Shown one piece after another: positions 1 to 64,000 of a stretch of 64,000 nucleotides of DNA (positions are counted from its first letter, which is position 1; each line of letters begins with the position of its first letter). The stretch covers positions 1-64,000 of the forward strand of contig NW_026553742.1 in assembly GCF_027596085.1 (NCBI RefSeq), given 5' to 3'. Origin of the DNA: Anoplopoma fimbria. Its lineage: Eukaryota > Chordata > Actinopteri > Perciformes > Anoplopomatidae. The notes under the pieces are model-generated. The model searched no databases. It was not told where the DNA came from and was given only the letters and a program-made list of their open reading frames with translations. A program made the position numbers and the translations under genes.

Positions 1-59
1 CCACATCACGCACTGCAAGCTCATCCTTCCATGGAACTGGGATTTCACTATTTCAGTTT

Positions 60-3000
60 CCTACATCAGAGAAGCCTAGGTTGCACCAAGAATGTCTGAA
101 AATCAACTCAAAGAAATCAGGAGAAAGCAGCATAGTAGGACCCATCCTGCCTCATTCGTATACATCTGTACCACCTGTGGGCCGGAATCTTGTTACCCAA
201 CCTCCAGTTAAAGTTGTGCAGCCAGTGGTGAGAGGTTCATTTGATGCAGAGAGACAGCATGAGGAGGCATGGATGAAGGCAGTAAATGACATCCTCTATG
301 TCAATTCTGATTTAGAAAGTGGCACTCCAACAATGTGGTCTTCATTCCATGCTGCTCGATCTGATGTTGTTGGACAGCCGGAAAAAAGCATTGAGGCCCT
401 CCTGCCACTTTTTCATGACAAAGCAGCAACCCCAGAAATGATTCACCATGGAATGAACCTGGTGAAGAAAAACACTGAGCACCTCAACCCACAACAAGTC
501 CCTGTGATGGTAGTGGACCAACCCCTGTATGACCTTGCAAAAAAAATGCAGTGGACCTTTCCCTGACATCTTCGGAGAAGACAAGTCTGTGGTGATGTTA
601 GGTGGGCTCACATTGAAATGGCTTTGTGGAGTACCATGGGAGATCTTCTGCGTGGATCAGGATGGCCTGAAGCCCTGAAAGAAGCTGGGCTAGTGAAGAT
701 TCAGTGGCAGCAGCCACATCATTTCTGAAGGCATCCAATGTAATGAGAACAAGATATGCCCATCAAGTTACTGTTGTGGTACTCCACAGCCTTCTACAGC
801 GAGCCTATGAGGACAGTGGAACTGAGATGGTCCTTGAGGACTGGGTTGAGAGAGTTGCCCATGAGAGCCCAACATTCTCCTTCTGGCTGCTTGTGTACAA
901 GTACCAACAGAGTATCTTCATGTTCATACGAGCATATCAACGGAAGATGAACTCATGGTCACAACCCTGCAGAAGCTTGTTCCTCTGTTCTTTGCTCTCG
1001 ACCATCATAACTATGCCCGGTGGCTTCCAGTCTTTATAAAGGACATGGACTGTCTCCCAGATAGTATCCGGGCAGAGTTCGAAAGGGACATTGGACGGTA
1101 ACCGCAGCAATCGACGCTTTTCAGCTATGCCGATTGACCAAGCACACGAGCAAGCGTGTGGGTGGCATAATTGGCCTCACAGAGAACCCGGACATGTTGG
1201 AACGCTGGATTGTGACAGGCCCGGAAATCAGCCGTGTCCTGGAAGAGTTTACCACTGTAAATGACAGTGATGACTCCGAATGGCGTCCTCATCACGAGGA
1301 AGGATCAGCATCACAGCAGCGTTTTCAACGTCACACCAAAGACCTGATGGAGCTGTTGCTCAGCAATGGGAATCCCTTTGAGGAGAGCAGTAAAGACCTG
1401 GTTACTTTAGATAACAAGGTGTGCGAGTCTGCAGCCGCTGCAGCATCGGTCCTTAAAGTTGAGTCAATGGGACAAGAGCAGTACAACAACTTCAAAAAGA
1501 ATGTGCTGGACTCACATGACACACCACTGACAGCTCCGATCAAGCGAAACAACTTGATGTTGTTCCATGAGAAGAAAACACGCAAGAAGACAGCAGCTAA
1601 ACTGAGGATGCAGCACTTCAAACGTCATGCAGAGCTTTATGGGAAAGCTTTCATTGTGCTGGAAAGCCGGAGTGGGAATTTGGAAGATTTTTTTCTGCCA
1701 CGAGTCTTCTCCATACCCACCTGCATTGTCATGCGAAGGATCCCTCAACTCCTGTACGAAATCAGATTTGTTGTTTTACATCCTGGGGAATCCTAAGAGT
1801 GGAGGAATATCTGACAGTGAGGAGATAGTTGCACCAGATCTTTATGATTTCATTGTCATTGATGGTGGAGCACTTATCCATTCACTGCCTGGCACGACTG
1901 TCCAAGGGAAGACCTTTGAGTCCTACTTCGACAAGGTGTTCTGCCCAAGAGTTCAACGTGACCTGAAAAGATCAACACGAGTGGACATCGTCTGGGACCA
2001 GTATCGTGCTTTGACAATCAAAGGAGGAACAAGAGAAAAGCGAGGATCAGGCACCCGACAACGCATCTCTGGCACTGCCAAAGTCCCAAGAGATTGGCAG
2101 GCATTTCTGGCAAATGAGGATAATAAGACAGAACTGTTTTCATTCCTGTCAACTGCGCTTGTAACAAATGGACAGTTCCCAGATGACAAAGATGTCTACA
2201 TAACAGCAGATGATTGCGTCCACCATGTTGGAAACAGTCCTCCAATGGATCGCTGCAACCACGAGGAAGCTGACACTCGTGTCCTAGTGCATCTTCTCCA
2301 TGCCCTCCAAACAGCATCAGTTGGGATGGTCTATACTGGAGACACAGATGTTGTCGTAATCCTGCTGAGTAATTTCCATCATATCAAGGCTTTGAATGCA
2401 ACTGCAGAAATCTGGATCTGCTTCAAAACTGGAAAGACATCAAGAATGATCTCCCTGAACACTCTCGCCACAAAACTGGGCACAGAAACATGTAAAGCCA
2501 TGGCTCTCTTCCACGCATTCACGGGATCAGACAGCACATCTTCTTTCAAGTTCAGGGGTAAGCGATCCTGCTGCAAATTGATGCACGAAGTTCCACACTT
2601 GACAGAGGAGTTCGCAACCATCATTGAGACTCCATTCCAAACCTCTCCAAGGCTGAAAGAAGTTGCAGTAAACTGTGTCTGTAGGCTGTACTCCAGTGAA
2701 TCAAATGAGGAAAATGATGTTGATCTTCTTCGAATGAGGCTATTCTCACAGAAGACGAGGGATGTTGAAAGAATCCCCCAACAATGGATGCTTTGGATCT
2801 ACATCTCCAAAGGAGTGTCTTCCAAGCAAGCATCTGGACAACAGCCCACATGTAAGTATGCACCTGTATGGATTTGAGTACTATATAATCACAAAAAAAC
2901 CATGCATTTATGTATTCATTCATTTAGGTCTATAATGCCTGACAACAACCCCACTGACCATGGGTGGAAAGAAGAGGACAGCAAACTTCTTCCCATTTGG

Positions 3001-3156
3001 ACTACGCTACCACTTGCCAAAGACGTATTCCAACTAGATGTGAAGTGTGGTTGTACAAGTACTTGTACAAGTCGACCTGCCAGTTCTCGGTGCAAGTGCA
3101 TGAAGGCGAAGTTAAAGTGCACACGTCTGTGCAAGTGCACATGTCAGAACTTCTAA
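60..3156 (+). pseudogene. Decayed PIN/FEN-like + CXC-domain protein of a multicopy metazoan family
   Basis: Segments in three forward frames join into one protein: 81-566, about 570-1095, 1134-1690, 1690-2785 and a last exon at 2928-3156. Visible marks are VIDGGALIHSLPG near 1855, VDIVWDQYRALTIKGGTREKRG near 1980, HEEADTR near 2260, TGDTDVVVI near 2335 and a cysteine-rich end (CGCTSTC, SSRCKCMKAKLKC). The spaced acidic residues (EEAD and DTD) resemble the XPG-I core of PIN/FEN-fold nucleases. The cysteine pattern resembles a CXC (tesmin/TSO1) motif. The family is known as high-copy uncharacterised genes in fish and marine invertebrates; a transposon link is inference. At least seven frame changes are needed (near 557, 607, 687, 945, 1098, 1145, 1690 and 2780), so it is broken. 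The 5' end before 81 is uncertain and may extend left of the window. Confidence 0.75.
2852..2927 (+). other. Retained last intron of the CXC-domain pseudogene
   Basis: A donor (ACAT|GTAAGT at 2851/2852) and acceptor (TTTAG at 2923-2927) bound 76 bases that start with a stop-containing frame. Splicing joins AT to G in phase and links the recombined reading frame to the CXC exon 2928-3156, which ends at TAA 3154-3156. A kept intron argues against a processed retrocopy. Confidence 0.7.
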
Positions 3157-3365
3157 GACTGACATAGAATAAATCAAAGAAGTAAATTATAGTTATCATT
3201 GTAGAGTGAAGTTCTCAGAATAAATGTTAGCCCTATGGTCCTCTGTTCATTTTTTGAATGCCAGAAAAACTATTGTTTATCTTCTTATTGTTATTGATTT
3301 ACTTTCTTCCAGATATAAAGTTCTTTTGTGAAAATTTCTTGTGAATAAAATGATGGCTTGTTGGC

Positions 3366-3424
<59 letters not shown>
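3366..3424. repeat. (TTGA)n microsatellite
   Basis: About fourteen tandem GATT/TTGA tetramers without interruption, then two diverged units (GACTGACTG). Simple sequence repeat. Confidence 0.97.
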
Positions 3425-3425
<1 letters not shown>

Positions 3426-4040
3426 CTGACTGAAAAAAGTTGAGACACCTGATCCTAAATCAATACATAGAAAGTTCATGGCTGTTACTACATTTTGCGG
3501 CGCCTCCTAGGGCATAGAATAGAAGAGTGAGGAGCATTTCAATTTCAGTTTAATCACCACACAGTCTTGACTTGTGAAATAACATTAAAAAGTAAAATTC
3601 CTTAGCAACTGTGAGGATATTTTCAGACTTTATCTTTAAAAAAGCATAATTTCGCTTGTGTCCATGTAATATTTTGGGCTAAAAGTGTATTTATTTTTAT
3701 CTGGTCACCAAATGCTTAGCATACCAGTTTCTCCTTTTAATTCTGAATCCATACATACCTCATTTGTTAAATTTGGTTAATCTAATCAAAAGTTGTAGCA
3801 GTTTACATATTTTGCGGCGCCCCCTAGAGGCCATTTTTTATCTGTGTGTTTGACACTCGGACTCAAATTTTTCTATAGACCCTAAACTTCAACTTAGAAG
3901 TGAAAACCTAACTTTAACACCAATTTGAAATGACTGAGAAAAATTACACATGCATCCGACCCCACTAGTAGTTTTTCTGCACACACACATATAATACAGA
4001 CTATCTTCAGTTTCATAAACCTTGTATCATGTTTTATCAG

Positions 4041-4121
4041 ATGGCCGAAACACAGACACCTCCACAGCAAAGACACTTCTGGATGATGGATGAGGCAGCT
4101 TTTCACCCTCCATCTGAACAG
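4041..4121 (+). other. Possible isolated exon, unknown product
   Basis: An 81-base open stretch (27 codons beginning MAETQTPPQQ) lies between a good acceptor (TTTTATCAG) and a good donor (CAG|GTACAT). The acceptor and 25 bases before it are repeated beyond the L1 at 13526-13566. I do not recognise the peptide. It may be a fragment of a gene cut by the L1, or chance. Confidence 0.2.
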
Positions 4122-4137
4122 GTACATGTATTTTCCT

Positions 4138-4149
4138 CGCATCAAACTT
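4138..4149. repeat. L1 target-site duplication, 3' copy
   Basis: CGCATCAAACTT, identical to 13332-13343. It borders the A-rich 3' end of the minus-strand L1 (seen as T-rich on the plus strand just after 4149). Confidence 0.85.
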
Positions 4150-4200
4150 TTTTGTATATATATTTTTTATTTTACATAATGAACAACAAAGATAACAAAC

Positions 4201-4328
4201 AGGAACAGCAACAAAAACAACAACAACAACAGCAAGAATAACAAAAACAAAAAACAAAACATGAATGAAAGTTCATGAATACATTCATGAGTCACCCCAA
4301 CACACACACACACACACACACACACACA
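4201..4328. repeat. CAA-rich and (CA)n simple repeats in the L1 3' UTR
   Basis: A CAA/CAG-rich tract at 4201-4242 is followed by a perfect CA run at 4299-4328. Both lie in the 3' UTR of the minus-strand L1. Confidence 0.9.
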
Positions 4329-4468
4329 TTTTTCCCCCTCTTTCTTTCTTTGGAGTAATATGACAGGTACCACCAAAGAACCAATAACAACAACAATAAT
4401 AGTGAATAACTAAATAAAAATTCAATAAACAAGAGTGAACAAAATGGCTCATCATTGTCAGTGTTGTA

Positions 4469-7400
4469 TCAGGATATATCCTCATCAATTTGATTTTCTT
4501 TCAAGAGTGACATGATTTGACTCAGAGAATCTGTGTGGTCACTGCCCAAATCTTGCAAGACAGAAGCTGCTTGTTCCATAGAAACAAGTTCCAGAAAGTC
4601 CTTCTGCCAGTTAACTATATCAAAACAATTTGGTTTCTTCACTTTCCAGTTCATAAGGATTAACCGTTTAGCTGAAAGGAAGGCTAGGTCTAATAAATAT
4701 TGAATTTTTTTTGTGGTTGCTCCCTCTATTTGTTTTCCTAGAAGACCCACTGCTGGTTCTAAAGGAAAGTTGATTTTAAATAATTTACATAGATAATCTC
4801 TGATTTTTAACCAAAATGTCTGTGTTTCTGGGCAGTGCCACAGTAAGTGGATAAGAGTTCCATTCATTCCACACCCATGCCAACATTTATCTGTAACACC
4901 ATTATTCATTTTCTTAAGTTTATGTGGAGTGATATAGGATCTGAACAGAATCTTAATTTGTATGATTTTATACCTGACACATTTTGAAAGATTATTTGAG
5001 CGGCTCAAGATAGTTTCCCATTGTTCTGATGTTAAATTTATGCCCAAATCTTTCTCCCATTGTGCTTTTATAACTTTAGAAGAGATGCAAGAAGAAGTAC
5101 AACATAACAGTTTATAGATTTTAGATACCTTTCCACTGCCAGAGACTGCATCCCTGAACTTAATATCAAAAGAATCATTATCTGCTAACATGATATTTGC
5201 AAAGCTTTGCATGATGGACTTAATTTGAAGGTACTGGAATGTATCCGAGTTATTCAAACCAAATTTCTTCTTGAGTTCATTGAAGGAGAGCATTTCTCCG
5301 TTGCTTCCCAGGATATGACCTAGGTTGGTGATGTTTTTTCTTGCCATGATTCATTACTAATAGGTTTCCCACCGGCCTTTAGTGCTAGGTTGTTCCATAT
5401 GGGGCATGAAGGTAAAACTAAACCATTCATTTTGAGTTGTTTGTGTATTTCATTGACAATTCTACACGAGAATGAAATTATGGGATTTTTTATGATTTTA
5501 TTACATTTGGTGTGATACCAGAGTGAGGCTAAGGAGACATTCTTATAATTCACCTCGACAAGTTTCTGCTCCAGCCATCTCCAGCTACCCATAGCTGCCT
5601 GCTCCTTCTCATACGCCCAGGATAGGGGATAAATACCATTGTACGCCAAATAATAAGTATGAATGTCTGGTATCCCTAGTCCACCCTTTTTCCTGTGGAT
5701 AGATAATTTTTTCAGACTTATTCTAGGTTTTTTACCTTTCCATAAAAATAAAGAAAATAGTGTGTTAATTTCTCTGAACCATCTCTGGGGGACTTCTAAT
5801 GGGATGGCGGTAAACAGAGAAGCTAATCGTGGGAGCACATTCATTTTGAGCACTTCTGCCCTCCCCCATAGTGATAAAGGTAGGTTTGTCCATCTGTTCA
5901 AATCGTCCCTCACAGTTTTCAATAATTTGGGGCCATTTAACTCAAAAATGTTATCAATCGGGGATGTAATATTAACACCAAGATATCGCATACCATCGGT
6001 TTTCCAAACAATAGGTGTTGAACTCAAATGACCTGAGTGTGTGAGACGATTCAGGGCGATGGCCTCGCTCTTTAACCAGTTGATCTTGTAACCACTAAAC
6101 ACACCAAAATCACTGATTAGTTTAAGCAGATGGGGCACAGAAAGAGCAGGTCTAGACAATGTCAATAAAATGTCATCCGCGTAGAGATTAGCTTTAAAGT
6201 CATAATTAAAAAGTTTGATACCTGTTATACTCTGATTTTCCCTGATAGCACAGGCAAGAGGCTCAAGTGCTAGAGTGAAGATAACTGGGGAGGCTGGGCA
6301 GCCTTGTCTGGTGGATCTAAAAAGGTGAAAAGGGGGTGAGATTAAACCATTGGTTTTGACACATGCGACCGGATTGTGGTAGAGGGCCTTAATCCATTGT
6401 ATGCATACTGGTCCAAAGCCATACTTAGTCAGAATATGGAACAGATAAGACCACTCTATCCGGTCGAATGCTTTCTCAGCATCAAGAGAAATTGCAACTG
6501 CAGGATGTTGAAGAGATGCAGCCTCTGACATTACATGGAACAGTCTTCGCATATTATGGGCAGAATAACGACCAGCAATAAAACCAACTTGGTCCAGATG
6601 GATTAATGATGAGATGACTTTCTCCAGACGCATTGCAAGAGTTTTAGCGAAGATTTTATAATCGTTATTTAACAAACTTAGGGGGCGGAAATTGTCCATT
6701 TTCGTGTGATCTTTGCCCGGCTTTGGCAATAGCGAGATAACAGCCATATTCATACTTTGGGGCATGGATTGAGTTGCAATAATATCCCTGTACAACAAGG
6801 TCAAGAATGGAGATAATACTTCCTGAAAACACTTATAGAAATCAACACTAAACCCATCTTGACCTGGAGCTTTACCAGCAGCAAGAGCTTTAATGGCTGC
6901 CTTAACCTCCAGTTCCTGGACATGTTTGTCCAGATATGTCCTATCGTCCTCTTTCAACTGGGGGAGAGGTGCACTTCTAAGAAAGTCATCAATCGTATCA
7001 GGATTAAATCTACATTCTGATTCATACAACTTTGAGTAATATTCTTGGAATGCCTGGTTTATTTCTTTCTGCTCACATACTAAAGATCCATTCTGGTCAT
7101 CTATAGCCGTTATGGATGAGTTACTCTCAATTTGTTTTAATCTTAGTGCGAGCATTCTGCCAGCTTTGTCGCCTGTTTCAAAATGTTTCCTCTTCAGTTT
7201 ATATAATGCAGTAGAGGTTTCTTCATGTATAATTGACTGTAGCTCTGTTCTCGTGAGTAACACCATTGTTTTTAATTTCTGATCATTAGGATCTCTCATA
7301 TGCTGCATTTCCAGGTTCTTTAGCTCTAACATCAATTCATTTTTTCTTTGACTTCTTTCTCTGTGTTTTGCAGAGTTATAACTAATACACCAACCTCTAC

Positions 7401-8285
7401 ATGTGGCTTTAATAGCCTCCCAAACTGTCTGAACAGATTCAACAGAGTTCATATTCATCTCAAAAAAATCAGATATTCTTACATTAATCATAGCAACGAA
7501 TTTCTTGTCCCATAGAAGCATGTTATTAAACTTCCATTGTTTTGTTTTATGCACATTAAAGCAAGGTGAAAATGTAACAGAGATGGGAGCATGATCTGAG
7601 ATTAAGATGGTGTGAATCTCTGAATTTATCACATTTTCTGTTATTGAGTTTGACAGGAGCAGGTAATCTATTCTAGAGTACGAATTATGTACTTTAGAAT
7701 AAAACGTATATTCACGAGAGAGTGGGTTTACACATCGCCAAACATCAGTTACCCCCAACAGCCTTTGAAGCTCATCTAAAGCAGTGGAGAGGGCAGCATC
7801 TGTCGGTAGGGGGCGACTTGAACGATCTAACAGTGGATTATTTACCAGATTCATATCCCCACCAAGTAGAATAGGATCCCCCACAAACTTTGATGCAAGA
7901 AGAGCTAACTTTGAAAGGAACTCAACTTGCCCAGAATTAGGGGCATAGATGTTTATGAGTGTAATTTTTTTGTGTTGAAGAATACCAGATACTATGATAT
8001 ACCTGCCACTGTTATCCACAATCACATCAGTATGATGAAAAGATATTTTTTTGATATCAGAATACTTGTGCCTCTTGATGCTCCATTCCCTGGCGCAGAG
8101 AATACCTGGCCAACCCATCTTTGCCTTAATTTTAACGATTCATTTTCATTCAAATGGGTCTCCTGTAGCATAGCTACATCGCATGAGAGAGACTTCAGAT
8201 GTGAAATTATTTTATAACGTTTAACTTTATTAGAGACTCCATTAATATTCCAACTGACAACCCTTATGGCATTAGAACTTGACAT
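4469..8285 (-). CDS. L1 ORF2: endonuclease and reverse transcriptase
   Basis: Makes the endonuclease nick and reverse-transcribes the L1 RNA at the target. The N-terminus begins MSSSNAIRVVSWNINGV, an APE-type endonuclease start, with QETHL and ISDHAPISVTF further on. The reverse transcriptase has FRPLSLLNNDYKI, LDAEKAFDRIEW, RQGCPASP and the YADD catalytic box near 6180. The end holds a CCHC-like knuckle (CWHGCGMNGTLIHLLWHC). Two frameshifts interrupt about 1,270 residues. One lies in a seven-T run at 8046-8052 inside the endonuclease. The other lies in a six-T run near 5333-5338, before the C-terminal part. Each is repaired by one extra base. The start at 8285 fits the usual L1 ORF2 beginning. 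Confidence 0.93.
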
Positions 8286-8518
8286 ATGAATTTATAATCC
8301 CAGTATTTAAGAGCATCTTACATATGATTTCTAAACCCCACTCTGCCACTCCAGGGAAATTACAGGGGATGACGAACATACACACACATACACACTCACA
8401 CACACGCACGCACACACAATAGCCAGTAGGCAAAAAACTAAACAAAAAAAACAAGAGAAAGAACAATGTCCCTCCTCTATCCATGATCCAACGGGAGCAG
8501 GCTGCAGGTCACATGAGG

Positions 8519-8526
8519 CGTCCAAC
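8519..8526. repeat. hAT target-site duplication, left
   Basis: CGTCCAAC directly before the left terminal inverted repeat; identical to 12202-12209. Confidence 0.93.
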
Positions 8527-11500
8527 CAGGCCCGGATTAAGCAGTCACAGGACCCTGGGCACAAATGTTGGATGCCCCCCCCCCGAAAAAAAACCCAGTG
8601 CTGTGGCAGGTGTTTTTTATTATTAATGATTAGGCCTATTGTAGCCTATGTCACAACAGAACAGAAATGTTTCTATTGCATATTATCAACAAAGCATTAT
8701 ATGCTAAAACAAGACAAAGAAACATTTAACAAAGCTAAATGATATGCTAAAACCATCACCATCAAAATGAAATACTTTAATTATTTGTTTATTCGATTTG
8801 TTTATTCAGTTTATACTAGCCTAGCCCTATCAACTTATGAATTGCTGAATGAACATATGAACATAGAGTTTTTTAATGTGACTGGCATCATCCCTTGGTC
8901 TCCTTTCTTCACTCAGGATCCCCTATCACGGTCTGGTTGTCTGTCTTTCTGATTTCCCCACTTCTGTCCTCTCTTTCATCTTGATCCTTAAACTAGTACT
9001 CCTCTCCGCCAGGGTATGTCTATATAATGAATGGCAATACATTACACGTAGAAGTTAGTAAACAGAAGTAAGTCTGAATACAAATATGTAACATTAAATG
9101 AGAAATAATATATATATGTTTATGTCTCCCTCCCAGACGCACCTGTTAGAAAAACTTCTTACGGGCTCTCCTATTAGCAAAGTCAGTGATAACTTCATCG
9201 AATTCCAGGCTCCTGAGTAGCTCCGTCTCGATGGCCATGAGTGACAGCGCGCTGAGGCGCTGTTGCGTCTGTGTTGTTCTAAGCTCATTTTTAATTCTGG
9301 CCAGATGTGAAAATGATCGTTCCCCTTCACAATTTGTCACAGGCAGGGTCAAAAATACGGAGAGCTATAAAAACGCTTGGGAAAGTTGATTGCAGACCAT
9401 GTTTTAAGATCATCTTCAAAAGCTTTTGAGGAGACTTATCCTGTTCGTTTTGTATGAAGCTTCTGAACTGGATTATTTCATTGGCCAAGTCGACATCTAA
9501 ATTAGATGGGTATGACATGCAGAGCACTTCTGCCTGTTCACGGATACTGGTCAAATTGTCAGTTTCCATAAAGAGCACCTTAAATTTGTCCAAAACATCC
9601 CGATATGCGTCCATTCTGTGCCCCAGGCAGCTAACCAGTTTGTCAATTATGACATTGAATGTTGCTACCTGATATTGCTCTTGGCCTGTCAGTGTTATTT
9701 CGTGTCGTGTGCTTTCGTCAGAAAAAACTTTGCGCTTTTTGCTACGATGCAGTTCATCTCTATATGACTGGCACACATCGGGAATGGTCTTTGCAGAGTT
9801 TTCAAATTGGTGAAATTGGTCGCGAAGTGACATAACCCATGATCGTAAAGAGTCCAGAAGGCGTATAGCTGTCATCAGATCTATGTCAACCCTTTGCAAT
9901 GACTCACTTGTGACTTTGAATCTGCTTAAAATACAGTTCCAAAACTGCGCCATGAATGCCATGTCAAGACTGCCTAACTTCGACCACAAAGCAGCTGCCT
10001 CATCCCGTGTTTTACGATTCTCACCCATGTCATCTGACATACACTTAAGTATGGCCCTAATCTGTGCATAATTTCCACAAAGTGCCTTGGATGAATCTGC
10101 ACGAGCACTCCATCGAGTGGATGAAAGTGATTTCAGCGTCGAGTCAACCTTAATGTCCGCGTTCTTGAAAAAACGGGCCCATCTATGTGTGGAAGCTGCG
10201 CAAAATGCGTACAGGGACTGTAATAGATCAAAAAAACTACTTGCAACTGGGCAGCAGTCTTCTACAGTATTTGTGCCCACCAAATTGAGTGAGTGTGCTG
10301 CACATGGTATGTAATGGATTAAAGGATTTTTGTTTTTTAAATGAGCTTGCAGCCCATTATAACGCCCGACATGTTACTGGCATTATCGTAGGCCTGACCT
10401 CGACAATTAGCGAGGTCTACGTTTAGACTATCAACCATAGCTAGTACAGTGTCAGCCAGACTTTCCCTGTGTGACTCTCAATTGGCTCAAAGCCAAGGAA
10501 TCGTTCGACTACGCTGCCCTCTTTACTGACAAACCTAAAGACGAAGGTCAGCTGGTCAGTGTGTGAGAGATCAGGAGTAGAATCCACAATCAAAGAGAAA
10601 TACTTTGCCTCTCGTATCTCTGCAGCTATAGTGGCTTTGAGTTTTTCGCCCATTTGCTGAATTAAGTCCTCGCACGTAGTGGAGGACAGGTAAGACACAA
10701 TGCCCCTACCCCTCTGCCCATATTTGCTAATATGCTCAGCTAAAAATGGATCAAATTTAGAGATGACCTCCAACATGCCTAAGAAATTGCCATTGTGTGG
10801 CGAGCCAAGTAACTCGTTATCCCCCCGAAAGGCTAGTCCACGTTCAGAGAGGAACTGGATCACTGCAATCACCCGTTTCAAAACCTCTCGCCAATATCGT
10901 TTCTCACCCTCTAGCTGCTGCACCAGTTCTGCATTTATGGCCCCCTTGCCACCAGTGACAGAGCGGTGATGGAACGTTAACATGCATTCTGAATGCTGGC
11001 AGCTCTTTTCATGGTCAAGAAGACGTTCAGGGTGTTTCCAATCCGAGAAACCAGAAACTAATTGGTTCTTTTTCAGAGAAAATAGCATGCATGGAAAGCA
11101 GAATACATTTCCAGTGGAAGGCGAGTACACTAACCACTCTCTTGTAACTTTCTCGCCATTGTGGAGAGCACACTCAAAGATGTCATTCGTGAGCGAGCGA
11201 ACCCTACCTCCCAAGCCCCCATCGCGGACTGATGCGGGATACTTTTTCCCACGATTCTGGAACGCTGCAAGCCCCCTGTCAATCAGAACGCCGCGAGCTT
11301 CCTCTGTTATCGTCCCCCATATAGCCGGATCAGTTTCTGTGTACATCCATGTTTTAGGCTGAGGCTGAGAGCAGTTATCGTCAGAAGAGGGGAGCGAGCT
11401 GCAGATAGGCTCCTCAGGTGGTGGCGGCGGTGGAGTGCTGCAGTTAAAGTCCATTCTGGCCTCTTGGCTAACGGTTTGGTCTTGTAGTCTGACATCTTGC

Positions 11501-12201
11501 TCAACCACCACAGAAGTATTCTGTCGTGTAAAAAAGGTGTTTATTGATGGCAGGCTCCTTAGCATTGACGCATTCTTTTCTTCTTTTTCTCTTTTCTTTT
11601 CGTTTGCTCCATCCACTTCTTTCACTCATGTTTGCACTAAGTTTGTTAAGTTTTGCCGTTAATGTTAGCAACGTGAGAGAGAAAAGGGGTGGGGGCATGT
11701 AACTATGTTGCACCAGCGGAACAGTAGTAAATACGTTGCGGAGATTTGGCGGGAGTAAGTTCATACCATACCCATTGATAAAATGTCAGTGCAACCGTAT
11801 TAAATTCCCCCCTAAACAAACACCATCTGACACACAACATGAATGTAAAGTGAAGGCGCAGAGATCTTTACTTATGATGTACAATATACATTAATATGTG
11901 TTAATGAAAACACCAATGAACACAGTATTTCATCGATCAAACTGATTTTTAGAGAAACAGTGTAGTTTACAGCCTGTACAGTACATTCCGCTACACTCAA
12001 ACAGGGGATACTTGGTAAACGTTTCTAATTGAAACCGAGGCAACCGGCGTGCGCTGATATTGACTCATTCGCAACTTAAAGGGGCCCGCCGAAAAAAAAA
12101 AAAAAAATAAATAAAAAAAAAAATTGGACGAGTCTTGGGCCCTCTGGCTGGGCGGGGCCCTGGGCACGTGCCCATAAAACCCATTGGTTAATCCGGCCCT
12201 G
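8527..12201 (-). mobile_element. Autonomous-type hAT transposon nested in the L1
   Basis: The ends are inverted repeats: CAGGCCCGGATTAA at 8527 and TTAATCCGGCCCTG ending at 12201 (one mismatch). Flanking 8-base duplications CGTCCAAC (8519-8526 and 12202-12209) are the hAT hallmark. The 3,675-base element holds one transposase gene on the minus strand. It lies in the L1 ORF1-ORF2 spacer, so it came after the L1. A homopolymer-rich subterminal zone (C10 and A8 on the left, A15 on the right) lies inside both ends. Confidence 0.95.
9146..11629 (-). CDS. hAT transposase, ZMYM1-like (frameshifted)
   Basis: Cuts and joins the transposon ends. Order from the N-terminus: a basic leader, a TTF-type zinc-finger region (FCFPCMLFSLKK, LDHEKSCQHSEC), an RNase H-like core (YFSLIVDSTPDLSHTDQL, and a typical hAT NxSGxYNGLQ stretch after frame repair near 10372), and a C-terminal dimerisation part (NCEGERSFSHLARIKNELR) ending at 9146. 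The architecture matches the DUF4371/ZMYM1-like hAT family. Three frame breaks (near 10472, 10372 and 9347) are each healed by one extra base in a run of A, G or T. A fourth is likely near 11590, where a basic MSERSGWSKRKEKR leader and the downstream frame meet. The start at 11629 is my choice because of that leader; 11625 in the other frame is the alternative. Confidence 0.88.
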
Positions 12202-12209
12202 CGTCCAAC
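12202..12209. repeat. hAT target-site duplication, right
   Basis: CGTCCAAC directly after the right terminal inverted repeat; identical to 8519-8526. Confidence 0.93.
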
Positions 12210-12341
12210 AGTCAGAAATTAGTGTCAAATTGTTCAACCTTTAAACTTAAATTACCCCTTTTCCTTTCCAAGAGGAAGAGGGAGAGACAAAAGTCAGCGT
12301 CATGAATATATTGAACTCATAATCATAGCTACCTTATATCT

Positions 12342-13199
12342 TTACCCAAACACAGACGGGAGGCGAACTCTCAGGTCCTTGATAGCTTCATTAGGTGTTG
12401 TGTAAATACACTGCTCTTCACCCACGGTCACAATGAGTCTTGCGGGGAACAACAGGCCATAGCGAATCCCCGCTCCACGCAGCTTCTTCTTGATGTCTCC
12501 ATACTCCGCGCGCCTCTGTTGGATATCAGCTGGAAGATCTTGAAACACACGGAAAGATTTCCCTTTCCATGTGAGCTTTTTCTTCTTTGCCGCAGCTCCT
12601 AGAATGAGCTGTCGGTCACTCCATCTCAGCATCCTCACAATGTATGGTCTCGGTGGTTCTCCTGGGTTCGGGCGTGGGCGAAGGGATCTGTGGTGTCTGT
12701 CTACCTCCGGTGCTGGGTCCGTTTCACCCCGGTCAAGAATATAGCGGAATATTGCAGCAAGCTCTTTACCTGGGTCCGCTGCAGGATTACCGGTCTCCAG
12801 CAAGCCTTCTTCCAGGCCCACGATAATCAAGTTGTTCCTTCTGTTGTGCGACTCCAGGTAAGAAACTTTGGCTTTCAAGTTTCTTATCTCTTTTGCGTTA
12901 TCTTGTATGGCTTGCTGCTGAGTTGCTTGTTTATCCTCCAAGAAGCCGATGCGTTTTTCGGCATTCCCCAATCTTGCCACCATGGCCCGTGTGTCTTTTT
13001 TAATTTCCTTCATTGAATTGCTCAGCTCATCCAGCGTTTGTTGGAATGAGACTCTGATTGATGTAACCTGTGTCAGTAGCTCTTCAGCCCAGGCAGGTGG
13101 ATCTTCATGGTCTCCCATGCTCTCTTTGATTGAACGCCAGGCAGCCTGACGCTGTTTTTCCGTCTGTCTCGTCTCCCGCGGATGCCCTTGACTTGACAT
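12342..13199 (-). CDS. L1 ORF1: RNA-binding coiled-coil protein
   Basis: An uninterrupted 285-codon frame. ORF1 proteins trimerise, bind L1 RNA and act as nucleic-acid chaperones in the retrotransposition particle. Residues about 35-125 form a heptad-rich coiled coil (KEIKKDTRAMVARLGNAEKR, IRNLKAKVSYLESHNRRNN). NLIIVGLEEG near 125 opens the RRM-like domain. RPYIVRMLRWSDRQLIL and FRVFQDLPADIQQRR are typical of the RRM/C-terminal domain junction of transposase_22-type ORF1. It lies upstream of ORF2 with about 370 bases between them once the hAT is removed. Confidence 0.92.
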   Translation of the reverse strand: MSSQGHPRETRQTEKQRQAAWRSIKESMGDHEDPPAWAEELLTQVTSIRVSFQQTLDELSNSMKEIKKDTRAMVARLGNAEKRIGFLEDKQATQQQAIQDNAKEIRNLKAKVSYLESHNRRNNLIIVGLEEGLLETGNPAADPGKELAAIFRYILDRGETDPAPEVDRHHRSLRPRPNPGEPPRPYIVRMLRWSDRQLILGAAAKKKKLTWKGKSFRVFQDLPADIQQRRAEYGDIKKKLRGAGIRYGLLFPARLIVTVGEEQCIYTTPNEAIKDLRVRLPSVFG

Positions 13200-13331
13200 A
13201 AAAAGTTCTTCTTTGTTTGGGAGATAGATTCCTAGTTTTGTTCTTAAAACCTTAAGTTTTTAAAGGTGTTCAATAGTTAGTTCTCTGACATGCGGACGCC
13301 AGGTGACTCAGTCCGCCATGCTGCCTTGTCA

Positions 13332-13343
13332 CGCATCAAACTT
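13332..13343. repeat. L1 target-site duplication, 5' copy
   Basis: CGCATCAAACTT, identical to 4138-4149. The L1 5' end begins at 13331 on the minus strand. Confidence 0.85.
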
Positions 13344-13369
13344 AATATCTTTGGTGGCATGTCACTTTC

Positions 13370-13372
<3 letters not shown>

Positions 13373-13415
<43 letters not shown>
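13373..13415. repeat. 43-base poly(A) tract
   Basis: A pure run of 43 A on the plus strand, 29 bases beyond the L1 target-site duplication. It is on the wrong side and strand to be the L1 tail. It could be the tail of an older plus-strand retroinsertion or a simple repeat. Confidence 0.9.
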
Positions 13416-13416
<1 letters not shown>

Positions 13417-14576
13417 ACAGTGGCAGCTAATATTACATCTGCCTGATTCTTCTGTGATGTTAGTGAGACCACTACGCTAGCATTTTTGTTTGGAATATCT
13501 AGTGTTTTAAGTCACTTAATGTCTTGAGTCTCATAAACTTGGTATCATGCGTTATCAGAGGCTTGTTTAAGTTAGAAATTAGCCAACAAAGTAGACTTCT
13601 CTTTTGCGGTGAATGACTTCCTCTGAGTTGATATTTAAAATCGGTAAAGAGTAAATGCCAAGCTATAAGTATAAATAAAAGACCATATTAATAATTAACT
13701 TCTTCAGCAATCAAATAATAGCCTAATTCGCGGCTAATGGTTTTTTAACGGGCACTTAAAAAAGAAAAAAGTGATCAAGGCCGACAATTATGACACGATA
13801 ATTTATTTACATTGGAATTAGGGAATCTAAAAATTTACACATGAAAAAGGTATACACTCTAACACAAATACTAAACTAACACATCAACTTCATACAATAA
13901 TTTATTAATTTGCAATTACCTAAATAATGGAAACGATTAATTAAAATAGAATTTAACACAGAACTTTTAACGAACACATGAACTTATTAATAATTGATTA
14001 AATAACAATGGCATATACAATATGAACATTAAAACAATTAAAAGCAATTAATAATCATAAGACAATAATGTAAAAAGAAATAAACACAACAAGTACAAAA
14101 ATAAATGTAATCAATCACTCCTCACTCCCAATGGCCTCTATACACTCGACATTATTCCCAGACACTTTCATTTTAACCCTTATTGGGGGGGGGGTTCATG
14201 AGTGCCGCTATTGGCTCCAACTCTTCCTCCGAAATTATTAGGGTCCGGTTGTCCTCCAGGAGCAGTTCCAGGCTGCCTGGAGGCATGTTCACACATACGG
14301 GTTTCTATGTACTAGCAGGTCGTTTTTTCAAACAAGTCCAGTGCAGTGTTAGAGGGACACCCCTTTCCACTTATGCTACTAAGATCTAATAAACATCAAA
14401 AAATATTATTTGAGCTAGACAACAAGAATCTCACTTCAAATGTTGAATACACACAACAGACATTGAAATACAATAACCTGTCACCATGCTGTATTAAGAG
14501 GACAAAAGTTAATGAGCTACTTAACTCCGCCCATGACTCAAATGGTAATTACCAGGACTATCTTGATTTGTCAGGA

Positions 14577-14675
14577 CTATGGCTATACAACACACAGGTA
14601 TGACATGTAGGTGAATTAAAGGGTCAAACATGAATAAATGGAACACGCAGAAAAACAAATGGATTGTGTCTTACA
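14577..14675 (+). repeat. Direct repeat, copy 1
   Basis: Matches 15002-15098 with scattered differences. Shared blocks include TGGCTATA, AATTAAA, GAATAAATG and the 17-base ATGGATTGTGTCTTACA. Confidence 0.75.
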
Positions 14676-15001
14676 GTCTTACAAAAAACATATAATTATT
14701 TTCAGACACCATTAAATATTTAGATATAAATATATAAGTTTTAGAATTTTAAAATTCTAATTTAGAGATGAACCTGTAAGTCCAGTGCGACTTTTTTAAG
14801 GCCAAATAATGACAGATTATACATTCACATTAAATTCACAAGTTTCTTTAATCGTTTAACAGCAACCATTTAAACAACAAACATCCAACATTTGTGGAAC
14901 CTTTATTTTAGCAGCAACGAAACAACGAAAAGGCTGAACAAACTTTCCATATTCCACTAGGAACCGTCTAAGGATATCTTTTTTTATAACGATTATGCCA
15001 A

Positions 15002-15098
15002 GATGGCTATAAAACGCAAATATGTCCTTAAGTTAATTAAAAGGTCAAAATGAATAAATGTAACATGCACACAACGAAATGGATTGTGTCTTACACAG
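15002..15098 (+). repeat. Direct repeat, copy 2
   Basis: Second copy of the 14577-14675 repeat, about 425 bases downstream in the same orientation. Confidence 0.75.
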
Positions 15099-15423
15099 AT
15101 GCTAACCGTGGCAACATGTGCTGATTTAAACTGATTTAAAAGGAAAAACATTTGTGAGCTGAGCTTTCTGTAGACAAAACAGCGATTTCGCTTCAGGTGG
15201 CTCCTCACAGTAGAGATTTGGTTCTTCACTTGAGGGTGCATACATAGTAAACATCAGAATTTTACTGGAGAAAAAAAGAGAAATCTTAAGGGTTGTAACC
15301 ATTGTAGTTTGTTATATCATAACTATATTTGAAAACAGCATCCTATTTGGGCGATTCTGACCCACAATCCAGTGCGCAACGAAAGTGACGCAGGCTCCCC
15401 TCGACGGAGCCTCCATATGAAAA

Positions 15424-16316
15424 CTATGGAGTTAGAATCATGCCAAAACCCCGCACACACGCTAAACGTGTTTTGCTCACGCATAACGATTCACACGCAC
15501 ACAAAACGTGTTTTACTCACGCACAATGATTCACACACACGCTCAGTGTGGTTTGCAAATACAAAACATCATTCACAAACTAATGCATTTTGCTTCAGAA
15601 ACAAATACAGTTTTAAACAAAGTACAAAAAAAAAAATCCTTCAAGTACACAAAACAATTCGACAAGTACGGAACACTGAAAGCTGCGCGGGGATCGGAAG
15701 GCATTTGCGCACGGATCAGCAAGGCGGAAAATTAGTGCCAAAAGTTACGTGACAAACAAATGTCCTGTGATTCACAATACACAACAACAGGTGGCGTTGT
15801 TGCCAAACCGCACGGATTCCGTACGGTTTCCGTGCGGTTTAGCACTTTTACCGCGCCATTCTAGGGCCAGTTAGTAGCCTTCTTGGCTTTCCATAGAATC
15901 CACACACGGTTGGCCGGCATCAAATAAAGATTTTGGGGAGAAAAAAGATCGTCCTGGCGGCCTTAAACTGACTCAACAGCGCCACCTGCTGTTGTGTAGT
16001 GTGAATCACTGGACATTTGTTTGTCATTTTCCTCCTTGCTGATCCGTGCGCAAATGCCTTCCGATCCACGCGCAGCTTTCAGTGTTCCGTACTTGTAGAA
16101 TTGTTTTGTGTACTTGAAGGATTTTTTTTTGTACTTCGTGTAAAATATACTGTATTTGTTTCTGAAGCAAAATGCATTAGTTTGTGAATGATGTTTTGTA
16201 TTTGCAAACCACACTGAGCGTGAGTAAAACACGTTTTGTGTGCGTGTAAATCGTTATGCGTGAGCAAAACACGTTTTGCGTGTGTGCGGGGTTTTGGCAT
16301 GATTCTAACTCCATAG
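15424..16316. mobile_element. Fold-back (long inverted-repeat) element, non-autonomous
   Basis: Two arms of about 340-375 bases (15424-15799 and 15975-16316) are inverted copies of each other around a spacer of about 175 bases. The outer ends are CTATGGAGTTAGAATCATGC and its complement, and four A flank both sides. Within each arm a unit of about 38 bases (AACGTGTTTTGCTCACGCA and a near copy) is repeated in tandem. No transposase is seen; the apparent ORFs in the arms mirror each other. The element lies directly downstream of the SET/recombinase gene. The transposon class is undetermined. Confidence 0.8.
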
Positions 16317-16365
16317 AAAACAAACAGACGGATATAAAAGCAAGAGGCCATATCAATGCGCAATG

Positions 16366-16763
16366 TTATGATGAAATAAATAAGTAAAAGTATGTCGCAA
16401 TTGTATGCCTACTGCATCCTAACGAGATTATTTTTATGGTCGGATGTAGTAAGTAGAATAGAAAAAAGAAAGCATGCGATTTGGAACGCAGGATTAGAAA
16501 AATATATATCATTTTCTGATCATTCAGAGGTAACCATTTTAGGGTTTCCTTTTTTTTTTTCATTGTAATGCCACGATTCCTGACAAAGTCTCTGATGTTT
16601 TGTACAGTGCGACCAATGAGAGTAGGATGTTCGGCTGTCTTGCACTGTTTGCACTCAATCATCGTGACCAGGTTTCCTTTTCGGATCTGTCCTTTAAAAT
16701 GTCTCATCACAGCTGCAACCTCCTTGGGAGACCACTTGTACTTTTTTGCTCTCCTGGCATTTT
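16366..16763 (-). CDS. Terminal exon: basic C-terminal module
   Basis: Acceptor TTCTTTAG, then a module starting ENARRAKKYKWSPKEVAAVM, with CKQCKTAEHPTLIGRTVQNI and RDFVRNRGI. The pattern (a helical stretch, a C-x2-C pair and a repeated basic end) is shared with the C-terminus of related fish proteins. After an eleven-A run (16550-16560) the frame continues 60 more codons of unfamiliar sequence to a stop at 16366. A base gained or lost in that run would end the protein earlier, so the true stop is uncertain. Confidence 0.7.
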
Positions 16764-19700
16764 CTAAAGAAATTACAAAACAAACAGATCATCAATAAAA
16801 AAAAAAAAAAAAAGGTTTAACACACACCATCCCTCATGTTTACTTCCTGCAAATGAAGGAGAAAAGGAAGGGGCAATTCCCAGTTTCTCCTCTTGTACTT
16901 CTGATATCCAAAATGAATAGTAGGCCTACTGGTATTAGAAAATGCTAAAAAGAATAAATATAAGCAGTGTCTTTTCTATATTAACTGTAATGCTGTATGT
17001 TATTACTCTTGTTAATTCAATTATTTCCGAGAATCAGGGATGTGGCAATAAATCTTTGTTATATTGTTTTATACATTTTTGGTTCTGTGCTTATTTAAAA
17101 AGTTAACTATGTGAATACATTATTAAATGCATTTAAATAGATATAGATAAAGTAGTTGCTGGCTGCTGAGTTGAAAACATTTCTATTGCCCATTTACCTG
17201 TAGGAGTACCTTCTTGGTTGGCTGCAAGATCTATGGATGACATGTAGAAATTGATATTACAACATGTATTACTTCTAACCGTACATGCAATCAAACAAAG
17301 ACGACATGTTGGTAGACTAAGGTTGAAGGCTAACCTTGTGAGGACAACACAGACATGCCAGCAGGCTCAACAGATTGCCCGGCTCCCTCCTCAACTGCAG
17401 AGCCTAAAACAGTTTATTATACTTTATTAAATGCAATAAACAGACAAAAGGAAATCCTTATACCAGTGAAGTAAAATAGGAAATTATTTGCAGCCTTTTT
17501 TTGTTGTGTTGAGACTTTAAAGGTTTCAGTTAAAGTAAAGTAGTAGTAGAGGTACTACATGTTATTTATGGAGAAAACTAAAATCCATGCTTTCATATTA
17601 CTGTTCCTCTGAATAAAGTCTTCAGAACATGTTGTAGGCTGTGAATGATTATTTAGTGTAAATAAAGCCTGCACCTGTAACCAGAGTTTGCTAGTACAAA
17701 TTTGATTGTTTTAAACACTTTTTACCGAAGTAGGCTCTCCCGTTTAAGTATAAGCAGACATATCTCATTAACATGGACTACTTGTACATAATAATGAACA
17801 ATTCTGTAAAAGAGAACTAGTCTTACTACTCTCCGTGGGTGATAAATGACTTTATTCCTCCACAGTAACTGACTTGATTTGAATTGAAATTGCAAATGGT
17901 TAGGAATAAATTATAGTAAGTAGTTACGCTGTTAAAGGACTAACCTTTTGATGACAGAAAAGATGTGTCTGAATGTTCAACAGGTTCTTCTATTCTGTTC
18001 TTTCCTGCAGAATCTGAAGTAAAGTTCAACAATGGTCACATGATTTTATAAATATTATACAATTCATATTAGAAAATCATGCTGCACTTACCAAAGTTGG
18101 TCTGTGGATCAATGGGGGGAATTTCTTCCTCTGCGTCACTCGCCTCACTTTGATCGATATCACTCAAATCCAGGTTTTCTAACAAAACAAATTCTTGCCA
18201 TTCTTAAAAAACCATTTCTTGGTTAGGATTTAGTTCCTAGATTGGTCAAACATCTGATAAAATGCCGTTGCTACCTTTATAAATTATGTAGATGAATTGC
18301 TATAGATCCCATTTTGCCATTTGGCAAACAATTGTAATTTTTAACAACACAACTTTAAAAGGCATTACCTTCAATTTCGATCTCGTCCAGTGTTTTGCCT
18401 CGAAGACTTGAAAGAGACCCTTTCTCCATGGCAAGCAGCAGTTTTGATATTTTAGCCAGCTGGGTGGTAGCCTCTGGAAGTCTGTAATATTCCCTGTGAA
18501 CGCGTATGTCATGTCCAAGGAAGTCAGCAACTTGGTCTAACTCGTGATTCTTGAGGTTAAGGACCTGTGACAACGTTGCAACATGTTTCCGTAACTGCGT
18601 TGACCTGAGGAGTTCCGGATTCTTAGCCCCACATTCACTTGCATAAAGTCTTAGACAGTCCTGTCCTCTGTAAGGGGTCAGACAACGAGGCCTTGCAAAA
18701 AGGAATGGGTTTTCATCTGGAACGCCACAGTCTTTTCTTTTATTTATCAGGTGCATTAAGGCATTAACCATATCTGGTGACAGCAATAAAGCAACCTTTC
18801 GCCCTCTTTTACCCCTGAGCTCGACACGACTGAAGTGGTTACAAAGACGTAGTTCAAATTTTGTGAGTCCAACTGCTACATCTTCATGCAAGGCACTTTT
18901 GTCCCTCTCAAGAAAGCCTTTCAGTTGCATTTTCGAAACTTCTCCTCCACGTCTCCGGTTAAATAGTATGATGTTTGCCATAGTTGTTTTGCACAGTTTG
19001 CCATATGATTGTGGTGATGATGTATTTTCCAAGTCTTTAAATGCTTCTTCTGCAGTTTTTGAAAGATGTTTGTGAAGACGTTGCACGTCCTCTGTGAAAG
19101 GCAGATTGGAAGGCTTGTTAAAGAGTCGCTCATTCAAGGTAGTTAAAGCTCTGTGTGACACGAGTTCAGACCACTTTGTGGCAAACAAGGTTTTGAATGT
19201 CTGAGTTGATTTTGTCAGCTCGCTGTCTTCTGCCATTAGAGCTCTGCAGTGTACAATGTCGTTTATCTTCTGCAATGAGTGACCCAGCTTAAGCGCAAGG
19301 CTTGGAGTGTCATAGCCATTCTTGTCTTCATCAAACCCTGAAACTTTCTTGACAGCCTTGATAACTGATGGAAAATTTGCAGGTTTTACAGCATCCTCCA
19401 AAGTTGCTATTGAGAATTCTTTGCGCAATGTCAGCAGAAGTCTTCCAATCTCTCTGAGTTTCTGTCGAATATATTCCGATTTGGTAGGATCCTGTCCATG
19501 TTTGTTAAAAAATGACTGCGCCAGCTGAAGAATGCAATAGTCACTGCGCACTGTAGCAGTTATCTCGTCATCTTTCATCACAGTTAAAAGCTTCCACACA
19601 CCTTGGGATATTTGTTCATTCATGACCGACTCAGACATAGCGGCTAAAGCCAATACTTTGGTTTTTCCAATCACTGAATTGGCTCCAGCTGGTTTTGAAG

Positions 19701-22700
19701 AACAGTTGCGAGCATGTCGCCACAGATCTCTTCTGAGATATAATGCCTGGCAGTACATGCAGTGGACATACTCTTTTTGGTTATATTTGTTCTTGGCTGT
19801 GCGCGTCTTAGTTTTAGCAATCCAGCTCCACTCTTTAAAACCTCTTTGTTATGGATGTAGTTCCCTCTGTTGCGTAGCTTAGTAAGCCCTTCAATGCGCT
19901 CTTTTGACCTCTTCGGAAGAATTAACACACGAGCAACTTCAGCATGTGTCTTCTCATGAGTTATTAAGTGGCGTGTAAACTTTGTCTGTTGCTTTCCACA
20001 AATGTAGCAGTAACTTTTATTTCTGAGAGAGGAGGATGTGTTTGAGCTCTGCATGCCTTCAGCTTCAGCTCCATCATTGACAAGCATGTCTTCAGCATCA
20101 AAATCCTCAACTTCAGCCTGACTTCCTGATATTTCAGGATGATTTGAGCTGGCTGCATCTTGAGGCAGTGATTCTGCAGCTTCAAATAATGGTTCAATAT
20201 CTTCCTCTATGAGTCTGTCTCGATAGTGCCTCGATAGTGCCACCAGGAAGCCAGGAGGCTTCCTGGTGGACACCTCAGAAATCTGTTCTTCAAAATGTTT
20301 TGGATCAATTTTTGAAAGCTCTAAAATTTCTTCCGCAGAGCCGGTTGAATCACTGTGAGTATCAGGCACATATTCCTCCTCTGATGAGGTCATCTCACTT
20401 GAACTTTGTTCTTCAGAGATCTGATAATCAAAAATAAAAAGGATTACTGTTTTGTGTACTATTCTCAGCATACTATTGAGAATAATTCCAGGAAACACTT
20501 ACTTCTGGCAGATGTACAGTAGTGGTCTTCATGTTTTTAACATAGCAACGTTTGTGCCAGGACTTGGAGCAAACTAGACAGAAAATTAAGAATTTTGTGA
20601 AGGAAGAATTAATAGTCATTTTATGCAATTCGTTAAAGTGACTATTTACAAGAAACGTAGCAGGGATGGTCCTTTATAGACCAATGTTTGTGTCCCATTG
20701 TTGAAAATGACTTAAGTGCAGCTGCAAAAGACACAGGAATGTGTTAAATTATTTTCCCCACAATCCATGTTTACATAACCAATTTCTGATTAAATTGATA
20801 ACTACGTAACAAAAGAGTTGTTGACCAGAGAACAAAGATTTCCATAGATCTAGCCCCTCTAAGTGCACCTAATTGATGCATTAAGAGGCTGAACCAACCA
20901 TGTCACCAACCATGTATATGTATGCATGTAGACAGTGCTTCAAGTATACAAATTCTAAAACAACACAACAGGGTGTTGCACTGACATGTTCAGCCTGGCA
21001 GCAAAGAAGATACAATCAACGGTTTCAAGGTGGCAACCCAAGTTTAGTGTCATAAAATTGATACCAAATCAAATGTGACCCAAATGTAGTCATATTACCA
21101 CATTTTAGTTCAGGCGTTATGTTCAAAAGATTAGGAGAGACACCCCAAAACAAACAAACTCACTTTTACATCTCTCACCGATCCATTTCAGGGCTGCATA
21201 GGGTCCTCGACATATGACACATTTGTCTAAACTTGGCATATCTTCAGAAACCAAGTAATGTTCACAGTCCTGTTGACCAAAAAGAACAATTGAAAGATCA
21301 TTTTATTATTCCTGCCACTTCAAAACGCTTTTTTATTCACAAGGCATAGAATATCAAAAAATTAAATGGATTCTATGTATTTTGCTTCTATTGTATACTG
21401 TATAAAATGTAATTTATTTATTTAAAAGAAATGCACAGTATTAAATTCAAAGGTTAACTGATTGTTGATATATACATTGTACATCAAAAAAAAAAAAGTA
21501 GAGTCAGTCCATCTAAAGTTAAAAGATGTTGGACAGGAAGGAAAATAAATTATTAAGATATTTTTTTCACACCAAGACGGTTGGTGCACATTATGAAAGG
21601 GATCACCGAATCGTGTATTGAGAAATTGACAGAAGATATGATATTGTGAGTTTACAACTGGAGCATAAATTCAAATCTGAGCAAACAGACTAGACTAAAC
21701 TAGATGTACACAGTCCTGCTAATGACTATATATGTTCAGCTGAGTAATACACAGGATATGTGTAACTACATACTTGAGAATATATCACTTGTGAGGTTCT
21801 GACTCTAAAATATAAAAGTAATTCGGGATCAGCTTAGCTCATTAATCTTGTCTATGATTGAGCTGCATGTGACGACATATGCAGTCTCTCACAGGGAAAG
21901 AAGAATCACTGAATATGAGTCTCTAGTTAAAAATAACAGTCAATGGAGATCAGTTTACCTTGTAAGAATTGTCTCTGATGGAACTGCATGACCCCACAAC
22001 AGCAGGCTGGACATGTGTCTCTGTGGACATCTAAAAGGAAAAGGACAACCACTAAATATATGATTGTTTAAATGTACAAAGCTCACAGTCCTCCTAACGT
22101 CTGCACCTGTCCAGGCGAGTATTACACAGGACTTGTGTATGTACAAACTGCTGAATGTAATTTTTAGGAGTTCAAAGCTGTAAAATACAAAAGTAAAGGA
22201 GATCAGTTTACCTCGTCAGAATGGTCTCTGAGGGAACGGCATGAGTCCAGATCAGTAGGCTGGACATGTGTCTCTGTGGACATCTAAAAGGAAAAGGAAA
22301 ACCACTAAATATTAGTTGGTTTAAATGTACAATGCTCACAGTCCTCCTAATGTCTGTACCTGTCCAGGTGAGTATTACACAGGACATGTGTATCTACATA
22401 TTGCTGATAATACTTCTCATGACTTCTAACTACATGGTGGCACGGTGACCTGGTGATTAGCAATGCTCACAGTCCTCCTAATGTCTGTACCTGTCCAGGT
22501 GAGTATTACACAGGACATGTGTATCTACATATTGCTTGTAATACTTCTCATGACTTCTAACTACATGGTGGCACGGTGACCTGGTGATTAGCACTTTTGC
22601 CTCACACAGCGAGAATGACCCGGGTGAGGTTCCTGGGTTTGGCCAGGCCCTTTCTGTGTTGAGGTTACATTTTTTTCTCCTGTTTCAGTTTTCTCTAGGT

Positions 22701-25700
22701 ACTCTCGGTTCCTCCCATCACCAAAAATAGGAATTTTAGGTGAATTGGTGACTCAATTGCCCCTAGTTGTGAATATGAGTGAGTGTGTCTGTATATGTTT
22801 ATCTGTCTCTGTATGTCTGCTCAGAGATGGACTGGCTACCAGTCCTGGTTAAACCCTGCCTCTCGCCCTAAGACTGCTGGGATAGGCTCCGCCCCTGCGA
22901 TCCCCGAATAGGGGGACAAGCAGTAGAATGGATGGATGAAGTTTTAACTAGTCTACCAGTCAATGGAGATCAGTTTACCTTGTAAGAATTGTCTCTGATG
23001 GAACTGCATGACCCCACAACAGCAGGCTGGACATGTGTCTCTGTGGACATCTAAAAGGAAAAGGACAACCACTAAATATATGATTGTTTAAATGTACAAA
23101 GCTCACAGTCCTCCTAACGTCTGCACCTGTCCAGGCGAGTATTACACAGGACTTGTGTATGTACAAACTGCTGAATGTAATTTTCAGGAGTTCAAAGCTG
23201 TAAAATACAAAAGTAAAGGAGATCAGTTTACCTCGTCAGAATGGTCTCTGAGGGAACGGCATGAGTCCAGTTCAGTAGGCTGGACATGTGTCTCTGTGGA
23301 CATCTAAAAGGAAAAGGAAAACCACTAAATATTAGTTGGTTTAAATGTACAATGCTCACAGTCCTCCTAATGTCTGTACCTGTCCAGGTGAGTATTACAC
23401 AGGACATGTGTATCTACATATTGCTGATAATACTTCTCATGACTTCTAACTACATGGTGGCACGGTGACCTGGTGATTATGTACAATGCTCACAGTCCTC
23501 CTAATGTCTGTACCTGTCCAGGTGAGTATTACACAGGACATGTGTATCTACATATTGCTTGTAATACTTCTCATGACTTCTAACTACATGGTGGCACGGT
23601 GACCTGGTGATTAGCACTTTTGCCTCACACAGCGAGAATGACCCGGGTGAGGTTCCTGGGTTTGGCCAGGCCCTTTCTGTGTTGAGGTTACATTTTTTCT
23701 CCTGTTTCAGTTTTCTCTAGGTACTCTCGGTTCCTCCCATCACCAAAAATAGGAATTTTAGGTGAATTGGTGACTCAATTGCCCCTAGTTGTGAATATGA
23801 GTGAGTGTGTCTGTATATGTTTATCTGTCTCTGTATGTCTGCTCAGAGATGGACTGGCTACCAGTCCTGGTTAAACCCTGCCTCTCGCCCTAAGACTGCT
23901 GGGATAGGCTCCGCCCCCTGCGATCCCCGAATAGGGGGACAAGCAGTAGAATGGATGGATGAAGTTTTAACTAGTCTACCAGTCAATGGAGATCAGTTTA
24001 CCTTGTAAGAATTGTCTCTGATGGAACTGCATGACCCCACAACAGCAGGCTGGACATGTGTCTCTGTGGACATCTAAAAGGAAAAGGACAACCACTAAAT
24101 ATATGATTGTTTAAATGTACAAAGCTCACAGTCCTCCTAACGTCTGCACCTGTCCAGGCGAGTATTACACAGGACTTGTGTATGTACAAACTGCTGAATG
24201 TAATTTTCAGGAGTTCAAAGCTGTAAAATACAAAAGTAAAGGAGATCAGTTTACCTCGTCAGAATGGTCTCTGAGGGAACGGCATGAGTCCAGATCAGTA
24301 GGCTGGACATGTGTCTCTGTGGACATCTAAAAGGAAAAGGAAAACCACTAAATATTAGTTGGTTTAAATGTACAATGCTCACAGTCTCCTAATGTCTGTA
24401 CCTGTCCAGGCGAGTATTACACAGGACTTGTGTATGTACAAACTGCTGAATGTAATTTTCAGGAGTTCAAAGCTGTAAAATACAAAAGTAAAGGAGATCA
24501 GTTTACCTCGTCAGAATGGTCTCTGAGGGAACGGCATGAGTCCAGATCAGTAGGCTGGACATGTGTCTCTGTGGACATCTAAAAGGAAAAGGAAAACCAC
24601 TAAATATTAGTTGGTTTAAATGTACAATGCTCACAGTCCTCCTAATGTCTGTACCTGTCCAGGTGAGTATTACACAGGACATGTGTATCTACATATTGCT
24701 TGTAATACTTCTCATGACTTCTAACTACATGGTGGCACGGTGACCTGGTGATTAGCACTTTTGCCTCACACAGCGAGAATGACCCGGGTGAGGTTCCTGG
24801 GTTTGGCCAGGCCCTTTCTGTGTTGAGGTTACATTTTTTTCTCCTGTTTCAGTTTTCTCTAGGTACTCTCGGTTCCTCCCATCACCAAAAATAGGAATTT
24901 TAGGTGAATTGGTGACTCAATTGCCCCTAGTTGTGAATATGAGTGAGTGTGTCTGTATATGTTTATCTGTCTCTGTATGTCTGCTCAGAGATGGACTGGC
25001 TACCAGTCCTGGTTAAACCCTGCCTCTCGCCCTAAGACTGCTGGGATAGGCTCCGCCCCCTGCGATCCCCGAATAGGGGGACAAGCAGTAGAATGGATGG
25101 ATGAAGTTTTAACTAGTCTACCAGTCAATGGAGATCAGTTTACCTTGTAAGAATTGTCTCTGATGGAACTGCATGACCCCACAACAGCAGGCTGGACATG
25201 TGTCTCTGTGGACATCTAAAAGGAAAAGGACAACCACTAAATATATGATTGTTTAAATGTACAAAGCTCACAGTCCTCCTAACGTCTGCACCTGTCCAGG
25301 CGAGTATTACACAGGACTTGTGTATGTACAAACTGCTGAATGTAATTTTCAGGAGTTCAAAGCTGTAAAATACAAAAGTAAAGGAGATCAGTTTACCTCG
25401 TCAGAATGGTCTCTGAGGGAACGGCATGAGTCCAGATCAGTAGGCTGGACATGTGTCTCTGTGGACATCTAAAAGGAAAAGGAAAACCACTAAATATTAG
25501 TTGGTTTAAATGTACAATGCTCACAGTCCTCCTAATGTCTGTACCTGTCCAGGTGAGTATTACACAGGACATGTGTATCTACATATTGCTTGTAATACTT
25601 CTCATGACTTCTAACTACATGGTGGCACATTGACCTGGTGATTAGCACTGTTGCCTCACAGCGAGAATGACCCGGTGAAATTCCTGGGTTCAGCCAGGCC

Positions 25701-27492
25701 CTTCCTGTGTTGCGCTTACATTTTTTCTCCTCCGTGTCAGTGTGGGTTTTCTCTGGGTACTCTTGCTTCCTCCGACCACCAAAAACATGCATTTTAGGTG
25801 AATTGGTGACTCAATTGCCCGTAGGTGTGAATGAGAGTGTGTCTGTATATGTTTGTCTGTCTCTGTATGTCTGCTCAGAGATGGATTGGCTAACAGTCCT
25901 GGTTAAACCCTGCCTCTCGCCCTAAGACTGCTGGGATAGGCTCCGCCCCCTGCGATCCCCGAATATGTGGACAAGCAGTAGAATGGATGGATGAAGTTCT
26001 AACTAGTCTACCAGTCAATGGAGATCAGTTTACCTTGTCAGAATTGTCTCTGATGGAAATGCATGAGCTCACATCAGCAGGCTGGACATATGTCTCTGTG
26101 GACATCTAAAAGGAAAAGGACAACCACTAAATATTAGTTTGTGTAAATGTACAAAGCTCACAGTCCTCCTAACGTCTGCACTGGTCTAGGTGAGTATTAC
26201 ACAGGACTTGTATGTGTACAAACTGCTGATTGTAATTCTCAGGCGTTCACAGCTGTAAAATACAAAAGTAAATGGAGCTCAGTTTACCTTGTCAGAATTG
26301 TCTCTGATGGAACTGCATGAGTCAGGAGGCTCGACATGTGTCTCTGTGGACATCTAAAGGGAAAAGGACAACCAATAGTACATACCAGTGGCGTATTAAA
26401 AAAGGATTTCAAAACATAAGGTGAACCGAGATCATCTTACCTGTTCAGTGCTTTCCTTGAGTGAATGGCATGTGACCACTTCAACAGATTGACTTTGATT
26501 CTCCTGAGAAATGTAGTGGGGAAAATTACTCACTAAAAAATAGTTTTTGTTATTATTTTACTGATGGATGTTATGACTCAAATAAACAATCATGCATATA
26601 GTTAACGAAAGACAACTTGTCCTTGACTGAAAATAAAACTAATCAGTTCACTTGTTTCTATTGAATGCCAATAACAATCTAACGGTTAAATTGGAACAAA
26701 GAAGTGAGCTGAATTATTGCTTACAGTGTTAGAAGTGTCAAAAAGCTGCCGAAATATTCACTTTCTGACATGTCTTAGTATGCGCAAATACCTTGTTTCT
26801 CCATGGCCAATGGGAATCACCGTAATTGTATGTGATTTCTTCTCCGGGGCTGATGTCTTTGGTTGCAAATAAACACAGATGGGGCTTCCCATCCAATCTT
26901 ATTATTTTCATTTCGCTGTTTGGGTTTACATGATCGTCATTAACCAGTCTCCCAAGCGATCCATCCTCTTTGGCAGCATCAACACTGAAATAAAGAAAAC
27001 AATTACAAGTATACTGTGTTAGGTTAGAGTTCATTGAGTCAATTGATTCTATGTCTGGATACAAATTTAGAAAATACACCTTTTATTAGATACATACCAT
27101 AACTGTTGTCCATTAAAGCGAAAATCAAAGATGTAAACCTTAAGTGCATCATGGTACACTTTCAATCTGTTTTCACATTCCCTTTTAGTTATGACTTCCC
27201 CTCTGTACTCAATAAGGAAATCTCGTTTTTCAAAGGTCTGGCAGCTGAACACACCTCGACCTAAAAGGCACACAAGATGAGTGAGGAAAAGTGATTACGT
27301 TTGAAGAATAATTTGACAAGTAGTAGTTATCTATGTATCAATGCTCTTACTAACTAAAAAAGATGGCAACTCACCTTTAAATGAATCAATGTATTTTACA
27401 GCAAACCCATCCTTGTCTTCACCCAAGAAGGAATAATAGGGAGCGTCTTGTTTGGAATTCCTCTTAGATCTCTGTGACCTTCTTACCGCCAT
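16366..27492 (-). CDS. SET-domain / tyrosine-recombinase-like fusion gene with amplified repeat exons (whole locus)
   Basis: Twenty-three coding segments on the minus strand join in consistent phase: 27492-27375, 27260-27098, 26984-26792, 26503-26441, eleven repeat exons (26353 down to 21959), 21269-21179, 20573-20503, 20420-18369, 18178-18092, 18013-17945, 17403-17335, 17230-17198 and 16763-16366. All introns are GT-AG. The product is about 1,400 residues: KMT5A-like SET domain (about 40-158), 24-residue repeats (about 180-441), CxxC/C-W-H-C zinc-like segment (about 442-495), acidic linker, C2H2-like and C2HC-like fingers, tyrosine-recombinase-like domain (about 960-1150) and a basic C-terminus. 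A one-base loss in a five-T run (19774-19778) is the only break. The ATG at 27492 is the first after an in-frame TGA at 28526-28524 in the 5' exon. Relatives of the C-terminal half are familiar as uncharacterised multicopy fish genes. The cellular role is unknown; chromatin or transposon-related action is inference. Confidence 0.8.
17198..18178 (-). CDS. Four small phase-1 linker exons
   Basis: Exons 18092-18178 (87 bases), 17945-18013 (69), 17335-17403 (69) and 17198-17230 (33) all start and end in phase 1 with good GT-AG sites. They encode acidic, Ser/Glu-rich sequence (ENLDLSDIDQSEASDAEEE in the first). The two 69-base exons look like duplicates: both begin with SA after the split codon and end in FLSSK or VLSSQ. 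Any of them could be skipped without frame loss. Confidence 0.72.
18369..20420 (-). CDS. Large exon: acidic linker, two zinc fingers and tyrosine-recombinase-like domain
   Basis: The 2,052-base exon opens ISEEQSSSEMTSSEEEY (acidic). It then has a C2H2-like finger (CYICGKQQTKFTRHLITHEK), a second CxxC...H...C finger (HCMYCQALYLRRDLWRHARN) and a long helical region. The C-terminal part has the tyrosine recombinase order: RRRGGE (first Arg), LRKHVAT (second Arg), LGHDIRVHREYYR (LGH plus candidate Tyr). The His of the classic HxxR box is Thr (TQLR). A missing base in T5 at 19774-19778 splits the finger from the core. Recombinases of this type cut and join DNA; activity here is unproven. It is not obviously the DUF3504 (Crypton-derived) type. 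Confidence 0.75.
20503..21269 (-). CDS. Two exons encoding a zinc-binding-like segment
   Basis: Exons 21179-21269 (91 bases, ends phase 1) and 20503-20573 (71 bases) join to give about 54 residues. They hold CVIC, then KWIGVCSKSWHKRCY: a CxxC pair followed by C-x3-W-H-x2-C, as in treble-clef/PHD-like knuckles. Acceptors are CAACAG and TCTAG; donors are G|GTGAGA and GAA|GTAAGT. The exact zinc-domain family is not recognised. Confidence 0.7.
21837..21905 (-). pseudogene. Degenerate twelfth copy of the repeat exon
   Basis: The minus strand here still resembles the repeat exon (CATGCAGCTCAATCATAGAC against CATGCAGTTCCATCAGAGAC). The donor has changed from GTAAAC to CTAAGC and the acceptor side is lost. 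It is presumably no longer spliced. Confidence 0.5.
21959..26353 (-). CDS. Eleven tandem phase-0 exons encoding a 24-residue repeat
   Basis: Exons at 26288-26353 (66 bases), 26034-26105, 25397-25468, 25144-25215, 24507-24578, 24255-24326, 24002-24073, 23232-23303, 22979-23050, 22212-22283 and 21959-22030 (72 bases each). Every one has a TTTTAG-type acceptor (CTTTAG in the 66-base exon) and a GTAAAC donor, and starts and ends between codons, so any number can be spliced in without frame loss. Units begin MSTETHVQP and end in SIRDNSYK (type A) or SLRDHSDE (type B), the types mostly alternating. Four type A copies are identical, as are four type B copies; one further B copy differs by one base. 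Low-complexity Ser/Thr/Asp/Glu-rich sequence suggests a flexible spacer. Function is not known. Confidence 0.82.
22567..22938 (+). repeat. Teleost dispersed repeat (SINE-like), copy 1
   Basis: Begins GGTGGCACGGTGACCTGGTG and ends in GAATGGATGGATG. The order of landmarks (GTTAGCAC-like, CCTGGGTT, GGGATAGGCTCCGCCC) is that of a very common fish interspersed repeat. It lies in an intron of the repeat-exon array. Confidence 0.75.
23590..23961 (+). repeat. Teleost dispersed repeat (SINE-like), copy 2
   Basis: Nearly identical to 22567-22938; multiplied as part of the 1-kb unit rather than by separate insertion. Confidence 0.75.
24731..25103 (+). repeat. Teleost dispersed repeat (SINE-like), copy 3
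   Basis: Nearly identical to copies 1 and 2 and at the same place within its unit. Confidence 0.75.
25621..25993 (+). repeat. Teleost dispersed repeat (SINE-like), copy 4
   Basis: More diverged from the other three than they are from each other (for example GTGTCAGTGTGGGTTTTCTC near 25735). This marks the older end of the array. Confidence 0.75.
26441..26503 (-). CDS. Exon 4, diverged founder-like copy of the repeat exon
   Basis: A 63-base phase-0 exon (21 codons, ending TCHSLKESTEQ) with acceptor TTCTCAG and donor CAG|GTAAGA. Its second half (C-x-SL-x4 plus acid) resembles the 24-residue units that follow (SCRSLRDHSDE). This suggests the amplified exons arose from it. Confidence 0.65.
26792..27492 (-). 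CDS. SET domain exons 1-3 (KMT5A-like)
   Basis: Three exons (27375-27492, 27098-27260 and 26792-26984) encode 158 residues. SET domains move methyl groups from S-adenosylmethionine to lysine; KMT5A acts on histone H4 K20. Recognisable blocks are GRGVFSCQTFEKRDFLIEYR, QLCVDAAKEDGSLGRLVN, KPHLCLFATKDISPGEEI and TYNYGD, in the order seen in KMT5A. The GEE-x3-Y-x-YGD end with its catalytic-type tyrosine is kept. The usual Asn-His pair of the cofactor pocket reads Asn-Asp (VNDDHVNPN). The start is supported by an upstream in-frame stop. Closest relation to KMT5A is judged by eye. Confidence 0.85.
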
Positions 27493-27499
27493 TTCCTGC

Positions 27500-28469
27500 A
27501 AAGATTAGATGTTAATGAATTAAGCGACTATCTATCGATCTTTATATGATTTGATTTATTTATATTTAGCTATATATTACTATTATTAGCAATCATCTTT
27601 TTAATGCATTGTTATATCTGGATATTTATGACTTTGACTTAGCTGATTAGTACAACAGTTATCCTACAGTTTCTAATAATGTCAAAGATTGATCTTGACT
27701 TGAAGGCAACCATGATGCTGTTGTGACCAAGAATGAAACCGAGTTTGACACCTCTGATATAGACCATGTAGGGATGGGCTGATATGGCCTAAAATGGTTT
27801 GGTATGAATTGAATCCCTTCACGGAAACGGTAGGAACTGATGTGTAAAACTTATTATGGAAGTGTTTCTGAATGGGTTATACGGTCCCTTTGCAAAGCTA
27901 AATTGATATAGATAATAATATGAAAAAATATATATTTTACATATCTCAAAACTCAAAATTAAAACTCAGCACTTCATGCTGCAAAATAGTGTAAACAATC
28001 ACAAATAATGCTGATATTTTAAATTAAAACAGTACAACAGGCTGTTTTCTATAATGCAAAATAGAGAAAATGTTGTCACCAACAATTGCTCACTTCTTCA
28101 AGAACACAAAACTAAAGTGGATGTTGTACACAGTACTCCAATTAAAACGGTGAAATAGCCTAATGCAAACGGCAAAAAGGTTGCTAACAGTAATCTCTCA
28201 ATTCAAGAACACAATATGTAAACGATTCGGATCTTTAACCCAGGTGATTCAGGAGCCATTCAGCTTGTTCAGGAGGTGCAAATGACACCAGTTTAATCTA
28301 GCCTGTACAGCACTGTGCAACTGCAGATGCCAGGACTAAATCAGGACATGATTTGGATATGGATTTGTTCAATAATGTGCACTGTACCTAGTTAAACAAT
28401 TACGTTTTGCCTAGTAGTAAATATAAAATGAAAACATACATAATATTGAAAATTAAATGTCAGCCTTAC
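27500..28469 (-). other. First intron of the SET/recombinase gene
   Basis: About 970 bases between the untranslated exon and the ATG exon. AT-rich; no other gene or clear element seen. Confidence 0.45.
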
Positions 28470-28552
28470 CTCATTCTCCACACTTTCAGTTTTCTTGACC
28501 TGAGGCGCTTGCTTAATAAGGTGTCAGCTTGGAGCTTGGCTTGCGAGTGAGG
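28470..28552 (-). other. 5' untranslated exon of the SET/recombinase gene
   Basis: The minus strand reads GTGGAGAATGAG|GTAAGG, a strong donor at 28469-28468. The next acceptor is at 27497-27496 (TTTGCAG). An in-frame stop lies at 28526-28524 with no ATG after it, so this exon is untranslated. Its 5' end and the promoter are not determined. Confidence 0.5.
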
Positions 28553-28761
28553 ACCGTATCAAGTTGTTGGAAGAGGAGAGGTGTTCTCAAAAATAGGAGT
28601 AGATGTTGTTTTTTACGAGAACCAGCCTATTCAAATGAATATCAACAGATTTGTTGAAGGGAGCGGAGGCAAAGAGGCCAAAACTCACTTTTGCCGCATT
28701 TGAGAATAAAAAATAACCAATCACAAAACAGTTTCACTGTTGCGAGGTTAATCATCTATAC

Positions 28762-29368
28762 CAGGGGTCGGCAACCTTTGTGACATGGAGTGCCAGTTTG
28801 AAATTTTCTTCTCATCTAGTGTGCCATTATCAACAATAACGCAAAGTTAAATTATGTCACAATTTTTTTTTTTTCCAATATACCTGGAATTTTATTCTCA
28901 ACAATAACAGTATCTGTATTCTTAACTAAATAGCCACATCAATATTTCAAAGACTGAAAAACAGCTACACATTTAAACTAAAACTAGTGTAGGCTGAGGC
29001 AACATCAAATTATCAGATGCCTACCAGAACCCTGGCTGTGATCCCTGGCTTTTATCAACAATAATGCAAAGATAAATTATGACACAAAATACAAAAATAT
29101 TTACAATATACCTGGAATTTGAATCTCAACAAATACAGTATCTGTATTTCGCTTGAATTTCAAACACTTTGATCTGAAATTCTCCCGCTGCAACCTGACC
29201 AATGGCCACACTCCAACATCAAATCCAGTGGTGTCCTCCGGGTCCTAGTGCCGGCAGACAAAAGACGGCTTTTTTTTGCTTTTTTTTAACGGGACAGAAA
29301 AAGTGAGTATCGTAACACTGAGGTGCCGTGCCAACCGTGGCACGCGTGCCATAGGTTGCCGACCCCTG
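28762..29368. mobile_element. Non-autonomous hAT element (607 bases)
   Basis: Perfect terminal inverted repeats CAGGGGTCGGCAACC and GGTTGCCGACCCCTG. Flanking 8-base duplications ATCTATAC (28754-28761) and ATCTAGAC (29369-29376) differ at one base. No transposase frame. An internal segment (AATTTTATTCTCAACAATAA-like) occurs twice. Confidence 0.92.
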
Positions 29369-29376
29369 ATCTAGAC

Positions 29377-31043
29377 CAAGCTCTCCAATCGGGTCAGCAA
29401 TAGCCGTGTTTGAATGATAATGAATGAATGGAACGTTGCATTTAAATATTCTATACTACAGAGCCAATCAATGACTAATAGCCCAGATAGATAAATAGCC
29501 TAGTCAAGTCTTTATTAATACCAAACTACACGTAGGGAATTCATTTAGGTGATTCGGCTGACATAGCTTACAAGACCACACAGAACAAGGGAGACAACAA
29601 GTCTGACTGGACATACACAAAATACATCACATTAAAACTAGACCAATGCGTTGATAGACAGACAGACAGACAGACAGACAGATAAATAAATATGTTCTAT
29701 CATTTGCCTTGCGGAGCCAGCCAATCCGTGCGCGTATGCAAATTAGCCATGTGCGCCTAACACAAGAAAGACGTAATGTTGAGAAGTCATACTAAAAACG
29801 GATAGCAAACGAAAGCCGAACCAGACAATCAATCACATACTTTGGATCCATTCTAACTTATGGTAAGGGGCTAGTCTTTAAATCTTTGCAGTTACTGAAT
29901 GTTGATGATAAAACGGATTGTTTTGCATAAGATGAGTGTGTGCGACTGTGCGTGTGTCCTTTTCGGCTTTGGCATACTACATGGTTATGAAGGCCTTGTG
30001 GTTAGTTGTGGTCTTAGTGAAGCAAACTAGCCGAGTTGGATAAGTTGGAGTGATTGTGTTGTACGGGCGTGCGAGAGTGAGAGAGAGAGAGCACACCCGC
30101 CGTGGTGATGTTTGGCTTGTTGTGGGCGGTCTGTAAGCATCCGCCGGGTTGGACGTGTGCTCTGTGTATGTGTTGGGTATGTGCTGGTAGTATTTGCGGT
30201 AGATTGATGGTTAAATAATGTCACACCACGATTGGTTATACTTGCAGGCACTCATTTGCAAGTGCACTGATTGCTGTCCGATGGGCTAAGTTAGCCCATA
30301 GCTAGCATTATGCATTCTATTACGACATAATCGCTGTCACTGGATATAAAGAAAAGGTTGACTTTCCCTCGATGCTATTCACTGACAGTAAAAAACAAAT
30401 AAAAGCGTAGTTATTGTATGCAGTGCTGTTCATTGACTAGCTCCAGCGCTCGTTGCTGCGTTGCTAAATGATAGCAACTCTCCACTCATTCTCCTCTGAC
30501 CATGCATTTAATCAGTTCTCGGCAATTCCTCATTCGCCCTCTCACGCCTGACAGGTTCGAAATGATACTGCTGTGGGTCATCATACATGTTATTTGTGAA
30601 GGTACTAGGCTGAGGCTACCTTCCACTACGTCTCCCCAACGTGACGTCATCGCCGAATGGAGTTAGAAAACACCCGTTACTGCCCAAAACGACAAAAACT
30701 GGACTTTAACACTAATTTAGAGACATTTTATAAATGATACACATATTTTGAGTGCTTCATATACCCATTAGTTTGTTTACCGCGTTGCTATGGTTACCGC
30801 CGGTCTTGCGTGTTCCAACTGTTTATTAGGTTTCTAATAAATCGCTGTCTAATCAATACTTCATTCACTGCCTCGTCTTCCGTGGTCATTAAAATATTAT
30901 GAATAGACTGCGTTGGCTTCTCTGAAGTCTCTCGCTCTTGGCCTGCCCATAACAGGTTCGAATATTAAGGGCTGCCATTAATATTCGTTCTAATTTTGAT
31001 TTATTTTTTGATATTCGAATTGTATTCAACTTTTGTGTCAACT
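29377..31043. other. Gene-free stretch upstream of the SET/recombinase gene
   Basis: No coding region supported. A donor-like CTTATG|GTAAGG near 29870 in a fairly CpG-containing zone could be a first exon of an unseen plus-strand transcript, but nothing further supports it. Confidence 0.35.
29655..29682. repeat. (CAGA)n microsatellite
   Basis: About seven perfect GACA tetramers followed by GATAAATAAATA. Confidence 0.95.
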
Positions 31044-31235
31044 GAATTGTGTCAACTGATAGCTTGTTGAGTGTCGACATGCAACTGCATATCTACTGTA
31101 GCTTGTTAAGTGTCAACTGATAGCTACTGATAGCTTCTTGAGTGTCAACTGATAGCTTTCCTAAGTGTCGACATGCAACTGCATATGATGCTTGTTGAGT
31201 GTCAACCAATAGCTACTGATAGCTTGTTGAGTGTA
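31044..31235. repeat. Degenerate short tandem repeat (GTTGAGTGTCAACTGATAGC)
   Basis: Units of about 20 bases built on AGCTTGTTGAGTGTCAACTG recur at least seven times with variants. A longer block (GTGTCGACATGCAACTGCAT) appears twice, near 31072 and 31168. Confidence 0.8.
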
Positions 31236-31745
31236 ACAGTGGACCATCAAAATAAAGTGTTACCAAAACGTAAGACCATGCAGGTTATTGTGTTGTGTTA
31301 CCTATCTACTGTAAAAGTTGTGGTACATTCGTAATAGCTGAAACTGAGGTCTGTGTCAAAGTTAAATGTTACACATACATTTACATAATCAATTAGCAGG
31401 ACAGTGTAAGAATTAACAGGACCTTCCGACAGTCAGCCAATCAGAAGCTCAGAATCATACACATGTGTGAATATTCATGAGGTCCTGCAATACCAGGACC
31501 GGCATATAGGGGGCACTGTGCTGATACACAATTTATACACAAAATCAGGCCTTTGTGTAATAACAAGCCATTTTGTTTTTTTTGTTGTTTTTTTTGTTTT
31601 TTAGGGTCTACAGACCCATAGAAACACTTCTACGCTTTTAGAATTTTTATGTTTTAGGAGGACACCGACCCTGTCCTGCTAATTCAAAATGTCCTTCTAA
31701 TCTTGTGTGTATCCTTGCCAAATGTCCTCCTAATACACATATACC

Positions 31746-31746
<1 letters not shown>

Positions 31747-31779
<33 letters not shown>
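31747..31779. repeat. (CA)n microsatellite
   Basis: Perfect CA run of about 33 bases. Confidence 0.97.
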
Positions 31780-31781
<2 letters not shown>

Positions 31782-31800
31782 TGCAGGGCTTAGGCGAAAC

Positions 31801-32897
31801 CAGTGGTGTAGTCTACGTGATACGCAGGTATACGCCGTATGCCCACTAGGAACGCACCAGGATTTGCGTATACCCACTTAAAAATGTGCACGGATACGTA
31901 TCGTCTTGTGTGACAGATCTTTCATTTCTGTGTTTATTTTTCGCAAATACCGGTTGGGTATAGCTGCAATAAAATACTTTAAGCAGGGAAGTTATCTCCT
32001 ACATTCACCATTCATAACATCCCCCCTGCGCGCTCGCGCTCTGCCCTGTCTCTGTTACGAAGCGCGAAGCTGCCCTGCATCTCTGCACGTTAGTGTGTGT
32101 GCGTCCAGTCCTCCCATATTAATGTGTAAACCACATAACAAGTAGTCAACAGAAGACAACAGTAAGAGCTCAGATTAGAGCAATTGAAAGAGTGAAACAT
32201 TAGTCTCCTGTCATCTTCTTCTCATGCACCAACATTTCCGTATGCCCACTTTAGAATTGCGCAATGACGCGTCACTTGCGTCATTGTTCTGTCACAGAAC
32301 TGTCATACTGAATATTGAAGGGATTGTTGTGTTTGTTTTATTTCTGTCATGCACCCTCTGATGGTCGTTTTTGAGGATGTACTGTTTTTCTTTGTTAAAC
32401 ACTGAACAGATGTTATTTCTATAGCTGATATGTTTAATTTATTATTTAAGTACTCTAGGGTGGGAAACATAATTCGAAAGAACATGTTTTTATTTTGTAA
32501 TTATTGCTTCTTATATAGGGTATTTTTTTTATTGAGTTGCAATTGTTGACAAAAGACCAACTCTGTTGAACAGAAGCATGCAGGAGCAGCAATAAATGTC
32601 CTGTGCAAAAGATTCAAGTATCCCTTTGTCTCCTTCACACATTAGTACTCAGGCCAGGCCGGTTACATATACAGTAGTATAGTGTTTGATGCTAGTGCCT
32701 AATGGTGATTTTAATTTGACTATTCATTGTCCTAGAAACTTATGACATATTAAGTGTTGAATAATCGGAATTACTTTGGTGGTTGTAGGCTACTGTATGC
32801 AACAGTGAGTGTGACGGTGTTTTTAGGATGGGTGTCGAAGAGGCTAATAGGGAATCTTCACAGTATGCCCACTACAAAAACCTAGACTACACCACTG
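31801..32897. mobile_element. Non-autonomous hAT element (1,097 bases)
   Basis: Ends are CAGTGGTGTAGTCTA and TAGACTACACCACTG, perfect inverted repeats. They are flanked by identical 8-base duplications GGCGAAAC (31793-31800 and 32898-32905). Inner inverted pieces are also seen (TATGCCCACT near both ends). No transposase frame remains. Confidence 0.95.
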
Positions 32898-32905
32898 GGC
32901 GAAAC

Positions 32906-35454
32906 CACACACACCACTACTCTAATTAACTTCTATCTGAAAACTAAAAAAAGAGGACTCTTAGGGCAGTTTTCTTTCTTTCTAAAATATATCCATAACT
33001 GAATAAATTGAAAAAACTAATCTGGCTCAGGGAATGTGACAAAAAGAGAGTCCACGCAGAGTTATATTCAAAATCAAATCTAATATATAAAGCTAAGGTT
33101 AACTCAAATGAACAATGGTGTGTTGGCCAGCTGTGGGAATTTATTTTAATAGCATATTTGTAGATTAGCTTTAAGAGAGGGTTATTTAACTGTTCTTTGG
33201 CGTCATCATCCGAACCCAAGGTCCCCTCACCAGCTTTCGACGGTGCTTGCAACTTCCTCTCGTGGTCTTTGTCACTGGATGAAGTTGGCTCTGTTGTCAT
33301 GAAATTGTCTCAGTTGTTGAAGTGAACTTCAAAACGTGCTTAAGTATTTCCTACAGTTGGTGGATGTGACTTCATGAACCATCCTAGTCCTACTCTCCCA
33401 TAGGGTTCTGTCTTTAGGGTGTTCCAGCAGAGATCTTAAGGGAGCTGAAGGATTTTTAGTAAGTACTGTAGTTTCCGACACTTTCTTTGTTCCTGACGTC
33501 CAATGTCTGACCGATCAGGCTTGGTATTGCGCAGGCAACAATCTGACTATCACCCTCGGGTCAGTGGCATTTTATCAAATTAATCACACATGTAAGGTAT
33601 GACATCACCCGCGGCACAAACATGTATGTCGCACACTGACACACTTGCACCCTTTCTACCAACAGGGAAGGGGAAAAGGTGCAGTCCATGGTTGCAGACG
33701 AGTGTTTGCAGGTTCAATTTCATTCATAAAGCTGCTATTACTATTCAAACATTTGTTGCTGTTGCTGACATGTGGTCAGTACTTGGCACTTTACCAATCA
33801 CCCGTGTATGTCACTCAATAATCGCTTATCGGACTCATTGATCGCCTAAAGAAAAAAGTATTAAGTAGTCTGATTTCAGCATAAAATAATCCCACTGGGA
33901 TCCTTCTGATGTTGCCAAAGTTAATGGTGTTCATCCTAGTCTCAATTTAAGCTTGGATTCTCATTTGGTCAATGGTGCTCCCTGGACCTGCTGTATCTCC
34001 CTCCTTCTATCCTCCACCTCTTTTAACAAGATGTTCTGCTTTGTCCTCATTGATCCTTTATGCATCTGGTGATATTGGTCTGCTTGAGATGGTTTTCCTT
34101 CACAGTCTTTTTGTTCCAATGGGTTTTCACATGTGTCTTGAAACTGTAGCTTCCCGTCCTTCTTTCTGTTGAATCGTCAATTTGGTGGATAGTTTTGATG
34201 GTAATGATGTTATTGATGAAGCTGACAATACTAAGAAAGTTTGTTGTTTTACCGCTGACTAGTACCAGATTTAAGTCTGGTCTTTTATACTTATCATTGC
34301 CATTTTATTTTTGTATAATACATATTTGCTTTGAGCTAACTTAATCAATGAAGTCATTTGCACAGGAGCTCTGCCATGATACAATTTTTTCCCCACCAGA
34401 CATTTTAATCTGCTTACAGCGGATGAGGTGACAGCAACTGTCTACCTGATTTCCTGCCTGGAATATTCCGGCTCAACTTTCTCCAAATGCTCACTGTTTT
34501 TGCTCTGGTGGTTTCATATTTCATTTTGGATACAACACAGTGTGCTACCCATTCCTAGTTACGAATATCAGCTGCAGCAAATGGGCTCCCATAAATATAC
34601 AACAGCCCACACTCCAAACTTGGTCATATTTTTCATTGCCGAATTGGCAGTCTCATTGTTTTTAGTCGCCGGTAACGTATGCACCTCTCACTGTCTGGTT
34701 GGTAATGATCTTGAACTTTCCAGGAAAATTGCGTCATTAAACTGTGAGATATTTATCAAAAGTAGTGTGCCTCTGTGGAGAGGAAAGATCTTTTTATTTG
34801 GAGGCAGTTTTTAAAGCGTTGGTTGCTGACTGATATTTGCCCAGTCGGATGGAGTTATTGGGTTTCGGAGACCTCAGATGTTCAACAAACAGAGCTGAGG
34901 GAACGAGTAGGTCAGTGATTGAGTGGATGGGGGCTGAAGAAAAAGGTGCAATAGGTTAAGAGATCATTAATGCGTACATGTGTCCTGGATTAGAAACCAT
35001 TGATCTCAGATGAAGATGTTGGCTTTGGCTGTCTCTATTACTCCTTGCTGCTGAAGAGGTTTGGACATTTCACCTTCAATTTCCTATTGCACACCCAGCA
35101 GACTAATCAGTCTTTCTCCTTCTTTTATATCCTTTAAACAAAGTCAACCAGCAGATCTATTTTTTCCCCCACTGCTTCTCTCTTTCTTTGCTTTTCTTTA
35201 TCGTTCTCTCAGCAGCACAGCAGGGTAGTCATTCATCTCAGTCTGCTGTGCATGCAAAATATGAAGTCTTTTCTTCGAAAGGACAGACCATATTGTACCA
35301 GTGTGCAGAAAATGCTGTTGAGCTGCCTCTTGTGCCTCACACACAGCAATGCATTGTGGGTGGAATTTGCCAGGGTGGATGCTAGTGTGTATGTCACAGG
35401 TGCATAACATCAATGCTTGTCTTGCAAGACATTGGCGGAGGTATAATCTTTTCA
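32906..35454. other. Gene-free stretch
   Basis: No recognised gene. A 118-codon minus-strand frame at 32944-33300 and a 128-codon plus-strand frame at 34428-34814 have no familiar motifs and no supporting splice structure. Confidence 0.4.
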
Positions 35455-35715
35455 CGTGTCTCTCCGTCCATACCGTTCTTGTGAATATGATATCTTGAGA
35501 AAGCCTGTGGGTAATTTCTTCAAACTTGGCATAGAGGTCTATCTGGACTCAAGTATTTATTAATACTAATTTGGTGGTAAAGGGTCAAGGGCGCTGTTAC
35601 CTCAAGTTCGTACCATTCTTGTGAACGGATATCTCAGTAACTCCTTGAGGGAATTTCTTCCAACTTGGCACAAACATCCACTTGGGATCAAGGATAAACT
35701 GATTATAAATTGGTG
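35455..35715. repeat. Two-copy tandem repeat (~125-base unit) of a dispersed family
   Basis: Two neighbouring copies share TACCRTTCTTGTGAA, ATATCT, AATTTCTTC, AACTTGGCA and AATTGGTGG landmarks in the same order (35468 and 35605). The sequence type is familiar as a widespread repeat in fish. It runs into a CT then TA simple repeat. Confidence 0.7.
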
Positions 35716-35742
35716 GTCTCTCTCTCTCTATATATATATATT

Positions 35743-35798
<56 letters not shown>

Positions 35799-35903
35799 TA
35801 TATATATATATATATTATATATTTATATATTTATATTTATATATTTATATATTTATATATTTATATATTTATATATTTATTTATATTTATATAATTTTTT
35901 TGC
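35716..35903. repeat. CT, (TA)n, T-run and (TTTATATA)n low-complexity block
   Basis: (CT)n at about 35717-35729, long TA runs with T tracts, then TTATATAT units to about 35903. Confidence 0.95.
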
Positions 35904-38084
35904 ATATACTAAAATAGGGCTTTGATTGAATACAACTATAATCTGTACATATAATAAGTGTATTCTGCCTACTTTCAAAGTCATTTGCCATTTAAATGTA
36001 TGAGCTCACACCTTCTTCCCATTGACAGTAAACAAGAAATGAGATAATGTGATAATACATCCCTTAAAGGAAAGCAGATGCTCTTTGCCCAGAGCAGTGC
36101 AGACTCCTTCCAACAGACAGAGAGACAGACACTTGTTGTTGTAAAACTAAAGCTCTGCACAACGGCACAAAGCTGTGGCACCATCCAGGGTTGAATCCCT
36201 CTCTCCCCCTAATCCTCCCTCCTGGTGATGTCCGAAATGTCAGCATTGCATCGGGGGAGAGTCATGTCGCGTGGCCAACACACATCATCGCACACAGTCA
36301 GACACTTTTTTTTTTCCCCTTCATGAATATGGATGTTTTCCAGATTTCCCATAAATGGGCTGGATCTGTTTTCTGCTCTAGTCCCCAGGCAGGTTTAGCG
36401 ATGACTTGTCGGTGTACAGGCCATGCTCAGTTTTTCACATGATTGTTTCTTTTCTGCTTCATTTCCCTCTTTCTCTGTTCCTTGTTTTTTATGATATGCA
36501 GTCATGATGGTCGCCAATCACAGAGTTGAGACTTTTCTCTCCAACTTCTTTCTTTCTCTATTCCTGCTCATCCTGTCGTACATCATTAATGATTTACATT
36601 ATCATTTATTTTTTGAGTAATTGGTCCTGGCAGTGCTTAAGTACGTGGTAAATAGACGCCGTAATTGCATTGTAGAAATAGAATGAGAGTATACCGGACA
36701 TTGAACAGTTTGCCGTGGTCAATTGAGTATTTCAAAAGAAAATGTTGATTATTGTTCGTTGTTATGGTGACAACACACTGAGTCTGTGACTTGATGCAGG
36801 TTGGTTTATAAAGAAGTGTATAGGGAAGATAGCCCGCTACAATGGCCGCTACATTTACACATAAAAATGGCCGCCGCTATGACCATCCTTCTATGTTGAT
36901 TGGCGTGGTAATGTATATACTCCTCTTATTTCGAATTCTATGGGTTGCATATATGGTATGCAAGTGGTAAAAATGTGCTTTAATACTCTGGATCATAACT
37001 ATTTTATTCATGTTCTAGCTTGAGGTTCTGGCCCAGCGGTCTGTCATTGTTATGAACTACCTTTGTGATTTGAACTATGTTTTTGTGATATTTTTATCTA
37101 ATTGAAAATTAGAGAAGGGTCTGAGTTATTTTTCATTTGGCAAAATGTCTCAAATAGATGTGTTGTGGACATGATGAGGTTTGGGATTTTAATCTTCCAG
37201 AAACATTTTTCTTGATTCATTTTTTTATTATTTTTATTATGCTTAAAGAAGGCAGGCAGTGATCAGAGGAATCGGTTCAAAACATTTTTAAATGGGCTTC
37301 AATGTCACACCAGGACCAGGAGGCGCCGTGCTTTTAAAACTTACAATAACATCACATTACCTTACCCGTCTCTACAGAGACAGATTTTCCTTTAAACTCA
37401 CAAAAGTGTTACAGAGAAAAACATATCCTAGATAACTGCTTTTGAAAAGAAGCCATAATTATTTTCCATAGAGAGAAGCAAGACATGTTTTTTTATGAGA
37501 TTTCTTCATGTATTACTTGTAATGTGTTTCCCAAGATGCTGGGAATGTCCAGCAGTGTTGCTCATTTGATCTACACAGTTCAGTGAAGATCAGTGACTGT
37601 TTCAACCCTGTGGCTGCTGTTCAGAGCACTTGTTTGTTTCTAAATCTGAATGTTTCTTTTTCAAGAATAATTATCCCTGATGATAATTTGTAACAAAGTT
37701 TGTCAAAGATTGCCAAGATCAATATTATTATTTTTGACTTCTTAAGTCACTCTTAACACACACAGCATGGTGACATAGCATCGCCTCCTTTAACACACAT
37801 TCATAGATGTCCATACACACACCCGATGCGCCATATGGACACATGTAGGATTGAATTCATTCAATCAAACTTTACAGCAGTGGTCATTGTTGACACACGT
37901 CGCCAAGATCTGGATCTGAGTGCATCTTTCTAGTTGATATTTTGCTCAGTCAATAAATGTAAGCTTTAGATTAAACGCTGCAGCCGTATAATAACTCCTT
38001 AGGCCAAAATCTTCATTCCTTCCCAACAATTACCGGCTCCCTTGCTCGGGCCACATCCTTCTTGGAACTTGGCCTTCAGAAATA
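35904..38084. other. Gene-free stretch
   Basis: No coding region or clear transposon end recognised. Confidence 0.4.
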
Positions 38085-38168
38085 TAAACACATAGCAAAG
38101 TACTCAAAATGGCTTCCCTGGTAGTACCCGCTGCAAAAGGTGTCACCAGGACAACATTTTGCCACGAT

Positions 38169-38172
<4 letters not shown>
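38085..38172 (-). repeat. Dispersed repeat, minus orientation
   Basis: Its complement (GTGTGTCATCGTGGCAAAATG and onward to GTGTTTATAT) matches 39953-40060 over about 100 bases. It abuts the long CA run. Confidence 0.7.

Positions 38173-38260
<88 letters not shown>
38170..38260. repeat. (CA)n microsatellite, 91 bases
   Basis: Perfect CA dinucleotide run followed by two CAGACTCA units. Confidence 0.98.
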
Positions 38261-38263
<3 letters not shown>

Positions 38264-38684
38264 TCACACAGACTCACAAGGTGAAAACTAAACTATTGTC
38301 ATTGTCACTTCTGGTAAAAAGTAGCCTTCCAACCATGAGAACTGTTTGGGGGTAATTTGTTGACTACAGTAATGCCTTAACTGGCTACTGTAGTCACATA
38401 AATCACAACCCTTGATTAGTAAATTTAAGAGACATTTAATCAACAGCAATTTTCAAAAATCAATGAATCAACCAATTAGTTGTTTATTTAAGCCATTTTC
38501 AAACTAAAATGTTCAAACTTGCAGCATCTCAAATTTTCTTTGTGTTTTTAACCATTAGTTGGACAAAACATGTAATTCAAAGTCACCAGCTGGGTATCTG
38601 TAGAATCGTGTTATGTGTGTAGGTAAACACATTAATGCAAACATAATTGATTCATCTGAAATCCGTGGAGGCGTGGTCGCTGCC

Positions 38685-38765
38685 AGAGGCCCCGCTACAG
38701 TCGGAGCTAAAGGAGCGTCCGGTGAACCTGCATGATTTCATCTGATTTCGCGCAGGATCCAACCC
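38685..38765 (+). repeat. Dispersed repeat, copy 1 (inverted partner at 50.7 kb)
   Basis: GTGAACCTGCATGATTTCAT and neighbouring bases are complementary to 50675-50755 (ATGAAATCATGCAGGTTCAC). Confidence 0.65.
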
Positions 38766-39283
38766 GGTGGCATTAAGGCTTAAGAATAACTACACAGAAA
38801 AAGACAATCTTATTGCTGATGGTCTCGTTCACTAATGTAGGTCATAAAAAGGCATCATTATTAAGTTGAGACCAGTTAAAAGTTCCTCACAGTAACTTTA
38901 AATACTTCTGTGTTTGATTTATTTGGATCTCTTTTTGTTCTATCCTTTTAAAACACAAAGTATAAAGTCTCTTCCACATTGTCAAAGTTGGGGTGGTTAA
39001 TGTTGGCACAGGATAAACAGATTTTATATTTACCCCAGAATAGTTTCTGGGCAACAGCCACGTCTATTTCATCTTGAGTGGTTTTTATCTTGATCCAATG
39101 TGACAAAAAAGTATCCTAATTGGTATTGACTTCTGTAACTTTTAATCTTACCACCTTCCACTCTCTGATTTATTCTGTCTGCTTCCACTCCAACCATTAC
39201 TTGGATGCTAAATATGTGATTTATTAAGTTTTAATGTGATGGGTAGAATGAATTACAGAGCAAACACCAAAGTGATGAGTTGA

Positions 39284-39438
<155 letters not shown>

Positions 39439-39952
39439 GTGTGTGTTGTGACTGATGATGCGTTTTTGACTGATGCGGACAGAGACAGGTGTTTGTGTTG
39501 AAGCTGACCAGTAAGGCCTGGCTGTCCAAGATAACAACTGCTGGGTACTTTTGAAAATTTCAAAAGTAAAAGTTAAACTTCACATGAAAGAAAGTAGGAA
39601 GTTTCAGTTATACAGTAGCTGAAAGCCAAGGTGTGACTTATAGGTATCAGAGAGCTGCTGTATTAACTGGTGATGATATAAAATATGTGTTTTTGTATCT
39701 ACTGTTATTCATTTTGTGCTTTGTTTCATTAATATCATTCTTTTTTTATATTTCTACTTTCATTATGTAACTGCTGACAATGTCCATGAAGATCTTTTTC
39801 TATAAGGCCCAAACCTTGCACTTTCCACTTTGCACATATTTTTCACTCTCTCAAATACCTTGTTTTAAACAATATGTGTCTCTGTTTGTGTTCATAACAA
39901 GCCACAGCAGCGTGTGGCTGATGACATTTTCAGACTTGATAGTCTGTGTGTG

Positions 39953-40060
39953 TGCGTGTGTGTGTCATCATGGCAAAATGTAGCGCTGGATTTACCCACT
40001 GTAGCGAGAACTGCCACAAAACTGCTACGGTACTTTTCTAAGTGTTTTTATGTATATCTG
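39953..40060 (+). repeat. Dispersed repeat, plus orientation (partner of 38085-38172)
   Basis: GTGTGTCATCATGGCAAAAT and the following 80 bases match the complement of 38085-38172. Confidence 0.7.
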
Positions 40061-40139
40061 TCTGTGGACAGATTTTGTCAATGTGCAAATCAAAATGCAG
40101 TTACGAAATTTTTAATATTTGTAAATAGACCATGGACTG

Positions 40140-40330
40140 CATTCATACAGCAATTCTCTAGTTTGAGCAACCACTCAAAGCACTTTACAACACAAGCCAG
40201 CATGCACACACTCATTCATACACTGATGGCTACTATACAAGGCCACCTGCTCATCAGTAACGATAAATATTCACATGCACATTTTACACCTGATTTGACA
40301 CTGCTGCTGGTGGAATCCCATCACAGCATG
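40140..40330. repeat. Teleost dispersed repeat fragment
   Basis: Landmarks CAAAGCACTTTACAACACA, CACACACTCATTCATACACT and GATGGCTACTATACAAGGC recall a common fish interspersed repeat. Family name not assigned. Confidence 0.5.
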
Positions 40331-40399
40331 GTTTCTAATTTTCAAAGACAAAATTACGCTTTTGCCTTTTGCAACACCCCCATACAGTTTCTCTGAATC

Positions 40400-42645
40400 C
40401 GTCACTACCCCGCTGTGAGGTTTTATCCTGCTACCGCTCTGTAGAATCCATTCTGAAGCAGGTTAACATGGAGTGAATGTGGCAGGGTGCAGCAGCTACA
40501 TTCACACTTAACCTATTTTAAATCAGAGATGACCTTTCTGTTGGAGTATGAACTGTGGTTCTCATGAGCAGCGGGGGCTGGCATTTTCATCTTATGTACA
40601 AAAAAAACTAATTTATGTTGCTTTAGGCTTGTTTTATATTTACAAGACATACAGACAATTCTTTTTTATTATCAAAGTTTTCCACCAATGGAAATGGGTT
40701 TTACCAAACGTAATTTCTAGAACTGCACAGCTATTTGTAATGAAAGAAGCTACTTTGTGGTTATTGCCATGAAAAAAGCATTATTTGTGACCCAGAAGTC
40801 TATTGGCTGATGGTAGTTGTCTTGTTTCCCTCCGTTAACCCTACAGTGCCCTTCCCTTTACTCGACAGTGGCTGATTGGCAACAACATGTATATATTTCT
40901 CTGGGAAAATTGGGAAAAAGGTAAAAGACGAGCCATAAAGATAGAAGACGAGCATTTCATTAATGAAGTAATGTGTTATCTCTATCCACAAATGCTGTGT
41001 GCTGTTTTTAGCCTGTGACAATTTTTTTTGTCTTTTTTTTTTTTGAGCAGAAACCTTTAAATTCACTGATGCTGCATCTACACTGACAGGAATAAAGCAA
41101 GAAGATCACAAACTAGCACCATCATCACATAAAGAATTGATTCCATCGCCTTTATAACATCATCTCATTATTAATATCCAGGTTTGTTGAAAGTTTATCA
41201 TTAGGCTTATTTGTTTCAATAATGTTGCAGGATAATGCTTTGTGCTGAGTTTTATAAGCGGCAGCCAATCAGCTGCTCTGATAAGTTTGGATTAGCTCTG
41301 TTTTTTTTGGCTCATGGTTAGAATAAACACATCTTTTAGTGAAAGTCATAATAAATAAAATTATATTATTCAAGCGAGTCATGCTGGTGACCCTTATTGG
41401 TTTATCCCACACAGATTTCAACATCGTTTGTGCTTCCCAGATTTTAATTTGCAAACCTTGCATGTTGTGTGGATTTATGACAAAAATGTAACACGACAAA
41501 GACCGACTCCTCTTCTTGTCTCTGTACTTAAAGAAGGAGGCTAAGACAGGCATGTTTTGGTGGCCAGACCTCATTCTGTCTCTGAATTCTTTGTCAAGAT
41601 AACGGACATAATCTGTGGCTGCTCTGGCTCCCCATGAAGCATCATCCCTTCAAAATAGAGGGCCAATCTTCTGTCCATGCTTCTTTGCCCAGCGCTGTTT
41701 AGGATTGTGGGGTATTAAGAAAGATTCAGCCCACAGAAGGGGCGATGGTATTTACTGAATAAGAGCTGAGGGCAGGGATGGAATGGACTCAAATCTGAAC
41801 CACATGCTGATATAGAAGCAAAACCAGAGAACAAGAAGCCCCATACGCTGCAGAGCTATATGAGGAAATGATTGCATGGCTTTTTGCATGTATATATAAT
41901 TATAGGATAGGATAAATGATTGTTTAGAGACTAACGAAGAAGTAGGGAGGAGTATGACGTTGTAACAGTTCAATGTTCAAATTCATGCGATTATCATTTT
42001 TTCTTCTCTGTGGTGGAGAGAAGTAGTAAAGTAGACCAAGGAAAGAGTCTGGGAGTAAACCACTACCAGAGGCTAGCGGTTAGCGCAGGAGAAATTTAGC
42101 TAGCATGCTAGCATGCCATGCTAGCTTAGCTACCACAAATTATTTAGTGAAAACTGCTGACAGGGATAAGTATCTACTTACATTTTGCATTTACATTTTA
42201 AATGTAACATGCGAGGTCTGAAATGGTAGAAAATCAGTGTAACGTGTAACCAAAAGTTAAACAAGTAAAACAAAACTGTTGTTAACCTTCTTAACGCCAG
42301 TTTAGCAAAAAAACATACTTTTTTTATCTAACAAACCAACTTGTTTTATCTATTGAAATGTTGGTGTTCCATACAGCTTCTAAATGTTCATAACAATATG
42401 TGGATGAAAATATCGCTCATAACTGATTTGAACCCAACATTTTGCCCTAACCGCAACCCAAAAATGTGAGACAACTAGGAATAATGTTGAAAAAGAAAAA
42501 AAAACTCTGAAACGTAAATATTCAACCTTAACCCTAACTTTCATAAGACAAGCAGAGAAAAATCTGGTGCCAATGTTAGGCTCTGAAAAGTGAAGCCAAT
42601 GTGAAGTTCTTCAAAAGATATTCGATTGTACAGAAGATATAAATG
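40400..42645. other. Gene-free stretch with a palindromic GCTAGCATGC block
   Basis: No gene recognised. Near 42096-42136 there is a self-complementary cluster (TAGCTAGCATGCTAGCATG then CATGCTAGCTTAGCTA) able to form hairpins. Confidence 0.5.
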
Positions 42646-42649
42646 AGAA

Positions 42650-43040
42650 AAATGACTCTACTTCTCACTTGATTTATTAACTCAGTAAACATTGTAAACA
42701 TGAGTTTATGGTTTCAGTTGCTAGTTTCAAATCTTCTACAATACAGCATGATAATAATTCAGTAAATTATAATTACATAAGTAAAAAAGACGAAGCGGAG
42801 TATGCTTTAGGGCGTGGCTACCTTGTGATTGACAGGTTGCTCGCAAAGTGTTGTCTGGTCTTGGAGTTCATCTTTAACCCTCTCACAGTGTGTTTTCACT
42901 TCATGGATGTTAGTTGTAATATTTTGGTCGCCAAAAAATGTCATTGTTATCAGCGTTTGGTTGAACTTCCAGAAATCCAGGCTTCAAAGTCCACAAAACC
43001 AATGGGTGACATTATGGTGACTATTTTCACTTCCTGTTTT
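42650..43040 (+). repeat. Teleost dispersed repeat, copy 1
   Basis: Shares with 55615-56030 the blocks CTCAGTAAACATTGTAAA, ATGAGTTTATGG, GTGGCTAC, TTGACAG, CCAGGCTTCAA and CCAATGG, in order and orientation. Confidence 0.8.
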
Positions 43041-45655
43041 ACCAATTCTTTATGACGGAGAAATATAATGCAGGCATGCTCTATGTCGACCACATATCGA
43101 GGTTCAACCCAAGGTTAGGAAAGGCTCTTTAAAATCTGTGTGCATAGGATTTCCTGCATGTTTCTGTCTCCAGTGGTCTCTCCTGCTGAGTTCTTGACAA
43201 TGAAGCCAAAGGCCAGTAAATGTCAAATGCTCTGGTCCGACTCCCCCCTCCTCTTTCTTCACTCAGATCCTCCTCCCCTGCAGCGACCTCTGAAGGTTTC
43301 ACGCTGATTTAAGTCATGCAATGAGCACGCATCGTCCAACCAGCGCTCCATGGTGGATTGTTTTAAAAACAGCGAGTAAACATACATATTCACAAATACA
43401 TGGGACTCACAAGGGACGAAAAGAAGACACCAAGCAGCAACAGTGTCTAAGCCTTACACACTTCACTGCAGTGGTTCATGTTTACACATCCCTGTTCAGT
43501 TCCACCAAGGTTCATCAATATTGCTCAGATTACAATTTTATGCCTCTGGTCACTAAATCAAGCTTCAAAAGGCCTTTTTTTTTTTTTTTTTTTTTTTTAC
43601 CTGTAAGTGATTGCAGGGACACTTAGTCATGATTTTAGCTACTTCACTGGTGTAGGACACGTGGTTGTTCTCTTGTGTGTTGGTTTAGACTTTTTTGAAT
43701 ATCTCTATCAGATAGATTACCATTTTTGGTACAGACTCCTATCATCCAAGAGGATGAGTTGTAATGGCTATTGGTTTCACACAAGTAGGTTTCCACCTGT
43801 CATATGCATTAGCACATGAATGATATCTCTTTAACTAATGCTGTTATCCCTCTCAACCTTTACCATTATGCTAACATAGCTAGCAGGTAATCATGCTTAT
43901 GTGGTTCAACAGCTTTGGACCAGCCTCCTATAAAATCTTGGACAAAAAATGATCCTTTCATTAGATTTTCCCTGAGAATAATGTCTGATTTAAGATTTAA
44001 GATTACTCTAGAAGTTCCACAAGAGGCAAGGTCAGTGGCTCATGAAAAACATGATGGATGAGGAGCATGAATATCCAGCAAATTTCATAATCTGATGTCA
44101 CCACCCTTGGGGACTTGGCAAAAATAAAGTGAATCAGCATCATTGTGGGTTAGACAGAACATCAGGCTTAATATAAGTATTCTATATTATAGTCAAACTA
44201 CTTGTTTAACTCGCATGAGGCCCACCTTCTGTTTCACTCGATTTGTAGAATATTTAACAAAACGAGGACGTATCAGCCCACTTTTTGTAACTTTGATGTA
44301 GATATGGGGCAGCCTAGAATTCAGTCTGGAACCTGCAGAGGGTTTGTTCCCTGTAGGTCAGCCTCCTAGGGACTCTGTAGCACTCTTCACACCGCCTCCT
44401 GCTGGGCAGCAGATTGTGTGTAAACCAGGCCACAGCACTTGGCAGGGGGCTGGTGGGGAGTCCGCCCCGGATTGTAGTTGGTGTGTGCGGATAAGATGCC
44501 ATGCATACCGGCACAGATGTGTTGTTGAACAGTGTAACCGCAGTCTGAGGAGTTACAGTGTCGACCTACGTGTCTCATTAGGAACAGAGGAGATGAATAA
44601 TAACATGACACAAAGGTGCTTCCACTGCAGTTTGTGATTGACTATACTGGAAAAAGCGCATGTCATAGTAGAGATGCTTCAAATTGAGCAGTCTGTTTGT
44701 CAGGTTGCAGCATTCTCAGCCGCAGAGCCAGCACACACAGGCAAAAAAGTCTAACGTACTTTCCCTACTTTTCTTCCTGCTGCAATTTTTATTTTTAACT
44801 CTGCCATATTCGAGACACGTTGTTAATTCAAAAATTCCTTGCTTATTTCATATAATTGAAATTATCTCAGGGAAAAACGGATGCCGGCCTTCTCATAATG
44901 GAAAGCAGACATTCTTCCTCAGGCTTCCTTTTGCATGTGATCCAAAATTCAAGACTGACGTCTGGAAGCAAGTGCAATGCAACCCCCATCTATCCAGGGT
45001 TAATTGACTCTTAGAATCCATTTCCAGCACTCGTATTTCTCTGTTGCCTGAGCCGTATCAATATCAATTCATTATTCCAGCAAACAAAACCGCCGTTCCA
45101 AACATAACAAACCGCATAATAATTTGTGAACCCTCGCTGCTGGTAGGAACTCTAGTCTAGACTACAGTGTGCACTGAGGTGCCATCACTTTCAAGGGGGG
45201 TGTTCTCCATCTGCTCCCCCAGATAAAACATTAAATTGCATTTGTCTTTGCAAGTCGAGCCGCACTCCCATTCTGCTTCTGCCTGTGTGAGAGCTACACG
45301 GAGCAATGACAAGAGCAGGATGTTGGAAACAAAAGCCCAATGGGAGTTTTTACCAGTCCGCCTTGGCTAAGCCACTCACCATATAATTGACTACTCGCAT
45401 CAAACACACCTACCGAACACAAGTGAAGTACAGGCGCTGTGGTGAAGTATTCTGGAGTCAGTGCGCTAATCTTTTGGCACACAAAAGAGGATAATGAAAA
45501 AAGGAAGAGAGCCATCTAAGCAGTGACGCCACGGGAATATTTCTAAGCAACCATATCACTTATTTTTTTCTTCTTTTCTGGAAGGCCTTAATATGTGGCA
45601 GTTCCCACGGAGCTCCCCGGCTCTCCTCTTATGAAAATCTGCTACTTTTAATTAA
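43041..45655. other. Gene-free stretch
   Basis: No gene recognised. A 22-base T run sits at about 43577-43599. A 97-codon frame at 44344-44637 has no known motif. Confidence 0.4.
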
Positions 45656-45987
45656 ACTAGTTGGTGGGACGCGTCAGGCTCTTGGATGTTGATCAATGTT
45701 GGCCGGGGAACAGAGCGGCAGCACAACGAGGACGGAGCATCGCTTTTCAGACCTCTTTCCCTCTTCGGGCCTCCCTGTTATCTTTCAGCCCCGCTTTTCA
45801 GGTGCATCCATCCACCTGTGTGTGTTTGTGTGTGTTTTTGCGTGCATGTGGTCGGGGGTGGGTGGGGGTGATTGTGGAGTTTGGTGAACAGACGGTGTGG
45901 TTCCATTTCTACGGCCCATTGTCCTCCATCAGGCACAACGGGATGTTATCAGCTTCAGCCAGGCTCAACCTCCTACAATGCTTCATT

Positions 45988-46132
<145 letters not shown>

Positions 46133-46313
46133 AGTGTGTGTCTGTGTCTGTGTGTGTCTATGTGTGTGTATGCACACTCATCCCGCAAACAATGCTTCAT
46201 TACATGTGTCTCCCAGGGCTCCCTTAACATTTCTTCCTGTCTCATTACCCAGTGAGAGTCCTGTTATCTATTCCAGTCATATTTACCGAGCAGACCTTTA
46301 GCCTTCTCAGAAG

Positions 46314-46315
<2 letters not shown>

Positions 46316-46393
<78 letters not shown>
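46316..46393. repeat. (CA)n microsatellite, 78 bases
   Basis: Perfect CA run only about 190 bases after the TG run, so the two are complementary. Confidence 0.98.
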
Positions 46394-46396
<3 letters not shown>

Positions 46397-46399
46397 CAG

Positions 46400-49300
46400 A
46401 GCAACACAAAAACAGAGCTGTCGTGTTTGTTAGCAGCGTAATCCGTCAGTGCCCGTAATGAATCATCACTTAGTGTTTAATCAGTGTGTGTGTGTGTGTG
46501 TGCACTTCAGAGCTCACATACATTCATACTATATTGCTATTAAAAATACATATGCTGACAATCTTTTATTATCTTAAATCCAATCTTGAGTAACCAGAAC
46601 ATTGTATTTTGATGGAGGCCGAAGTGTCTGTAAAAGTCGTATCTTGGTCCAAACGTCTGTTTCTTTTTTCTCCCAGATGTTGTAAGCCTCTCTGCATTTA
46701 GTCAAAATTACTCGACATCTCCTCTTTCTATAGCGGCACATCAGAGAAACATCAGTCTCTTCAGGAAATGAGGACTTTGGCAGTCAGGTGGTTGAGGCTG
46801 GATGCTGTCACGGTCTGCTTTGTTCACATTCAAATATTCAAAGTCAGTCAGAGCGAGCGACGATGAATACGACGGCGGCGCTGGAGGCTTCAGAGCGTCA
46901 CGTCTAATAAGGATCTGTCAGGTTATCATAGAAAGTCTATTGATCATCCACGTCTGGCCCAGTTTCTCTCCTCGGCCCACATTAAGGATTTCACAGCGCG
47001 GTTGGAATGAATCGCAAAAAAACACAGAAACAGCGGGACACAGGGAGTTGGGGGGGGATGTATAATTAGATGTAATTATTCAGCGTTACGCAATCCGTTA
47101 TATATTTTTTAGTTATTGCGAGGAGCTGTGTGTCATTATGCTGTAAGCTTAATGTTTAAATGACAAAGAGCATTCATTTAGGTTCCGCATTTGCATATTA
47201 CTGAATATTTTAACTTCAACCCTAATGTGAACTTCAACCCAGCAACTGGAGATGTAAAGACTTCTGCTTTACAGTCCGTATTAATGGTGGGAGATATCAG
47301 ATGTGTTGTCGTCAAATCATTTTTTTTTTTATTTTCTCCACGCAATAAAGTAGGAAATAAAAACAGATTCAGAGGGATTTCTCTGTTAGAACCTGGCTTT
47401 TCTCATAACCAGCCTCTGGAGGGGATTACAGAGCCTCGAGCTGTTGAACAGCTGATTGTGAATGCATGTTTTTTTAATAAAGGCCAGCTGCCTGCTCGAC
47501 TGATTATCCGCAGTCTCTCTCAACGCAGTGATAAACAAGCACATTAGAGACCAGCACATCTGCTGACACCTCCTGATATACAAGGTCTCTTCAAGAATTC
47601 ATTTATGTCTGTGTGGTTTTTTTTTTCTAAATGGGTCCTGGCACTTGTGGATGGTTGTGCCTCTGGGCTGCATGCCCTCTCCAATTTAAATCTGTTTGCC
47701 TAATTGATAAATGTTATCGCTTAATAACTTGTGACAGGAAATTAATAGCGCTGGTCAGGGCGGGTGTGTGAAGGTCGTGGTTTTAGGCTGACGGTTGATG
47801 GTTTAATTGGTTTTTACTCGGCTTTCAAGTATTTTCTAACCAGACACAGCACCTGAAACCCGCCCCCATGGCTAATTCTTGCACACTTACTGGCACTTTA
47901 ATCAGGATCCAGTCCACAGAAATACCCAAAAGACTGTCCTGCTGCCTTTGGATTTACTTTTTTAAATAGCAAAGTATGTTGTATTTTGTACGGTATCAGC
48001 GTTCTGATGTTCAAAGATGTTTGTCAATTTTATTGATTACCCATATTACCCAGAATGCCTTTTAGCAAACCCTGGGGAGGGTCCATGAACTTGTGTTTAG
48101 GTGTGTGTTTCTTCACATTTAGGAGTGCATGTGGAGAGGGTGATGGCAATAGCGTGAGAAACTGCAGAGAGACGTTAGCAACCAGAAGAAAATGGAAGAT
48201 TTAGCAGCTAATGAGTTGGATGCCGTCTTTTATTCAGAAGGAGACAAGATCAAGAGCTAAAAGGAGAGCGAGGTAGACTTAGATTTGTGAGGTGGACATA
48301 AAAACAACTACAAAGGAAAGATACTGTTGCTCGGTGTTTGCTGGATGTGTATAATACACAACTGCGTGCTAAGGGTGTCGGGCGTATGGTGTTAGCTGTG
48401 TTCGTGTCTGCTTGTTTTGATATTCACATATTAGGCGGCTAAAGGCTTGGCTCCAGGCTACATTTCAGAGCTCTTGACCCTTTGCTCACCCGCTGATTCT
48501 GCTCTTATCTCATTTCAAAATGTGACTGAGAACCAGCATGAGTAGAAGCCTTTAACTTTGTAAGAGTTTGCCTGCAATCTGCAAGATTAAAACACCTAAT
48601 TTCTGCAGATGAGCGTTAACCTTGCCATTCATAATTTTTATTGGAAAGAAAAATTGTAACTTTGTCTTTTTTCAGTTTCACAACCTTTCTTAATTGTCTT
48701 TTATTTTCGAATTGCTTCATGATGACCTTTCAAAGCCCTTTGTTAACATTTTATTAAAGTACTACATACGTCGACAGCACAGTGATAATTACTTTCTGTC
48801 GAACAGGACATATCTGGACATGACGTGGCACATTAATCTTTTTATTTATTCATGAAACTGAGGTATAGAGCAAACACCCTCACTTGGGTCTTTCAACACA
48901 ATATGTTCCCGTTCTATATGTATCTTTATTAGATCTCTCTCGGCTCCGTCTCATCTTGCTCCACCTTATTCATCCTTACAGTAGCACTATGAAAAATTCA
49001 TACTCTGGGATGGTGAACTGCCCACTCTTATTTAAAAGAAATCATTTTCACATCTATTGGTATATTCAGACTACTTCTTTAGATCTGAAGCTGCACTTTA
49101 CAAAGAGGAGGGAAAAGTTCTATCAGTGGTGGGATAAAAGGTCCAAGTAGGCAATTTATTCACATGCTGGAACGGGCCTCTCCTACAGCAGACTCTGAAC
49201 ATCAATACATTCAACAACACCTAAGCTAACTACCCTTTTGCTATTAGCAGAGAATAACACTCCTGTTTCTGTTATCTCCACCTGGTTTCCTAATTTCACA

Positions 49301-50670
49301 GTTGCTTGAACATTGAATAACATAATCGTATTTGTGATTATTGACTTCGTTCATTCTTCACACTATGTGGAGTAACATCCCAAAACAGTACATTTATTCT
49401 AATTAAATAAATTAATTATCAGCAAAAATCGACAAGCAGGCGGGGTTAGCAGGTCCTATAGATACATTAAATACACACACAGACACGCCATGACTCTGGG
49501 TTAAATAAACACTTAGCTGCACCATCTGACCACAGGTCAATAGTGGCAGTGCCGCTCGCCTTGTCACTGGCTCAGCCGCACTCTTTAATTATACCCCCAT
49601 TGATTGGTCGGGATGCCGATAAGGCATTTAAGCAGCTTAATCCTCGTTGTATTAACATGAGCAATATGCACATAGTTTATGTATTAGTTCTCAGCCTGAG
49701 GTGGAGCACTTGTGTTTGTTGCCTCTTGCATTTCAATGTACGGCTGCCCGAGGGGGGGTTCATGAAATGTCAATAGAAAGTGGAGAAATTGATCGATTTG
49801 ACTGCTGGTGGCACGATGAAGCTGTGGTGGTGGAGGAGGGGGAGGAAGAGGAGGTGGAGGTGGAGGAGGGGAGGGCTGCTGAAGTTACTTTCTGTTTTGC
49901 TGAACTGATGCCAGACTGCATCAATCTCGTCTCTGTTGTTCTACCCCATAGGAAATCTATCAGGAAGAGTTAGGCATCTCTTAAAGTTAAAGTAGAGCTG
50001 AATGAAAAAGCAATTTTCACTTGCGTGCTGTTAAGTCGGTCCGTTCATGCATAGATGCTAGTTGCATCCCCACCCCCCCACACCCTTCTCCTCCTCCACC
50101 TCTGCATCTCATACAGTAGATGAGACTTGCTGCTGAGGGAGTCGCTCCATCAACCTCAGTGGCGAGCTCAAAGGTTCCAGTCCATGAATGGTAAGCACCT
50201 TTGGGTGGAGCCGCTCTTGACCGATGGGATGGACAAGGGGAGAGCAAGGCCACCACTCACCGTGACCGGGACAGACGGAGTGGAGAGAACGAGAGAGCAC
50301 TTGCTTTACAGCTGACTGACAGGAGGTTAATTGACTGAACCCTCCCCAGTGCTGCACTCTAGAGAGCACCCCCCACCGACCCCCAGAGGCATCTCAATTC
50401 ACCGTATAAGATAGAGATGTTGTTACTGATCTGTTGGGAGCGGATGTTCAAGAACACGCACTGGGACTAATGTCATAATAGTTCTTGTATAATATTCAAA
50501 CTGTATTCTCTAATGTGTTTGTGCTATATTCATTGCAGATAATCAGTTGTTTATCTCAACAACAACAAAGCAGTAACAGATAACAGAGTCTTCCACCTTT
50601 TTCGGTTTTATTTCAAGTGAAAAAACATGACATTTTTGTCTTGCTTAGTATATTGAAGAACATAATTAAA
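46400..50670. other. Gene-free stretch with a purine-rich tract
   Basis: No gene recognised. At 49826-49873 the plus strand is almost pure G and A (GGTGGAGGAGGGGGAGGAAG type), and a C-rich stretch lies near 50068-50105. The ORF there (Glu-rich) follows from composition. Confidence 0.45.
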
Positions 50671-50674
50671 ACCT

Positions 50675-50755
50675 GCGGATTCCACAGGAAATCAGATGAA
50701 ATCATGCAGGTTCACCAGAAACTCCTTCAGCTGGAGCTTTTCCTCTACCACCACC
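50675..50755 (-). repeat. Dispersed repeat, copy 2 (inverted partner of 38685-38765)
   Basis: GAAATCAGATGAAATCATGC and onward are complementary to the 38.7-kb copy. Confidence 0.65.
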
Positions 50756-51400
50756 AACAGGTTGATGTTTTTGGTTTTTAGGGACGTGACTCGATTTCTT
50801 GGATTACTGGAATTCGGCTTTTGTCCTAAAGTTACATTTTCGTATACAGGTTTTGTTTAAGGACAGAACCTGAGTGATCAAGACTATTGTGTTTACTATC
50901 TGTGGAAATTCAGCTGCTCTGGCTGAGTTATCGAACGCTGTCTAAAATCATAGTTTCATGTGTTTAAGAGTAAGGTCCTACTACTTTGGGGATATCTGCG
51001 TATGTGTGTTTTATATAATGTGCTTAGTATTTGCATTTTTATCGATTGTGGCGCTGCAGGAAAATATACAACATGAGGTCTCATTTTGTGGAGCTTTCTT
51101 TGACAATGTAGCCTCAAAAGCGTTGCTGTAGCGGCTCCTGTCAGCGGCACAGCAGCGCTCCTTTTAGAGCATCAAAAGAATGTACTAATCTTCACTGCGA
51201 CGCAGCCTTTCATACATTTCCCGAGTGAAATGGAAAACAGCAGTATTGATACAAGTAGAAACATGAAAGACTTTTCCAGAACTATATCCCAATGCTGGGA
51301 TTGACTTTAATTTCCAAGGCTTGAAAGACATTGCTTTCGTTTAAGCTGCCTGTGGAGAAAGTGATGGCGAGCCATTTAGGCGTCCCTCATGATTGTTCTC

Positions 51401-51433
<33 letters not shown>

Positions 51434-53095
51434 CACTTTGAAGCCAAAGACTCTCAGCAAATAAAGTAAACAACTAAAATATTTATTAACCGAATAACTT
51501 TTTTTTTTTTTTTTACAGCAAACTCTTATCACGACACAGTCTTCAAGTCAAATGACACTTAACCCTTTGAGTACAATTAGGTTGGCCACTCTGATCTGGA
51601 GAAGAAACAATGAACAGACCCGGAGGATCTCTCTGCAGGGGTCCTCTATGAAAAACATGAACAAGCACATCAGGATCTAGAAGACCCAAAACTGCTTCTT
51701 TGAAAAAATCAGACATTTAAGGAGTAACACAATGGCTTGCTTATTTTTTGAGTAGGAACTCAATCAAGAACAACATTGTCATGTTCAACATTAGAATTGT
51801 TTTTTTTGTGTTTTTTTTTTTTTTTTTTTTACATGTGTACATAGTTCTTTTCTGCCTGGTTCTCATGAAGGTATTTCTCAGTTCAGTTCAAAAAGACGTG
51901 TGTTGGAAAAAATTAAATAAAAAAAGGACGTGAGGTGAAGTCTGAATTCCAAAATCCACTTCTGCCTCTCTGAGCTTTCAGTGAGGGACACCGATCAGAG
52001 CTCTGTACAAACACACAGGCTAGTCAAATCTACAATGTTGTCCTAAAACAGTGAAAAGACATAAAACTATGACCGATACTAAAAGGGTTAAGGCAAGAAT
52101 AGAAAAATAAAGAAATAGTAAAAACAATAGAAATGTTGCTTCTCTGTCGTACTCGACTGGCAACGCTCAGATCCTAAGAAGCTGTGCTAGTGAGAATTAT
52201 TCACATGGTCTTACTCTCTTTACAGAACCCGTCACTTTACACGGTATTTACAGCAAAACAGAACCTATCCCACAAAAAGAAAAAGTAGTCCACCGAAATT
52301 AACACGTTAGTCATGAACACAATGATAATTAAAAAACTGTATAATTTTATCATATCGTCAGTATGTAAAAACGCTTACACACAGACTTGCAAATAGTGTT
52401 TTACAGTAGTCATCATATTTCATATCAAATCAATCAACAGAGCAATCTTAAAACATTGTTTTTCAGTGATCCTTTGTACAAATGTCTGCTTTCGATTGCT
52501 GTGTTAAACTTTGATGGGTACAGATACCATTTACATACATTGTTTTTTCTTTTGTGTGTGTGTTCTTTGTGCACAGTTGACAATTTCAGTTTTACAAGAG
52601 GCATTGTGACGATGGAGGATAGTACAGGGAGAAATGCTCAAGTGAGACACACATGGATGACGACACAAGGACTTTGCGACCGAGAGGTCAGAGGGGTGGC
52701 ACACCTCGCTGCATGCCAAGGTCAAACTCCGGAGGGGGTTAAACAACCAGAATCACCTTTCCCAAAAAGTTTGTGAAATGAGCACCATGTTTTAGAGTCT
52801 GAACAACGCGCTGTGTGGATGAAAGAGTAGAAAAATATCCCAGACACCACCAGAAACAAGAACTAGTTTGACATTCAATAGTGGAAGGTCAGCAGTGAGG
52901 GAGGGAGACATTTCCTTTTAACTCCAGAGAACAAGGTCACCCCTGACCAAAATAAAATCTAAGTTTTTTTTTTTTAAGCAGACCACAAATACACAACTGG
53001 TGTACTAATGAGATTATGGCGTTTGGAAGGAAGGAATGATCGTGATATTGAACAAAAACATGCAAGAAGTCACACTACGAACGCATGCTTACCCA
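50756..53095. other. Gene-free stretch downstream of nell1
   Basis: No coding region supported. It may include nell1 3' UTR sequence (minus strand), but no polyadenylation site can be fixed by eye. An AATAAA on the minus strand near 51483 is one candidate. T tracts occur at about 51500-51517 and 51808-51830. Confidence 0.35.
51401..51432. repeat. (ATC)n microsatellite
   Basis: Ten perfect TCA/ATC trimers. Confidence 0.97.
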
Positions 53096-53099
53096 AATG

Positions 53100-53420
53100 C
53101 ATCAAATACTGCAGCTTGGTCAGTGCTCCAATATTTCCAGCTATGACCCTCTCTAGCAAGAGTTTTGGACTTGTCAGAGATGGTGTGACAATAAACACCC
53201 ATTACATGCATAGTGTCTCATTAAAATAAAAATTGTTTAGGTTGAGGCAAAAAAAAACCCATTTACTTAGGTTTAGGAAAAGTCTGACTAATGACTGATG
53301 TGACCAAAATGTAAATGATTACTTTTAGATTGACACGGGACACAAACAGCAGTCTGCTGGGTGAAAGTCCTGTGTTTGTTTGATCAACCTCCCTTCCTGC
53401 CGGCTATATGTTGCAGTTAT
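53100..53420. repeat. Teleost dispersed repeat, copy 1
   Basis: CAGCTTGGTCAGT, TTTTGGACTTGTCAGAGATG, GTGTGACAATA and GTTTAGGAAAAG match in order the copy at 61370-61480. A following segment (GCTGGGTGAAAGTCCTGTGT) belongs to a familiar fish repeat. Confidence 0.6.
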
Positions 53421-55610
53421 CAATTAGTGTGTTTACATTGAAGTTGGTTGCAAACCCTTGTGCGTCGTATACACACTGACCCAGCAGCGGCATACAACGC
53501 ATTGGGAGTGAGAACGGGTTGACTCTACAGACGGGGATGGCTCACAATAAATCCAAGACAGGTTTTGGCCACATAAATTGCCCACTCTGGAGTTTTTGTC
53601 TCCGATCTTAACAATTTGCTAGAACCGGAAAATCACAGTCAAGTTGTGTTGTCTGCACTGGGCTTTCCAGTATCATCCCATTTTTTGACAGGAAATGGCA
53701 GTATTGTTAGAGCACCAGTGGTTGATTAACTTTGCTTTACATAAAAAAAAAAAAGGAGCTTTGATGAAACCAAATTAATTCGTTTACACTGAGAAAGGAA
53801 AAATGAGTCTTGATATCTGCAATATGCTGACGATGTGCAGATAAACCAGAGAGTAAGAAGAAGGTGTAGAGAAGACCTTGAACGTTGGATCCAGCTTTGA
53901 AAAGAAACAGAGTTATCCTTCTTCTGAAATTATTTGACTTTTATAAAGAACTGCATAACAAAAGTTTACTGAAAAACTATTTCACCGGACCAAAAGCTAC
54001 ACCTGGCATGTCAGATGTCTGCTGTTATCAAGTTATAATTTCATGTATGAACTTGAAGCATAATTCATGGCCGTAACACGTAGTTCGCCTTTCAAAGTCT
54101 GTGCTCATTTCACAACATTTTGAGACGGTGTTAGAAAATCTCCACCATGGTTTTCTTAGGGAAAAAAACAGACAGTGATGGACAAACAGGGCGATAACAT
54201 CGACACTTGAGGGAAACGTTGGCGCTCTTGAGACTAGCTTGGAGAGAGGTGTGGAGGAGAGGACAGGGAGGAGGACCACAGTGGCGTTAGAGCTGTGAAT
54301 GTGTGACCTGTAGCAGGAAAAACTCTAGACTCTCCAGCCTTAATAAGACTGGCCGTCTGTAAACACATTCAACACTTGGTGACCTCCTGGCATACTCAAA
54401 TCCAGGCCTGCTCGACATGGCTTTAATTAGCCCCCCCCTTTCACTTTTCATTTTATGTGTCTCTCTGCCACTCTCCGTGGTTCAGAAGTCGGACCCACCA
54501 CGAACTCTGCCCGACTTCATCAGCAGCTATGGCTGGTGCTTGTTCTGGCCTGCAGGAATCTGTTGTGCACCATCAAACTGCTTTCACATGCTTTTTGATA
54601 TCACGACTTGTTATAACTTGCTATCTGGCAGTCAACCACATCAGAGAGGAGACCTTGAGGCTGAGGGGAAGTGTTGATTAATGGCTCAGCATAGATAGAC
54701 AACAGCTTAGTCCGAATTCAGAGCCTGGATCCTCAGAACCTGGATCCTCTGAGTGTAGGCAGGTCATTTTAAAAGACCTGAAGACTGGAGCATTGCACGG
54801 CCAGCCTACTCGCGCAACAGGTGTGCCATCATAGAGATGTGCGAGACACAATTGATCATACAAATGGGGATAACAGCACACTTTCAGACTACCAAACTTT
54901 AGAGAGAAGGAACCCTGCATGCTTTCTCTTTTCCCTCACCCCTGTTCAATCACTGCTCGGAATGGGTGTTTTTGTCAGATTGTACCTTTGAGAAAGTTAC
55001 ACCTCACCTCATTTTTCATATAGCATGGTCTAGCCTCATAGAGACCAAAACTAATGGTGCATTCAGGCGCTGCTTCTAAAAGAATCTAAGCTCCAGTGAC
55101 ACTGATAGAATTGAGAAAAAATGCATTATTTCTTTCTCATTTTAGGCTGTGGCTCTAACCCTGAACCTGTACTTTTTCAAGTCTATAATTGCTTTATTAC
55201 TGTAGTACTTATTACTAGACATACTGAGAGGGCTGCAGTGACATAATTTGCTGTGTCATCCAAATTCAAAAATCCATGGTAACATTGGGAGGATCTTTTT
55301 AGATTGGGTTTATGACATGGCAGACTTTTCTTCATAAATGCACATCACAGGATCCTGTTCCTGAAGAGGGAAAAGCAGACAGCTGTTGCTGATTATGTGT
55401 GGTAGTAAACCATATATATAGCATGTAAAGAAAAGTTATGCACCCTTTGATTTGTTTGCATGGTCAGCCGTAGAATCATAAATGTGTAAATGCACTGAAA
55501 TAACTAAAAGGTAAAATTACGGCTAATTAAGTAAGTTTTCTACCCCACATTATCTTTGTTTGGTTTGATTGATTTCTGTTTTGGCCAGATTGTATAGAGG
55601 TCTAAGAGAA
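53421..55610. other. Gene-free stretch
   Basis: No recognised gene. Near 54725 a 13-base unit (CCTGGATCCTCAG) is nearly repeated in tandem. Confidence 0.35.
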
Positions 55611-55614
55611 AATT

Positions 55615-56030
55615 ACACTTCCTCTCACTGGATTTATTACCTCAGTAAACATTGTAAAAAATGAGTTTATGGTCTCAATCGATAGTTTTAAGCCTTTTTC
55701 AATACATCATGATGTCCATTAAGTAAATGTCCATTTTTTAAAGTAAAATAGGCCATAAAGCAGGGTATATTTTGGGGAGTGGCTACATTGTGTTTGACAG
55801 ATTACTACCAATGCATCCATGTTTTCACCTTCGTACTTTAACCTTTTCACTGTGTTGTTAGTTAGAATTAGAATTGTACTTATCTCCACCCTATCGTGTT
55901 ACTTCTGGTTGCAAAAACCAAGATGGCGATGGCCAAAATGCATAACTCCAGGCTTCAAGGCATCAGTCCACAAACCAATGGTTGACGTCACGGTTACCAC
56001 GTCCACTTCTTATATACAGTCTATGCTCCC
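55615..56030 (+). repeat. Teleost dispersed repeat, copy 2
   Basis: Second copy of the 42650-43040 family, with a fuller 3' part ending CTTATATACAGTCTATG. Confidence 0.8.
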
Positions 56031-56392
56031 ATGAGAGAAGTTGGTATAGAGTTGGATTTTTCAAATTTTCTTGAGTTTCTTTTCTTTTCTTTTTTTTCAT
56101 CAAACTATCTCCTGCTTCACAGAACATAATATAAAATAAGGGTGCAGTACTTTTGTTACCACAATAATAAAATGTTTAGTTGATGACTTTTCTAGGTGAC
56201 CAAGCAGTAGTGACATTTTGCAACATAGACAGCTGGGGCACCTCAACATCTGTCCAATCGCGTGTCTCTGTGTTGGGACGTAATGTTAAACAGTTTTCCT
56301 CAAGACATTTAGTAAAATGGGAACAATACAAAGACACATACACAACAAAGTGACTGTGGTGAAAGCGACTACGGCCTCAGTCTCCGCCTGAG

Positions 56393-56393
<1 letters not shown>

Positions 56394-56432
<39 letters not shown>

Positions 56433-56452
56433 TCACTCACTCACTCACTCAC
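56394..56452. repeat. (CA)n followed by (CTCA)n microsatellite
   Basis: CA run at about 56394-56428, then six to seven ACTC tetramers. Confidence 0.97.
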
Positions 56453-56648
56453 TCTAACTCTAACAGTTTGTCGAGTTACAGCATAAAAGCACAGCCTTAA
56501 CCCCCCTGTCCGTCCAGTGCATGTTTGTATTTTCTGTGCACACACTGGCATGCACATGTGTGTGCGTGAGTCTTTTTTATGAATCCGAGGGGGGAGTCGT
56601 CAGATGGAGGAGGGGGCGTGGCAGTCCCGCAGTGAGAGGAGGGGAGCT

Positions 56649-56699
56649 TTAGTTGTTCTGAAGGCAGTCCAGATCCACCGAGCAGCAAACATTCCCATT
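56649..56699 (-). CDS. nell1: nell1 last coding exon
   Basis: Acceptor CATGCTCAG, then 16 codons NGNVCCSVDLDCLQNN and TAA at 56651-56649. Too short to appear as an ORF by length, but it continues the VWC pattern (CC...C) and matches the known NELL1 C-terminus. Confidence 0.9.
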   Translation of the reverse strand, partial: NGNVCCSVDLDCLQNN

Positions 56700-59600
56700 C
56701 TGAGCATGAAAAGACAGGAGAGAGGAGACAGAGAGTTATAAATATACTGTGGTGTATTAAAATATGCTGTTCATGTTGCTGGTTATCAATGTCACAGTGA
56801 CATATTTTTAATTGGGAATACATTCTATTAAGAAAAAGTCTCTAAGAAAAAGAGGGCCATTATCTTAGAAACTCAAATCTGAATTGCGTCTTACAACAAA
56901 AACGTGTTTAGGGTTGTACTTTGGCTTCACTGACCCTTTGAGGAAAAACATCGTTTTTTCAAATACAAATCGGGTGTGTGTTTTGGGCTATTTTGCTTCC
57001 ATAACATGTCTTATTGTGGTTAGAAAACATCCAAAATACACATTTAAGTGTTTATTGTTTTTACACTTTGTCATTTGTGACAGTAGATTTCTCGTTAATT
57101 CACCAAAAGTCATAATTACATCCTGACTCATTTGCATTTTTAATCATATCATTTCAAAAATCTTGTAATATAAAAAATAATTGTCTCAATGTAAGCAATC
57201 AACTGGGAAAAAAATCATGATTTAATCTCTCAGTAGAAGTTTTTTCTTCAATAAATATTTTTAACGCCATTTTCTCAAATTCTTTAGACTCTGAGACAGA
57301 AATCTCCACTTCAGTAGCACTTACATTCACCAAACTCCAGTTTCATTCCTATCTATATACTGAAGGTTTTCACAGAGGGGTTTGTTCATATATCATTCAT
57401 AGCCTGAACTATCGAACATTTTATTCCTAAAAGCATTACTAAAATTGATTTTTATAAGGCTATTGAAAGTAATTTATGATTTGTGGAGTGATACAAAGAC
57501 ATATCCAACATTCCATCTGTAAAAACTTTAAAAAATGTAAATGAAATGAAACAAGGATTTTATACAATTTGAAGATTTATGTTTAGAAAATGTATGAAAT
57601 TAAGGACATATGTAATGCCACATTTGCATATGTCAACATCAAATGTCAGAAAACTGGTAATACAAAAAATAATTGTCTTAATGCACGTAATCAGCTGGGG
57701 TAGTTTTATCGTTCATTCATCGTTGGCTTTGACTGAAAGTGAGGTTCCCTGCTGGTCAGAGGCAAACTATGTCTTTACCAAAGGTGATGCAGCAGAAGGG
57801 GATCAGAGTGCAGTAGCTATGACCACCTGCTGTGACCACAGCATGAGTGAGCATACCCGCTGTGTGACCTGGAAATAACGTGGCAAAATATGTTACCACT
57901 ACATAAAATAACCTGACATGTGTCCGCTCCATATATCTGATGAGCTGTTTTTGGCCAACTTAAATTCTTGTAGCTTAAAGAAAAAAAGCGGAACTGCGGG
58001 GCAACAGATAATTTTTAGTATACCAGTAAATGTGTGGAGATGATCCGAGTGATGTTGACATGTTCCTGACACAGTAATCTGCATATTTTTGCTCTTTTAT
58101 GATTAAATGCACCTTGCATCATCTGTGACAAACAGATTTCTTTGTATTCGTCTTGGAAGACAGAGAAGCAGTGATTGCATATCCTCATCTCACATCAGAT
58201 AGACTCACTAAAACACAGTTTACATCTCCAAGAATTTTCTTCAATACCAATAGCATGTAATGCCTATCATTATTTATGACAAGGTCTGGAGGAATTTCAA
58301 AATACACATAAACAAGTTTCTGTAACTGCATGAGATTTTCATATGCCTAAACTATATGTACTGTTTTATCTGCAGTGATGGACAAACAACACATTCATTA
58401 AAAACAACTAATTGCACCCTGAACGTCAAGTTAATACCGTAAAAAAATCATAATTTGTTGTGGATTTTTGGTTGAGCACTGAGTTATCCACTCCAAATCA
58501 AACATGGATGCTGCACAGTAAAAGCCATACCTTCACTGTGTTCTTTGTTGCTTTTGCTTACCTTACACTCGCAGGTGGTACAGGGTGAGTTGGGCATATG
58601 CCACGTGTCTCCGCTGAGGCGTGCGGCGCCCGCGGGGTCCTGACACGTCTGCCGGATGTCATACAACAGGTTGTCAGCCAGGCAGGGGTCTGTGACGCAG
58701 CGCGGGCAACACTCGCCCTCTGCCACCGCCGTGTACTCGCACATCAACACTGGGCAAACCAGAGGCCAGCAGTCCACCTCCCCCTCCTGTGTGAGGTGGG
58801 GGAAAAAAAAGAAAGGTGACACAAATGTTACCCTGTGTGTTTTTGTTTTGTGTGTGTGTCTAAATCAGATGATCTGGCAACAGTCGCAGCTCACACGCTG
58901 ATTTGTTGCCACATCTCTAATTAGAGAGGTGATAATTATCCGAGCCTTCCGCACACACAACTGAGCAGCAGGATTAAACAAGGCCCAGCTCTGAGCTTCA
59001 TGTTGATGAGGAGATTCTGTGTGTTTGGATGTCAGCTGTTTCTTCTCATGAACAAGTGAGGGATTTAATACGGTCAGCTTTAATTCTTTTTGGTTGGCGG
59101 TAAACATATGTAGCTTCTGTGTGAGTGTGTGTTTTTTGTATACGGACCATGCAGCGGCACTGCTGGCAGCCGTACACCCAGGACGCCCCGCTGCTGTAGA
59201 GTGTGCGTCCGCTCTGGTCCAGACACTGGCTGCTGGGCCTGTTGTCACAGCCGGGGCAGCAGAACAGATCCTCGTCTGGGTCTGCGCAGTCACATGGTCT
59301 CCTCCTGCAGTACGTCTGCCCGTCCTGCACAACAGAGGTCACAGTGTCAGAGAGCCAAAAAAACACACAAGTCATTACAGTGGCCCTGGCATACTTTATG
59401 TAGTTGACATCAAAAGAAATAGTGCCAGAAAATACTCCAATGCACATGTCGCCTCGTATTCTGGGCCGTAAAGTACTGTTCCAGTCTTTTCTTTATCATT
59501 GAATAGGTGGGTCACTCGGCATTCAACAGCTGCTGACGCTGAAAGCTTTCACCAGTCTAGTTACAGTGAACGGGTTTAAGGATCACCTGATGCCCTGAAT

Positions 59601-62600
59601 GTCGTTTCAGAGTCTTTTCATCTCTGAAAAGAGTACAACCTTAGATAGAATACAGAATTTCTGAATTTATTTTTGCTATGGAGGTTGTGCAATTGCAAAC
59701 ATTGAATCTCTGCAAAAAAGAAAAAAGAAAAAGACATTTGATAAAGCACATCAGTATTATGATTCAAAAAGCCCTGCCAGACTTTGACAAGACTTTGGGG
59801 ATAGGATCAAGACACATATCTGATGCCTTTAGAGAGAACTAGTTAACAATTTTGCACAGTGGGTCATTCAGGCAGATAATTCAAGGCCAGCCTACCTTCA
59901 GTGTATTTTGAATGTGTTATAGCAACTCTCAAATCTCCACTTTCTACCAGAAATGTATCAAAGCCAAGAACGAGGCGAGAATGCGTTAGAAGTTTGGCGT
60001 CTGGGCCTGAATGCTAAGTCAAATCCACCAGACCTGGAAGCCTCTCCGAGCCGCCGTGTCCCTGGCTCGCCATCTCCACCCAGGGAAAAATTTAATGGTC
60101 CATTTTACTCACCACAGCCGTCTGGCATGGGTACGACATTGTAATGGAGATGTAAAAATGTTGCATGGAATGGCTGTTAGGAAATGTATAGGCGCCATAA
60201 AATCGTTCCCGTATTCCATTAAAAGGGCGATACAGAGCCAATGTTTTATCGATGAATATTGTCCTGCTACAGTAACAAGCCCGGTCCCAGGGTACCAATA
60301 CAGAAGGCCTCGGTCTAAACAGTTATGGCCCTTGACTTGCTGGGAAAAGCGCCGCCAACACTACAGTGCAGGCAGGACGCATGAAGGCAAACTGTTCATT
60401 TTAATGCCAGGAGTAAGACCAGGCATGAATACTAATGCTGTACTGTTACGCTAACCAAAACAACATCATTACACCGTTTTATTTCATGCCAACTTTGACG
60501 ACAACAACTTTATGACGAATTTGAAGACATTCTCTTTATATCCGTAGGTATGACTTGCTTTCAAAGCAGTCTACAGATGATGTATTCCTCTCCAGGGTAG
60601 TTTTCTTTTTTCTGAAGGTAATTTAATGAACATTTTGTTTTTAAATCACTTATGTTGAACTCTGAAATCTATTTTCCTAACCTAACTAAATTTATCCTAT
60701 CATTTTTCTTCAAATAAAACTTTGGTGAAAGTTGATTATAGAAGATTTTGCTCTTAAGTTTCCACCTTTTGATGTCATATGTTGGGGAGTTTTTACAAAC
60801 CCTTTCCCCGCTCCGTCGTCATCCTCTCATGCACCTCTATCTTTTCCACTTGCCCTGTCTGGCATTCACAAATTTCAGTCATATTACACCAATCAACCTC
60901 CCTCCTCCTGTTCAACAGACCAATCGAAAGTTTCATGTGCATTTGCCACTAGTCTGTACTTTCTGACCCTGCTCATCGTCAATTTCTCTCTCCTTCTTCA
61001 CCAACCACAGTAACTTCCTGGCTGCCTGACAGTAACCAGGAACCCAAATCTCTGCCTGTTTACATTCAGAGAACATCCGACTCAAAAAAACAGCAGGTCA
61101 GTGGATCTGAAGGGCCTTAAATCTTAGCAGAGCATCTGGTAAGTGTAACTTGTGTCACAACGGGTCTATTTTTGCCAGAACAGCTCACTTGTGTGAATCA
61201 TGACATGTCCTTGTGAATGTATGTAAATACCAATGCTTATTGTCAATAATTAATCATCGACAAGTAAATATTTAACACTTCAATACATTGGTTATAAACT
61301 TATAGCAAAGCTAGTTTTATTTTTTTAATGCTACATATTTCCTTCTGCTAAAACACATTCTCGTAAACCACAGCTTGGTCAGTCTTGGTGCATCAGTTTT
61401 GGACATGTCAGGGATGGCGTGTCAATATAGGCTCCGTTTCAGGCAATAAAAGCACTTAGTGAGGGTTAGGAAAAGAGAGTCGTAAACTGAGCACAGACCT
61501 CCAGGTTCAGCTTTGACCCTCTGTGCTTACCGTGGTTGTGCGTGAACAGCTTTCCTCAGCATCGAGGGCTTATAACGGGTGCAATCAATTTTGGACTCAC
61601 CTCTGAGTGTCTTAGATGATCAGGTTAAAGTGTTGGCTTGTTTACAAATGGTGGTCTGGTGGTCAGACTGCATCTAGCCCATCGCATTTTATTGTTTGTT
61701 GCCTTGTTCCTTGTGTGTAGTGTTTTCATAACCAATAAATCAGAACAAAGACAGAAGGAAAAAGAGTCCTCCATATATCCTACTAGCCTACCGCCCTCTT
61801 TGCTCCATTCCCCTTTTTAGAATATTTCATCTCTTCTTTGTTCATTTATCCAACTCTTCCTGTCTCTTTTCCATTTCAGTCTTTGTCTTTTCTTGTGCAT
61901 TGTCTCTAAGTCAGTCCCATCCGTCACAGCTCAATTGTGCGTGTTCTTCCCGCATGTATTAGTAGTGTTGTTACACTGAATATAACAAAGGCATGAAGTC
62001 ACCATGCACAACAATGCTCATGGATTTTCTGGAATAACAGATTTATTCCATACATGTGAAACAATAAAATGTAGTAAATTGATACAATTTCTGTTAAAAT
62101 AATAATAATTTGTTAAATATCTTGCATGTTGTGTTCGAGGTGCTTGCTTTTGGTTTTGTGTCAAAGTCCCTTATGTCTTCTCTTGTTTCAACTTCCTCAA
62201 TGGTCTTTGGGAGGTTATTTAGCAATTTTCCACCCAACATTTGTTAGTACCAAGCACTCACACTTTTTTGACTCGAAAGGTTTCAACATTTGTACTTCTG
62301 CAGAAAACGTTAGATTCTTGATAGTCTACGTATATTAACAGCTTAGTTACAGGAAGTCAAGGAAGAGAGATACAGATTTTAGTTTATAGCTATGAGGCAA
62401 ACCCTGATTAAAAGATCCTCCACTAGGCTGGAACACCAGTATTACTCATATCCGTTTTAGCGCATAATTGCAGGTTTTTCAAAGATGGGGAAAACCCGCT
62501 AAAAATAGGCAATACACTCCTTTCGATTGCGAGGAGTGAAAGCCGTGCCATTGCACTGGCCTTTCCATTTTTCTTTCCTGGTATTACGGTTGACAGAAAG

Positions 62601-63000
62601 GAGGAACCGGCTGGCAATAGAAGCAGGGCTCACTGCCAAACAGAGAAAAAACAGATAAATGCCTGTGAGTTCTGCCAGGGTATTTGTCCAGGGAATGAAT
62701 GCCAATCCTAACCTTTCTCACCTAAGGCAAAAGCAGATGTTGCTGCATGTTTGGGTCTTTTTTTTATCCAGTGAGAAAGCATCTTAAGCGTGGTAAATCT
62801 TCTCTACCTTGCAGGAGCATATAGCACAGCGGTCAAAGATGGGCTTCCAGTCCTCTCCGTTGCGTCTGATTTCCTCTTCCTGTGGACAGTCGCCGCCGCA
62901 TCCCGGACCAGATGTGCACACACAGTCGTAGCCTCCCGGGAGGTTCACACACACACTGTCATTCCAGCAGGTGTGTGTCTGCAGACGCACTCATCAATGT
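56649..63000 (-). CDS. nell1: nell1, last four coding exons (gene continues beyond 64000)
   Basis: NELL1 is a secreted, multimodular glycoprotein (thrombospondin-like N-terminus, coiled coil, VWC and EGF-like modules) linked to bone and neural development. Exons here are 62808-63000, 59148-59324, 58562-58786 and 56649-56699, joined in phase 0. The protein runs from the last EGF-like module through VWC-type cysteine modules to the stop. CEYTAVAEGECCPRCVTDPC, LADNLLYDIRQTCQD and the end CLQNN fit NELL1 better than NELL2 (my recollection of both families). The N-terminal exons lie outside the window. The EGF exon has a one-base frame fault, described separately. The 3' UTR lies below 56649. Confidence 0.85.
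56700..58561 (-). other. nell1: nell1 last intron
   Basis: AT-rich intron. Two copies of a segment of about 75 bases (57133-57210 and 57626-57705, sharing AAAAAATAATTGTCT and TCAACTGGG-like blocks) lie in direct orientation. Confidence 0.75.
58562..58786 (-). CDS. nell1: nell1 VWC-module exon
   Basis: A 225-base phase-0 exon (75 codons), acceptor CACACAG, donor GTAAG|GTAAGC. Starts EGEVDCWPLVCPVLMCEYT, contains ECCPRC, and ends SPCTTCECK. It completes one VWC module and opens the next. Confidence 0.9.
59148..59324 (-). CDS. nell1: nell1 VWC-module exon
   Basis: A 177-base phase-0 exon (59 codons) with acceptor TTGTGCAG and donor CATG|GTCCGT. It is cysteine-dense: YCRRRPCDCADPDEDLFCCP, DNRPSSQCLDQSGRTLY and CQQCRC. 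This is the classic VWC spacing with CC pairs, and it follows directly on CSCK of the previous exon. Confidence 0.88.
59325..62807 (-). other. nell1: nell1 intron between the EGF and VWC exons
   Basis: About 3.5 kb. Contains a dispersed repeat at 61370-61480. A complex, GC-balanced segment at about 60060-60420 and another at 62400-62720 could be conserved non-coding sequence; this cannot be shown from one genome. Confidence 0.75.
61370..61480. repeat. Teleost dispersed repeat, copy 2
   Basis: CAGCTTGGTCAGT, TTTTGGACATGTCAGGGATG and GGTTAGGAAAAG match 53100-53290 in order. Confidence 0.6.
62808..63000 (-). CDS. nell1: nell1 EGF-like exon (frameshift inside)
   Basis: Acceptor TCTTCCAG, donor CAAG|GTAGAG. 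It starts (D)IDEC, then the rest of the EGF-like module (LQTHTCWNDSVCVNLPGGYD, CVCTSGPGCGGDC) is in another frame. It ends with the first VWC cysteines (DRCAICSCK). The two frames meet near 62983-62990; one added base restores the usual six residues between the first two EGF cysteines. Exon length 193 then becomes 194, giving correct phase to the next exon. Confidence 0.82.
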
Positions 63001-64000
63001 CTGGAAGACAAAGAGAAAAGCCATGGTTAATGAATGCTTACATGTCATTTGTAGGTATATTGTGTTTTCGTAAAAGTGTGTTTTTCAAACTCCTGTCAGT
63101 CTCAAAACAACACCAAGTGAGCTTTTCTCTGGAGGGGAAGGAGCTGGAAGAAGTGATGAACAGGATGTGAAGGGTAGGAAATTATCTTTTTTTTCTGTGA
63201 GTATGTAGAGAATGAACTGTGGGAATGTTTTTTTTTTTTTCTTCTGAACACCTTGTTAACAACCCATTAACAAACTGTAAGAGAGGATGTGATGATGGAC
63301 TCAATGATGGCTCAGTAGGACAGAACTGGAAGCTGTTGCTTGATACAGTATTTTCTAAGGAAGTAGGTGTTGATCATCTATTTTCAATTATTATCCCTAG
63401 ATAATAAGAATTGGCAGTGTTTAGCAGTGTTTAACAATTGAGAACATTCTTGAAGCCAAAGATCAATGACTTAGAGCAGGGAAAAAATATGTATTTTTCA
63501 AAGTAAGGTATTTAAAAAGTACACCTGGGCTGCATAAGTATCGTATTTAAACAATATCTTGGCGTACTGTGACATGAATACACAGTTGACAACCCTGTCT
63601 CCTGTCTCATTCACACTCATTTGCTTCCCAAATACAGTTTGTTTGAATCATAATTCCTGGCTGGATTATGTTCTCTGGCAATGATTTTTTCCAAGGTTGA
63701 CATTTGTCATTCAGAGCTGTAGAGTTGGGAAAAGCACATGTATTACAGCACGAGATGCACCCTTTACTAACTCTGTGGTAGATGTGGTACACATTTACTT
63801 GTAATTACATTTTCATTTTACATGTCCTCACATTATTATGGAGCCCGGCAGGTATCAGGTGTATTTATAATAGTGTGTATTGTGCACAAATGAATAATTC
63901 AGCCCTCAGGTCATGCCTTCAAATTCATTTTCATTCAGTTATTGCAATGGTATGAACTGAAATTAAAAGTTGTTTTGGTCAGTTAGGGATGAGCACCCAG
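63001..64000 (-). other. nell1: nell1 intron upstream of the EGF exon (partial)
   Basis: No exon recognised up to the window edge; T runs near 63187 and 63228. Confidence 0.6.

Follow-up and report, generated by a model that had tools for sequence, protein, structure and literature searches.

A KMT5A-type SET domain joined to a tyrosine-recombinase-like domain in a candidate mobile element of Anoplopoma fimbria

Main finding

We identified a predicted spliced gene in which a KMT5A-type SET domain is followed by a tyrosine-recombinase-like (YR) domain. It lies in the window, the 64,000-nucleotide stretch of Anoplopoma fimbria contig NW_026553742.1 that was analysed. The gene is probably a copy of a Crypton-like YR element, apparently mobile and low in copy number, that carries the SET domain and would mobilise itself, with methyltransferase activity as the presumed function of the SET part. 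Literature searches gave no report of a SET–YR pairing, in agreement with the first-pass annotation, which knew of no described protein with this order.

Architecture of the predicted gene

The gene consists of 23 coding exons on the minus strand, re-read from the window sequence, and runs from an ATG at 27492 to the end of the open frame at 16366 (Table 1). From 5′ to 3′ it contains three SET exons, linker repeats, a C1/PHD-like zinc finger, two C2H2-like fingers, the YR domain and a tail. The first-pass annotation had described GT-AG splice sites, fitting phases and one missing base, and all of this holds: the 22 introns are all GT-AG, the intron phases are compatible throughout, and the single frame break, one base short, falls in the YR exon 20420-18369, where it results in two overlapping open frames, 20420-19674 (P0002) and 19848-18358 (P0001). 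Programmed frameshifting was considered for this position. As no canonical slippery site was seen on reading and copies of two related families, A and B, read through the region in an open frame, a mutation in the window copy is the likelier cause. The window copy is best read as a real but decaying member of the element with a broken frame. Elsewhere in the genome, an exon related to zinc-finger exon 1 is present in 7 of 20 stretches examined, and the tail exon has 19 matches; in 15 cases a YR match lies at most 20 kb upstream of it on the same strand.

Table 1 Features of the SET–YR gene in the window
Feature	Position	Strand	Remarks
Approximate extent of the window copy	14581..28028	-	5′ edge where the match to the C1:15.20 Mb copy stops; 3′ edge where the match to the C1:14.97 Mb copy stops
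Exon 1	27375..27492	-	ATG at 27492; flanks SET on the N-terminal side
Exon 2	27098..27260	-	SET domain, EYRG motif
Exon 3	26792..26984	-	SET domain, VDA...LVND...YNYGD
Exon 4	26441..26503	-	linker
11 in-phase linker exons, 66 or 72 nt (MSTETHV...)	21959..26353	-	array; each duplicated along with its intron
Zinc-finger exon 1	21164..21269	-	H-x12-C-x2-C-x13-C
Zinc-finger exon 2	20503..20573	-	C-x4-H-x2-C
Long exon	18369..20420	-	acidic linker, two C2H2-like fingers, YR domain
YR catalytic region	18409..18954	-	R300, K347, T417 (HxxR position), R420, H446, Y455; numbering of P0001
Four small exons (span 17198..18178)	18178-18092, 18013-17945, 17403-17335, 17230-17198	-	from exon re-reading
Tail exon	16366..16763	-	WSPKEV...CKQC...FVRNRGI; open to the stop at 16366; conserved portion ends near 16549

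The SET domain

The annotated KMT5A likeness is well supported. The window SET domain matches Pfam PF00856 (E 4e-20), and its closest solved relatives are KMT5A/SETD8 chains (E 6e-24), with SETMAR far lower, which places it among KMT5A-type SET domains. It shares the EY.G, VDA and Y.YG motifs with KMT5A/SETD8/PR-Set7, its nearest neighbour by sequence. The family differs from that enzyme in that Asn-Asp replaces the catalytic/SAM-binding Asn-His-Ser motif of KMT5A in the window gene, in families A and B and in a tandem pair at C10:12.52 Mb, and in that zinc fingers and a YR domain are present on the same protein. The SET intron phases of family A are those of the window gene. For exon 3, dN/dS against the window is 0.11-0.15 in five of seven rows from other families, the remaining two not being computable; by this measure SET exon 3 is under purifying selection. 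The probable true KMT5A gene of the same genome lies at C14:2.52 Mb.

The YR domain

The profile search proposed in the first-pass annotation recovered the SET domain and did not recover a recombinase. Eleven members of the family were compared with Pfam, and not one hit a recombinase family there; for the window YR domain, Pfam and NCBIfam gave nothing and PHROGs just two unnamed matches (E 0.18 and 0.53). The likeness to tyrosine recombinases comes instead from profile–profile comparison, which gives a colinear alignment with XerD/XerC/FimB/FimE/lambda Int/Cre at a score of 35.0 (maximum among 150 column shuffles, 21.5) with an hhalign probability of just 16.9. That the YR identity depends on a profile score with so low a probability counts against our reading of the element. 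Sequence searches of the PDB with the YR domain returned no meaningful match, and two single-sequence AlphaFold models, with pLDDT values of 44 and 39, gave no usable structure. A search for relatives in IMG/VR yielded a sole pattern match (L001), which we judged to be due to chance.

The residues R, K, R, H and Y are retained in 8 of the 12 open frames that span both catalytic Arg sites, including families A and B and counting several near-identical copies. The His of the HxxR motif is absent from all 16 rows that cover the position, the window included; 13 rows have Thr there, and Ser, Val and Ala occur once each. Of the R-H-R-Y tetrad of Cryptons, R, R and Y are therefore present in the window and in families A and B, with Thr at the HxxR His. 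Because this His is missing in every covered row, we term the element Crypton-like and do not file it as a Crypton.

Recurrence of the SET–YR order

We found 31 YR places in the genome and examined 21. At 10 of these (at one of them weakly) the YR exon has SET exons upstream, in identical order and strand, also in families whose YR is just 40-56% identical to that of the window. The first-pass annotation had said that homologues always occurring as two separate genes would overturn its proposal of one joined gene; the paralogues at these 10 places do not follow that pattern. Two independent neighbours, one a SET gene like KMT5A and the other a YR element, could nevertheless have been joined in error by our reading. 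Pairing is indeed incomplete, with no SET in the stretch read at 11 of the 21 YR places, no YR match at 5 of 14 SET exon-3-type places, and no SET part in the C1:14.97 Mb and C5145 stretches; several of the places without a pair are contig ends or rearranged copies. By our own arithmetic (14 SET places, 31 YR places, 652 Mb), about 0.02 SET–YR pairs within 15 kb are expected by chance. Together with phases that are compatible across 22 introns and with an order and strand that diverged families share, this makes two wrongly joined genes highly improbable. Chance adjacency is rejected on account of the recurrence in diverged copies, which at the sequence level demonstrates a single gene architecture common to diverged paralogues.

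Dispersed copies of families A and B

Families A and B each comprise near-identical copies on different chromosomes, with a shared stretch of about the size of the gene. The C5 and C6 copies of family A agree at 99.5% over 11.4 kb and at 98.9% over a further 0.66 kb, and their flanks show no match in ~6 kb upstream or in the downstream flank read. The family B copies at C10, C14/C5102 and C6145 have one common 3′ edge and three different flanks. The first SET exon of family A begins ~0.18 kb inside the 5′ edge, and the second SET exon of family B ~0.6 kb inside it. Unrelated flanks on different chromosomes around a stretch that is nearly the gene itself, together with the retained YR residues, argue for mobility. 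Counted against it are the many broken copies, those of the window family among them; in family A, moreover, we identified no start codon. Within A and B, the copies on C5, C6 and C10 have a split YR frame, and C5125 (662 aa) and C5153 (672 aa) an open one. The suggestion of a still mobile element in the first-pass annotation fits families A and B; the window copy itself is broken in frame.

Among the features that count against the Crypton-like assignment are the replaced HxxR His, the lack of terminal repeats or target-site duplications in A or B, where none were found and the exact ends are uncertain, and a (TG)n run of variable length at the 3′ edge of both families, which is unusual for Cryptons and has no counterpart in the window family. 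We considered (TG)n as the integration target of the YR and rejected it, as on the 5′ side neither A nor B directly abuts such a run; at C10 one lies ~45 bp upstream. The same features would suit a real SET–YR gene moved in trans by the machinery of another element, such as a retrotransposon or another transposase, with the YR now serving only to bind DNA. We regard this as improbable. The dispersed copies retain introns, which argues against mRNA retrocopies, the catalytic residues persist in A and B, and six of the longest open frames from a single A and a single B copy, put to Pfam, gave no DDE transposase, reverse transcriptase or other further enzyme.

A somewhat less remote, though still unlikely, alternative is a host gene family descended from an old YR transposon, with SET–YR as a domesticated regulator of chromatin and with near-identical copies produced by segmental duplication instead of transposition. 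Purifying selection on the SET domain and an intron number that is unusually high for a DNA transposon are in its favour. So is the C10:12.52 Mb tandem pair, which retains the SET domain (70-71% in exon 3) and long YR-exon frames (645 and 636 aa) and has lost the YR catalytic residues. The retention of these residues in A and B, and dispersed copies with unrelated flanks whose edges lie near the gene limits, speak for the mobile element. The domesticated option raised in the first-pass annotation may apply to the C10 pair.

Proposed mechanism and implications

The spliced protein (SET, zinc finger, C2H2 fingers, tyrosine recombinase, tail) would be the product of the only recognisable gene of the element. 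The YR would cut and rejoin DNA through its Arg/Lys/Arg/His residues and Tyr, moving the element as a Crypton-like DNA transposon, while the fingers and tail would bind DNA. At the element or its target, the KMT5A-derived SET domain may methylate histones or other proteins and so shape chromatin or lessen silencing. Transposons usually face chromatin enzymes as opponents. Here, we tentatively propose, a vertebrate YR transposon could encode its own KMT5A-derived methyltransferase in one polypeptide with the recombinase, coupling recombination to chromatin modification, and the C10:12.52 Mb tandem locus could represent an emerging chromatin gene of the host. If true, a mobile element would bring its own chromatin writer, a methyltransferase-type SET fused to a recombinase. 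The influence of DNA transposons on silencing or target choice would become testable, and one way in which new genes acquire SET domains would be indicated.

Comparison with known systems

According to PMC3212892, the YR is the presumed mobility enzyme of Cryptons, for example CryptonA of animals such as medaka; animal Cryptons have no terminal repeats and a low copy number, and are said to end without a C-terminal domain after the YR; and some oomycete Cryptons carry an extra enzyme domain, a C48 peptidase. As to ends, Cryptons lack TIRs, with short direct repeats at the termini in fungal and oomycete groups and none in animal ones. The SET–YR element resembles Cryptons in its presumed mobility enzyme, low copy number and lack of detected terminal repeats, and oomycete Cryptons in carrying an additional enzyme domain. 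It departs from them in the Thr at the HxxR His, its many introns and its SET, C1-like and C2H2-like modules, and from animal ones in the tail domain after the YR, which the window gene and family A both have. In contrast to DIRS/Ngaro, no reverse transcriptase accompanies the YR among the listed frames of the one A and one B copy.

PMC3212892 also describes the DUF3504 genes (KCTD1, KIAA1958, ZMYM2/3/4, QRICH1, WOC), in which a Crypton-YR-derived domain is joined to regulatory domains. They resemble the SET–YR family in combining a YR-type domain with regulatory domains, and the C10 pair also in its lost catalytic residues. The family is set apart by its SET domain, by the retention of most YR residues in A and B, and by the DUF3504 profile (PF12012), which none of 11 members matches at E up to 10.

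SETMAR, a primate fusion, joins a SET domain to a mariner transposase of the DDE type. A setmar entry is listed for zebrafish in PMC2200798. Like SETMAR, the SET–YR element is a fusion of SET with a DNA-transposon enzyme. It differs in having a YR instead of a DDE enzyme and a SET of the KMT5A-like clade, and in that the fused unit itself seems to spread.

A single gene joins SET and recombinase-like domains

The minus-strand gene of the window that carries a KMT5A-like SET domain and a tyrosine-recombinase-like (YR) domain could be traced exon by exon, and re-reading its 22 introns and 23 exons bore out the GT–AG borders, matching phases and single missing base that the first-pass annotation had described. 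All 22 introns have GT...AG borders and all exon phases fit, except for the long YR exon 20420–18369. This exon is 1 base short and is therefore read as an upstream open frame, P0002, that overlaps a downstream one, P0001; the break lies between two C2H2-like motifs. The proposed likeness of the SET part to KMT5A also held, as its closest solved relatives are KMT5A/SETD8 (E 6e-24). The zinc finger is weakly C1-like (E 0.00027, under the Pfam cut-off). The linker array differs in length between the window and the C1:15.20 Mb copy, and repeats are likewise present in this part of families A and B, two groups of SET-YR copies on different chromosomes.

Features of the SET-YR gene in the window and of related places in the genome (C, contig or chromosome)
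Feature	Location	Strand	Remarks
SET-YR gene	ATG 27492 to 16366	minus	23 coding exons, continuous reading frame
SET domain	exons 1–3	minus	Pfam PF00856, E 4e-20
Linker exon	directly after the three SET exons	minus	
Linker array	21959–26353	minus	11 in-phase exons of 66 or 72 nt, copied together with introns
Zinc finger	two exons after linker array	minus	H-x12-C-x2-C-x13-C-x2-C-x4-H-x2-C
Four small exons, then tail domain	3' of YR exon	minus	
Unit common to window-family loci	~28028 to 14581	minus	ends where matches to C1 copies end
SET + YR	C1:15.20 Mb, C5125, C6:19.99 Mb, C5153, C5:1.71 Mb, C10:20.53 Mb		SET upstream, same strand
SET + YR	tandem pair C10:12.52 Mb		SET upstream, same strand
SET + YR	C4:3.35 Mb		weak match, exons 1 and 2 only
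YR without SET	C1:14.97 Mb, C5145		mutually alike, SET part replaced
YR without SET	C14		nested insertion
YR without SET	C6145, C6165		contig start nearby
YR without SET	C5424, C13, C16, C15, C6:20.02 Mb		
YR without SET	C3		zinc exon present
R-K-R-H-Y complete	window, C6, C5125, C10, C14, C6145, C5153, C15		
Some catalytic residues lost	C10:12.52 Mb pair, C13, C16		

SET-YR is a single gene architecture, both old and recurrent. In the 652 Mb genome to which the window belongs (as contig C5956), P0001 has 43 matches, by our count at 31 places. Stretches of at most 10 kb were fetched around 20 of the 30 YR places other than the window, and nine of them have SET exons upstream on the same strand. 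With the window this makes 10 of 21 YR places (one weakly), and the recurrence in the same strand and order supports the claim that both domains belong to one gene. The other 11 have no SET upstream within the fetched stretches. Searching from the SET side revealed 14 exon-3-type places, nine of them among the SET + YR places; near the other five (C6150, C20, C6154, C16:7.29 Mb and C14:2.52 Mb) the genome-wide search with P0001 gave no match, and the last may be the usual KMT5A gene. Of 19 genome matches to the tail domain, 15 follow a YR match downstream on the same strand at a distance of at most 20 kb. The SET exons of family A have intron phases identical to those of the window. SET exon 3 of the window is 57–71% identical to seven rows of other families, with dN/dS of 0.11–0.15 in five of the seven at a near-saturated dS of 2.4–2.5; the ratio is not computable for the C10 pair.

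The C-terminal domain and its residues

Family libraries do not name the YR domain: Pfam and NCBIfam gave no match, PHROGs two unnamed families (E 0.18 and 0.53), and none of 11 SET-YR family members matched a recombinase family. A PDB sequence search with the domain gave no meaningful match either. R300, K347, R420, H446 and Y455 could be placed in P0001, and we take them to be equivalent to the active-site residues of tyrosine recombinases; Thr417 occupies the His position of HxxR. Profile–profile alignment of seven family members with XerD, XerC, FimB, FimE, lambda Int and Cre gave a score of 35.0 (E 0.0015, probability only 16.9), colinear across Arg, the Lys hairpin, LGH and Tyr. Controls reached at most 21.5 in 150 column shuffles, 17.8 for the reversed profile and at most 21.0 for seven unrelated E. 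coli proteins, while individual recombinases alone scored 13 to 22, not above controls. The first-pass suggestion of a recombinase is favored by the combined profile score and the placeable residues, and weakened by the low probability and the silence of the libraries. We consider the domain a YR on good, though not structural, evidence.

Twelve open frames are long enough to include both catalytic Arg sites, and 8 of these keep all five residues. These eight include A and B, so the recently copied families are among those with the full set, apart from the shared His-to-Thr change. In the tandem pair at C10:12.516–12.531 Mb (fetched stretches L018 and L019) the YR frames are long and open and YR catalytic residues are lost, making both copies candidates for domestication. 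Of the KMT5A motifs, EY.G and Y.YG persist in the SET family, but Asn-His-Ser is replaced by Asn-Asp; given this replacement, the methyltransferase activity of the family is putative.

Recent dispersal of families A and B

Families A and B dispersed recently. The C5 and C6 copies of family A align over 11.4 kb at 99.5% identity and over another 0.66 kb at 98.9%, with no similarity in ~6 kb of upstream flank or in the downstream flank read, directly past a (TG)n run. The third copy, on C5125, has a different flank past (TG)n, yet a later 0.5 kb segment is common with C5, and for this reason the two may be allelic. The 3'-end sequence of family A occurs at these three places only. Family B has one 3' edge common to C10, C14/C5102 and C6145, followed by (TG)n and three different flanks, and a 5' edge common to C10 and C5153. 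The first SET exon begins ~0.18 kb inside the 5' edge in family A, the second ~0.6 kb inside it in family B, and both shared units extend past the YR exon. Six of the longest open frames from one A and one B copy matched no other enzyme in Pfam. These edges and frames imply that the spreading unit is approximately the SET-YR gene itself. Terminal repeats and target-site duplications were not found at the A and B edges. The idea that the element is still mobile gains from the near-identical copies in unrelated flanks; a split YR frame on C5, C6 and C10:20.53 Mb argues against activity today. On C5125 and C5153 the frame is open over 662 aa and 672 aa, respectively.

YR would excise and integrate the element in the manner proposed for Cryptons, the fingers and tail would bind DNA, and SET would act on lysines of histones or of other proteins, at either the element or its target. 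No SET-YR element is described in titles or abstract openings of the papers searched, and unnamed predicted proteins of this kind are to be expected in sequence databases. Cryptons are described in fungi, oomycetes, a diatom and animals including medaka, some oomycete Cryptons carrying a C48 peptidase (Kojima and Jurka 2011, PMC3212892). The main text of that survey contains neither “SET domain” nor “methyltransferase”. It states that animal Cryptons lack terminal repeats and a C-terminal domain, whereas the SET-YR gene has a tail domain after YR. A zebrafish survey lists 58 SET genes including setd8a, setd8b and setmar, and “recombinase” does not occur in its text (Sun et al. 2008, PMC2200798).

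The window copy and its surroundings

Other copies of the window family lie at C1:14.97 Mb, C1:15.20 Mb and C5145. Both frames are letter-for-letter the same in C1:14.97 Mb and C5145 as in the window, and C1:15.20 Mb has additional frame changes. The 3' edge of the unit is without (TG)n. The upstream flank of the window matches C1:14.95–14.98 Mb and the downstream flank C1:15.19–15.21 Mb, 230 kb off and in opposite orientation. This match to two inverted loci points to either a haplotype carrying an inversion mediated by two copies or a join made in assembly.

Two different YR-family copies (L015 ~2001–5951, L022 ~645–4596) contain an insertion of the same 3.95 kb element, with 99.8% identity between the two; in C14 it has a short repeated sequence on its flanks. 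Directly downstream of the tail exon, a palindromic repeat with long inverted arms (15424–16316) is probably a fold-back or MITE-like element. The minus strand at 4469–8139 and 9327–11625 holds a reverse transcriptase frame of LINE-like type (RVT_1, E 1.1e-33) as well as a DUF4371 frame, which looks hAT-like. Two long plus-strand frames of 243 and 423 aa at 1065–2877 have no Pfam match and are perhaps another transposon-like gene. Cysteine-rich minus-strand exons at 58484–59492, with one frame scoring 27.3 bits against von Willebrand factor C (cut-off 27.6), probably belong to a host gene.
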